Source: Ectocarpus siliculosus (taxonomy: Eukaryota; Sar; Phaeophyceae; Ectocarpales; Ectocarpaceae). From it: DNA of 64,000 bases. The DNA is taken from NCBI GenBank assembly GCA_000310025.1, contig FN648528.1:109381-173380 (forward strand). Direction: 5' to 3'. The translations under genes and the position numbers were made by a program. Shown here one piece after another: positions 1 to 64,000 of the stretch; position 1 is the stretch's first letter; the number at the start of each line of letters is the position of its first letter. The notes below the pieces were generated by a model that saw only the letters and a list, made by a program, of their open reading frames with translations, was not told the origin of the DNA and did no database searches.

Positions 1-521
1 CAGCCGCACACAACCCAGTGTACTGCTGCCTGTCTCCCCTTGACAACAGTACCCACTCGAAAGACACTATATAACGTATATATTGGTACACACATTTTTT
101 TGCATGGAAGCAAATTTTCTACTCCATTCCGGGAGCAGCTGCCTGTGTGGACCGGCCGCAACTTTCAAGCCTCTGAAAACACTGATGCACCTCTCCCCTT
201 CCAGTGCCGTTCGTCAGGTTGGGTCCGCCAAACCTATGACCCGTCCCCTACAAAAATCCCCCTTCCCCTCCCTCAAGACCGGTAAATTACACACGTGGCG
301 GCAAGATATCGAACCGCCTGTACATTGTAGGTTTGGTGCTCATGCTACTGCCGCAAGCTACATGTAGTGCACCTTGCCTCGAACATCGCGAAGCACAAGA
401 CCCATCGTCGCATGAATATTGCCCCCGAAATTACGAACAACCGCAGCAAACAATCAATCCTCTCGCATCCGGCCGGCGCGTACCGATCGGAAATTCCGCG
501 CGAGAAAGCACGCTGCTACTA
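1..521. other. Flank with no recognisable gene
   Basis: I see no supported coding region here. It lies downstream of the terminal exon of the minus-strand gene that stops at 522, so it probably holds that gene's 3' UTR and spacer. Open frames here lack splice or family support. Confidence 0.4.
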
Positions 522-2012
522 CTAAGTGGCCCGAACGGTCCTCCCTGCCTTGCCTCCCTTGGAGACAACCATGGGGCTCTTGCTGCTGCCGTTATCGCCA
601 CGCGAACCACCCCTTGCAGACTGGGGTCCGCTGCGAGAGAGCATGCCGCCGCCGCCGCCGCCACTTCCCCCGCTCGCCGCACCTCGGCTTCCGGCCACCG
701 TCCTTGCCGGCTTTCCTTCGCCGCTGCCGCTCCCGCCACCGCCGAAGAAGAAACCTCGCTCTCGCCCAACGCCACCGCTCCTGGGAGACTTGGATGTTGA
801 CCTGGGAGACTTGGGCGTCGACCTCGGAGACCTGGACGCCGACCTCAGCCCGCCTCCCCCTCTGGGGGACCTTAGCGGCCCCGGCGACTCAACCGGCACG
901 CGGGACCTACTCCCCGCCCTGGGCAGGCTAGCGGGCGAGAGGGTCGGGATTGTGGCGCCGAGCGACCTCGCCGCTTTCGAGGTCTTGAACCGCGCCGACG
1001 GGCCGGTAGAGGAAGGCGCCGGCGGGACGACCGCCATTCTTTCGGAGGCCGGCGACAGGGCCACGGCGGCCGCCGCGGTAGCGGCCGCCGAAGCGGGGAC
1101 GGCCCTGACCTTACGCGGCAAGACTCCGGCCCCCGCCGCCGCTGCGACCGCTCCCGCCGCCGCCGCCTTTACCGCCGCCGTCACTTCCTCCTTATGGGCC
1201 GGGGAGAGCCGGGTGGCGAGCGGGGACAGCGAGGGCGACGGAGATGGCGACGAGGAAGACCCCGCGGTGGCGACCTCCAGCACGCGAGAGCGGGCCCGTC
1301 CCCGGTGCGGGTCACTTCCCGCCGCCGACTCCGTCGTTGGTGCCGCGGTTCCCGCCTTCGCAGGCGCGCCGACACCGCCGGCCTTGCCTGGCGGGGGCGG
1401 CGGTGCTGCTGTAGCACTAGATGGAGAGGCACGGCTCCCAGAAGGCGTCCGCTTGTGGGGCTTGTTCCGACGGATAGCGCCGGCTACCGCTGCCCGAGGC
1501 GAGGGCTTCGCTCCCTTCGCCGTTCCAGCAGTCTCGGCCGCGGCGCTGGCCTCCTTCGCCGCGCGGACGGCATCGCGCTCCGCGGCCCTCCTGGCTTCCA
1601 CTCGAGCGGCCGCCCTCTCGACCGCGGTGCTCGCGTTGAGGTTCCTCGAGTCACCGTTCCGGTTGCCAACACCGGCAGTACCCCCACCACCACCAGCGCG
1701 AGCGGTGGCGGCAGAGGGACGCCCTCCACCGACAGCAGACGCAGACCGCTTGTCCACGCTCTTGTCAACCGCACGGGCGCGGTCGCCGCCGCCGCCGCCG
1801 CCGCCAACACCACCGCCACCGGGGGTGGCCGCACCCCTCGGTTTCGCCCGCGTGCCGGCACCACTCGTCGCTGCGGCAGCGGCGGCAGTGGCGTGCGAGG
1901 CATCGCTGGAGTTGTTCTTCCGGCCGCCGTTGCCCGTGAAGCCCCCGTTGATCCACCCCTTGAGCCGGTTGAACGAGTCCTTCACCTGGTACTTGCCCTT
2001 ACGCGGGGAAGG

Positions 2013-2049
<37 letters not shown>

Positions 2050-5000
2050 ACCATCGAACGCCGGTCGAAGGAACCGCCACCCTTACCCCGCTCGCGCGCG
2101 GTTCCTCGTGCGACGGCCCCGCGCCGAGCCCTGCCGTCCTCGGCAGCCCCTCCCGACGTCCGAACGCCGGACAGGGTCATGGCAGCGTCAGCCAGCTCCA
2201 CCGCGGGGTCCATGACGCCCTCGTCGATGGAGCGCGGAAGCATACCGGCGGACGTCGAGCGGCGGTGGTGCCCGCGAGCCGGACGCGGAGTGGTGGAGGA
2301 GGAGGAGGAGGCGGGGACCCCCGAGAGGGGCGGAGCGCCTTCGACCTGTTCCTGCGGGAGAGGAGTCGGTCAGAAGGTGAGGACAACCGGAGGCGGGTCA
2401 ATTGCCTGGTATGAGGGCCGGCTTTCTCGGCACGGATAAGAGGGTGACGTGCCCGGCTTCGAGGTTTCACACGTACGGATGGAAAACACAGCCTACTGTG
2501 TGTGCAAAGAGTATGAGCCGACTCCTTGCGGAACACTAAATAGAGGACCGTGGGAATCTCAAATCATGGTCCGGAGGGCTCAAAATCTCTCAAGTTCAAA
2601 ACCTCCCTAAATGAACAGCTTTATAGGGATCATTTGAACAGACCATCCAATCAAGTCGTCTGGGCTAGGCCATTCTTCCAGTGCCGTCTTCAGGGTCAAG
2701 GGCACTTTGCCCGATCGGAACGTATCGGAGATTTCAGGGTCCTGGGGAACAACATCTGCACCTACGTTTCACAAGCGAGTAGGATGGTCTACAGAGACAA
2801 GTGGAAAAATTTCTGTCCGTTCTTTGCCGAAGCAAATGGCTAACCGCTATGAATATGTTGGTGCTCTGTGGAACCAACCGCCGGCCGGAATCTGAGATGA
2901 ACTGTTGCCAAGAAAGTGAGGGGTTACATATATGCCGAGCGCCTAGACCAGAATAATCCTTACCAGCAAGAGCACGGACTGCCGTACACTACCGTGTTGC
3001 AGGACCAACCCAAAACCATGCGAAACGACCCTGTACAGTAGCGGCACGAATCGTTACCGTAGGTAATCCATCCTGTCACCTGTGCCGACGTCAACAGGTC
3101 GGAAGGAGTGATTATGTCCGCGCATATGCCCTCGACCCGAGCAGAGCTGAGTCCTCCATCTCGCAGCTCCGGCGGCGGCGCCGAAGAAGAGAGCCTCCTG
3201 CAACCCCTACTAGCGCCGCCGTTCGATTCTTCGGGTCCCCTCACCCGGTCCCGCCCGCGGCGATCCTCTGCCTCCTTGCTGCGGGGGGATTGCCTCTCCT
3301 TCTGCCTCCTCTGCTGAGACCCTACCCGCCGCAGCTGCTGCGGCTGCTGTGAGGACGGGGACGCCCTCGAATAACCGGCAGCAGCGGTAGTCGCGCCACC
3401 ACCGCCGCAGCCAACGTCGTCGCCACCGCCGCCACCGCCGCCACCAACTCTCGCCTTGGACGATTTCGTCGGCGCGGAGTAACCGGCTGGGGCCGGCGCC
3501 GCTCTTGGGGCCGATGCGAATCCGGGCTTCCCCGCCGACCTGGGGGACCCCGCTCCTTGGGCCGATGCGAATCCGGGCTTCCCCGCCGACCTGGGCGACC
3601 CCGCTCTTTGGGCCGGTGCGAATCCGGACTTCCCCGCCGACCTGGGCGACCCCGCTCCTTGGGCCGGTGCGAATCCGGACTTCGCGGCCGTCCTGGGCGA
3701 CCCCGCTCTTTGGGCCGGTGCGAATCCGGACTTCGCGGCCGTCCTGGGCGACCCCGCTCTTTGGGCCGATGCGAATCCGGACTTCGCCGCCGTCCTGGGC
3801 GACCCCGCTTTAGCGCCCGCCACCGCCATCGCCGCGGTCGCCCTGGGCCTACCGCCGCCGCCTGACGCCGAACAAGGCGCGCCGGCGGAGGGCGTCGGAC
3901 GCGGAGCAGAAGAAGCCTTCACCCTCCGGTCGCCCGCATTTTCCTTCGTCAGGGTCGTGCTCACACCCGCCCATGTCGCCTTTGCCGTCGGCGCGGACCT
4001 GGGGCTCACGGGGGCGGTGGCTTCCCTCCCCTGCCTCCACCCTCTCCCGCCGACCCTACCGGCAGCAGCCCCGTCCGCCCTCGCTTCCACCCTCTCCTTG
4101 GGCAGGCCCAGCTGTGCCGTCGTGGAGGAAGACGAGCACGAATCAAACCCCGTAGCTTCCGCCGCCGCGGCGGCAGAGGCGAGAGTCCGGGCGGAGAGCG
4201 ACGCTCCCGCGCCGCGGGGAGCGGCAGACGGGGGAAGCATCGTGGTCGATTCCGCAACATCGGCGGCAGCACCAGCATCAGCACCAGCCGGAGACGGAGG
4301 GTTTGTCGGCGGCGACGGCTCCTCCGTCAGCGGCGGGGGCTTATTCTCGTCGCCACCAAAGGAAGACGAAGGCACCACCGCAGTCTGGAGAACCCCCGGC
4401 GCCAGCGAGGCCGCCGCTGGCTCAACGGCCTGGCCGGCCAAGGGCGTAGCTTCGTTCGGCTTGCGCTCACCGAAGGCGTCTTCGGAAGCAAGGACACGAG
4501 CAACCCGCACCGGCTCGTCGTCCACCCTGCCTCTCTCGGCTCCGCTCCCGGCGCTGGCCTGGAGCGTACCCCTGAGACGACAAGTGCAGGGCAAAACATT
4601 AGGATCCAAGCAACGGGCGGGAAAAGGGGCGGTAAACACGAATGAAAATCTCTGTGCACAACGCCCGCTTGCGAGATATTTTCATCTTACGGGCCCCGCT
4701 GTGTCTGGAGGTGACCTGAGCGAGCGCAAAGGGGGCATGGTGCGGGGCATGAAGCCGAACACAGCCGACTGAACACCCACGAAATTCTACAGGGGCATGA
4801 AGCTCCTTTGAAAGGGTGGTCAGTATGGTGAGGTGACTGACCAACTTCTCCGGGATGAGTAGTCTTCCCACAGCAAGAAGCTGACGACATGTGACTCACT
4901 GCCAATTTTCTGTTCGTGTTCTTCGGACACAAACGACGAATCAAAAGTTCCGGGAAAAATCTACACCCATTTGTTCCCGTAATAAGAAACGAAAATATCA

Positions 5001-8000
5001 CGACATACAGTACTCCAATTGAATGATTCATAGCCCCGTCGAGGGGCTTACACCAAAAAACGAATGGGACGTCGTGTTCTCAGAGGAAGACATAAGACGC
5101 ACCTCGCGGAAAGCCTATGCTCGTCCTCGACCTCTCCCTTTTCCTCCTGCCGGGTCTCTTTCCCCGCACCCACGTCGCCGCCGCCACCGCTCTCCGTTGC
5201 TCTCGCGGGCGACTCGCATGGGTCCGACACCGCCCCCTCTCCATCTTCCCACGCAAGCAGGCTCTTGCGGCGGTTTAGCTCCTGTGCGTGAAACCAAAAG
5301 GAAGGACAACAAACGGAAAAGAGTAATTCCCAAAATATTTCCCCGCAGTGAGGGTACAAGAGAACTCGACGAAAACACGTTGGTGAGGGTTTACCGTCTG
5401 AACGTGTCGTTCCCGTGCTTCAAAACAAGAATTATTGCGGAGGAGAACAACGCGGAATGCACAGGGAGCAACAAAGTCTCAACAGTCAGACGACGACGCG
5501 ACAACGTACAGCGCCCAGCAACGATCGCAAGATAAAACAAACACATGAGACACACCCCAAAACTCCCGTCCTAACACGCTCAAGGGTCACGAGCGCCTGC
5601 GCGTCAGGCGAAAACCCCAAGAGCACGAAACTACCCCATCGACCGCGCCTCTGGTCCCACGTCTCGTGATCCACAGCCTCATCGAATGCCATCTACACAA
5701 CTCTTCATTCAACAATGGATAAACGACCAAAAAAAACTCACCGCTATCACGGCTTCCAGGTCGTTAGCTACGCCGAGGCGCCGCTCCTTGTCGTGCTCGA
5801 GCTTCCCATCGCCCACTCTCGGGGGCCGCACCAGCGCGGCCGGGTCAACGGCGTGACCCACGACCATGTCCGCGCCGGGCCCCCGCGCCATCCCACCGCC
5901 ACCGCGACTACGGCCGCCGCCACCGCTCTTCCCCCCCTTCTTGGGTCCTTGCGCTTGTTCTTCTTCTTTCTCCGCCGCTTTCACGGCGCCTTCTCCCTGC
6001 CCTCCTGTCGCAGCAGGCGTTCGCCCAGCCCCGGTATCGCCTCCAGACGCGGAAAGGGGCTCGCCAGCACCCCCCCAGACAACGCCGCCGCCGTCGCCGC
6101 CGCCGCCGCCGCCGCTAGCACTCGGCACGGTGACCGCCACCGAAGCGTTGGATTCGAAGTACGTGCTCTCCAACGACTTGCGCGGCAACGTGTTGAAAGA
6201 AGCCAGCAGCGACCCCCTGTTGATAGCACCGCCAACGGGTAATCGGTCAGTCCCAAGTCAGCAAGCACGTGGCGTGAACACGTCGGTTTCGAAAGTTCGG
6301 GCATACGGGCTTACGAGGTGAGGTATCGTGGCGCCTTGTAGCAAAACGAAGGGGGGTATCACATGCAGGGACCCACTTCGTCTACACCGACACTCTCCAT
6401 TCGCCCTTGAAAGGACCGCGCCAACTCCACGCACAGGAGTCGTCACGACACGCCGCCGTCAATCAAATCCCCAAAATATATAACCTTTCCCACAGAGCGT
6501 GCCGCACAGAGGAACACCCAACGAATAGAAAACCACACACCACCTCTCACCTCGCGTCACCAACCCCCGAACAAAACGCGGAAGAAGTGACCGTGCCGTA
6601 AGACGCCTCCCTTCCGGGGTTCGCGGTGCTCGCCGCACCCCCGACCTTGTCGTCCTCGCCCGCCCAACTCTTCTCCTCAGGCTTCGCGGTGGCGGCGACG
6701 GATGCGGCGGCTCCGGGGCACACATCGGTTCCGCCGCTGGCGCCAACTTCGGTGACCTCATCATCGACCCCTACCCGTGGCTGAACCGGGGACTCCCCCC
6801 GCTCCTCGTTCTCCGCCTCGTCTTCCTCCGGCGCGGAAGTCAGCTGCTGCGGCGGTGCGCGGGCGCACCCTTGCTCCGCCCTCTCGGCGGTCCTACCCCT
6901 GCCTTGCTCCGGAGGCCCCGCCGCCGCCGCAGTCGTAGAAACAACAACCTCCTGGTTTTCGCTCCCGCCGCCGCCGCCGCCGCCGCTGCTAACACGACCG
7001 CCGCTCACCTTGCTGCTGGTGCTCGACCTACTGCTACCACCCCCTCTGGTCCAGGACCCAGGGCCGCGGACGGGACCCGTACCGAGACTGAAGGCCGAGT
7101 TGGAAGAGCGACGCCCGGAGGACGACGAGGACGAGCTAATGCTGCGGCGGGGGCCACCGCCGTTTTTCATCGCTCCGGCGCCGGCGCCGGTGCCGGCGGG
7201 GGACTGGCGGGCCTGGCGGAAAAAGAGCGACGGTGATCAATAATGGTGCCGTTCGCCGTTTTCGACCGCGGGGAAATGACGAAAATAAAGGGCACTAGAA
7301 TCGTCGGGAAAAGGCGCCAACGGAAGACAGAATCGAAAAGCCGGGGTTTAAAGTCCCCGCGAAACGTTCAACTTCAGTGCCCAGGGAGGAATCGCGGCGG
7401 TGAGGCTCAAAACCTGAAGCAGGGGCAACATCGTCAACAGGCCCACAAACTCGGCGCCATACACTTTCGCCGATACAAAACTGTCAGCGAAGAAAGTACA
7501 ATACGCACCAATTCCAAATCGCTGGATGCCCACACGACGTTCCCATAGCTTATCCACTGCGTGCTGTGCCGTTAGCTATCCTTGCCGATACGTCACGGCC
7601 AGCAAAAAAAAAAAACGCACCAGTATCCACAAAATTCCCACTCCGCCACATGCCCACAAGGAACGTGTCCGAAACTTACCCACTGCATGTTGTGCCGGTG
7701 CAAGGCCGGAGACGGTGACAGCGATCGAGTGCCCCCTCCGCTCACGGGGAACGATTCGTCGCTTGCGGCCGCTCGCCGCCGCTGCTGCTGTAGTCCCGTG
7801 TGCCCATGCCGAGTGGGCGAGTGCTCGAGAAGAACGCCTGGGCCGTGGTTGTCCAAGTCTGGGGGGAGGCGGCGACAACAAGACGGTTTCACACGAAACG
7901 GGCCCGACGTTTACGAGGAAAATAGCAAAGCTTTCGTTCACCATAGAGTAGGTAGGGTGTACGTGTATGGTACGCTATTGAAATCACGCCGAGACATGAG

Positions 8001-9274
8001 GGAAACGTGAAGCGATCACCGCTTCGTGTCGCTCGCTCGCCACCGCCTCAACCGATGGGTCTCCTCATACCTCGCACAGAACCAGACCAGTCGCGGGGAT
8101 GTCCGTCTACGTTTCTGTCGCACACCAATCAACTAAACACCCCATCCACCTCAACGTCAACCACACCAGCAGCATCTTACCGCAATCGCAACAACACCAC
8201 GCAGCAGTAGAAAAACAGCACAACCTCAACAACAGCACAGCCACAGCAGCAGCAGCAGCAAGACAGCGCATTCGCAACAATACCACAAGCAAGAGTCAGC
8301 CACGCACCCATGGCGAACTGCGGCGCCTTCCATGAGCGGCCGCTGTGGGCTTTGGCCGTCCCGCCTCCACCGCCGCCCTCGCCGATCGGCGGGGACATGA
8401 ACCTCGGGGAGGTTGACGACGGCGGCAGCCGAAAGCGGGATGGCGACAGGAAACCGGCGGCGGGGTCCTGCGAAACAAAGCAACACGCCGCCACACGTGA
8501 CGACAGCAAACAGTAGTACCGATCGGTTAGCGCAAGCCGGGACAGCGGGTCATGCATTGCAACAAGAGAAACAGACAATACGGCGGGTATTCAGGGGCTT
8601 CCGACAGTTGTACACGTGCCGTAGCAGCGTTCACCGCGAGCAACTTAAGGATGGGTCGCGGGAAACCTGACAAAATGTTTCTGTACGAAAACTTATACTG
8701 CGAAGAACAGTGAAAACACCCAAGTTGGGGTTAAACGGAAGCACAGGATGTCGAGGTGCGGTCGGAGTCAACGCACGAAACACTACCCCCCTTCGACCCA
8801 CTGTCGAACAAAGAATTCCCATTCTCATTCTTTCTCTCTCGCACACACACACACACACCCGCCACTAGTTTCAGGCTTCATATCTTTACCGGAGGCACCT
8901 GATTGCCTCTGACCTACTGTCTCCCAGCCCAGCTTCGACCCACTAAACAAATCACGGCAACGATCAAGAACACCAACACACCTCTCCCCTCGTGGACGTT
9001 GACGCGGCGTCATCGTCACAGCCGCCCCCCTTCCCGCTGCCTCGCCCGCCGCCCAAGCTGCTCCCGCTCGATTCGCCAGAGTCGTGCTGCTGCTGCAGCT
9101 GCTGCTGCTGCTGCGCTTGGTTCGACAGCAGCGAGTCGCGGTCATGATCCCGCTCGCCACCCCCACTCCCACCCCCGCCGCCCCCGGTCCTCGAAGACCC
9201 AACCGATGAGGTCGACATGCGCCGTCCGCCCTTGGGGGACAATCCCTCCGTGAGGTAGTCCAGCTGCCCGGTTT
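522..9274 (-). CDS. Eight-exon gene for a large low-complexity Gly/Ser/Ala/Pro-rich protein, 5' end unresolved
   Basis: I joined eight exons using GT-AG sites with matching phases: 9274-8982, 8467-8308, 7858-7746, 7212-6551, 6216-5742, 5281-5103, 4571-3080 and 2351-522. They total 5,204 nt, about 1,733 codons, with no internal stop. Most donors are GTGAG- or GTGCG-type and acceptors are CAG. The protein is mostly disordered: a polyglutamine patch in the first exon, many poly-Gly and poly-Ala runs, and basic SPR/KSPR motifs in the last exon. A short helical stretch is split across the exon 5/6 junction (ending DLEAVIA, resuming ELNRRKSLLAW) and reads as a possible coiled coil. Six copies of a 17-residue repeat lie in exon 7. 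The first exon opens in mid-codon, so at least one upstream exon is missing. I recognise no family and assign no function. It could be two neighbouring genes, but the unbroken phase argues for one. Confidence 0.6.
3496..3813 (-). repeat. 51-bp coding minisatellite (six 17-residue repeats)
   Basis: Six in-frame tandem units lie in exon 7 of the low-complexity gene. Each reads approximately AGSPRTAAKSGFASAQR, with T/S, A/G and S/P substitutions between units. A 51-bp period that keeps the frame shows expansion under coding constraint. The SPR and AKS/GKS elements are possible proline-directed phosphorylation sites, which is inference. Confidence 0.85.
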
Positions 9275-10459
9275 CTGTTGTTGAGCGTGCCAGGCGCAAT
9301 GCCAACGGGAAAAAATAAATTACACAGTACAGTAGTGGAAAAGAGAGGGGACAACCCGCCGGTTCACAAGGCGGTCGGCGGGAGGGGCACGGCAACTAAG
9401 GTGGCTGCAAGTGCAATCTAGATCGTGGCGAGCTACGCTTTACGCTCTCATGGACTGAAGGGGGAGGTTGGGTGCTGTTCGGGTCCTCACTTGAAACATT
9501 TATCAGTAAGAGCTTCGGTTCGGTTTGCTCGAGGGGAGGGGGGGGTGTACTGATAGTCGTGCGTGCCGTAGTCGTTAGACCATTGACCTCGCATCCCTAC
9601 CAAGCCGGGACGGAGCACGCCGGGTTCTCACCGGACCAGGCTCTCACATCACCAAGCGCGAAGCACCGTGAGGTATTCGGCGAGTTGCATGAAGGGTGGT
9701 CGGCATCTTGTGCTTACTTCCTTGCGTGCGGATGACAGCTGCGTATGACTTAATTTATTTTCTGGTGCTTTTACTTCCAGAGCCCAGAGACAGTTATAAG
9801 CACTGCTGTGCAACTGCCTCGAGGATGCTTTACCATATTAACACAGCGTGGTGCGCCCATCCCCCTTGCGCGGAGTGAGGATTATCGACCCCGCACAACA
9901 TGATCTACTCGACCACCACTATGGTTACCGCCAAAAAAAAAAACAGAGGTAAAAAAAAACAAAAAACGGTAACCTGGTCGCCGAGTTCACGGCGTGAATT
10001 GGCTTGTTTTACAACGTCGTTGCCAAGCGACGAAAACCCAACCCCGATGGCAAACCCCGGCGGCGGGGCGGGGGGGGGGAGGAAGGGTTTGCTCGAGGGG
10101 CGAGGGGTGAAGGGATAATGGCATCGATTCGTCGAAAACGTTGCAGCATAAAATGAAGAGGGCGGCGTTATCAAACACACAATACAATAAACCAAGCTGA
10201 GCAGCCCCGATCGAGGGTGGCAGGAAGCGAGAGGGGGCACAAACTGAACCGGTATGTCTCGGCGGCAACACCCTCAAGGCTCGATCAAAGCCGTATGTAC
10301 AAAGGATAAAAGCAGCAGCAGCAGCAGCAGCGTCAAGACAACCACCCAGAAACCGACTCACCCTCATCCAGGGCGCACCAGCTAAGCTTCTGGCGGTACC
10401 TCTCATCCTAAATCGGTGACCATCCGCCGCCCCGTCCAAGTAGCGCATCGAGTACACAC
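9275..10459. other. Non-coding stretch upstream of the low-complexity gene
   Basis: No supported exon was found. It probably holds the upstream exon(s), 5' UTR and promoter of the minus-strand gene, none of which I can place. A-rich tracts occur near 9930-9965. Confidence 0.35.
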
Positions 10460-10475
10460 GGAGAGAGAGAGAGAG

Positions 10476-10518
<43 letters not shown>

Positions 10519-10545
10519 GACAGAGACAGAGGGGGAGAGAGGCGA
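10460..10545. repeat. GA/CA/GACA compound microsatellite
   Basis: Runs of GA, a short CA run and GACA/GAGACA units follow one another. It is simple sequence only and codes for nothing recognisable. Confidence 0.85.
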
Positions 10546-10880
10546 GGCGGGAAAGGAACTCCGAGTTGGGAATTATGCGGCCGCAAATGCACTGAGTTGT
10601 TTCAACATGAGGTGGATTACCTCGCAGCAGCTGGCGCTTGCAACTTCATGGCCAACTACTGCTGTAGTGCTTCCGTTGCCCAGCAACACAAAAAGGGGAG
10701 GCAAGAAATCTGCAACTGACGCCGATGCGGCGTTGTTTGCATACAGTGGGGTTCCCTGTTTAGTGCCGGTATGTGCCCAGAAAATTCCCTGGCGCTACTT
10801 ACCGGACCGGCACTACATACCACCAGACAATGTAGTGTGCCCGCCGAAAACGCCGGTGCTATACCGGGCATTGGCACTAC

Positions 10881-11101
10881 TACCGTATATGACACAAGAT
10901 AACACACCCCCTGGACCGATTTTCAAAGCTCGATTACTCCACGACGAAGAGGATGCATAAATGAAACAATACGTTTTCGAACAGCTCTCGACGAGACGGT
11001 TCCAACGCCGCCGTTTTCGGCGCTGTGACTCTTCCTGCTGTTGAGAAATCGAGCTTTGAAAATCGGCCAAGGGGGTGTGTTATCTTGTGTCATATACGGT
11101 A
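10881..11101. repeat. Foldback: 55-bp inverted repeat with about 111-bp loop
   Basis: The left arm (10881-10935) and right arm (11047-11101) are near-perfect reverse complements. Both contain the 17-mer GATAACACACCCCCTGG or a close complement, and the word TACCGTATATGAC. The loop has no ORF of note. It could be a small MITE or a hairpin RNA locus. No clear target duplication is visible. Confidence 0.7.
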
Positions 11102-12267
11102 TTCAACCGGCACTTCAACAGAGACCCCCTCTGTACTACTTCAATAATAGCCGGGACGGAAAGACGAAACGGGAAAAGTACGTATTTCTCCGCCCTGACT
11201 TCGACACGATACCGTCACACAAGCACGCTGGAGAGGTAGACATGGCAGCACGGCCACTGCAACGGCCGATCGGATTACTTGTAGCGGATGTGCGTAGCCA
11301 AACACGTGTGCACAGAAAAGATACTGTCATCTGGCCCCAATTGGATAAAAAACGAAAAAACACTGAATTCTACACTACTGCTGTATGTCGCGAGCCAGGG
11401 ACGACATGCCTCACAGATGTACACACAGGGAAAGATGTACACACACACCTCTGTCAGATACAAACGTGTGCACCAGCACCAGCAGTCCCTGTGAATGTGT
11501 GTGCCTACGATGCGTGGTTGTACGTGCGAGCCGTTGTACGCTATACTGCTGTACATGTAGTCACACTACCGTGCTTGCATCTCGCGCTACACAGATACAC
11601 TTTATATATGTAGATGAAATCAGCGTGATTACCGTTGCAGGTCCCGTTAGGTACATACAGCAGTACAGTATATGATGAAATTCATCTCTCGTTTCTTGGG
11701 GCAACGAGCCGCTACATGCTGCTTAGCTTTGTTGATCTCCCATCGGTCACCTGCCCGCGGATCGACTATTAATAATAGTTATGCATATGAACAACTAAAT
11801 GCCGCTGGGTAGACGATGGACTACTGCTGTACTTGTTGCACAGAAGCGCGGCATCGCCCAGCAGCACGAAGAGACTCCGTCCTCGCCCGGGTGCCTCTGG
11901 TTCCGTCATCTCTCCGGTCGCAACGCGATGCACCCCAAGTTATGCCAGGTCTATGCACACTTTCCGAAACACCGAATCGATACTGGGGGCGCGTGTTGAA
12001 TATGCACACGACCCAGCAGAGTTTGCTTCGCATCAAAATGTACACACATCGAGGTTGCATGTGTGCTTGTATGGGAGGACAGGCTTGGGGGCAAGCGGCG
12101 AATGTATATGTAACGCCAGCGGTGACTGCGCAACACGCAAGGCCGGAGACTGTGGTTATGTCGAGCGAAGTCACACCTGGTCCCTGCTGCCGCTGGTGCA
12201 TCAGCCGCAGCAGGACAGCAGCACAGCAGCACAACGATCATACGACAACAGACAGCAGCAGACTCAC

Positions 12268-12411
12268 AAATTTGCCAGGGCGATCCGTGATGAAGTTCTG
12301 GTAGTTCTGGAACCTGAAGGAGGTGTGGCGACGCTTGTCCATGTCGAACATCAGGTCGTCCAAGGTTCCCGCCGCGCGGCTCTTGCGATAGGGATTCGGT
12401 CGCTTCAGCAT
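12268..12411 (-). CDS. Candidate first exon (48 codons) of an unidentified gene
   Basis: An ATG at 12411 opens 48 codons beginning MLKRPNPYRKSRAAGTLDDL. They end exactly at a canonical GTGAGT donor after the codons for PGKF. The composition is rich in Arg, Phe, Asp and Asn and unlike the poly-Ala/Gly shadows nearby, which suggests a real conserved N-terminus. I could not find the following exon on the minus strand between 12267 and 9300. The rest of the gene may have been lost or may lie behind a long intron. Family not recognised. Confidence 0.45.
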
Positions 12412-12639
12412 GGTTAACTAGAGGGTCGATCAGAAGATGAACTTTGGTGCTGGCCCTCCCCTGCTGCTGCTCCTGCTGGTGCCGCTGTTGTGCTGTCTCT
12501 CTTTCTCGCGCTCCCGCCTCCGCCGCGGTCGTGCCAGCAAGTGCAGCCCCACAGATACAATCCCGGCACCAAGAGGCAAGCAACACCCGCGCTAGGATAA
12601 CCCCTTCGTTCGCTCTCTGCCGAAGCGAGCCAAGCACCG

Positions 12640-12640
<1 letters not shown>

Positions 12641-12681
<41 letters not shown>
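12641..12681. repeat. (CT)n microsatellite
   Basis: About 20 uninterrupted CT dinucleotides, just outside the left edge of the duplicated segment. It is independent of the CT tracts inside the ParA repeats. Confidence 0.95.
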
Positions 12682-12682
<1 letters not shown>

Positions 12683-14312
12683 TGCTGCGATGTGTACTAT
12701 ATCGATCGCTGCGGTACGCGGAAAATTGCGCGATCCTTGCAACCACCGCGCCGTGCGCGCCAAAAAGATGGGGTCAACGGCTCTGCGCCGTGTTCATCCC
12801 TTGACTCTCTGTAGCACCACCGAGCTCCCCACACGCACCACTGTTAAAGGCGGGTGCTGTGGCTGCTGTCGATTTCCCTATCTTCCTTGTTATTTCCCGT
12901 AGCGACGGCAGTGCAAGCAAGGTGTTCGGTGTATCACCCAATTCCTGTCATCTCACACAAGCGCAGAAAAAACACCAACGGCCAACGGCCACGGCCACAA
13001 TTTCGCCGCATTTTTGTAACCGTCAACGGTCAACACCAGTGTTGTTTATATATATTTTTCTTAATATGAATCGTCTTCGTGGAAGACCTCAGCGAACGCA
13101 CCGCGTATGTGTGGTGAACGAGCACGCAGGAGAACCCCAACCTTCGCTCGGCGCTCTTCTTCCATCACCCAACGAACCCCGCAACGCTCACTTTTGTTGA
13201 TCGTCAGCACCATCATCGTGTTCTCTGCGTGTGTGTTGGATCAATACCAGTCGGTGGCGAACATCAGAGAAAAAATAATCACTCTGCCGGGTAGCTCCAA
13301 CCCGTTGTGCGACGAAAGGGTTCCTCTCCCTCAGACCCCTACCCACTCCTCCTGCGGTGCGAGAAGAGGGCAGCACTCTATTCCCTCAAATACACGAACT
13401 ACAGTAATGTGAGCGCTTAGACTTGCTACGTAGGAAATACTGTGATCGATGTCCTCCTACACATACATGTACCTCAAAAATGCGTGGTGGAAATGCGTGC
13501 TAGGTGGCACCCATCGTTGATTTCGCGCCCATCGGTGTCATGGCACCGGGTGCGCAAAAAAAGCAAGAACGGCATGATGTATTTGCATGTCCACACCGGT
13601 ATCGGTGTCAACGCGCCCGATGAGATATGAACGATATAAAAAATCTGCCCAGGACGTACCAAAATCCGTGCTTCCGCAAGGTACCGGTACCCTCCGGCCT
13701 ACGTTTTTTACTGCATGTAACGAACGGCTGTGAGGGTGCTGGCAGGTATCAATCGGGGCGCCATTCCTAATGTTTATTGATGGTTCCGTTCACGTGTGCG
13801 TGTAGAAAACATTCGAAAATGGCTGCATTGATTTCTTGCGTCCGTACCCATCGGTGTCATCGCACCAGGGGTACGTTGGAAATCTACCATAGAACGAATG
13901 ACATAATTGCATCTCTGGGGTACGATAAAAAGTCAAGATAGGAATGATTTAGAGAACGATCGCATCCCCATTACAAGGTACTGAGCGGCGACCGGAACGG
14001 TTTTTGATGTGAAGATAACAGCAACAGTAAGAACTCCGGCGCCATAACACGCACTACAATCACGGTATCTTGAGATAATGCGTTCACAGCGCCGAGACGC
14101 GAGCGAGAGAGGTGCTGGAAGGTAACCAACCAAACAGGGAAATGTGTGTTCCACGACCGAAACATGGGTGATAGGCTTGCCCGCGGGGCACAGAGACGGA
14201 AAGACACACCAAAAACGAGCGTCGGAAGCCCGAACCCACAGGTCGGTACGTTGAATGGATGCACAAGTAGCAAGAACAAGCGTCGCCGACGGTCTCGCTT
14301 TGCTTTACGCTG

Positions 14313-14314
<2 letters not shown>

Positions 14315-14384
<70 letters not shown>
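14315..14384. repeat. (CT)n microsatellite downstream of ParA gene A
   Basis: About 35 CT units, roughly 390 bp beyond the ParA stop codon. The same tract is shorter in copy B (42816-42867) and interrupted in copy C (49878-49934). It is length-variable between paralogues. Confidence 0.95.
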
Positions 14385-14386
<2 letters not shown>

Positions 14387-14770
14387 GGTATTGCACGTCA
14401 CAAAAAGCTTTATCATGAAAGTTGAGAATACGCGTCATGTTAGCACAATCGCGGTTCTTCCGTGCCCGGACTTCCTTCCACCTCTTTACGAAAAAAGAAT
14501 ATCCAGCTGCACTATGTACTACAGTACTATGTACAGATTACCTATATCTGCCTGATGAAGGCTTGACAATAAAAACAGTAGCGTGGCGGATTTGCACCTC
14601 TTGTCCTCGACAAACCTTGATTATTCAGGCATTCAGGCATTATCTACCTCCAAAGCTGATCCTAAGCGGCCGAAGCCTGACAACTAGACCAAGATGCCTA
14701 CGTTCGCCACGTGGTCTTAGCCATGAATATCATTCGCGCGCCAGAGGGTAGATCGCCAGGAAGCCCGTCA

Positions 14771-17700
14771 TTATTCAGGCCTGCCGGTCCTCCCCCTTCT
14801 GTTCCCCGACAGGGGTGTCATGTTCGAGGCAGCAGTTCCCCTGCCCTGATTGGTGCCCCTTTCACGATTGGCGCTGCCATCACGGCCGTTCCGCCCCCCA
14901 CGCGACCCCCCATCGGCGCTGCTTCCTCCTCTCGAGCTCGATCCGCCACCGGCGGCGCTAGCGCCAGATCCGCTGCCGCCCACGTAGACGACGTCTTGGG
15001 AGGCGTTATTGGGGCCTGCTCCTCCGCTGCTGCCATTCTTGCTTTCATCCTGGAGGCGTGTTTACGGCCGGGTGAAGACGAGAGACCCGGGAGAATGCCC
15101 ACCACACGGTCAAAGCTCATACATATCATTAGTAAGTTGATGGGGGTTCATTACTGTTTCTCGGAAGGGATCCATCCAAACTCAGGTCAGTTCAGTATCC
15201 GGCAGGGATCACTCGCCCTTCATCACTACTGCAAAGATTGCAACGAATATGCTCCGGGAAAACCCTTCGAACCGATAGTCTTTGTGTGATATTCGATGAA
15301 GTGTACAACACATTCTAAAGCCGAATACAGCAACAACGTGTTGGAGCGGGAGAACGTGCACAGAACGTGATACTACACTTGTATTGCCCGGTTACCTTGC
15401 ACCAACATGCGTTCGTACAAGAAGTAACCGTGTGGGAAGTGTTCGTGCTACTCACATCGTCAATTTCGTCGAGGGCAACCAGGAGGGGGCCGCTCTGAAC
15501 CTTGCGGCCGATCTCTTCCAGAAATTTCTTGAACACCTCCTGGAAGAAGATAACCTTCTTGTTCATGTCTCGCCTCGGATTCCCTGTGAACGTTCGCATC
15601 GCCGCATGTTCCTCGTCCCAGACGCTCATAAGGTTTGCACCCAGGGCGATCACGGGAAGGCCATAGAAGTGGCTCAACGCGCTGAATTGATTGAACTCAG
15701 GCACCTTCGCGAGGATCGAAGGCCAGGTATCGGGTTGGCCGGGCGTGCCGGCCATGCCAGCGAGGCCCTGGATCTTGTGCATGTCCTGGCTGATTTCACG
15801 TAGCTGGCTTTCGATTCGAGTCATCCAGTATCTGAAGTTCTTTGCCGGCTTGCTCCTGATGTGCGTGTACCTGTTGACCGAAATTCCCAGAATGCGAGGG
15901 TTATCCTTTGGAATCTGCACGTCTCGAGCCAGCCCGGCGTGGCTGGCCGTATTGCGGGCGTTGAACCGCGTGGTGACCCAGTCTGCCATGATGAAGGGAA
16001 GAGCCTTGATGGCGTTGTGGCAGTACGTGTCCGGCGTGCACGGCAGGAAGAGGTAGTCGGACGTCAGGATGATGTGCATGTTGAGCTTGCCCCTGTGGGG
16101 ATTGCAGTCGACGAGGACGATGTCTGCCCCGCAACTGCGCGCGGTCAACGCCATGAGCTTATTCCATGCACCGGGAGCTATTGCCTCGACCAGGAGGTTG
16201 GTCCCGTAGGCGACCGTGACTTTTTGCTCGTAGTCAACCAGACCCTCGTGTCCGGGTAGGAGAAATAGCCCCCCTTGGCAGCCTTCAGGCAACGGAATCT
16301 TGGTGACGTCAGCTGGACCCCACTGCACCATTGGACTATCGCTGCCAGCAGGCTCAAGAACCGGACGCAAAGCGTCTTTGATGTTGTTCTTCATGTTTGG
16401 GCGGCCCGGCACCTGAAGAACTCGTCCGAACGACGTCGACGGGGTACGTGGGAGGGGCGTCAGTTTCTGCTCGGTACAAAAACATGCTCCGCTGGCGAAA
16501 AGCGGCAGTGTCGGCGGAGAAGGCTTGTTTGCCACGCTTCACGTTGGCATGATGGCAGATGCATGTTGGAAATTTAGACCGACGTGGTGTTCAAGCTTTG
16601 TTGGCTGCTGGATGGATGTTGCGGGAGTCATCCCAACATGGTCCTCTTTCACTCAAACAGCGTAAAACGTCGTGGCTTTCCAAGAAATCTAGCTTCCCGC
16701 TGCAACTGTTTAACGGGGATACCAATCCACAAAGACAAGCCCAAGAAAAATATCCAGTCTACGAGACCTGAGAGGGGCATGCGTCATGCATCGTCTCGTA
16801 CGGGGTTGATCAACGCGGGATACGAAGGAAAGAAGCCCTTGACAGAGTTCTGAGCGTGTTTCGGTGAAAACCGTGACAAAAACAACACCAACAGCGACAA
16901 CGATGTCAAAGAAGATACAAACGCATAAACTTCAAGCTCATCACCTCCCCCCTCTGTCGGTTCTGTTAAATACTGCGAGGAGACGTTCTTTCGCACAAAT
17001 TGGCATGCTTCCTCCGAGGAGTCACAGTGGCAGGGGAGGAATGGTCACGTTGTTAATTCATGATTCTCGCAGCTGACCCACATCATGCCGAAAGCTGCAC
17101 GGCCGCAACTCTCTGCGATACCGCACACCGCATTCGACGCCACACGCCACACCAAGAGTTATTTTCGCGGCTGGAGGTGGGTCGCATAGTACGGCCCTGT
17201 GGTATTGTAGTGTCATACCAACGCCCTCCACAAGCACCGTACCATACATCAGGCGCTACTGCTGTAGTGTCCCACCGGGGCACGTTATCAATTCATCCTG
17301 TTTGTGGTGTTTTCCGAGATTGTTTGGTATGTACCGCGTACCACAGGCGGCAATCCTGCGGCGCGCAGTCTCTCTCTCTCTACCCCCATTCACTCGGAGA
17401 TATGAGTGAAGATTCTCTTCGCCGTTCATTAGACTATTATGGTATGGTCTAAGGACCGTACGCACATGCAATCGTGGTCGTGGACGGCGGGGAGCCTCGC
17501 GTATAGTTCGCCGCCACCAAAGTTAGCTGCTGTAACCCAACAGCAAGCGCAAGCACGCACCTACCTGGTGATTGAAGAAGAGGTCGTAATTTTCCTCGCC
17601 GGCCTCTGTTTCCTCGGATGTCTGCTTATTCTTCACCCATTCTTTCAAGAGCAGGTAGGAAAGGTCGCACTGTGGGTCCGCGTCTACCAGGAGGACACGC

Positions 17701-17885
17701 TTCCCCTTCAAGGCAAGGGTGAAGCCGAGGGAATGAGTGGTGGTGGTCTTCGCGACGCCTCCCTTCCGATTCCATATTGCCATGGTCTTGAAGCTGTGGC
17801 TCTCCCCTAGGTGCGGTAGGTCTTCGGAAGGCACGGGGTACACGGCCTTGACTGGTCGCTCGAATCGGGGGAATACAGGAGGCAT
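14771..17885 (-). CDS. ParA/Soj-like ATPase with RGG-rich tail, copy A (three exons, open)
   Basis: Exons are 17885-17565, 16466-15456 and 15049-14771. Donors are GTAGGT and GTGAGT, both introns are phase 0, and the product is 536 residues. Exon 1 carries the deviant Walker A motif KGGVAKTT (residues 41-48) and VDADPQCDLS (67-76). Exon 2 carries the Walker B-like DIVLVDCNP (222-230), then TSDYLFLPCTP and LGISVNRY, the usual order in ParA/Soj ATPases. Exon 3 adds a Gly/Ser/Arg tail with RGG and GRG motifs, typical of RNA-binding disordered regions and not of bacterial ParA. Known ParA proteins are ATP-dependent dimers that position plasmids, chromosomes or protein clusters. The role here is unknown. 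No ParB-like partner is visible in the window. Met-35, just before the P-loop, is an alternative start. An organellar MinD seems unlikely because the DADPQ motif is Soj-type and no transit peptide is obvious. Confidence 0.8.
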
Positions 17886-18640
17886 GTCGCGCCTTTGTCA
17901 ATAATACTTGTTGTAAACTGTTTTCGTGGTGGAGACCGCTATTATTAGCTCTGCTCTCGTCTCCCCTGGGATGAGCAACTCGTTTAGATCCCTTTCGCGC
18001 CAGTGGACTGTTCGGGTGTGTCGGCTCTGGGCACCCCCAGAGTGAGTGCAGTGAGGAAGTCACAACTGTTCACTCCGAAACGGTACGTCATATTTCGGGC
18101 TTGCCAGCTTCAGATGTGTGTGTACTGTAGGAGGTAGGTCCAGATTATGTGTTTGCGATGTAGCGGTAGCACGTACAGTGAGGTGGAGCACGTGTGTGTG
18201 TCGGTTCAGAAAACATGTAGACCAGAAGTACTTGATTGGAAAATGCGAGAACAGCGCAGTATTCTCGTCGCCCTGTGCACACACGATAAAAAAGGTGTGC
18301 TGATTAGACTTTCTAAGCTTGGAGGGGTCTCGACGACGGTTTGAGCCCCACACAAACATAACGCGACTACGACACAACGGCACCAGCCAAGAGTCGAAAA
18401 CAAACAAATGGAAGTAGTATAGATTGTAAGTGTTAAATCGTCTGTTTTTCCTCAACGAGAGGAGCCTACCCGCGGAAAAAATAAGTGAATGATGATTGAT
18501 TGAACGATTGGTTGTCTGACCACTCAGTCAACCGGAAGCCGCAGTAACAGAGTCACCGATCAAGTACGGTCTGTGGAATACATAGCCTAGACTGATGCAA
18601 CAATCGAACGCACGCTATTCTCGACATGAAGGGCAATATG
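17886..18640. promoter_or_regulatory. Presumed 5' flank and promoter region of ParA copy A
   Basis: No ORF here is supported. The stretch is conserved in copies A and D, and its first 220 bp also in copy B, which ends at 46601. Position alone suggests promoter and 5' UTR. I see no convincing TATA element and cannot place the transcription start. Confidence 0.3.
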
Positions 18641-18649
18641 CCTACAGGG

Positions 18650-18742
18650 TTGCTGTAGGTATCTAGATCATCTCTAGTGTGGCTGTAGGTATCTAGAATC
18701 TCTAGTGTAGCTCTGTAGGTATCTAGATTATCTCTAGTGTAG
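18650..18742. repeat. Three tandem units containing TAGGTATCTAGAT
   Basis: Three units of roughly 30-38 bp, each with GTAGGTATCTAGA followed by ATCTCTAGTGT. The same array, slightly diverged, is present upstream of ParA copy D (57757-57860). The function is unknown. The units sit about 0.8 kb upstream of the ParA start codon. Confidence 0.8.
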
Positions 18743-19879
18743 ACCGTGGATGGTGTGCTTGGCCAAATTTGGGTGTTTCATTTTAGCATGGGTGAAGTCA
18801 AACTGACAAGTTTCAGTAATAATGTCCAGTATCCATCCTACAGGTGTCTCTCGATCTTCACCCGCTCAACAGGGCCGTTTCAAACTAAAGTATTTTCTTC
18901 CCAAATTGGAAATTCGGAGTGGTCCGGGCTGCCTGAAGATGGGCAAACTAAAGAAGATATGTCGGAGGATGCATCTTCGAAGTCGAAAGAATCCGAACTA
19001 AAAGTGTCGAAGGATACAGGATTTCGAGCGATCTTTCACAAAATAAATTATGTGCCCACGGGTTGGAGGTCTCAGCACAAATTAAGGGATAATAAATACA
19101 CACACAGAAAGACTACCCATTCGAGATATGCTGTGAGCGCTGACTTGAAGTTGAGGTGAAGACAGAAAAAAAAAACTTATTTATGTACACTATGCATTGG
19201 TATTGATGTGCAGAGTAATCATCATGAGCATTTTTTCTTCTTCTCAAGAGAGTAGGTTCATTGTACCGTTTGTAGTACGCCCATGCATACCGTTCGATGA
19301 AACTACTGCGGTAGTTCATGGCAGCTGCCATGCTCCCCCGAGCCATGAAAGAGGGGACAAACGAGGGATCGAAAAAAGGCCGTAACATCAACAATAGAGG
19401 GCCCGACCACTTTAAGGTGATGACGGAAGTTGAGTCGGATCGGACGCGGGTCCGAAGGATAACGCATCTGCTTCTTCAAGCACCTGCCCTGGCGCCAACT
19501 CCGCACGAACAGGGTATCGGCACAGCCCGCTACACTCGACGGGCACACACACCCCTAAAGAGCTGAGGTGCCGATGGCCAACAGATCGCCCCCCAAAAAC
19601 GTGGTGTTCGGCGGGAGGGAACACGCACGCGTAGATGGACCCAAGCGTCATTTGTGTCTCCAGCACATCACGCCTTCGCGGCTAGACTTGCCACTGCACC
19701 GACAATGCAGCATGATGACGTCGATAGCACGTCCCACCACCCTCGGTGCCAAAAGCACGACGGGTCAACACACTACTCTGAAAACAACACGCTTGCTCTT
19801 TGTCATTTCTGTTCCTCCTCTCTGTCATTTATGTTGTGCTCTCCTGCAAGAAGCCTGCGGGGGACACAAACGGCCATTA
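18743..19879. other. Distal part of the ParA repeat; no gene supported
   Basis: The sequence is shared with 57861-58992. Near 19070-19172 it contains CACGGGTTGGA and, further on, TGCTGTGAGCGCTGA followed by an A-run. The same 3' words end the SINE at 33684-34011, so part of this stretch may be an old SINE-like insertion. Short open frames are shadows. Confidence 0.4.
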
Positions 19880-19924
19880 GAGGGAATCCACGTGTTGTTG
19901 AAATGACTTAAGGAATAATAAAAA

Positions 19925-20133
19925 TAACAGCACGAACGACAACGGCTGTTGTATGCTGTGGCTCCGTATGTGACGGAGGCTTGGGGAGAGAAACACAGAG
20001 TGATTGTATTATCTTCACACCGACGCCCAAGCTGTCTTCACCTGACGGTTACAGACTTGGCGACGCCTTCACAATACCGCATAAACCCATGCAGTAGAAT
20101 AGAGCCGTTCTTGTACTACAAGCACTTCCAACA
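19925..20133 (-). repeat. Copia 3' LTR
   Basis: Matches 29402-29613 apart from a few small indels and substitutions. On the element's strand it starts TGTTGGAAGTGC and ends GTGCTGTTA. The outer end abuts the AAAAA duplication. Confidence 0.85.
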
Positions 20134-20375
20134 TGTCCTCTCAAGAACTACGTCATTCTACAGTTCCGATGCATAAGACCTCTCGAAACGATATGCATCC
20201 GTGTCCTCTCGAAACAATGCTGTCTAAAGAACTTCTAACTCATTATCCGTATCTACTTGTTTCATTCAGCTGCTATCGTAACAGCGATGTGTTTCCTTCC
20301 TACAACACAAAGTCCCGAATTTATTTCAACACATATACACACACATACACCGTCCGATTTGAAGAGGGGAGGTGT

Positions 20376-22046
20376 TTACACTCCTAGGAGCAAGAGGCGG
20401 TTCCTTAGAAACTTCACCGCACCCAAACTCTTTGTAAGAATGTCAGCTTTCTGCGCGTCAGACTCAAGGTACTCCACTGCGACTACCTTGTCTTCGATAA
20501 GCGACCTTACTTGATGATACTTGATGTCAACGTGCTTCGTACGCGGCGTGATCTTGTTGTTTACACTAGTCGAGATCGCGCCAGTGTTGTCCTCGAACAT
20601 CCTCGTCGCCTCCTCTTGCATCTGGTTGATGGTGCTCAGAAGGTGACGGTAGTGGATGATCATCGTACATGCCTTGGACATCGCGACATATTCTGCTTCC
20701 ACCGAGGAGAAGGCCACCACCGTTTCCTTAACTGACCTCCAGTCCACCGGTCCACCTGCCAGAAACAAAACAACGCCTGTAGTCGAGCGACGGTCATCTC
20801 CATCGCCTGCAAAGTCGGAATCAACATATGCTGTCAGTAGGTTTCCTTGTTCAGCGTCTTCCCTGTACATTATCCCAATGGAGCTCGTTCCTTTCAGGTA
20901 CCGGAGCGGTCGCTTCAGTTTGGCCATCGCCTTCGGGCCTGGTTTGGCCATGCTCCTGGTAAGCACCAACACCGTGTGGGCGATCTCCGGCCTCGATCCC
21001 CTGCATAGGTAAAGAACCGAACCCGTGGCTGATCTGAACATCGTGGTGTCCTCTGGCGACAGTGCTTCTTCCTCCACGACACTTATCGTGCCAACCTCAG
21101 CCGGAGTCTTCGTCGGATGCGAGTCGGCCATTCCAAACTTAGCTAGCACCGCCTTGGTGTACACTTCCTGCGTCAAGCGAATCGTTCCTGCTTGAACGTT
21201 GCGATCAACGGCCATTCCTAGGATAAACCTCGCATCCCCGAGGTCCACCGTATCAAAGCGTTCCTTCAGCTGTTCGATGATCGTCGACACTTGATTCTTT
21301 TCGGTTCCAGTGAACAGGATGTTATCCACGTAAACTAGGAGAATTACTTCGCCCGCGTTCAAGATGTACAGACACGGATCCGCCGTGCTTTGCACGAATC
21401 CGATCTCCAGCAAATACAACACGTGAAATGTCCCGTTCCATCCCTTCGGAGATAGACGTAAACCGTACAGCCATGCCTTGAGTTTCCAGACCTGTTTAGC
21501 TTGTTGCGACGAGCACTCGAACCCCTTTGGAGGTATGACGTAGATGGGTTCCGCATCTTCGGGAATTCTGGCATGCAGGAAAGCCGTCTTGATGTCAGCT
21601 TGCTTGAGAACTAGACCGTGGTGAGCAGCAACAGCAATCAACAGATGCACAGATTCCATAGACGCCACTGGCGCTGCCTTGTCCTTTCCCGTATCGGCTT
21701 CATGAAATCCTTGTACCACTACACGACTCTTCGGGCGAACCGGCACACCATCTTGGTTGTATTTCCATTTATAGATGAACTTAGACGGAATCAGTTGAAC
21801 ACCCTGGGGCGGGTCAACCCAGTCAAACACGTCATGCTCGTACAGCGACTGTCCTTCGTCGCTCATGCTTGCTTGCCAACGTTTTGAGTCTAGTCCGCTT
21901 ATCGCTTCGTTATAGTTGGTGTTAGGATGATCCGAACTGGGGGTAGCTTGTCGCAAGACGTGTGTTGAATAGGGTGTCGGCAACTCGGCGAACTCGCGCC
22001 AAGGAGGAAAGATGTGCTGGGCTTGTTGTATAGACTTCTTCTTCAC
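20376..22046 (-). pseudogene. Copia reverse transcriptase-RNase H
   Basis: An open frame of about 556 codons. It has the Copia RT motifs QADIKTAFLHA (residues 149-159), LYGLRLSPKGW and YVDN (239-242), where the usual box is YVDD. RNase H follows: DSDFAGD, the SSVEAEYVA motif and KHVDIKYH near the C-terminus. It lacks an in-frame ATG at its 5' end, as expected for part of a polyprotein. Changing the second Asp of YVDD normally disables RT, so the copy is probably inactive even apart from the gag damage. Confidence 0.85.
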
Positions 22047-22054
22047 ATGAAAAA

Positions 22055-22110
22055 CATGGACTCACATGAACACATGAACACATGAACACATGGACACATG
22101 GACAGACATG
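22055..22110. repeat. Short tandem repeat ACATGAAC
   Basis: Five to six units of ACATGAAC/ACATGGAC at the 5' end of the RT frame, where the normal integrase-RT linker stops. It may mark the breakpoint with the inserted sequence. Confidence 0.7.
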
Positions 22111-22530
22111 AACTGCACGCACGCGTGCACGCACCACCATGAGGGGGCGACGCAGTATACAACAGGGGTACCTTGCACACCCTGGAAATACATTCCACGT
22201 ACCACACAATCCTACAACCACTTGGCATTGCTACAAGTATATCTATCAGCCCCCCTGCTTGTGACCATGCCATGTCTTTTTCGATCCTCAAGAACTCCAA
22301 AACACAAGAAAATAAACTCAGAAACTCAACTCAACTCCAGAACAATAGCCTCACTGGCTAGACATCAATACCCATCCCCGGTCAAATCAGATATAATTTT
22401 TCGATCTTCAGTGAACTAATTGCCCCCCAGCCTAGAACACCATCCATTGAGAAAAACCATAGGCAAAAATGCAAAATATTGCCACCCTAGTTGTTTGATC
22501 GCACACAAAATAAACCCAAACATAAAAATA

Positions 22531-23415
22531 TTAATCCATACTCATTACGAAGTTACGATGAAACTCGAAATTTCCCACGTTAAGTGCCTTCGTGAGGAAG
22601 TCAGCATGTTGATACGCCGATTCCACGTGAAAAATCGAAATCTCCTTCCTGCGTACCAAATCCCTGATAAAGTGGTGCCTTACGTCGATATGCTTCGAGT
22701 TACTGTTGCTAATTGGGTTCTGTGCCAACTGAATAGCCCCCTGGTTATCCTCGAATACCGGAATACACGGCATACCGGCTTCTGGCAACATGAAACGCCA
22801 TACTTGCCTCAGAAACAACACTTCCTTCATCACATCCGCAAGGGAGACATAATCCGCCTCTGTCGTGCTTAACGTAACGCACTTCTGCGTCCTTGAAAAC
22901 CAAGAAATACATCCCCCCCCACACATCACCAACCCTCCTGACACAGACCTCCTATCGGCAGCCTTACTTGCATAGTCTGCGTCTGCGAACACCTCCATGC
23001 TCAACCCTGCTACACTACCCCTCCTGAATGTAATACCCAAGTCACTAGTCCTTACCACATACCCCAAAATACCAAGACCTGCTCTCCAATGAATTTCTTT
23101 GGAAGAAGCACACTACCGTGCTACCGCTCTCACTGCGTTCGCGATATCTGGCCTCGTTTGCGTTGCCAGCCACATCAATGATCCTATCAGCTCACGAAAA
23201 GGCCTTGATACCACTTCTTCATCTTGGTCAAACTCTGAAAGCTTCAACCCTACAGGAAGAGGAATTTCCTTCCCGCACTCTACCCCAAACTCCATCCCCA
23301 ACTCTTCAGCGTACGTCTGCTTCGAGGTCTTCAAAGTCCCTGCATCCCAATTTTCCAAGAATAAAATCTCCTCTACCACCTGCTCCCTCAGGTTGTGATC
23401 GCTGTTCACAACCAA
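22531..23415 (-). pseudogene. Second Copia fragment: RT C-terminus and RNase H
   Basis: Two frames (23415-23113 and 23067-22531) read the end of RT (FRELIGSLMWLATQTRPDI) and then RNase H (ADADYASK, STTEADYVS, KHIDVRHHFIRD). A frame break lies between them. The sequence differs clearly from the RNase H at 20376-22046, so it is another family. The RT active site, integrase and LTRs are missing, so it is a truncated relic inside the first element. Confidence 0.8.
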
Positions 23416-23467
23416 ACATCCTGTGAAAACCCCGAAAATAAAATCCTACTCGTTCAGGCTCGACCTC

Positions 23468-24016
23468 TTACTCAAAAAGTCCAAACACAAAGCCGAAGCA
23501 CCACAAACCAAAGCCAAAACAATGAGAACACGAAATAAGAAAAGTCACACCATTGGTCACACGAAGTATTTTTGCCGGCCCATCAACCCCAGCGCTTTCA
23601 TCCATCCCTCCTGCCACTGCTTCTTCCCCGCGGTAGCCACCCTCGCCTCTGCCGCGGCCACCCTTTTCTGCTGGCATCGCCGCGGCTCGGGCTTCATCAG
23701 GTGCCACGTATCCGCCTGGTTGGGGTGTGTGCAGCTGTCTCTCCGGAGGGATTGACTCGGCAGTGCAGGGGAGATGGCGCATCCGAAAGGGAAAGGTAAA
23801 GGCAAAATCAGTCACCCCAAGCGTCAATTCAGCACGTGGCACTGCTGGGGAGAATAGCTTGCAATACGCCCCCTGTTCTGCGCAGCAGTGATCGTTATCT
23901 TTCGCATTCTGTACGACATCATGGTTACCTATCAAATCGAACGCCAATCTACGACTGACGTTAATTACTCCTCTTTCGCAAAAGTGACACAACGATTCTT
24001 GCGATTTGTCTGACAA
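23468..24016 (-). other. Uncharacterised frame beside the second Copia fragment
   Basis: About 180 codons with a Gly/Arg-rich middle. It could be a remnant of the gag or spacer region of the second element. No zinc knuckle is convincing and I assign no function. Confidence 0.25.
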
Positions 24017-24481
24017 GGTTAATTATTCCTCGGTCACGCAAACAACAATGTTGGATCCATGTTAGAGCTTACACAGCTGTGTTTCTGATCAACAACCCAA
24101 CACATCTTCTTACTGGTGTACAACCACTGCGCTGTTTTCGTGCATACAGTGTTCTGGTACGAAATGGAGATCATTTCCATGTATTCCTGTCGGTTACACA
24201 GACCCCTGACCAAATTTCCAAGTGTATCCCCCTACAACTCCTACCGCTAGACATGCAACAGACTCCTGTTCGTAACACGCAACTCATTGTCGGTAGAGGG
24301 TACAAAGATTCATGACGCCTTCGCATATCCCGTTATCGACGTGAACGCAAAAATAATGAGTCGGAGATCAATCTCTGTATTTTAACACGAAAGGGACAAA
24401 ATATTCCCATCAACTTCAAAGCACTCAAGAAGGTATATGCAGCAGGTTGGTTAGGATTCGCTGACACTCTCATCTAATCTT

Positions 24482-24620
24482 CAGTCTCTGTGGGTGACTG
24501 GCAACCTTACGTGGCGTAGTAGCCATACAACCTCGCAGTTTTGTGGGTGACTGGCAACCTTACGTGACGCAATATCCATTTAACCTCGCAGTTTTGTGTG
24601 GGTAACTGGCAACCTTACGT
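24482..24620. repeat. Three tandem ~54-bp units
   Basis: Each unit contains GGGTGACTGGCAACCTTACG (GGGTAACTGG in the third) followed by CCTCGCAGTT. It lies in the non-Copia spacer 24017-24845, which otherwise holds nothing I recognise. Confidence 0.85.
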
Positions 24621-24845
24621 AGAATAGAAGGCCCTTTGATGGGGTCTACTGCTGTACCTCTCAAGAAAAACATGTGCAAGATGATGACGCATACGTATGC
24701 AGAACTCAACAAGGTGTGCTGTAGGTTTATCGGAGCACACCCAAACGAAATCGACGAAGACCATTCAACATCCGAAATTGGCTCTCAAAAACCTGTACTC
24801 TAACCTGGACATCGCCACTAGAATCGAACACACCCGTAAATGGGG

Positions 24846-25199
24846 CTACATGTAATAGTCTACAGGACTGACACGGATGGCGTCCTTAGGGGGTAAGACT
24901 TCCCTGGTTTCCTCCCCCGGGGTGTTGGTCCTTCGCATTGCCCGCGCGAAGGACTCAAAGAGACGGTCCTCCAACGATCGTGGCTGGTCTTCAGGTTGCG
25001 GGTCTAACGCTGTTCCAGCCGGCCGAGCATGCCGGGGATCGCCTCCATCGGGGGGCTTGTCCACGCTCTCTGATGCGGGACGCTTCTCTTCGGTAAACTT
25101 GATTTTTTCTTGTACTCCCTTCTCCACTTCCTCTTTGATGTGCGCCGATAATGCTTGGCGGTCCTCTTCAGTTAAGCTGCTGAGGTCGAGGGCTTCCAT
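24846..25199 (-). CDS. Small ORF following the integrase (117 aa), unknown
   Basis: It starts 12 nt after the integrase stop with MEALDLSSLTEEDRQALSAH and is rich in Glu and Lys, with a helical, coiled-coil-like N-terminal third. Charged and hydrophilic, it resembles no RT. It may be a frameshifted continuation of the polyprotein or part of a separate element. Function unknown. Confidence 0.35.
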   Translation of the reverse strand: MEALDLSSLTEEDRQALSAHIKEEVEKGVQEKIKFTEEKRPASESVDKPPDGGDPRHARPAGTALDPQPEDQPRSLEDRLFESFARAMRRTNTPGEETREVLPPKDAIRVSPVDYYM

Positions 25200-25210
25200 G
25201 ATCTACTTCT

Positions 25211-26902
25211 CTAGCCGAACCCTTTTAGAGCTAACCTCACCTCGGGATCCCGTGTGATATCACACGCTAGGTCGGAAGGCACGTAGCCTACCTCACCGGG
25301 GCGACCCGCCCCGATGTTTCCGAGTTCGTCGCCGGTCAGCATAGCATGTTCGATCCGCTCGTACGCCTCCTCCGTCGTATGCAGATTCATCCTATCCGGT
25401 GCATTGGAGACCCTGCCGCTCCGACGTAGGTTCGAGTCCTCCATTTGGGGTCCCGATGGCGTTGGCGATACTTTTTTTTCTTCTGCTGTTTTGTTTTCTT
25501 CGTCGTTAGTGTCCACCGTGTCCGGTAAATAGATGGTGGTGGGAGTCATCTCTGAGAACGGGTCGTACCCGTACTCGGGTTTGACCACGTCGCGAGTCTC
25601 TTTCTCACGAAAGGACACCTCAGCGGAGTTGGTGATCTTGAGGAGCTCCGCCGGTTCCCACAGCCGGTACGTCCTATTCTTGGTGTTGTACCCCACATGG
25701 TACATTTTCTTTGCCCTTGCTGACAGCTTGGTGTCTCGGAATCTCGCTTCTTCATGCTTAAAAGCTACCGAGCCCCATTCGTGGATGTGCGACATGTCAC
25801 CTAGCGGTTTTCCCTCCCATACCTCAAGTGGGGCTTTTCCGCCCAGAACGTCCGTAGGTGTGCGATTCTTGAGGTAGATAGCTGTTTGGAATGCTTCGCC
25901 CCACAGATGACCTGGAAGGTGCGGTGCTCCCAGGAGTAGCTTGCGCGCCGTTCCGATGATGGTGCCAAATCCACGTTCGGCGATGGCGTTCCCCTGCGGG
26001 ACGTAGGGAGGGCTAGTCTCGAGCTTAATTCCCATGGACTCACACAACGCTTGGAACCTGCCCTTGAACTCTCCTCCGCCATCGCAGTGCACCTTGCCGA
26101 TGCAGGTCCCCAAAGGATCCGCTTCGTTCTGGATAAGCTCTTGGAGCGACTCCGCCACCCCATCTTTCGTCTTCAGGAGAAAGCCAAACCTCATGCGAGA
26201 GAAGTCATCAGTAAACATAACGGCACTCTGGCAACCGCCGGGGGACTTGACAGGGTGCGGCCCCCACACATCGGCGCTCAGAATCTCAAGCCGAGTCGTG
26301 GCTCGAGTGCGATTCGACGGGGGGTGGCTACTTTTCTTGCTGTCGCCAACCGCGCAAACCCCGCAGTCACCTGGTTCGATGTTCCGGTTGAACTTCACTC
26401 CGGTTGTCGCTTTGTCCGCCAGCTGCTGTAGAGCACGTGGATGGCAATGACGCATTCTTCGATGCCACATATCAGCGTCGACCTTGGTGCGGTACACCTC
26501 GGCGGCGTCAAGATTGACGTCGTCGATGATGACGTTCACGACGTACATCCGCCGCACCGCCGTCGAGATGGGCGGGGTCGACAGCAGATCACACATCACC
26601 CCCTTCTCGGCTAAAGCTCCAACCGACAAGATGTTAGCCCCTAGGTTGCGGACCAGCAGAACTTCCACCGCTACCGGTACCACCATGTTCTGATCATTCC
26701 GAACTCCAAATTTTAGCGTGCCTTTCTTGGTTGCATTTGAGTTACCACAGGACCCGATGATACGCACGGCGCAGTCCATCGGATCACGAACATGTTTGGA
26801 CAGGCGGGACTCCGTGCAGACCATGTGGCTAGAAGCGGCAGAATCGATGTATACAGTCGTGTCTACAACAGCGGAGGGATTCGCCTGTTCCACTTGAAAC
26901 AC
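25211..26902 (-). pseudogene. Copia protease-integrase
   Basis: About 563 codons. The aspartic protease site is at residues 20-24 (DSAAS). The integrase zinc-binding His/His/Cys/Cys region falls at about 147-183. The catalytic core has Asp-211 (SADVWGP), Asp-274 (HCDGGGEF) and Glu-309 (AERGFG), the expected DDE triad. The 5' end begins without ATG exactly where MITE copy 1 interrupts the reading frame. The frame stops before RT, so the polyprotein is broken. Confidence 0.85.
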
Positions 26903-26921
26903 GTTGGTGTACGTGACATAC

Positions 26922-27861
26922 TATAGGGTATCCACTATGGATTGACGCGGAATTTTGACCTTTGAGGATTGACGCCAACATAAAGTGACGGTTGAGGGTT
27001 TTGACGGGAAAAAATTCGCACCGCGTGTGCCCGTTGACACGTGAGAGGTGAAAAAAAAAAAATGGTGGAGGCTTGGTGGAGGTAGAGTTCAAGGTTGGTT
27101 CGGGCTGCCACCCAGGGTCGACATTCCGAAGCGAAGACTCACACCCCCAGGCTCCCAGGAGACTAGGTGTACCCCTTCGCCTCATCCCGCCGACCTTCCC
27201 TCCTTTGCCGCGGCGACTTTTCCCAGGCGTCAAACTGCGACTTCCCAGGCGTCAAACTGCCGTTCGTTGCTGATGAGTAAGGCAGCTGCTCGCTGCACTG
27301 CTGTGTATATACCGATGTCACTGCGGCAGCAGAGCACCGAACGCCGTGAGGGGGCGGGCGAAATGCACCTACTGACTGGCAAAGTCCGTGTACCCTGCCT
27401 TACTCCTCTCCATGTGCTCCCTTCGAGGGCGAGACTCCCCAATCACTCCCCTGCCTATGCCCCTTTTTGCTGCTGAAAGCCCGTGCGCAATCGCGACGGC
27501 GCATCTACCGAACGCGCGCGCCGAACACGCGCGTCTGGCCACTTGGCCGCCGTGAGAACTGCCGAGACGCGTGGGTGCAGGACCGCTAGGAGCAATCAGT
27601 ATAGGCATGGCCAATGTGTTCGCTGCTGACCGCGCACAGCAGACCGCAGCAGAGCAAGCGTGTGTGAGCCACAGTCTGGCGATGTTTGAAGCGTCAATCT
27701 TTTCGCGTCGGTTTAAGTTTGGGTGAAATTTAATTTTGACGCTTCCTCACAAAAATTTCGCCGTCAGAGTTTGCCCCCCAAAAAGCGGCGCAACCTCTTC
27801 ACGTCAAAACTTCCTGAAATGTCAATCTTTCACGTCATTTCAACAACACGTGGATTCCCTC
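26922..27861. mobile_element. MITE copy 1 (940 bp) inside the Copia gag-protease frame
   Basis: Ends are TATAGGGTATCCAC and GTGGATTCCCTC, imperfect inverted repeats. The target duplication is TAC (26919-26921 and 27862-27864). Removing the element and one TAC restores an open frame from gag into protease, which fixes both boundaries. No transposase is encoded. Internal sequence matches MITE copy 2 in reverse orientation. It also has repeated words such as TTGACGCGGAATTTTGACC near the left end. Confidence 0.85.
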
Positions 27862-27954
27862 TACTCTGTTCCATCAGACGCCTTCTCCGCCTGAAGGTGA
27901 GTCTCATCTGCCACAAGCGCCGCCTGCACCGGCACATCACCAGCGGCGCACTCA

Positions 27955-29360
27955 TCACACAGTACCGCAGCAAGCACATCCTGCACCTGCACAACTCCAG
28001 CAGCGCGCTCCTCTGGCTGCGCCGCACCAGGCACCTTCTGCACCTACCTGCGGGTTGTCGGCGGCGCGGGTTTCCGGCAGCGCCGCAGCAGGTGCCTCCT
28101 GCACCCGCATGTAGTCAGCAGGCTCCGTCTGCACCTGCGAGTCATCTCCGATAACAATTGCGAAGTCCTCCAGCTCGCTGCTGGATCCCTCGATCCGCGT
28201 AAACCACGCCTGCGTGGTCGACTCCTGCGTGACATGAGCAGCCTGTTCCTTGGCTTCTTCTGCCTCCTGCGAAAGGCGAAGCGGGCAGTTGTGCCACCCG
28301 TGCTCTTTGGAGTTGTGGCAGTACCTGCACAAGCCCTTCGAGTTTTGACCATTATCCCGGCCCCTTCCTCGACCGTTGCCACCGGAAACTTGGCTACCGC
28401 GACCATTGCCGCGTCCGCCTTGCGCATTTCCCGCGCTGTCTCCGTGTGTCGTGGCACCTCCGTTGTTCCCGTTCGACGAACCGCCGCCCGTCGAATCGTT
28501 CGTAGTTTGGCCGCCATTTCTTCGACGACCACGTCCGCCACGTCCGCCACGCCCCCCTTGCTTGCGGAAAGCACGGGCTCCTCCGTGCGTGACAGTGTTC
28601 AATACCCGATCATGGCTGCCTGCCCCGTCAGCGCGGCCAGAGTCTTTCCCCCGGATTCGCATTGCGTGAAATGTTGTAGCACGGAGGGCGAGTACTTCGA
28701 AATCAACCGTACCATCAGCCGACCTCTGCGACTCACACAGCAACGCAGTCTTCAGTTCGCCGTAGTGACTGTCCGGAAGAGCGTCGTGCAAAGCGTTGGA
28801 CAGACGCGAGTCGACGACAACATCGCCGAGAGAACCCAACTCGGCAGAAATGCGGCGCAACTCCTGGATTGCGCGCGACGGATCAAAATATTCGTCGGCT
28901 GCTGTGACGGCGACGGATGCCAGTTGGGCGTGCAGCTGCTTCATCCGATACGGACCCGCCACCATGTATGTACTTCTTGTCTAGCGCCACAAAGGCAGCA
29001 CGACCATCCCCATACTCAGCCTCTCCAATCGGCCCGTACCTCTGTACCACCTGTGATGCCGCGCGGGAGAACCCTCCTGCGCCGTCGGACGTCGACATAT
29101 ATAAGAAGCCGCATGTACAGCTCGCCATTTCTCTCTGCGAATTTCTCCATCGCAGTGGCATGCGCCGTCCGTGCATCCGGGGTTTCATCTCCCGTCAGAT
29201 CTTCAGGGGGTTGTTCTTTTCCCGACATTATCTTTCCGAGCCCAGCCTTATGCATCAAGACCCGTGTGAGAGTGACCCATCCAGGGAAGCTCGCATCTTC
29301 ACCATCAAAAGGCACAAACCCACGTTGCATTGGATTTGTGGTGGGAGCTGCGGACGCCAT
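27955..29360 (-). pseudogene. Copia gag, frameshifted
   Basis: It starts at the ATG at 29360 (MASAAPTTNPMQRGFVPFDG) and continues in other frames after breaks near 29095 and 28975. The middle reads RMKQLHAQLASVAVTAADEY, a typical Copia gag block. A Gly/Arg/Asn-rich stretch then leads to a zinc knuckle, CRYCHNSKEHGWHNC, spaced CX2CX5HX4C. At least two frameshifts make it non-functional as written. Confidence 0.8.
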
Positions 29361-29401
29361 GTGACTCGTGTCAGTTCCCCTACCGCGCGAGGCTCACGAC
29401 C

Positions 29402-29613
29402 TAACAGCACGACAACGGCTGTTGTATGCTGTGGCTCCGTATGTGACGGAGGCTTGGGTAGAGAAACACAGAGTGATTGTATTATCTTCACACCGACGCC
29501 CAAGCTGTCTTCACCTACCTGACGGTTACAGACTTGGCGACGCCTTCACAATACCGCATAATAAACTCATGCAGTAGAATAGAGCCGTTCTTGTACTACA
29601 AGCACTTCCAACA
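29402..29613 (-). repeat. Copia 5' LTR
   Basis: Partner of 19925-20133. The start TGTTGGAAGTGC lies at 29613 on the minus strand. The inner edge (CTGTTA) is followed by GGTCGTGAGCCTCGCGCGG, the place expected for the primer-binding site. I cannot assign the tRNA. Confidence 0.85.
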
Positions 29614-29800
29614 AAAAACACACACAGAAAGACTACCCATTCGAGATATACCCACAGTCGAACGGGATGTGGTGGAGTCTTTTCAGTGAGTGGAGGGAAA
29701 CCGGCTGGGTACTGGACTTATTTCGAGTCTTTTTAAGTCTATACACTGATGATTTATACCAGTGATGCCAGCTGGTGCTAACTAAGTACAAAACCACATC

Positions 29801-29916
29801 TGTATAGGTAACTTACATTTTACAATACATCCCCTGTAGTTCCTTACTGGGTCAACGGCAAAATATCGGGGAGAAACCCTCCGTTGTGCCGTGTATTGTA
29901 AATTGTAACCTACACA
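29801..29916. repeat. Small palindromic MITE-like element (~116 bp)
   Basis: The ends TGTATAGGTAACTTACA and the reverse complement of the right end (TGTGTAGGTTACAAT) form an imperfect inverted repeat of about 25 bp. The AAATATCGGGGAGAAACCCT core lies between. No ORF. Confidence 0.55.
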
Positions 29917-31644
29917 GGGGACACGGCGCAGTGTCTATTGACATTTCAGGAAGTTTTGACGTGACGAGGTTACGCCGCGTTTTTGGAGGCAAACTCTGAC
30001 GGCGAAATTTTTGTGAAAAAGCGTCAAAACTTAAAACCGACGCGAAAAGATTGACACTTCAAATGTCGCCAGACTGTGTGTGGCTCACACACGCTTGCTC
30101 TGTGCTCTGTTACCATCACCAAATCACGAAAGGAGCGCGGTCAGCAGCGAACACATTGGCCATGCATACTGATTGCTCCTAGCGGTCCTGCACACACACG
30201 TCTCGGCAGTTCTCACGGCGGCCCAGTGGCCGGACTCGCGTGTTCGGCGCGCGCGTTCGGTAGATGAGCCATCGCGATTGCGCACCGGCTTTCAGCAGCA
30301 AAAAGGGGCATAGGCAGTAATCGGGGGAGTCCCGCCCTCGAAGGGAGCACATATAGAGGATTAAGGGAGGGCACACGGACTTGGCCAGTCAGTAGGTGCG
30401 TTTCGCCCACCCCCTCACGGGGTTCGGTGCTCTGCTGCCGCAGTGACATCGGTACACAGCAGTACAGCGAGCAGCTGCCTCACTCAGCAACGGCAGTTTG
30501 ACGCCTGGGAAGTGGCCGCGGCAAAAGAGGGAAGGTCGGCGGGATGAGGCGGAGGAGTACACCTAGTCTCCTGGGAGCCTGGGAGTGTGAGTCTTCGCTT
30601 CAGCATGTCGTCCCTGGGTGGCATCCCGAACCAACCCGGGGTCGTGAACACATGACCGGCGTTTAACGCGTCAACTCTACATCGCCAATTTTTTTTTTCC
30701 CTCCCACGTGCCAACGGGCACACGCGGTGCGATTTTTTTTCCCGTCAAAACCCTCAACGGGTTACTTAATGTTGGCGTCAATCCTCAAAGGTCAAAATTC
30801 CGCGTCAATCCATAGTGGATACCCTATATTATACCGCTAGAAACGCCACCCGGCCCGAAAGCCTTTCGACGTACGTAGATAAGCAAAGCCAGCTGCTCTG
30901 TTTAGTCTATATGCCTGCCGGCAACGGCATCTCGTTCTCGAAGATCTGCTCCAAGGTCTGTCGCCGCCAAACGACATGCAGCTCCCCCGCGGAGTCAAGG
31001 AGCACCTGCCCAGCAGGTCAAGCGGGACGAAGGCGTTTGTGTGAGGCAGCTTCGCCAGAGGCCGAAAGAGAAAGAAGGTCGACTCAAGACCGTAGAATTC
31101 ACGATTCGTAGACATGGGGGCGGGGGGGCGCATCATGTCCATCACAACATAGTAACCCCCGTAGATCAGCACTCTGCCGAGCACCCCAAACAAAAGGAGG
31201 AAGCGGAAAGGGAGGCCCAGGGGTGGAAGGGTGTGGGGAAATGAGATACACAATACGTGGTTGGGAGAGGGCAAACACAAGCAAGCCTGGGAAATGGTCG
31301 ACCGAGAGGTGCGTCGGTGGTAGATGGGGGCGCGGCGATTACTCACGCTTGACCACATTTACGAACCAGAGCACGCACGGCGTTAATCCCCGCGCAGAGC
31401 CAAGTGAAAACGGTCATACCATGTTTTCATTTATTCGTTGAAGCAAGTCACGTCGAAACACCACTACACCAGGGTTCTCGGCAGTCTATAGAAACGCGGT
31501 CATGTAACTCTACATCGTCAAAGCCCTCTTCTTGCGCAGACAGATGTCAGGGCTTTCGACCAAAAATTATCCGAAAACGCGCAAAGGCTACCCCTGACAC
31601 CCAAATTACTGCGCCAGGGCTTTCGGTCTTCTGAGCAAAGGACG

Positions 31645-31730
31645 CCATGCCATAGCCATAGCCAAAGCCATGCAGCCAAAGCCATAGCGAAAGCCAAAAC
31701 CAAAGCCAAAGCCAAAGCTAAAGGCCAATT
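31645..31730. repeat. GCCAAA/GCCATA hexanucleotide array in a lysA intron
   Basis: An imperfect hexamer array directly after the donor of the penultimate lysA exon (minus strand). The counterpart in the right copy is 59810-59880. Translation gives meaningless Leu/Ala repeats. Confidence 0.8.
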
Positions 31731-33144
31731 CCATTCGTGTTGTACCTCTGGCGCCTCCGGGAAGGAGTTGTAGTTCTTGGCGCTCATGCCGGCCACGTAG
31801 GCGCCGCAACCCTCCACCACCACCAAGTCCCCTGTCATCGGCCCGCGTGATTCATGTTTGTCATGTTTGTCATACAAATGCCGGACATCGGTAATCGAGC
31901 AACCACGTGCAACGGTTGCGCCAAAGACGAACACGGTAAGGGTGAGGGAGTCGGAACGCGACGGGGGGTGGCGAGCGCGCAAAGGAAAGGGGAGGGGGGG
32001 GGGGTTCGCGAGTGGTAAGTGAAGTTGAATCCCAATTTTTCGACAGCAGTGCCCCTTTTGAACCATTCAATTCGCCTGTTAGCAGCAAGTGACCAAAAAT
32101 ATGCGGCGTAAATTGCTTGGACGAAAACGTCGAAAGTGGAGGGAGTACCACGAATGGCATCATCTTCTGAGAGTAATCACAATTTCGCGCCACCGATCCC
32201 TCCTTCTCCCACCCCCGCCTCCAATATGTAGACGATACAGCAGTCCCGCATGGCAGTGACTGAACTCACCGATCTCCGCCTTGGCTAGAGTTCGGCGCTC
32301 GATCTCCGAAGCCGCCCCCGACACTGGCGTCAACAGATCTCCGGACTCGCAGCAGTGCCCGACGACCACGTACTCGGCGATTTCACCACCGCCTTCCCCC
32401 TGAGAGAAGGGGCACCGCAGGGGAGATGATGAGGGGGTGGGGGAAGGGCATGTTTGTCACTTGAGTTGGTCTCTTGACCTCTGAAAAACAACACGCAGGT
32501 TCCCCTGCTAAAAAGAGGCAAATCGAAAAACTAACAATGCAAAACGACGGGTAAACTTGAAACGAACGGGCTCAGCAAAAGACCGGTGCCCCTAAACAAT
32601 GGTAAAAAAGTACATCCCACTTGACCTCGCGGTGCTTGCAGAAAAAGAACGTCAAAATAGCAAAGGTGGTGAATGAACCCAAGGCAAAAAAAAAAAAAAG
32701 TCCCCTGCGGAGAGCATGCCCGATGTTCAAGCAAAACCAGAACAAGAGCCGTCCAACACTACCATTTCGGAGAGGTCCCCTTGCTTGACACACCTCCGCG
32801 GGTACGACGACGATGGGGTGGAGGGCGCCGTAGAGTGACGGCCGGAGGAGCTCCGTCATCCCGGCGTCCAGCTTGATGAACTCGTAGCCGCCGCTGCCCG
32901 TGCTCACCAGGTCCTGCGCCGTGCAGACGAGGCTACCAGCATTGGCGACAAGGAAAATCCCGGGCTCGATCTCCAGCTTGAGCTTCCGCCCGGTCTCTTC
33001 GGCGAAGGCCTCGAAGTCGCCCATCACGGGGGCACCGCTGGTCTGCAGGTCGGTCGACTGCTCTCCCGACATTCGGCCCACCCTGGGTGGAGTAGAAGGG
33101 TAAGAAGAGGTTGCAAGGGTACCTCACATAGGGAGCTGGAGAGT

Positions 33145-33210
33145 TGCAGATTTCGAGATTTCGAGAATTCGAGAATTCGAGAGTTCGAGCTTTCGAGCTT
33201 TTCGAGAGAG
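33145..33210. repeat. TTCGAGAA-type microsatellite in a lysA intron
   Basis: Seven to eight units of an 8-9-bp TTCGAG-containing repeat. The counterpart in the right copy (61330-61402) has one more unit, GCGTACGAGCTTTCGAG. A (CAG)n run follows at about 33288-33308. Confidence 0.8.
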
Positions 33211-33683
33211 AGTGAGGGGGGAGAGACAGACACACATATACAGAGCGTTCCTGAAACCTCACATTCGGTAGCAGCAACAAGAACAACAGCAGCAGCAGCA
33301 GCAGCAGACACAAGGCATGTGCAAAATACCGGGGGGAGCAAATGAGAAATCAACAACACATCTTCACCTTGTAGCCGCCTCCCAAGTTCAGCGTGGTCAC
33401 GGTGGGGAACTGTCGCACGATGTCCAAGCTCATGCCGGACACCTGCACCCAGAAAAACGGCATTGCACCAGCAGCCAAGGGATCGACATCGCACGACCAG
33501 CTTGGACCAGGATTCCACTAGAGGATTCCCATACAATTGTAGCCCATGAACTTGGCGGAACGTTACCACGCAACGCTGGCTACTATACTGTCCGCCTTCT
33601 TTGCCTTCATCCTTATAGCAACCGTCACAGGAAAAGAAAAAAAAAAAGTTCCGTCACGACGAAGGGCAACTGGATTGATGCAT

Positions 33684-34011
33684 GTCGGTCGCCCAGGTGG
33701 TCTAGTTGGTAGCCTCGCAACCATCTAGAGGTCAGGTAAGGGGTTCGAATCCCGGCGTAGGCGAGCTTTTCTTGCAAAGTGATTTTTTCTCTCGCTTCCG
33801 CTCCTGGCCAAGTGGATAGCGCTAGTTCGTGTGTACACAGAGGGAAGAGAGTGCTGAACTCTTCTCTCATTAAAAATTGAAGGCGAAGTACCGCAGGAGG
33901 GGAGGGTAGAGAGAGGCTCTTCTGTGTGACCACGGGTTGGAATATAAACGGCACTAGTGCTGTGAGCGCTGATTTGAAGTGAAGAACAAAAAAAAAAAAA
34001 AAAAAAAAAAA
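33684..34011 (+). mobile_element. SINE with tRNA-like head and poly(A) tail
   Basis: This 328-bp block is absent from the right lysA copy at 61861, so it is an insertion. Its first 76 nt (33689-33764) resemble a degenerate tRNA: an acceptor stem TCGCCCA pairing with GTAGGCGA, an A-box-like TGGTCTAGTTGG and a B-box GGTTCGAATCC. A second A-box-like word, TGGCCAAGTGG, lies near 33809. The body is unrelated to tRNA and ends in 24 A's (33988-34011). No ORF. The anticodon stem is poorly paired, so I do not call a tRNA gene. Confidence 0.75.
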
Positions 34012-34105
34012 CGAATGTGGTGGTGACGATACCAAACGACACATCTTCGGAGATATCTCGATCGGGCCTTTCCAATGAGCAACCATCCCCGCACGCCCCT
34101 TTGTT

Positions 34106-36585
34106 GTTGTTGTTGTTGTTGTCTTCACATTAAAAAACCGTTCCGATCTCTCTCTACCCAGTACCTTCGTATGTCCGTACTGATCCAACACTCGACGCGG
34201 TCGATTCCCGTGGTCACAGGTTAACTTACCCTAAAAAGGTACACTCAAATAAACTGGCCCCGAGGGGTCCGCAAGTCAATAGATATCAACGACAGATATT
34301 CTGGGATCCTCCACTCCCTCTTCGCGCTATGCGGGGTATCAACTGAGACTAGCAGTCACTATCTGTCATGGGCCGGAGAGAAAGAGGTACACCCCCTTGG
34401 TTCAATCTTGGTACTTCACAACGCAAGCAGAGACAAGGCCATCTGGCACAGAAAAAGAGAGAAAAAAAGAGAGAAAAAAAAGAAAAAAGAGAAGAAAGAG
34501 AAAAAAAAAAGGAGAAAGAGTAAAAATGGAAACCGTAAGGAGAAGAGAAAATAAATGAAAATAAAATGAAAAAGGGCGAGGACAAAGAGGGACCAGGCCG
34601 AAAATAACAGGACGTATGAGGTAGAACAAGGCACACGGTGGAGAGACCACTAACGAACAAGCATACACGCAAACATGTCCACCAACCAGCGATACATTGT
34701 AATGGTACGAAATCACTACTACTGGTGGGGTGGTGCAATGGTGCAGCGTTGGGGGGGGGGGGAATTGGCGAAAAGAAATTCAATCCGGCACGTGTCGTGC
34801 CACTCGGTCCGTCTCTTCTCGTTTGCTTTCTTCCCTCGCCGTCTCGTCCGTCTCCTGCCCCCCTCCCGCCCCATTGGTTGTTGGCTTGTGGATTCCTTTG
34901 AGCGCTCGTTGTCGGCTGGCCTCTTCTTCCTTCTCGTGCCAGGAGGTCATGAACCTCTCAGCTCCCTGCAGCACCCCCGCATGCCACCTCCACCTTCGCG
35001 GCTTCCGTCCACCTTAACTTCCGTGCCCTGTCTTTCGGTACGGGAATTCCGAGACAACTTGGGTCGGTTTTCGTAGATCCGTGGTCGGCCCCGAATGCCT
35101 TCAGGTCGTCGAGCACACACTTCGGCCAGTTCTGTTCCTGTCCCCCCTTACGTGGCTTCTCCCCCCCCGCCAGCTCGCCGAGCATCAGTCGTTTCGGGAG
35201 TCGCCCGTCCGGCTGCCTTGCCAGTGCTCCCGCGAACAGTAGGCGTCGTTGTCGGATCGTAGCTTCAACGCTCTGGCATTCGACCCTCTCCAGCGTCTGG
35301 GCGTACGAGAGCTGCCGGTAGGTGTCTTTCTTGCGCTTGTACCCGATAACTCGAAGGAGCAGTCGGTGGTGTGTCGACCGCAGCGTCTGATAGTGGCCGC
35401 TGAGTGGTGACCATGTCATGCAGCCGTACAGCAGTGCCTCCATCGCCTCCGCCTGGAGGAGGCGGATCTTGAGTCGGAATGGCGCTTTCGGTCTGTCGAA
35501 GAGCTCCAGGCCATATCGCCTGAGGCACGCCCACGCTCCTCTGCTCCTGTAGCTGATCTCCCGGGTGAGGTCGCCATGTTCGTTGACGAGGCCACCGAGG
35601 TACCGGAACTCGGTCGTCTGGGCGATAGTCAGTGGTGGAGGAGGCGGGGGGGGCTGTGATGTTGCAGTCGGCTTGTCCTTCGCGCGCATCAGGAGGGTCT
35701 CCGTCTTCTTTTCCGACACCGTTAGCCCGAACTCTCCGAACACCTCAACGATGATGGTCATCATTCTCGCCAGTCCTTCTGCAGACCTCGATACGACGCC
35801 GGAATCATCGGCATACAGCATCCCCCATACTGCCCTCCGTACTCGGTCAAGGGGTGTCTCGTCCCCCCCCCCCCGCTTCCGTCTTCCCCTCGTCCAAGCA
35901 CACCAGATTCCGCAGAACAACATCATCCTCGCTGAATCGGATAACGACGACCTCGAGGACCTCGGCGAAGAAGATGTTGAACAGCAGTGGGGATAGCACA
36001 CATCCTTGTCGCACGCCCTGTGTGACGAAGAACCAGTCCGATAGTTCTCCGTCGTCCATGCGCACCCGGGCCCGCATTCCCTCGTGGAATTGGCGGATGA
36101 CTTTGATTAGCTTCGCGGGAATCCCGACCCTGACCAGCACCTTCCATAGCATCTCTCGGTCCACCGAAACATACGCCTTCTTCAAGTCGACGAAGCACAT
36201 GTAGAGCGGTATTTTCTTTCTCCGCCCCAGCTCCTGGAGGCGACGCACGACAAACAGCATGTCGACGGTGGATCGCCCGGGTCGAAATCCGCACTGTTCC
36301 TCCGGGAGGATGTTGTTGGCTTCGCAGAAGGCGCTTAGACGGTTGGTGATGATCTTGATAGGAACCTTGCCTACGTGAGATAGTAGCGAAATCCCCCTGT
36401 AGTTGTTACAGTTGGACCGGTCACCCTTCTTGTACAGCACCTTGATGGTTGTGTCCTTCCACTCTTGGGGGATATCTCCTCCGTTCCACACCTTGACGAG
36501 GATGGTATGGAGGTGTCTCAGGACAACGGGTTCGTCGTCATCGATCTTGAGCAATTCGGCAGGGAGGGAGTCATGGCCGCGTGCC
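34106..36585 (-). mobile_element. 5'-truncated non-LTR retrotransposon (LINE) with (CAA)n tail
   Basis: An insertion in a lysA intron, absent at 61955 in the right copy. The shared word TTGTT at both edges (34101-34105 and 36586-36590) is the likely target duplication. The 3' end on the minus strand is a (CAA)n tail, written (TTG)n at 34101-34120. RT motifs occur in two frames: [46 protein letters not shown] and [14 protein letters not shown] in the first, then LYADD and FRYLGGLVN in the second. The frame break falls at a run of C's (35867-35879). No endonuclease domain remains. A purine-rich tract (34447-34575) lies in the 3' UTR. Confidence 0.85.
34958..36585 (-). pseudogene. LINE reverse transcriptase, frameshifted
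   Basis: The fingers and palm are in 36585-35870 and the YADD box, thumb and C-terminal region in 35900-34958. The C-terminal part has GYKRKKDTYRQLSYAQTLER and further basic sequence. Complete LINE ORF2 proteins exceed 900 residues, so roughly the N-terminal half is missing. The homopolymer frameshift could be a sequencing error, but the 5' truncation is real because the flanking host sequence is contiguous. Confidence 0.8.
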
Positions 36586-37750
36586 TTGTTGGACGGACAT
36601 GTCCACATCGGCCTATGAAATTCATGAGCGGACTAGCAGCATGGCACGCCGTTACGTAAAAGAGCACAGCGCGACGCAGGGTACAAAAGAGGCGGGCACC
36701 GCAGGGCATGTGTTGCATGCTCCAGGCCCAAAGGAGTCTTCAACCTCCTCTCCATGAAAAGATTAAGATTCACAGCCAACACCACCACCACAACGACCAC
36801 GACGACGACACAGCTTCAACAGTTGGACTACAACGCACGCCTCCACCGCTGCTGTGGAGAAAGCCCGTACAAACCTTCTGTTTCACGGCCGGGTCAGATC
36901 CCGATCCGATGTGCGTGTGGATGCGGGATACGGTAAGGTCACCGCCGGCGCAGATGTCCCTCACCTCGTCCGCCCACTCGTACCAGATCCCTGCAAAAAC
37001 CAACAACTAACAGCAGAGTAAGCGACAACGAACAATGGCGACTGCAATGCCAATGGAAGGGGGCAATGACGAGCAAGGCTGCAGCTTGGGGTGCTGGACA
37101 TCACACGTTGGCCTTCCCTCATCCATGCCACCAACACCACACCGACCACCGTGGCTTGAATTTATCCTTCGTACCCCACACCCCCACCACCATCAGATCA
37201 CTGGTTTCAGCTACCACCACCACCACCCCTAGCTTCGTTTTACCCCTCGTGCCCACCAACCGCTCACCACTCACCGAAAGACGAGGAGGGGCCGCCCACA
37301 TTGGTGCTCTTGGTTCCCCCCGACCCCAGCCCCGGGTTAAACCGCACCCCGACCGAAGACCCCGGAGCCTCCTCAGCAATCTTCCGGAGCTGAGAGAGAG
37401 AGCACGCGTTGATGCCCACGCCCATCTTGAGCAGCTCCGCCGCGTCGGGGGGCAGCTCCTGCGAGCTGTTTTCGCGAGGGGGTTGTGAGGGGGGGCGAGA
37501 CTTGGCGGGATATTGTTGCTCCCTCGCCGGTGTCCGAAACGTGATCTCGCTGACAGGCGCAGCGCATGCTGCAACTAATATTCTGTCTAAACGATTTCCC
37601 TATCTTCCTTGTTATTTCCCGTAGCGACGGCAGTGCAAGCAAGGTGTTGGGTGCATCACCCAATTCCTGTCATCTCACACAAGCGCAGAAAAAAACCAAC
37701 GGCCAACGGCCACAATTTCGCCGCATTTTTGTAACCGTCAACACGAGTGA

Positions 37751-37988
37751 TTTATTTTGTTTTCTTTCGAATTGCTTCATTATTTCTTCGGTTTCTAGGC
37801 TACGTGTTGGGGAGAGAGACGCACGAAACGCTCATCGTCTCTCCGGCCGCGTTAGCTGCAAAGGCCGGCGTCAACTCTTACAAATCCATCTCTCTCCCCA
37901 CAAATACTAGCCGGGGGACTACGACTGCAAACGCAGGAGTCCCAAAACTGACCAAGTCCTCAAATGGTACACACCATTCTACAACACC
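37751..37988. repeat. Split direct repeat, outer copy of repeat 2 (238 bp)
   Basis: Matches 38320-38557 at a constant offset of 569 bp, apparently without differences. Starts TTTATTTTGTTTTC and ends CATTCTACAACACC. Confidence 0.9.
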
Positions 37989-38056
37989 TGACTAGATACC
38001 GAATATTCCCGAACTTATGCCCCCACCTTCGAAAGAAAAGGGATGGGAGGGCGGGA

Positions 38057-38319
38057 TTTTCTAAACTGCCGCCGCTACTGCGTTAGGCGGCTGCTGCTGT
38101 CCTTCCGTTGCTTCACGCGCTCTGTAGCTGTCACACGTTACCCGACTTTGCTACAGCCCCTGCGTGGACTCGATCACGGAATGACACCCCCAACTATAGA
38201 CTAATAATTCCAAACACCGTGACCCTGGGTTTCCGGTAGAAAATGAAGCCAAATTCTAATTCGACTGTTACAAAATAAACACCAGTTTATTCTATCTGCT
38301 TCGACGAACAAACCTTCCT
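38057..38319. repeat. Split direct repeat, inner copy of repeat 1 (263 bp)
   Basis: Matches 41131-41393. Starts TTTTCTAAACTGCCG and ends AACAAACCTTCCT. It abuts the inner copy of repeat 2. Confidence 0.9.
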
Positions 38320-38557
38320 TTTATTTTGTTTTCTTTCGAATTGCTTCATTATTTCTTCGGTTTCTAGGCTACGTGTTGGGGAGAGAGACGCACGAAACGC
38401 TCATCGTCTCTCCGGCCGCGTTAGCTGCAAAGGCCGGCGTCAACTCTTACAAATCCATCTCTCTCCCCACAAATACTAGCCGGGGGACTACGACTGCAAA
38501 CGCAGGAGTCCCAAAACTGACCAAGTCCTCAAATGGTACACACCATTCTACAACACC
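38320..38557. repeat. Split direct repeat, inner copy of repeat 2
   Basis: Partner of 37751-37988. Directly joined to the inner repeat 1, forming the diagnostic fused junction. Confidence 0.9.
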
Positions 38558-38598
38558 CACATCGAGGTCAGTTTCTGGACGACCACCGAATAAGTCAA

Positions 38599-39753
38599 CT
38601 ATCCGTTCCCCCAGACGGTCCCCTCCCCCGGCTGTCTCGATACGATCCTACTGCCGTCTGTAAGTTTCCGTGACACTCGCCGCGAATCCTCTACATTGTT
38701 TCGCGCGTACGGCTTGTATGCATCCGGCCTCCACTTCCCTTCTCTCTGAATCACTCGTTCTGCGATGTCTCCGCCCGATGCAAGAGCCGTCGCGCCTCCA
38801 ATTCGCAACGAGTGCAACGCGTACTCCTGGGGGTTACGCCCCGACTTCGCTACCACTTCTCTGACTGCACGGAGGGCAGCAGTATACCTCACTACTCTCA
38901 CTGCTCTTCCACTACGGTACGAAGCCAACGGTGCGGAGTCAGGCAACGTCGCATGACACGATAACAGCTCCACCACAAGAGCCACCGCGCCGCCGCGTGC
39001 TCTCACACCTGACTGCGGTCCGGTGACTTCGTCTCGCGTACGAACCCGTATGTTTCCTTTCTGCTCTTGATCGGCCTTGTGCCCTCTAAACCTCATTTCG
39101 ACACGGTCTGCTCTACGATAGTGACTAAAGACTAATTGCGTCTCGCCAGCAAACAATGCTACGTCCGCCCTCGTAAGACAGTGTGCCTTATGCACCCTGC
39201 CCACATCATTCGCGAACACCTCATCAGACCGTGTGATAAAGAGATAGGACAAGCACAGACACAGCCACATCACTCTGCCCCCTTCCCCCCAGTTCCGGCT
39301 TGCGCTTTCCCCGTCCAGCAGCATACGCCAAGACACAGGCAGGCGCACACGGCGTATCGTCCCCACAGCCACGTGGTTCCTCGCAACCCCCCTTAGCGCA
39401 CATTTCAACATCGGAGACGACAAGTCTAGCTCGACAGAAGCTTCCAGCCTATGAAAATGTTGTACAGCCGTGAGTTTTCCGGATATTGTACTCGCTAGAT
39501 TACCCTCAGACTCGAAACACCAGGCTACGAAGTCTATCAACTCCCACACATGAAGGTCCCCGGCACGTTGCCCTAGGAACTTGGGCTTCTCCGTCAGCCT
39601 GCGAAACGTGCACCAAGAGTTGAAGCCTGACGTGTAAGTCCTTCTAGACGAAGACGCAACTGAGTGCTCGACGAGCTGCATGCCAAGACGTCGGTAACAA
39701 AGTCCCGTCCTGCCTGTCCCGGGTCCTGAACCTGCTGATAGCCCTGGAGCCAA
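38599..39753 (-). CDS. Tyrosine recombinase (DIRS/Ngaro/Crypton-like)
   Basis: An open frame of 384 codons. The first ATG is at 39681 (MQLVEHSVASSS), giving 360 residues. The N-terminal part has the core-binding signature SSSRRTYTSGFNSW. The catalytic domain shows Arg-175 (FITRSDEVF), His-314 and Arg-317 (HSLRIGGATALASGG), Trp-341 (EGKWRP) and the likely nucleophile Tyr-349 (AYKPYAR). This is the full R-H-R-W/H-Y set, numbered from 39753. Such enzymes insert circular or cDNA intermediates by strand exchange. The frame is complete, so the enzyme may be active. Confidence 0.88.
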   Translation of the reverse strand: MAPGLSAGSGPGTGRTGLCYRRLGMQLVEHSVASSSRRTYTSGFNSWCTFRRLTEKPKFLGQRAGDLHVWELIDFVAWCFESEGNLASTISGKLTAVQHFHRLEASVELDLSSPMLKCALRGVARNHVAVGTIRRVRLPVSWRMLLDGESASRNWGEGGRVMWLCLCLSYLFITRSDEVFANDVGRVHKAHCLTRADVALFAGETQLVFSHYRRADRVEMRFRGHKADQEQKGNIRVRTRDEVTGPQSGVRARGGAVALVVELLSCHATLPDSAPLASYRSGRAVRVVRYTAALRAVREVVAKSGRNPQEYALHSLRIGGATALASGGDIAERVIQREGKWRPDAYKPYARNNVEDSRRVSRKLTDGSRIVSRQPGEGTVWGNG

Positions 39754-39988
39754 CCTCGTGTAGACCGGCGTGCTGCCGTTCGATTTAGCCGCAGGTGCGC
39801 TGCGTGCTGGTGCGTGTCCTTGTTTTTTTTTTTCTCATTGAGATCACTTCCGCATAGACAATTCTACGGCAGGTTGACGAGTTTTTGGCATGCATCAATT
39901 GCTGTCCGGGCGTTTTTGGTCGCTTAATCGTCGATGGACGTGACGTATTCTTATAGAAGGTTTGTGTCACAGCGGCAATAAATTTGAC

Positions 39989-40067
39989 GTGATGCCCCTC
40001 GAGACCGTGATGCACTCAAATGGATCGCTACCTGACGTTCCTCGCGAGTTCGAACCTCGCGTGTCAC
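39989..40067 (+). other. tRNA-like fold with strong T-arm
   Basis: A 7-bp potential acceptor stem (GTGATGC with GTGTCAC, two wobble pairs) and a perfect T-arm (GCGAG, TTCGAAC, CTCGC) frame 79 nt. No convincing D-arm or 5-bp anticodon stem could be drawn. It may be a decayed tRNA or tRNA-derived promoter inside the recombinase element. Low confidence. Confidence 0.25.
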
Positions 40068-40628
40068 TTTCACCTCCCCCCCCTATTTTTTTCTCATCTT
40101 CTTTTTCTTTATGCATACAGCACGTAGTTCGCTGTCTCGTTTTTTTTTCTCGTCTTCTTTGTTTTTCAGTCTTTTTCTTTGAGTCTTTCTCTCGCATGCA
40201 TGTGTTTTTGCTTTTATCCGTTCCCGTGAATGCTGTTGAATGCACTTTCCGATTACGTATGCGGCCGCTTTGTATGCCATGGGACTTGTCGATACCATCA
40301 GTGGGGACTTGTCGATACCATCCGTGGAGACGATTGCTTACGTGAGTGGGCATATTATCGTCGATTCCTTCAGCTATATGCCCCTCTGTGCGCGGCACAG
40401 ACAAGATTGTACCGGCAAGTAGTCCCTAGTAAGCCGGGGGAAACAGAAAACAAAGCACCTGCCTCATGTGCATACTCGTGACAGCATCATGCCCTACTGC
40501 CGCGGGTCGATTGGTTATGTCCGATGCCGCAGGGTTCCTCCACCCCGTGCAGTACAATGGCTGCTATCAACCGCGACAAGTCAGCGTGCGACCATACAAC
40601 AGGCCCCGCTCTTTCTTTTTGCCGTTGA

Positions 40629-40958
40629 ATTTTTTTTTCTTCAGCGAGAGTACGTCTCGGTTGGGACGAACCGCATTTTTTTTCTTCAGCGAGAGTACGT
40701 CTCGGTTGGGATGAACCGCATCCCATGTTTGGGAAGGGATCTATCTGAGCGGCGCGGCGAGCGAGACTGCGGTGGCTTGCCGCCGCTTATCTAATTTTTT
40801 TTTCTTCAGCGAGAGTACGTCTCGGTTGGGACGAACCGCATTTTTTTTCTTCAGCGAGAGTACGTCTCGGTTGGGATGAACCGCATCCCATGTTTGGGAA
40901 GGGACCTATCTGAGCGGCGCGGCGAGCGAGACTGCGGTGGCTTGCCGCCGCTTATCTT
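40629..40958. repeat. Two 165-bp tandem units upstream of the recombinase
   Basis: Period 165 bp. Each unit contains two copies of TCTTCAGCGAGAGTACGTCT followed by CGGTTGGGA(C/T)GAACCGCAT, then GGTGGCTTGCCGCCGC, which can form a hairpin. It lies between the outer repeat 1 and the recombinase gene, where binding sites or replication signals could reside. Confidence 0.85.
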
Positions 40959-41130
40959 ACTGCACCCTCCCCCTCGTGCTAAATGCACGCAGCGGTGAGG
41001 TCACAAGAGTAGCGGGACGCGAATAGGAACACGGTCGACACGATGGATGTTGGACACAAGTACACACCTTTATATGGAGAGTCGCGTGCTGGTCGCTTCC
41101 CCAATGCTTGCGCCGTGTCCCGTCCCGCCC

Positions 41131-41393
41131 TTTTCTAAACTGCCGCCGCTACTGCGTTAGGCGGCTGCTGCTGTCCTTCCGTTGCTTCACGCGCTCTGTA
41201 GCTGTCACACGTTACCCGACTTTGCTACAGCCCCTGCGTGGACTCGATCACGGAATGACACCCCCAACTATAGACTAATAATTCCAAACACCGTGACCCT
41301 GGGTTTCCGGTAGAAAATGAAGCCAAATTCTAATTCGACTGTTACAAAATAAACACCAGTTTATTCTATCTGCTTCGACGAACAAACCTTCCT
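41131..41393. repeat. Split direct repeat, outer copy of repeat 1
   Basis: Partner of 38057-38319. Forms the 5' end of the recombinase element on its coding strand. Confidence 0.9.
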
Positions 41394-41642
41394 ATTTTTT
41401 TTTCTGCAATCGTCGAATCGTCTTCGTGGAAGACCTCAGAGCGAACGCACCACGTATGTGTGGTGAACGAGCACGCAGGAGAACCCCAACCTTCGCTCGG
41501 CCCTCTTCTTCCATCGCCCAACGAACCCCGCAACGCTCACTCTTGTTGATCGTCAGCACCATCATCGTGTTCTGCGTGTGTGTTGGATCAATGCTACCAG
41601 TCGGTGGCGAACATCAGAGAAAAAATAATCACTCTGCCGGGT

Positions 41643-41850
41643 TGTTGTTGTTGTTGTTGTCTTCACATAAAAACCGTTCCGATCTCTCTCTACCCAGTAC
41701 CTTCGTATGTCCGGACTGATCCAATACTCGACGCGGTCGATTCCGTGGTCACAGGTTAACTTACCCTAAAAAGGTGCACTCAAATAAACTGGCCCCGAGG
41801 GGTCCGCAAGTCAATAGAAATCAACGACAGACATGTAGATATTATTCTGA
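41643..41850 (-). mobile_element. Short 5'-truncated LINE copy (3' end only)
   Basis: Matches the 3' end of the LINE at 34101-34290: (TTG)n, then TCTTCACAT, CCGTTCCGATCTCTCTCTAC and CTGGCCCCGAGGGGTCCGC. Copy A of the ParA repeat lacks it at 13302. About 208 bp long, non-coding. Confidence 0.85.
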
Positions 41851-42811
41851 TAGCTCCAACCCGTTGTGCGACAAAAGGGTTCCTCTCCCTGAGACCCCTA
41901 CCCACTCCTCCTGCGGTGCGAGAAGAGTGCAGCACTCTATTCCCTCAAATACACGAACTACAGTAATGTGAGCGCTTAGACTTGCTACGTAGGAAATACT
42001 GTGATCGATGTCGTCCTACACATGTACCTCAAAAATGCGTGGTGGAAATGCGTGCTAGGTGGCACCCATCGTTGATTTCGTGCCCATCGGTGTCATGGCA
42101 CCGGGTGCGCAAAAAAAGCAAGAACGGCATGATGTATTTGCATGTCCACACCGGTATCGGTGTCAACGCGCCCGATGAGATATGAACGATATAAAAAAAT
42201 CTGCCCAGGACGTACCAAAATCCGTGCTTCCGCAAGGTACCGGTATACCCTCCGGCCTACGTTTTTTACTGCATGTAACGAACGGCTGTGAGGGTGCTGG
42301 CAGGTATCAATCGGGGCGCCATTCCTAATGTTTATTGATGGTTCCGTTCACGTGTGCCTGCAGAAACATTCGAAAATGGCTGCATTGATTTCTTCCGTAT
42401 CGTACCCATCGGTGTCATCGCACCGGGGGTGCGTTGGAAATCTACCATAGAACGAATGACATAATTGCATCTCCGGGGTACGATAAAAAGCCAAGATAGG
42501 AATGATTTAGAGAACGATCGCATCCCCATTACAAGGTACTGAGCGGCGACCGGAACGGTTTTTGATGTGAAGACAACAGCAACAGTAAGAACTCCGGCGC
42601 CATAACACGCGCTACAATCACGGTATCTTGAGATAATGCGTTCACAGCGCCGAGACGCGAGCGAGAGAGGTGCTGGCAGGTAACCAACCAAACAGGGAAA
42701 CGTGCGTTCCACGACCGAAACATGGGTTATAGGCTTGCCCGCGGGGCACAGAGACGGAAAGACACGGTCTCGCTTTGTTTTACGCTGCTTGTCTCGCTTT
42801 GCTTTACGCTG

Positions 42812-42815
<4 letters not shown>

Positions 42816-42867
<52 letters not shown>
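42816..42867. repeat. (CT)n microsatellite downstream of ParA gene B
   Basis: About 26 CT units, shorter than the copy A tract. A neighbouring segment shows a local duplication of GTCTCGCTTTG..TTTACGCTGC that copies A and C lack. Confidence 0.95.
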
Positions 42868-42869
<2 letters not shown>

Positions 42870-43253
42870 GGTATTGCACGTCACAAAAAGCTTTATCATG
42901 AAAGTTGAGAATACGCGTCATGTTAGCACAATCGCGGTTCTTCCGCGCCCGGACTTCCTTCCACCTCTTTACGAAAAAAGAATATCCAGCTGCACTATGT
43001 ACTACAGTACTATGCACAGATTACCTATATCTGCCTGATGAAGGCTTGACAATAAAAACAGTAGCGTGGCGGATTTGCACCTCTTGTCCTCGACAATCCT
43101 TGATTATTCAGGCATTCAGGCATTATCTACCTCCAAAGCTGATCCTAAGCGGCCGAAGCCTGATAACTAGACCTAGATGCCTACGTTCGCCACGTGGTCT
43201 TAGCCATGAATATCATTCGCGCGCCAGAGGGTAGATCGCCAGGAAGCCCGTCA

Positions 43254-46200
43254 TTATTCAGGCCTCCCGGTCCTCCCCCTTTTGTTCCCCGACAGGGGTG
43301 TCATGTTCGAGGCAGCAGTTCCCCTGCCCTGATTGGTGCCCCTTCCACGATTGGCGCTGCCACCACGGCCGTTCCGCCCCCCACGCGACCCCCCACCGGT
43401 GCTCCTTCCTCCTCTCGAGCTCGATCCGCCAACGGCGGCGCTAGCGCCAGATCCGCTGCCGCCCACGTAGACGACGTCTTGGGAGGCGTTATTGGGGCCT
43501 GCTCCTCCGCTGCTGCCATTCTTGCTTTCATCCTGGAGGCGTGTTTACGGCGGTGTTAAGACGAGAGACCCGGGTGAATGTCCACCACACGGTCGAAGCT
43601 CATACACAGCAGCATTTAGTAAGTTGATGGGGGTTCATTACTGTTTCTCCGAAGGGGTCCATCCAAACTCAGGTCAGTTCAGTATCCGGCAGGGATCACT
43701 CGCCCTTCATCACTACTGCAAAGATTGCAACGAATATGCTCCGGGAAAACCCTTCGAACCGATAGTCTTTGTGTGATATTCGACGAAGTGTACAACACAT
43801 TCTAAAGCCGAATGCACCCACAACGAACGTGGGAGCAGGAGAACGTGCACGGAACGTGATACTACACTTGTATTGCCCGGTTACCTTGTACCAACATGCG
43901 TTCGTACAAGAAGTAACCGTTTGGGAAGTGTTCGTGCTACTCACATCGTCAATTTCGTCGAGGGCAACCAGGAGGGGGCCGCTCTGAACCTTGCGGCCGA
44001 TCTCTTCCAGAAATTTCTTGAACACCCCCTGGAAGAAGATAACCTTCTTGTTCATGTCTCGCCTCGGATTCCCTGTGAACTTTTGCATCTCCGCGTGTTC
44101 CTCGTTCCAGACGCCCATAAGGTTTGCGCCCAGGGCGATCACGGGAAGGCCATAGAAGTGGCTCAACGCGCTGAATTGATTGAACTCAGGAACCTTCGCG
44201 AGGATCGAAGGCCAGGTATCGGGTTGGCCGGGCGTGCCGGCCATGCCTGCGAGGCCCTGGATCTTGTGCATGTCCTGGCTGATTTCACGTAGCTGGTTTT
44301 CGATTCGAGTCATCCAGTAACTGAAGTTCTTTGCCGGCTTGCTCCTGATGTGCGTGTACCTGTTGACCGAAATTCCCAGAATGCGAGGGTTATCCTTTGG
44401 AATCTGCACGTCTCGAGCCAGCCCGGCGTGGCTGGCCGTGTTGCGGGCGTTGAACCGCGTGGTGACCCAGTCTGCCATGATGAAGGGAAGAGCCTTGATG
44501 GCGTTGTGGCAGTACGTGTCCGGCGTGCACGGCAGGAAGAGGTAGTCGGACGTCAGGATGATGTGCATGTTGAGCTTGCCCCTGTGGGGATTGCAGTCGA
44601 CGAGGACGATGTCTGCCCCGCAACTGCGCGCGGTCAACGCCATGAGCTTGTTCCATGCACCCGGAGCTATTGCCTCGACCAGGAGGTTGGTCCCGTAGGC
44701 GACCGTGACTTTTTGCTCGTAGTCAACCAGACCCTCGTGTCCGGGTAGGAGAAATAGCCCCCCTTGGCAGCCTTCAGGCAACGGAATCTTGGTGACGTCA
44801 GCTGGACCCCACTGCACCATTGGACTATCGCTGCCAGCAGGCTCAAGAACCGGACGCAAAGCGTCTTTGATGTTGTTCTTCATGTTTGGGCGACCCGGCA
44901 CCTGAAGAACTCGTCCGAACGACGTCGACGGGGTACATGGGAGGGGTGTCAGTTTCTGCTCGGTACACAAAACATGCTCCGCTGGCGAAAAGCGGCAGTG
45001 CCGGCGGAGAAGGCTTGTTTGCCACGCTTCACGTTGGCATGATGGCAGATGCATGTTGGAAATTTAGACCGACGTGGTGTTCAAGCTTTGTTGGCTGCTG
45101 GGATGGATGTTGCGGGAGTCATCCCAACATGGTCCTCTTTCACTCAAACAGCGTAAAACGTCGTGGCTTTCCAAGAAATCTAGCTTCCCGCTGCAACTGT
45201 TTAACGGGGATACCAATCCACAAAGACAAGCCCAAGAAAAATATCCAGTCTACGAGACCTGAGAGGGGCATGCGTCATGCATCGTCTCGTACGGGGTTGA
45301 TCAACGCGGGATACGAAGGAAAGAAGCCCTTGATAGAGTTCTGAGCGTGTTTTGGAGAAAACCGTGACAAAAACAACACCAACAGCGACAACGATGTCAA
45401 AGAAGATACAAACGCATAAACTTCAAGCTCATCACCTCCCCCCTCTGTCGGTTCTGTTAAATACCGCGAGGAGACGTACTTTCGCACAAATTGGCATGCT
45501 TCCTCCGAGGAGTCACAGTGGCAGGGGAGGAATGGTCACGTTGTTAATTCATGATTCTCGCAGCTGACCCACATACATACCGAAAGCTGCACGGCCGCAA
45601 CTCTCTGCGATACCGCACACCGCATTCGACGCCACACGCCACACCAAGAGTTATTTTCGCGGCTGGAGGTGGGTCGCATAGTACGGCCCTGTGGTATTGT
45701 AGTGTCATACCAACGCCCTCCACAAGCACCGTACCATACATCAGGCGCTACTACTGTAGTGTCCCACCGGGGCACGTTATCAATTCATCCTGTTTGTGGT
45801 GTTTTCCGAGATTGTTTGGTATGTACCGCGTACCACAGGCGGCAATCCTGCGGCGCGCAGTCTCTCTCTCTACCCCCATTCACTCGGAGATATGAGTGAA
45901 GATTCTCTTCGCCGTTCATTAGACTATTATTATTTTATGGTCTAAGGACCGTACGCACATGCAATCGTGGCCGTGGACGGCGGGGAGACTCGCGTATAGT
46001 TCGCCGCCACCAAAGTTAGCTGCTGTAACTCAACAGCAAGCGCAAGCACGTACCTACCTGGTGATTGAAGAAGAGGTCGTAATTTTCCTCGCCGGCCTCT
46101 GTTTCCTCGGATGTCTGCTTATTCTTCACCCATTCTTTCAAGAGCAGGTAGGAAAGGTCGCACTGTGGGTCCGCGTCTACCAGGAGGACACGCTTCCCCT

Positions 46201-46378
46201 TCAAGGCAAGGGTGAAGCCGAGGGAATGAGTGATGGTGGTCTTCGCGACGCCTCCCTTCCGATTCCATATTGCCATGGTCTTGAAGCTGTGGCTCTCCCC
46301 TAGGTGCGGTAGGTCTTCGGAAGGCACGGGGTACACGGCCTTGACTGGTCGCTCGAATCGGGGGAATACAGGAGGCAT
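43254..46378 (-). CDS. ParA/Soj-like ATPase with RGG-rich tail, copy B (open)
   Basis: Exons are 46378-46058, 44955-43945 and 43532-43254, with the same lengths and phases as copy A (321, 1011 and 279 nt), 536 residues. All ATPase motifs are kept. Substitutions are few in the ATPase body (for example IENQ for IESQ, and GVWNEEHAEMQK for SVWDEEHAAMRT). They are more frequent in the exon 3 tail, where Asp and Glu residues have become Gly, strengthening the RGG/GRG pattern. The upstream flank is conserved only to 46601, so this copy has lost about 1.8 kb of the region found 5' of copies A and D. That may affect its expression. Confidence 0.78.
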
Positions 46379-47399
46379 GTCGCGCCTTTGTCAATAATAC
46401 TTGTTGTAAACTGTTTTCGTGGTGGAGACCACTATTATTAGCTCTGCTCTCGTCTCCCCTGGGATGAGCAACTCGTTTGGATCCCTTCCGCGCCAGTGGA
46501 CTGTTCGGGTGTGTCGGCTCTGGGCACCCCCAGAGTGAGTGCAGTGAGGAAGTCACAACAACTGTTCACTCCGAAACGGTACGTCATATTTCGGGCTTGC
46601 CCTCCCCGGCCAGCCAATCATAGGCGGGGGATTTGGGCAAAAATTATAGGTTACTCCCCGGCCCGGCCCAATCAGGATACTCTGGGGATTTGGTCCTTAT
46701 TCCAGATTGTCGGGAGCCCAATACTAATTCCTTGATAGGCTGCTGTTTGCTGTTTGCTCACCTACTTGTACGGAAATCCCGCCGCACCAAAAATGCGGCG
46801 AGATTACAGGCGGCAGCCGTTGCGGTGCAGCGTTCCAGCGTTCAACGCTAGCTGCTACGCCGCCACCACACGTGGCTTCCTCTCTCAGCCTTGATGCACA
46901 CCTCTGGGCATGATGCGAAGGTCGCAGCTGGACCCAATCGCTGGCAAGGAAAGAGATTAATCGCTTGTGAATGGCGTTGCTGCGTACGAGATGCACGGAC
47001 GATAGGCCCAACGCCAGCGCGAGTGAAGAGCAGGCGGGACGTGTAGGGGAGCGTTGTGCGCTGCTGTAAAGCTTCTCAGTGGTGTCCTGGCGGTTCCCTG
47101 GTCATCGGCATGGTCGTCAATGTTGCTGCTGAGGTGAGTCGGTTCGTGTGATGTGTACGGCAGCAGTAGTCAGCGCTACACCGTCGTCGATTTTGGAGCA
47201 CCGACAGGACTGCAAGGTTAAGCCTACAGGAGCAGCAGCAGTCGTTGTGTTGCCTCTTCTCCTCGCATCTCCTCCTCCCAGCCCACTTTCTCTCGCGTTC
47301 CCGTCTTGTGTTAGATCCGCTGGTATTTGGCTCAGATAATGTGTGTCTACGCGGTGCTGTAGTCTGCACCATATTATTGCGCATAGGGTGACACCGCTC

Positions 47400-47822
47400 G
47401 GGCATGGCGGCTACAGCAGGTCCTTGAGACAGGTCCTTGAGAGTTGAGACACCCGTGAGCACGGCGACAGCAGTGTACCTTGAGACACACGCAAGCAAGC
47501 AAGCAAGCATGGCTACAGCAGTAGGTTGAGACATACGCAAGATTTCCCATGACTACAGCAATAGCAGTAGGTTGAGACCACATGCGGAAGGGAATGTCGT
47601 GGTGACAGCAAAGTACCTTGAGACACACGCAAGCTTTCCCGTGGCTACAGCGGTAGGACATGCGCAAGTCGTGGCGACAGCAATAGGTTGAGACCACATA
47701 CGCAAAGTGGTGACAGCAGTATGCCTTGAGACACACGCAAACAGGCGTGGCGACAGCAGTATGCCTTGAGACACACGCAAGCAAGGGTGCCGACAGCAGT
47801 AGGTTGAGACCACATACGCAAG
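47400..47822. repeat. Minisatellite, ~40-45-bp units
   Basis: About ten variant units. Each has GGC/TGACAGCAGTA or CTACAGCAGTA, then CCTTGAGACACACGCAAG or GGTTGAGACCACATACGCAA. The alternation of two subunit types suggests a higher-order unit. The Cys/Val-rich open frames on the minus strand are artefacts of the repeat. Confidence 0.88.
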
Positions 47823-47854
47823 CCTAGCGTCGTGTGTTGTTTTCCACGTTTTTT

Positions 47855-48084
47855 TGGCCGAACGGACACTTATCTGTTTCGCCTCTGCGTGGTGTTCGAA
47901 GGTGCCAACGTGCGGCGACAAGGCGTGGTGAAGGAGAACATGCCAGGTCATACCGGCCACTGGAACATGTACTTTACTCGGGCGAGGGCCGAGGGCCAAG
48001 ACGGTGTGTGTGAACAAACGTCCTGGGAGACAGACAACACAGGTCATTCTCCGGAGATTACCGTCGATGGAGCTCCAGCGAAGG
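47855..48084 (+). CDS. Exon-like ORF segment, unknown
   Basis: The frame reads LFRLCVVFEGANVRRQGVV, then PGHTGHWNMYFTRARAEGQ and ending VDGAPAK, directly before a GTGAGC donor. The composition is balanced, unlike the surrounding repeats, so this may be a real or captured exon. The acceptor is not certain. I do not recognise the family. Confidence 0.35.
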
Positions 48085-48417
48085 TGAGCAGCACTACTGC
48101 TGGTTTCTCTCTAGCCTTGCTTTTCACGCTTGCGGGCGGGATGGGATGCAAGGGGGGCGTTCCATTCGTACCGCAACATGGAGCAGAGCCCCAAGCTCAC
48201 TGGTGTAGCTCACTGGCGTAGCTCAACAAACAAGACCTGCCTCGTGTTGAGTGTTGAGTGGACGTTTTGCTGATTCGCTTGGGTTGTCGTTGCGCTTGGC
48301 CATTTTTATCTGCGGCGTACTGTGACCCCAATAACATGACGCTGACTGTCTCCGGCCACCCATTCGCTCGCACGCCTTTCCCTCGACCACCCCTGTGTTC
48401 GTGTCCTCTGTCAACCG

Positions 48418-48576
48418 ATGCTGCGCGATTTCAAGCCGGCGACGATGGATCGATCCGCCCTTGACCATTTCGACCAGTTCACCGCTGATGGTTTCCCCCC
48501 CCTGCCACCCCCGTCAAAGCCAAAACCGATACCACCTCTACCTCAAGCAGCCATCAGCAATTTCTTAGGCGTTTGA
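48418..48576 (+). CDS. Possible terminal exon or small ORF (52 aa), unknown
   Basis: ATG at 48418, stop at 48574-48576. It reads MLRDFKPATMDRSALDHFDQ, then a Pro/Lys-rich linker and ends AAISNFLGV. It could follow the exon-like segment at 47855-48084, because an acceptor-like TTTCAAG inside it keeps the phase. No family recognised. Confidence 0.3.
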   Translation: MLRDFKPATMDRSALDHFDQFTADGFPPLPPPSKPKPIPPLPQAAISNFLGV

Positions 48577-49877
48577 CCAATCTGCTGCCCCTTGCCGGCA
48601 GCCCCATCCCGGCAGCCCCATCGGGGAAGGGAGGGAGGGAGGGAAGCAGGGGGGGAGAGGCAGGGGCGACAAGAGGGAAGGGTGGCTTTGGATGGCCGGA
48701 CGGGGGGGGGGCAGGGTCGGAGGGGGCGGAGAGGGTGACGTTGTGGAGGCATTGACACTGCGTGGTGGGCAGGGCGTGGTGGGCAGGGCGTGGTGGGCAG
48801 GGCAGGGCCGGGCAGGGAGAGGGTTACGAAGGGAGACTAGGAACAACTGCTGCTGTGTAAATGCCTTTTAGGTGTAGCGTAGTTTGCACCGCAGGGCACA
48901 TAGACTGCCATGAAGATCAGAGCGCCAGAACTTGACGTTCTGCTTACAGGTTGTGCACGGCAGACAAGTGAACCATGCCCAACCCGTGAATTAATCGATA
49001 TTGGCGTATTTCGCTGCGTGCATCGCGTGTTGTGTAAGTTTTTTATTCTTTTTTTGGGAGGATGGCGTGTTGCGTAAGTTTTTTTTTTCGTTTTTTGGGA
49101 GGACGGGTTGGATTCGACCTTCAATAAAGTAGCGAGTGTAGAGTCAGTGTAGAAACAATGGGTAGATGTGGGTAGACAGCTCTGGGTAGATGCAGCGTTC
49201 TCGTCGCCTTGTCCGTGCATGCCTTGTTGTGAAGTCTGTTCTCTTGAAGTGTTTTATTTTTTCGACTCTTCTTCTGTTGGTTTTCGGTTGATGTTCAGGG
49301 GTTCCATTTGAAAAGTTCATGCAACAATACACCATGGCTAAAGTATGGCTAAAGCATATCGCATGTAACGTACAACACTAACACAGACGCAACAATTCGC
49401 AAGATGACCACGTCCGAAACAAAGAAGTCTCGGAAAAAAGAGACACCTCCACACGAACTCGAACCCGTGACTTCCAGAAGTCTAGGGTAAAAAGCCAAGA
49501 TAGGAATGATTTTGAAAACGATCGCATCCCCATTACAAGGTACTGAGCGGCGACCGGAACGGTTTTTGATGTGAAGACAACAGCAACAGTAAGAACTCCG
49601 GCGCCATAACACGCACTACAATCACGGTATCTTGAGATAATGCGTTCACAGCGCCGATACGCGAGCGAGAGAGGTGCTGGCAGGTAACCAACCAAACAGG
49701 GAAATGTGCGTTCCACGACCGAAACATGGGTTATAGGCTTGCCCGCGGGGCACAGAGACGGAAAAACACACCAAAAACGAGCGTCGGAAGCCCGAACCCA
49801 CAGGTCGGTACGTTGAATGGATGCACAAGTAGCAAGAACAAGCGTCGCCGACGGTCTCGCTTTGTTTTACGCTGCTT

Positions 49878-49880
49878 TTC

Positions 49881-49934
<54 letters not shown>
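49878..49934. repeat. (CT)n microsatellite downstream of ParA copy C
   Basis: The tract is interrupted once by CTGTCT near its left end. Equivalent to 14315-14384. Confidence 0.95.
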
Positions 49935-49936
<2 letters not shown>

Positions 49937-50049
49937 GGTATTGCACGTCACAAAAAGCTTTATCATGAAAGTTGAGAATACGCGTCATGTTAGCACAATC
50001 GCGGTTCTTCCGTGCCCGGACTTCCTTCCACCTCTTTACGAAAAAAGAA

Positions 50050-51352
50050 GGGAAATAGACACAAGTGGGTATACCCACCCCTTTCTCGGACAAAAGTGGG
50101 TAATCGAAAATCCAGCGCGCGCGCACTCCATAGGCGACACCCCCAAACGACTCAAAACCCCATTCTGACACCTGGGCGACACAGCCAGGGACCATACACA
50201 GCACGGGCATCGTTTTTTCCCCACTTTTAGGCACACCTTTGGCCCTAATGCCGCCGACGCGCGCAAGGCCTCACCAGAGTGCCCACTTATGTCCGACATC
50301 GCGGTGGGTATACCCACCGGCGTCAACTAATTTTTTCATGTACCCACTTGTGTCTGTATTTTGACCCACTTTTGTCCAAATTGTACCCACTTTTGTCCAC
50401 TTACGGACGGCGGAAACCGAGCGGAAATCGACCTCCACGTCACCGCACGGCAGAACATCGAATAGCCTCGGAACGTCTCAGAACCTCCCAACACCGTATG
50501 TATCCATGGCTGCCGACTGCGGACCGACCACGGAGGAACATGTCAGAAACATGCCAGACCCCTTCGGTACCGGCACGGGAAGATACCAGGCACGGGAAGA
50601 TACCCGCGGCAAGCCCGGCAAGCAGCGCACTAACGGCACGCCACAAATAAATGCGTGACACACAACGGACAACACAACCAACGGGTCGCGCATACAGAAC
50701 AAAAAAGACGCGCAAACAGCAACAACACACATACAAAAACACCAACCACCACGACGAGTGCACACCGACTCGTCACGGCAACAGTAGGCTTGCCGCGGGT
50801 ATCTTCCCGTGCCTGGTATCTTCCCGTGCCGGTACCGAAGGGGTCTGGCATGTTTCTGACATGTTCCTCCGTGGTCGGTCCGCAGTCGGCAGCCATGGAT
50901 ACATACGGTGTTGGGAGGTTCTGAGACGTTCCGAGGCTATTCGATGTTCTGCCGTGCGGTGACGTGGAGGTCGATTTCCGCTCGATTTCCGCCGTCCGTA
51001 AGTGGACAAAAGTGGGTACAATTTGGACAAAAGTGGGTCAAAATACAGACACAAGTGGGTACATGAAAAAATTAGTTGACGCCGGTGGGTATACCCACCG
51101 CGATGTCGGACATAAGTGGGCACTCTGGTGAGGCCTTGCGCGCGTCGGCGGTATTAGGGCCAAAGGTGTGCCTAAAAGTGGGGAAAAAACGATGCCCGTG
51201 CTGTGTATGGTCCCTGGCTGTGTCGCCCAGGTGTCAGAATGGGGTTTTGAGTCGTTTGGGGGTGTCGCCTATGGAGTGCGCGCGCGCTGGATTTTCGAGT
51301 ACCCACTTTTGTCCGAGAAAGGGGTGGGTATACCCACTTGTGTCTATTTCCC
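50050..51352. mobile_element. Mutator-like foldback element, 9-bp target duplication, long inverted repeats
   Basis: Ends GGGAAATAGACAC and GTGTCTATTTCCC, flanked by AAAAAAGAA on both sides (50041-50049 and 51353-51361). Copy A has a single AAAAAAGAA at 14491-14499 as the empty site. The terminal inverted repeats are about 560 bp (about 50050-50609 and 50789-51352), with a unique centre of about 180 bp and no transposase. Subterminal words such as ACAAAAGTGGGTA, ACACAAGTGGGTA and the palindrome GGTGGGTATACCCACC recur. A 9-bp duplication and a GGG start fit Mutator-like elements. It is non-autonomous. Confidence 0.88.
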
Positions 51353-51633
51353 AAAAAAGAATATCCAGCTGCACTATGTACTACAGTACTATACACAGAT
51401 TACCTATATCTGCCTGATGAAGGCTTGACAATAAAAACAGTAGCGTGGCGGATTTGCACCTCTTGTCCTCGACAATCCTTGATTATTCAGGCATTCAGGC
51501 ATTATCTACCTCCAAAGCTGATCCTAAGCGGCCGAAGCCTGACAACTAGACCTAGATGCCTACGTTCGCCACGTGGTCTTAGACATTGAATATCATTCGC
51601 GCGCCAGAGGGTAGATCGCCAGGAAGCCCGTCA

Positions 51634-53331
51634 TTATTCAGGCCTCCCGGTCCTCCCCCTTTTGTTCCCCGACAGGGGTGTCATGTTCGAGGCAGCAGTT
51701 CCCCTGCCCTGATTGGTGCCCCTTCCACGATTGGCGCTGCCACCACGGCCGTTCCGCCCCCCACGCGACCCCCCACCGGTGCTCCTTCCTCCTCTCGAGC
51801 TCGATCCGCCAACGGCGGCGCTAGCGCCAGATCCGCTGCCGCCCACGTAGACGACGTCTTGGGAGGCGTTATTGGAGCCTGCTCCTCCGCTGCTGCCATT
51901 CTTGCTTTCATCCTGGAGGCGTGTTTACGGCCGGGTGAAGACGAGAGACCCGGGTGAATGCCCACCACACGGTCAAAGCTCATACACAGCATTAGTAAGT
52001 TGATGGGGGTTCATTACTGTTTCTCCGAAGGGGTCCATCCAAACTCAGGTCAGTTCAGTATCCGGCAGGGATCACTCGCCCTTCATCACCACTGCAAAGA
52101 TTGCAACGAATATGCTCCGGGAAAACCCTTCGAACCGATAGTCTTTGTGTGATATTCAAATAAGTGTACAACACATTCTAAAGCCGAATGCACCCACAAC
52201 GAACGTGGGAGCAGGAGAACGTGCACGGAACGTGATACTACACTTGTATTGCCCGGTTACCTTGTACCAACATGCGTTCGTACAAGAAGTAACCGTTTGG
52301 GAAGTGTTCGTGCTACTCACATCGTCAATTTCGTCGAGGGCAACCAGGAGGGGGCCGCTCTGACCCTTGCGGCCGATCTCTTCCAGAAATTTCTTGAACA
52401 CCCCCTGGAAGAAGATAACCTTCTTGTTCATGTCTCGCCTCGGATTCCCTGTGAACTTTTGCACCTCCGCGTGTTCCTCGTTCCAGACGCCCATAAGGTT
52501 TGCGCCCAGGGCGATCACGGGAAGGCCATAGAAGTGGCTCAACGCACTGAATTGATTGAACTCAGGAACCTTCGCGAGGATCGAAGGCCAGGTATCGGGT
52601 TGGCCGGGCGTGCCGGCCATGCCAGCGAGGCCCTGGATCTTGTGCATGTCCTGGCTGATTTCACGTAGCTGGTTTTCGATTCGAGTCATCCAGTATCTGA
52701 AGTTCTTTGCCGGCTTGCTCCTGATGTGCGTGTACCTGTTGACCGAAATTCCCAGAATGCGAGGGTTATCCTTTGGAATCTGCACGTCTCGAGCCAGCCC
52801 GGCGTGGCTGGCCGTGTTGCGGGCGTTGAACCGCGTGGTGACCCAGTCTGCCATGATGAAGGGAAGAGCCTTGATGGCGTTGTGGCAGTACGTTTCCGGC
52901 GTGCACGGCAGGAAGAGGTAGTCGGACGTCAGGATGATGTGCATGTTGAGCTTGCCCCTGTGGGGATTGCAGTCGACGAGGACGATGTCTGCCCCGCAAC
53001 TGCGCGCGGTCAACGCCATGAGCTTGTTCCATGCACCCGGAGCTATTGCCTCGACCAGGAGGTTGGTCCCGTAGGCGACCGTGACTTTTTGCTCGTAGTC
53101 AACCAGACCCTCGTGTCCGGGTAGGAGAAATAGCCCCCCTTGGCAGCCTTCAGGCAACGGAATCTTGGTGACGTCAGCTGGACCCCACTGCACCATTGGA
53201 CTATCGCTGCCAGCAGGCTCAAGAACCGGACGCAAAGCGTCTTTGATGTTGTTCTTCATGTTTGGGCGACCCGGCACCTGAAGAACTCGTCCGAACGACG
53301 TCGACGGGGTGCGTGGGAGGGGTGTCAGTTT
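51634..53331 (-). CDS. ParA-like ATPase copy C, exons 2 and 3 only (exon 1 lost at the gap)
   Basis: Exon 2 is 53331-52321 and exon 3 is 51912-51634, both open and phase-compatible. They are apparently identical to copy D exons 2 and 3. Exon 1 would lie beyond the N gap. Differences from copy B include CTPETY for CTPDTY and RKGQSG for RKVQSG. This is probably the same locus as copy D, represented twice by an unmerged contig overlap. Confidence 0.75.
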
Positions 53332-53610
53332 CTGCTCGGTACACAAAACATGCTCCGCTGGCGAAAAGCGGCAGTGCCGGCGGAGAAGGCTTGTTTGCCA
53401 CGCTTCACGTTGGCATGATGGCAGATGCATGTTGGAAATTTAGACCGACGTGGTGTTCAAGCTTTGTTGGCTGCTGGATGGATGTTGCGGGAGTCATCCC
53501 GACATGGTCCTCTTTCACTCAAACAGCGTAAAACGTCGTGGCTTTCCAAGAAATCTAGCTTCCCGCTGCAACTGCTTAACGGGGATATCAATCCACAAAG
53601 ACAAGCCCAA

Positions 53611-53710
53611 NNNNNNNNNNNNNNNNNNNNNNNNNNNNNNNNNNNNNNNNNNNNNNNNNNNNNNNNNNNNNNNNNNNNNNNNNNNNNNNNNNNNNNNNNN
53701 NNNNNNNNNN
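53611..53710. other. Assembly gap, exactly 100 N
   Basis: A round-number gap placed by scaffolding. The 2,226 bp before it (51385-53610) match the 2,226 bp after it (53711-55936) at a constant offset of 2,326. Confidence 0.98.
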
Positions 53711-53959
53711 AGTACTATACACAGATTACCTATATCTGCCTGATGAAGGCTTGACAATAAAAACAGTAGCGTGGCGGATTTGCACCTCTTGTCCTCGACA
53801 ATCCTTGATTATTCAGGCATTCAGGCATTATCTACCTCCAAAGCTGATCCTAAGCGGCCGAAGCCTGACAACTAGACCTAGATGCCTACGTTCGCCACGT
53901 GGTCTTAGACATTGAATATCATTCGCGCGCCAGAGGGTAGATCGCCAGGAAGCCCGTCA

Positions 53960-56900
53960 TTATTCAGGCCTCCCGGTCCTCCCCCTTTTGTTCCCCGACA
54001 GGGGTGTCATGTTCGAGGCAGCAGTTCCCCTGCCCTGATTGGTGCCCCTTCCACGATTGGCGCTGCCACCACGGCCGTTCCGCCCCCCACGCGACCCCCC
54101 ACCGGTGCTCCTTCCTCCTCTCGAGCTCGATCCGCCAACGGCGGCGCTAGCGCCAGATCCGCTGCCGCCCACGTAGACGACGTCTTGGGAGGCGTTATTG
54201 GAGCCTGCTCCTCCGCTGCTGCCATTCTTGCTTTCATCCTGGAGGCGTGTTTACGGCCGGGTGAAGACGAGAGACCCGGGTGAATGCCCACCACACGGTC
54301 AAAGCTCATACACAGCATTAGTAAGTTGATGGGGGTTCATTACTGTTTCTCCGAAGGGGTCCATCCAAACTCAGGTCAGTTCAGTATCCGGCAGGGATCA
54401 CTCGCCCTTCATCACCACTGCAAAGATTGCAACGAATATGCTCCGGGAAAACCCTTCGAACCGATAGTCTTTGTGTGATATTCAAATAAGTGTACAACAC
54501 ATTCTAAAGCCGAATGCACCCACAACGAACGTGGGAGCAGGAGAACGTGCACGGAACGTGATACTACACTTGTATTGCCCGGTTACCTTGTACCAACATG
54601 CGTTCGTACAAGAAGTAACCGTTTGGGAAGTGTTCGTGCTACTCACATCGTCAATTTCGTCGAGGGCAACCAGGAGGGGGCCGCTCTGACCCTTGCGGCC
54701 GATCTCTTCCAGAAATTTCTTGAACACCCCCTGGAAGAAGATAACCTTCTTGTTCATGTCTCGCCTCGGATTCCCTGTGAACTTTTGCACCTCCGCGTGT
54801 TCCTCGTTCCAGACGCCCATAAGGTTTGCGCCCAGGGCGATCACGGGAAGGCCATAGAAGTGGCTCAACGCACTGAATTGATTGAACTCAGGAACCTTCG
54901 CGAGGATCGAAGGCCAGGTATCGGGTTGGCCGGGCGTGCCGGCCATGCCAGCGAGGCCCTGGATCTTGTGCATGTCCTGGCTGATTTCACGTAGCTGGTT
55001 TTCGATTCGAGTCATCCAGTATCTGAAGTTCTTTGCCGGCTTGCTCCTGATGTGCGTGTACCTGTTGACCGAAATTCCCAGAATGCGAGGGTTATCCTTT
55101 GGAATCTGCACGTCTCGAGCCAGCCCGGCGTGGCTGGCCGTGTTGCGGGCGTTGAACCGCGTGGTGACCCAGTCTGCCATGATGAAGGGAAGAGCCTTGA
55201 TGGCGTTGTGGCAGTACGTTTCCGGCGTGCACGGCAGGAAGAGGTAGTCGGACGTCAGGATGATGTGCATGTTGAGCTTGCCCCTGTGGGGATTGCAGTC
55301 GACGAGGACGATGTCTGCCCCGCAACTGCGCGCGGTCAACGCCATGAGCTTGTTCCATGCACCCGGAGCTATTGCCTCGACCAGGAGGTTGGTCCCGTAG
55401 GCGACCGTGACTTTTTGCTCGTAGTCAACCAGACCCTCGTGTCCGGGTAGGAGAAATAGCCCCCCTTGGCAGCCTTCAGGCAACGGAATCTTGGTGACGT
55501 CAGCTGGACCCCACTGCACCATTGGACTATCGCTGCCAGCAGGCTCAAGAACCGGACGCAAAGCGTCTTTGATGTTGTTCTTCATGTTTGGGCGACCCGG
55601 CACCTGAAGAACTCGTCCGAACGACGTCGACGGGGTGCGTGGGAGGGGTGTCAGTTTCTGCTCGGTACACAAAACATGCTCCGCTGGCGAAAAGCGGCAG
55701 TGCCGGCGGAGAAGGCTTGTTTGCCACGCTTCACGTTGGCATGATGGCAGATGCATGTTGGAAATTTAGACCGACGTGGTGTTCAAGCTTTGTTGGCTGC
55801 TGGATGGATGTTGCGGGAGTCATCCCGACATGGTCCTCTTTCACTCAAACAGCGTAAAACGTCGTGGCTTTCCAAGAAATCTAGCTTCCCGCTGCAACTG
55901 CTTAACGGGGATATCAATCCACAAAGACAAGCCCAAGAAAAATATCCAGTCTACGAGACCTGAGAGGGGCATGCGTCATGCATCGTCTCGTACGGGGTTG
56001 ATCAACGCGGGATACGAAGGAAAGAAGCCCTTGATAGAGTTCTGAGCGTGTTTTGGTGAAAACCGTGACAAAAACAACACCAACAGCGACAACGATGTCA
56101 AAGAAGATACAAACGCATAAACTTCAAGCTCATCACCTCCCCCCTCTGTCGGTTCTGTTAAATATCGCGAGGAGACGTACTTTCGCACAAATTGGCATGC
56201 TTCCTCCGAGGAGTCACAGTGGCAGGGGAGGAATGGTCACGTTGTTAATTCATGATTCTCGCAGCTGACCCACATACATACCGAAAGCTGCACGGCCGCA
56301 ACTCTCTGCGATACCGCACACCGCATTCGACGCCACACGCCACACCAAGAGTTATTTTCGCGGCTGGAGGTGGGTCGCATAGTACGGCCCTGTGGTATTG
56401 TAGTGTCATACCAACGCCCTCCACAAGCACCGTACCATACATCAGGCGCTACTGCTGTAGTGTCCCACCGGGGCACGTTATCAATTCATCCTGTTTGTGG
56501 TGTTTTCCGAGATTGTTTGGTATGTACCGCGTACCACAGGCGGCAATCCTGCGGCGCGCAGTCTCTCTCTCTACCCCCATTCACTCGGAGATACGAGTGA
56601 AGATTCTCTTCGCCGTTCATTAGACTATTATTGTATGGTCTAAGGACCGTACGCACATGCAATCGTGGCCGTGGACGGCGGGGAGACTCGCGTATAGTTC
56701 GCCGCCACCAAAGTTAGCTGCTGTAACTCAACAGCAAGCGCGAGCACGTACCTACCTGGTGATTGAAGAAGAGGTCGTAATTTTCCTCGCCGGCCTCTGT
56801 TTTCGGATGTCTGCTTATTCTTCACCCATTCTTTCAAGAGCAGGTAGGAAAGGTCGCACTGTGGGTCCGCGTCTACCAGGAGGACACGTTTACCCTTCAA

Positions 56901-57074
56901 GGCAAGGGTGAAGCCGAGGGAACGAGTGATGGTGGTCTTCGCGACGCCTCCCTTCCGATTCCATATTGCCATGGTCTTGAAGCTGTGGCTCTCCCCTAGG
57001 TGCGGTAGGTCTTCGGAAGGCACGGGGTACACGGCCTTGACTGGTCGCTCGAATCGGGGGAATACAGGAGGCAT
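53960..57074 (-). pseudogene. ParA-like ATPase copy D, frameshifted in exon 1
   Basis: Exons 57074-56756 (319 nt, not 321), 55657-54647 and 54238-53960. A 2-nt deletion in exon 1 near 56801-56803 (GTTTTCGG, where copies A and B read GTTTCCTCGG) shifts the frame after KNKQTSE. The P-loop KGGVAKTT survives, but the rest of the ATPase domain cannot be read through. Exons 2 and 3 remain open, so the damage looks recent or could be a sequence error. Confidence 0.75.
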
Positions 57075-57756
57075 GTCGCGCCTTTGTCAATAATACTTGT
57101 TGTAAACTGTTTTCGTGGTGGAGACCGCTATTATTAGCTCTGCTCTCGTCTCCCCTGGGATGAGCAACTCGTTTAGATCCCTTTCGCGCCAGTGGACTGT
57201 TCGGGTGTGTCGGCTCTGGGCACCCCCAGAGTGAGTGCAGTGAGGAAGTCACAACTGTTCACTCCGAAACGGTACGTCATATTTCGGGCTTGCCAGCTTC
57301 AGATGTGTGTGTACTGTAGGAGGTAGGTCCAGATTATGTGTTTGCGATGTAGCGGTAGCACGTATAGTGAGGTGGAGCACGTATGTGTGTCGGTTCAGAA
57401 AACATGTAGACCAGAAGTACTTGATTGGAAAATGCGAGAACAGCGCAGCATTCTCGTCGCCCTGTGCACACACGATAAAAAAGGTGTGCTGATTAGACTA
57501 TCTAAGCTTGGAGGGGTCTCGACGACGGTTTGAGCCCCACACAAACATAACGCGACTACGACACAACGGCACCAGCCAAGAGTCGAAAACAAACAAATAG
57601 AAGTAGTATAGACTGTAAGTGTTAAATCGTCTGTTTTTCCTCAACGAGAGGAGCCTACCCGCGGAAAAAATAAGTGAATGATGATTGATTGAACGATTGG
57701 TTGTCTGACCACTCAGTCAACCGGAAGCCGCAGTAACAGAGTTACCGATCAAGTAC

Positions 57757-57860
57757 GGTTGCTGTAGGTATCTAGATCATCTCTAGTGTGGCTGTTGATA
57801 TCTAGAATCTCTAGTGTAGCTCTGTAGGTATCTAGATCATCTCTAGTGTAGACTGTGGAT
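57757..57860. repeat. TAGGTATCTAGAT tandem array upstream of ParA copy D
   Basis: Counterpart of 18650-18742. One unit reads TTGATATCTAGA where copy A has GTAGGTATCTAGA. Confidence 0.75.
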
Positions 57861-59067
57861 GGTGTGCTTGGCCAAATTTGGGTGTTTCATTTTAGCATGG
57901 GTGAAGTATAACTGACAAGTTTCAGTAAATCAAGTCCAGTATCCATCCTACAGGTGTCTCTCGATCTTCACCCGCTCAACAGGGCCGTTTCAAACTAAAG
58001 TATTTTCTTTCCAAATTGGAAATTCGGAGTGGTCCGGGCTGCCTGAAGATGGGCGAACTAAAGAAGATATGTCGGAGGATGCATCTTCGAAGTCGAAAGA
58101 ATCCGAACTAAAAGTGTCGAAGGATACAGGATTTCGAGCGATCTTTCAGAAAATAAATTATGTGCCCACGGGTTGGAGGTCTCAGCACAAATTAAGGGAT
58201 AATAAATACACACACAGAAAGACTACCCATTCGAGATATGCTGTGAGCGCTGACTTGAAGTTGAGGTGAAGACAGAAAAAAAAAACTTATTTATGTACAC
58301 TATGCATTGGTATTGATGTGCAGAGTAATCATCATGAGCATTTTTTCTTCTTCTCAAGAGAGTAGGTTCATTGTACCGTTTGTAGTACGCCCATGCCTAC
58401 CGTTCGATGAAACTACTGCGGTAGTTCATGGCAGCTGCCATGCTCCCCCGAGCCATGAAAGAGGGGACAAACGAGGGATCGAAAAAAGGCCGTAACATCA
58501 ACAATAGAGGGCCCGACCACTTCAAGGTGATGACGGAAGTTGAGTCGGATCGGACGCGGGTCCGAAGGATAACGCATCTGCTTCTTCAAGCACCTGCCCT
58601 GGCGCCAACTCCTCACGAACAGGGTATCGGCACAGCCCGCTACACTCGACGGGCACACACACCCCTAAAGAGCTGAGGTGCCGATGGCCAACAGATCGCC
58701 CCCCAAAAACGTGGTGTTCGGCGGGAGGGAACACGCACGCGTAGATGGACCCAAGCGTCATTTGTGTCTCCAGCACATCACGCCTTGGCGGCTAAACTTG
58801 CCACTGCACCGCCAATGCAGCATGATGACGTCGATAGCACGTCCCACCACCCTCGGTGCCAAAAGCACGACGGGTCAACACACTACTCTGAAAACAACAC
58901 CACGCTTGCTCTTTGTCATTTCTGTTCCTCCTCTCTGTCATTTATGTTGTGCTCTCCTGCAAGAAGCCTGCGGGGGACACAAACGGCCATTATACCGCTA
59001 GAAACGCCACCCGGCCCGAAAGCCTTTCGACGTACGTAGATAAGCAAAGCCAGCTGCTCTGTTTAGT

Positions 59068-62000
59068 CTATATGCCTGCCGGCAACGGCATCTCGTTCTC
59101 GAAGATCTGCTCCAAGGTCTGTCGCCGCCGAACGACATGCAGCTCCCCCGCGGAGTCAAGGAGCACCTGCCCAGCAGGTCAAGCGGGACGAAGGCGTTTG
59201 TGTGAGGCAGCTTCGCCAGAGGCCGAAAGAGAAAGAACGTTGACTCAAGACCGTAGAATTCACGATTCGTAGACATGGGGGGGGGGGGGCGCATCATGTC
59301 CATCACAACATAGTAACCCCCGTAGATCAGCACTCTGCCGAGCACCCCAAACAAAAGGAGGAAGCGGAAAGGGAGGCCCAGGGGTGGAAGGGTGTGGGGA
59401 AACGAGATACACAATACGTGGTTGGGAGAGGGCAAACACAAGCAAGCCTGGGAAATGGTCGACCGAGAGGTGCGTCGGTGGTAGATGGGGGCGGCGTTTA
59501 CTCACGCTTGACCACATTTACGAACCAGAGCACGCACGGCGTTAATCCCCGCGCAGAAATGGGGCCAAGTGAAAACGGTCTTATCATGTTTTCATTTTTT
59601 CGTTGAAGCAAGTCACGTCGAAACACCACTACACCAGGGTTCTCGGCAGTCCATAGAAACGCGGTCATGTAATGCTACATCGTCAAAGCCCTCTTCTTGC
59701 GCAGACAGATATCAGGGCTTTCGACCAAAAAATCTCTGAAAACGCGCAAAGGCTACCCCTGGCACCCAATTACTGCGCCAGGGCTTTCGGTCTTCTCAGC
59801 AAAGGACGCCATACCATAGCCAAAGCCAAAGCCATGCAGCCAAAGCCATAGCGAAAGCCAAAACCAAAGCCAAGGCTAAAGGTCAAATCCATTCGTGTTG
59901 TACCTCTGGCACCTCCGGGAAGGAGTTGTAGTTCTTAGCGCTCATGCCGGCCACGTAGGCGCCGCAACCCTCCACCACCACCAAGTCCCCTGTCGTCGGC
60001 CCGCGTGATTCATGTTTGTCATGTTTGTTATGTTTGTCGTACAAGTGCCGGTTGGTTGACCCATCGGTAATCGAGCAACCACGTGCAACGGTTGCGCCAA
60101 AGACGAACACGGTAAGGGTGAGGGAGTAGGAACGCGACGGGGGGTGGCGAGCGCGCAAAGGAGAGGGGAGGGGGGGAGGGGGGGTTCGCGAGTGGTAAGT
60201 GAAGCTGAATCCCAATTTTTCGACAGCAGCGCCCCTTTTGAACCATTCAATTCGCCTGTTAGCAGCAAGTGACCAAAAATATGCGGCGTAAATTGCTTGG
60301 ACGAAAATGTCGAAAGTGGAGGAAGTACCACGAATGGCATCATCTTCTGAGAGTTATCACAATTTAGCTCCACCGATCCCTCCTTCTCCCACCCCCGCCT
60401 CCAATATGTAGACGATACAGCAGTCCTGCATGGCAATGACTGAACTCACCGATCTCCGCCTTAGCTAGAGTTCGGCGCTCGATCTCCGAAGCCGCCCCCG
60501 ACACTGGCGTCAACAGATCTCCGGACTCGCAGCAGTGCCCGACGACCACGTACTCGGCGGTTTCACCACCGCCTTCCCCCTGAGAGAAGGGGCACCGCAG
60601 GGGAGATGATGCGGGGGTGGGGGGAGGGCATGTTTGCCACTTGAGTTGGTCTCTTGACCTCTGAAAAACAACACGCATGCCCCCCTGCTAAAAAGAGGCA
60701 AATCGAAAAACTAACAATGCAAAATGACGGGTAAGCTTGAAACAAGCGGGCTCAGCAAAAGACCGGTGCCCCTAAACAATGGTAAAAAAGTACATCCCAC
60801 TTGACCTCGCGGTGCTTGCAGAAAAAGAACGTCACAAAAATAAAGGTGGTGAATGAACCCAAGGCAAAAAAAAAAAAAAAAAGTTCCCTGCGGAGAGCAT
60901 GCCCGATGTTCAAGCAAAACCAGAACAAGAGCCGTCCAACACTACCATTTCGGAGAGGTCCCCTTGCTTGACACACCTCCGCGGGTACGACGACGATGGG
61001 GTGGAGGGCGCCGTAGAGTGACGGCCGGAGGAGCTCCGTCATCCCGGCGTCCAGCTTGATGAACTCGTAGCCGCCGCTGCCCGTGCTCACCAGGTCCTGC
61101 GCCGTGCAGACGAGGCTACCAGCATTGGCGACAAGGAAAGTCCCGGGCTCGATCTCCAGCTTGAGCTTCCGCCCGGTCTCTTCGGCGAAGGCCTCGAAGT
61201 CGCCCATCACGGGGGCACCGATGGCCTGCAGGTCGGTCGACTGCTCTCCCGACATTCGACCCACCTGGGTGGAGTAGCAGAGTAAGAAGAGGCTGTAAGG
61301 GTACCTCACGTAGGGAGCTGGAGAGTTGCAGATTTCGAGATTTCGAGAATTCGAGAATTCGAGAGTTCGAGCTTTCGAGCGTACGAGCTTTCGAGAGAGA
61401 GAGTGGGGGGGAGAGACAGACACACATATACAGAGTGTTCCTGAAACCTCGCATTCGGTAGCAGCAACAAGAACAACAGCAGCAGCAGCAGCAGCAGACA
61501 CAAGGCAAGTGAAAAATACCGGGGGAGCAGATGAGAAATCAACAACACATCTTCACCTTGTAGCCGCCTCCCAAGTTCAGCGTGGTCACGGTGGGGAACT
61601 GTCGCACGAGGTCCAAGCTCATGCCGGACACCTGCACCCAGAAAAACGGCATTGCATCAGCAGCCAAGGGATCGACATCGCACGGCCAGCTTGGACCAGG
61701 ATTCCACTAGAGGATTCCCATAGCCCATGAACTTGGCGGAACGTTACCACGAAACGCTAGCTACTATACGGATCGCCTTGTTAGCCTTCGTCCTTAAAGC
61801 ATTTGTCGCAGGAAAAGAAAAAAAAAGTTCCGTCACGACGAAGGGCAACTGGATTGGTGCATACAACGAAGGTGGTGGTGACGATACCAAACGACACATC
61901 TTCGGAGATATCTCGATCGGGCCTTTCCAATGAGCAACCATCCCCGCACGCCCCTTTGTTGGACGGACATGTCCACATCGGCCTACGAAATTCATGAGCG

Positions 62001-63543
62001 GACTACTGTAGCAGCATGGCAGGCCGCTACGTGAAAGAGCACAGCGCGCGACGCAGGGTACAAAAGAGGCGGGCACCGCAGGGCATGTGTTGCACGCTCC
62101 AGGCCCAAAGGAGTCTTCAACCTCCTCTCCATGAAAAGATTAAGATTCACAGCCAACACCACCACCACAACGACCACGACGACGACACAGCTTCAACAGT
62201 TGGACTACAACGCACGCCTCCACCGCTGCTGTGGAAAAAGCCCGTACAAACCTTCTGCCACACGGCCGGGTCAGATCCCGATCCGATGTGCGTGTGGATG
62301 CGGGACACGGTAAGGTCACCGCCGGCGCAGATCTCCTTCACCTCGTCCGCCCACTCGTACCAGATCCCTGCAAAAATCAACAACAGCAGAGTTGGCGACG
62401 ACGAACAATGGCGACTACAATGCCAATGGAAGGGGGCAATGACGAGCAAGGCTGCAGCTTGGGGTGCTGGACATCACACGTTGGCCTTCCCTCATCCATG
62501 CCACCAACACCACACCGACCACCGTGGCTTGAATTTATCCTTCATACGCCACACCCCCACCACCATCACTGTTTTCAGCTACCACCACCACCACCCCTAG
62601 CTTCGCTCTACCCCTCGTGCCCACCAACCGCTCACCACTCACCGAAAGACGAGGAGGGGCCGCCCACGTTGGTGCTCTTGGTTCCCCCCGACCCCAGCCC
62701 CGGGTTAAACCGCACCCCGACCGAAGACCCCGGCGCCTCCTCAGCAATCTTCCGGAGCTGAGAGAGAGAGCACGCGTTGATGTCCACACCCATCTTGAGC
62801 AGCTCCGCCGCGTCGGGGGGCAGCTCCTGCGAGCTGTTTTCGCGAGGGGGTTGTGAGGGGGATCGAGACTTGGCGGGATATTGTTGCTCCCTCGCCGGTG
62901 TCCGAAACGTGATCTCGCTGACAGGCGCAGCGCGCGTGCTGCAACCAAATATTCCGTCCAAACATTGATCTTGCCGACCCGCAAAATAGGAGCAGCCGCG
63001 TGCTGCTGCCAAATAGTGCTTCATACAACTTAATCGCGTTTCGGCATCGGGCCGATTCCGCACGAGCACCCCCACTCCCTACCCTCCCTGCACAAAAACC
63101 GCCCCAAGTATTTCAGCTGCACGAGGCTGTACGAAGGGGCGTTGGCCTTCTCATCACCACCGCACAATGCGGTAACCAGCTCAGCTCCCCGCGGGATGCT
63201 GGGTCTTGCGGGTACGGGTCAGTCGGACAGGGAGACGCTCAATCAAGAACTCTGGACATGGAAAACCGTTGACCCTCATCGGGAAGAGAAGCTGATACGG
63301 AATATATGGTATGGAATGCGGAGGTGCCAGGCAGGGGTAAAGGCCCACAAAGGGATTCACTTTGTAAGTACCAACAACAGCGACAACCCCAATCGCTGCT
63401 GCCACCACCACCACTAGCAGCAGCAGCAACAACGCCTTCCGTAAGACGCTGCTCACCTGAGACACAGGCTCTGAGGGGGCACTCCCGCCGCGATAGCCCT
63501 CTCCACCTCAAACCCGCTGCTGCAGTCGAAATGCAGCCCGAGG
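59068..63543 (-). CDS. lysA: Diaminopimelate decarboxylase (lysA), right copy, N-terminal exons unresolved
   Basis: Eight exons join in phase: 63543-63457, 62833-62643, 62367-62252, 61631-61557, 61264-60977, 60579-60450, 59989-59904 and 59166-59068 (stop). They give 356 residues. Diaminopimelate decarboxylase (EC 4.1.1.20) makes L-lysine from meso-diaminopimelate with PLP. Motifs in order are [36 protein letters not shown] with [19 protein letters not shown] and [62 protein letters not shown] (PLP and substrate binding), [14 protein letters not shown] and the C-terminal [15 protein letters not shown]. The PLP-lysine region (normally YAxKAN) lies further upstream, in exons I could not place. 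Full enzymes have about 400-430 residues. CESGD and the INACSLSQL block favour DAP decarboxylase over ornithine decarboxylase. Confidence 0.88.
59810..59880. repeat. GCCAAA hexanucleotide array in lysA intron (right copy)
   Basis: Counterpart of 31645-31730, slightly shorter, directly after the donor of the penultimate exon. Confidence 0.8.
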
Positions 63544-64000
63544 CTGGCCGCGACAGAGTTACGTGAAGCGAAGACAGAAGAAAAGGAAGACAGTTAGAGC
63601 CACTAGCAGCACCTGCGGTGCTCATCAGTGAAGTCAAAATCAGACAAACCTGATGCTGTGCGCGGCAAGCAGAAGCCGGACCGAATCGCGCCATCAACCA
63701 GGCATCATCGGTGACCGCCGCCATCCCCACCGCCACCACGCCGCCAGCACGACTACCACCCTCGCCCCCGCCCCCACATCTCCACGTATGCCTGTCTTCC
63801 GTGTAACTAGAAGGTCGACAAGCCCCAGGCGACAATGTGAAGCAAATTCCACAATTATCTGCATTGACCAGAACACGTTTTTCAACTCGGAACCCAAAGT
63901 CACACCCCAACACGCACGACGATAAGCAGGAACTCAAGCACGGTGTTCGCTGACAAGTTGTCTTCCCGGGACTACCTTAAATGGAGGAGCTGGGGGGGGG
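63544..64000. other. Upstream part of lysA, exons not resolved
   Basis: The first visible lysA exon needs a preceding exon ending in phase 2, which should lie here or beyond the window. A possible exon end is ACRAQHQ before a GTTTGT donor near 63650, but it shows no family motif. Nothing else is supported. Confidence 0.35.

Follow-up and report, generated by a model that had tools for sequence, protein, structure and literature searches.

ATPases of the ParA superfamily form ATP-dependent sandwich dimers, and these serve as a switch that governs attachment to nucleic acid or membrane, and to a partner. To our knowledge, eukaryotic proteins of this superfamily are nearly all MinD, Mrp/Nbp35 or Get3. 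The gene described here, from the alga Ectocarpus siliculosus, encodes a predicted protein that most resembles a different group, the subfamily of Orf317 of the inovirus Pf1 and gp23 of Salmonella phage SE1. Members of that subfamily match the algal protein across the whole ATPase (27–30% identity), in the Walker motifs and in the C-terminal half. The alga's gene differs in being nuclear, with two introns, an extra N-terminus of 32 aa and a Gly/Ser/Arg C-terminus of 92 aa, and in having no linked phage or HEPN genes in the window—the whole stretch of 64,000 nucleotides that was analysed.

Among solved structures, the top sequence match is DIP2308 of Corynebacterium diphtheriae (PDB 3pg5), which was deposited as uncharacterised; it is also the top fold match of the model of one bacterial relative (locus L107), to which it shows 19–21% identity. 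The Soj/ParA partition ATPases have the fold and the Walker motifs in common with this group and match it by sequence mainly in the P-loop region.

A dyad formed by a HEPN protein (MAE_18760 family) and a ParA/Soj-like ATPase was described in 2013, with the ATPase postulated to be the antitoxin (Anantharaman et al., PMC3710099). The algal ATPase shares its subfamily with ATPases that lie beside a HEPN gene at 52 of 160 relatives' loci; the alga's window differs in holding no HEPN partner, and the paper's MAE_18760 and the Pfam family PF18735 are separate names that are not equated here. Orphan ParA-like ATPases are also encoded by Gifsy prophages: GiPD474 gives phage resistance (PMC12724215), and STM14_3218 belongs to a three-gene region required for an RNA-damage/RNA-repair signal (PMC9879122). 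Going by the available parts of these reports, GiPD474 has GGVGKT, not GGV(S/A)KT, and both proteins are likened to ours by description only. A further source (PMC7159879), in its available part, concerns other MinD/ParA-like domains. A search of the literature by titles and the starts of abstracts, with most subscription journals outside its scope, yielded no such gene in algae.

Materials and Methods

The assembly searched comprised 189,456,909 bases in 492 contigs, and contig C99 ends with the 64-kb window. Scans with the family alignment supplied 80 of 92 matching viral stretches and the best 80 of 559 genome matches. A tblastn match was present at all 167 of the loci L015–L181; the neighbour count used the 160 whose reading frame reached 250 aa, a redundant set in which several viral loci are near-identical. 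The tree was built on 87 relatives that remained after filters on length (320–420 aa), reach, score and redundancy. HEPN neighbours were grouped by single-linkage blastp clustering.

Results

Gene model

On the minus strand, sequence and translation from 17885 to 14771 describe a full-length ParA/Soj-like ATPase gene in three predicted exons (copy A), with the following features:

17565..17885 (−): exon 1, N-terminal 32 aa, deviant Walker A KGGVAKTTT and Walker A' VDADPQC
16413..17564 (−): intron 1, CAG/GTAGGT ... TTCTTCAG/G, phase 0; alternative acceptor of the first-pass annotation at 16467/16466
15456..16412 (−): exon 2, remaining ATPase with Walker B DIVLVDCNP and the family-specific C-terminal half
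15050..15455 (−): intron 2, GAT/GTGAGT ... CCTCCAG/G, phase 0
14771..15049 (−): exon 3, Gly/Ser/Arg-rich tail of 92 aa plus stop

Deviant Walker A, Walker A' and Walker B are all intact in the product. The first-pass annotation had reported KGGVAKTT, VDADPQC and DIVLVDCNP in ParA order, split by two phase-0 GT-AG introns; the motifs are seen in that order on the minus strand and both introns are present in copy A. Its bounds for exons 1 and 3 also stand, and the part that we would revise is the start of exon 2, given there as 16466, since the family alignment and the profile mildly prefer 16412 and hence a product of 518 aa. With the acceptor TTCTTCAG/GTGCCG (start 16412), the product gives one continuous family-profile match of 205.5 bits over model positions 3–340; the acceptor at 16466 adds 18 residues and splits the match into two pieces. 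Either acceptor keeps the frame, and the total scores lie 1.7 bits apart (206.7 bits for the 16412 form, 205.0 for the 16466 form), so the preference for 16412 as the more likely start is a soft one.

Family membership

In Pfam, the protein scores 74.3 bits with AAA_31 (cut-off 27) and 51.5 with CbiA (cut-off 25.4), and its sole PHROGs family is phrog_164, 'ParA-like partition protein' (100 bits, 2.9e-28). This family takes in all six relatives scanned, at 146–171 bits, and its bounds may be wider than those of the subfamily treated here. Searches by tblastn with the ATPase part matched 2417 plasmid records and 72 phage records, of which 13 and one, respectively, covered at least 80% of the query at one place. 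The best relatives are plasmid or chromosomal 'AAA family ATPases' of Pantoea, E. coli and Burkholderia glumae, together with gp23 of the P22-like phage SE1, Orf317 of Pf1 and a Helicobacter prophage protein; seven relatives align across the whole ATPase at 27–30% identity.

A profile of 79 non-redundant bacterial and phage members scores the protein at 206.7 bits over positions 3–340 of a model of 346, whereas a generic ParA profile built from nine sequences scores it at 61.4 bits, with a best piece confined to the P-loop. Those nine generic ParAs reach 66.5–76.3 bits with the subfamily profile. A side branch unites eight relatives that are more divergent, and their own profile gives the protein 144.6 bits. 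Among 40 columns conserved in at least 90% of the 87 relatives—the VDxDxQC columns among them being part of the pattern by which relatives were sought—34 are kept in the protein, including the Walker residues: K41 and K46 (deviant Walker A lysines), D68 and D70 (Walker A') and D209 (Walker B). The six altered columns are F38W, H40R, N74D, F228L, F237Y and L350F. For the modelled bacterial member L107 (mean pLDDT 92.1), the nearest fold is 3pg5, followed by ParA/Soj proteins including pNOB8 ParA. Profile scores and conserved residues together show the predicted protein to be a full-length member of one bacterial and phage subfamily of orphan or HEPN-linked ParA-like ATPases inside PHROG_164.

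No curated cut-off was exceeded by any of the 24 NCBIfam models that match the protein. Among the other branches of the superfamily, scores against cut-offs were 27.6/212.9 bits for MinD, 16/450 for MrpORP, 12.1/348 for ApbC, 27.1/135 for GET3/ArsA, 19.3/394 for nifH and 24.1/345 for bchL; among partition models, they were 58.6/180 for ParA_partition and 49.4/348 for RepA. Two Pfam models likewise fell short, NUBPL ('ParA') at 21.2 bits against 27.1 and ArsA at 23.7 against 24.3. Fer4_NifH, from another branch of the superfamily, came just over its cut-off of 25 at 25.6 bits, in the P-loop stretch 36–85 only. An ordinary MinD or Mrp protein had been flagged from the outset as the identification that would undo the first-pass reading; with the curated MinD, Mrp and Get3 cut-offs all missed, ordinary MinD, Mrp/NUBPL and Get3 are ruled out. 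The first 33 aa hold no strongly hydrophobic stretch (top Kyte–Doolittle mean over 15 residues, 0.11), which speaks weakly against a plastid-type signal.

A known anti-phage system was rejected as well: in PADLOC-DB the protein has only a short P-loop match to PDC-M28B, at 20.5 bits. Two bacterial relatives have PDC-M28B matches of a like kind, up to 35.2 bits, and the one HEPN protein scanned gave a weak RTasHEPN match (12.3 bits).

Elsewhere in the genome, AAA_31 has four other matches (two on contig C24 and one each on C16 and C27), all short and all absent from the results of the exon 1 and exon 2 protein queries.

Bacterial neighbourhood

At 52 of the 160 loci, the next gene downstream of the ATPase belongs to one protein cluster (HEPN), and in 42 the two genes overlap. 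This neighbour occurs at 45 of 79 genome loci, five of 74 viral loci and two of seven named records; all 52 cases fall among the 141 loci scoring at least 100 bits against the protein, with none among the 19 loci below. HEPN_RiboL-PSP (PF18735) scored above its cut-off in five of five cluster members tested, and 51 of the 52 HEPN proteins carry an RNx[IV]xH motif. On the tree, the HEPN label is clustered, requiring five changes against a shuffled mean of 27.4.

The remaining 108 loci had no hidden HEPN gene of this kind within their six nearest genes, as judged by profile search. In the window, a profile of the 52 HEPN proteins run against unspliced frames of at least 25 aa found no HEPN gene (best E 5.1). 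The algal protein scores alike with profiles of HEPN-linked and unlinked relatives (188.6 and 190.8 bits). Given these equal scores and the 108 loci without HEPN, the comparison speaks neither for nor against a HEPN partner of the gene's own ancestor. Among the listed neighbour clusters of three or more, a ParB-like protein appears only beside the low-scoring loci L097–L100, and it reaches 22.2 bits with ParB_N, under the cut-off of 26.3. Since the subfamily is distinct from generic ParA and often HEPN-paired, the ancestor is likely to have been an orphan or conflict-type ParA and not a plasmid partition ATPase.

Further copies and their divergence

The first-pass annotation had treated the gene as single; the window holds two more complete copies, one of them frameshifted, and a truncated one. 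All four—three complete (A, B and D) and one 5'-truncated (C)—lie on the minus strand:

43254..46378 (−): copy B, complete and open; exons 46378–46058, 44901–43945 and 43532–43254
51634..53277 (−): copy C, 5'-truncated; exon 2 53277–52321 and exon 3 51912–51634, the latter placed via the constant offset of a 100% identical stretch
53960..57074 (−): copy D; exons 57074–56756 (2-bp deletion, frame shifted), 55603–54647 and 54238–53960

Positions 51385–53610 are 100% identical to 53711–55936, on either side of a gap of 100 Ns (53611–53710), and copy C may be an assembly duplicate. That stretch apart, self-comparison of the window finds the gene-bearing blocks 97.2–98.6% identical between copies, introns included. 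Across the whole assembly, a family search and protein queries with exons 1 and 2 gave no copy outside this contig among the best candidates scored: exon 1 had three matches and exon 2 four, all in the same contig.

Splice sites are identical in copies A, B and D. Among these three copies, indels number one in 1557 exon bases, seven in 1570 intron columns and two in 287 positions of the short flanks. Between A and B, exon 2 has eight changes at 216 synonymous sites and eight at 741 non-synonymous sites (Fisher p = 0.014), and a synonymous excess is also seen between A and D (p = 0.041). The whole-gene dN/dS between copies is about 0.5 (0.46–0.55), and over the whole coding sequence the synonymous excess between A and B is not significant (p = 0.15). 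Exon 3 shows no constraint between A and B, with seven non-synonymous changes and one synonymous. The excess in exon 2 and its absence from exon 3 therefore suggest that constraint has acted on the ATPase part since duplication and has left no visible trace on the tail.

Genomic setting

Pfam matches were found in six of the eight window reading frames scanned, with no match in the other two:

RVT_2 and integrase set (Pfam), which we take to be copia-type
two RVT_1 frames, one of them under its cut-off (Pfam), which we read as LINE-type
two duplicated exons, ornithine/DAP/arginine decarboxylase (Pfam)

The gene copies lie amid the retrotransposon reading frames, close to the contig end. Besides retroelement genes, Pfam recognised no viral gene in these eight frames. 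The introns, the genome size, the retrotransposon frames and the decarboxylase exon mark the setting as eukaryotic nuclear; thus the initial description of a bacterial-type ParA-superfamily ATPase in a nuclear setting holds, given its two introns and the retrotransposon reverse transcriptases and decarboxylase exon nearby. Bacterial contamination is rejected, because in two open copies homology picks up again in frame past a GT-AG intron of 1.15 kb, and because retrotransposon frames lie on the contig.

The tail

Exon 3 has an open frame of 92 codons, but other frames of this DNA are open as well. The tail of copy A has three RGG/GRG motifs, a number in keeping with shuffles of its own composition (P = 0.22), and that of copy B has six, above its shuffles (P = 0.01). 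The Gly/Ser/Arg tail reported in the first-pass annotation is thus weakly supported, and its description as RGG/GRG-rich goes beyond what copy A shows over chance. The proposed binding of nucleic acid by the tail finds weak support, with copy B speaking for it and copy A against; such a role is possible. Low-complexity sequence rich in Gly or Arg also occurs in several other reading frames of the window.

Origin

On a quick tree of the 87 relatives (no bootstrap), the protein sits on an end branch of 3.2, against a median of 0.36, and none of the starred sets, which hold up to half of the rows, contains it. For these two reasons we dropped the naming of a donor lineage. A search of IMG/VR with algal-specific peptides returned no relative. 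A fold search of BFVD with the model of the bacterial member gave four matches at E ≤ 0.001; two of them carry names, and both of these are phage proteins.

Discussion

The reading that we prefer, and to which we give an even chance, is that the alga retains a captured non-partition ATPase of this subfamily, acting as an ATP switch and encoded by a nuclear, intron-containing gene that recent segmental duplication has amplified. Of this, the sequence itself shows the subfamily, the intact ATPase motifs, the gene structure and the duplication. An ancestor of the lineage would have captured a gene of this bacterial and phage subfamily, long ago in view of the long branch and the two introns, and the ATPase would have been kept without a linked partner. 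By analogy with its superfamily, ATP-driven dimerisation would decide whether the protein is bound to, or released from, nucleic acid or a partner protein, and this switch would control a partner—perhaps ancestrally a HEPN-type RNase—and not the movement of a plasmid. The bacterial gene context makes an RNase-type or other effector a more likely partner than a ParB. The basic C-terminal tail, if translated, might add weak affinity for RNA or DNA. There is a small chance of something more specific: that a eukaryote took the ATPase half of a HEPN-ParA conflict module, now multicopy and with a basic tail, whose ATP switch restrains or deploys a host RNase, for example in antiviral defence.

Several other accounts deserve weighing. 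That the captured gene is now functionless—an old chance insertion, amplified with retrotransposon-rich repeats and decaying—is unlikely, yet it carries real weight: copy D is frameshifted, exon 3 is unconstrained, dN/dS overall is not significantly under 1, and retrotransposon frames surround the copies near the contig end. Set against decay are the 518 open codons of copies A and B, catalytic residues that persist although identity to the bacterial proteins is about 30%, splice sites shared by A, B and D, and the synonymous excess in exon 2. We hold it to be quite improbable that the Gly/Ser/Arg tail supplies the main new function, in a nucleus-encoded ATPase associated with RNA or chromatin; the six RGG/GRG motifs of copy B (P = 0.01) invite this thought, but the three of copy A (P = 0.22), the mostly non-synonymous changes in the tail and the other Gly- and Arg-rich low-complexity frames in the window weaken it.

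The first-pass annotation had proposed a partition device, and a domesticated partition or positioning ATPase that segregates an episome, organelle DNA or a viral genome now seems very improbable. Its ParA-type deviant Walker motifs are intact, the modelled fold of the bacterial member resembles Soj and pNOB8 ParA, and the PHROGs label speaks of partition; yet the subfamily stands apart from generic ParA by profile (206.7 against 61.4 bits), both NCBIfam partition models stay far under their cut-offs (58.6 against 180 and 49.4 against 348 bits), and the bacterial relatives are orphan or HEPN-linked, with a ParB-like neighbour, among the listed clusters, only at the low-scoring L097–L100. A eukaryotic-virus source of the gene finds no support in IMG/VR or in the BFVD matches, where the named proteins are those of phages. 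Delivery by a DNA virus of the host, for which the occurrence of relatives in phages and viral contigs might be cited, is accordingly the least probable account of all, as IMG/VR yielded no relative to algal-specific peptides, the named BFVD matches are phage proteins and the only viral genes recognised in the eight window frames scanned were of retroelement type.

The partition reading should therefore give way to that of an orphan or HEPN-linked subfamily. As the bacterial relatives are often paired with an RNA-cutting, toxin-like protein, the comparison suggests a microbial conflict gene captured long ago. A nuclear member of a phage and plasmid orphan subfamily would be a further gene of microbial mobile elements or conflict to enter a nuclear genome; a comparable capture, going by the available part of its source, is that of sulfiredoxin from ParB (PMC12704722). 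With this gene, it can also be tested concretely whether ATPases of this kind work on RNases or in the positioning of DNA.

Other features of the window

Self-comparison of the window and searches of its reading frames located the following features:

51385-53610 and 53711-55936: pair of 2.2-kb stretches, one on each side of a 100-N gap
32572-33123 and 60752-61552 (-): two copies of one exon, from a gene like those for ornithine/DAP/arginine decarboxylases (Pfam)
20376-29000 and 34958-36632 (-): reading frames of retrotransposons, in the interval that separates ParA copy A from copy B
38599-39834 (-): 411-aa reading frame

The stretches flanking the gap are 100% identical in the self-comparison and the neighbouring copies beside them are 1-3% divergent; the pair is possibly an assembly duplicate. 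The decarboxylase-like exon lies inside a duplicated segment (30828-33683 vs 58989-61862), which at its second site, 58989-61862, abuts the block of ParA copy D. The retrotransposon frames are of copia type and, by our reading, LINE type. The 411-aa frame had no Pfam match at E 0.01; its product resembles tyrosine recombinases such as those encoded by DIRS- or Crypton-type elements.

Gene neighbourhoods of the ATPase relatives

Three loci (L062, L067 and L176) belong to a divergent side branch of the ATPase family; in them the next gene is not HEPN and encodes a protein of 227-239 aa, similar by eye across the three loci and carrying an 'FLDILGF' motif. This protein, without a Pfam match at E 0.1, resembles a nucleotide-cyclase-like domain.

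Scanning of two ATPases and one HEPN protein from the ATPase-HEPN pair against PADLOC-DB 2.0.0 returned only short or weak matches. Pairs of a ParA-like ATPase and a PF18735 HEPN gene, overlapping in most cases, were found across many bacterial phyla (L102-L181 and others), as well as in inovirus Pf1.
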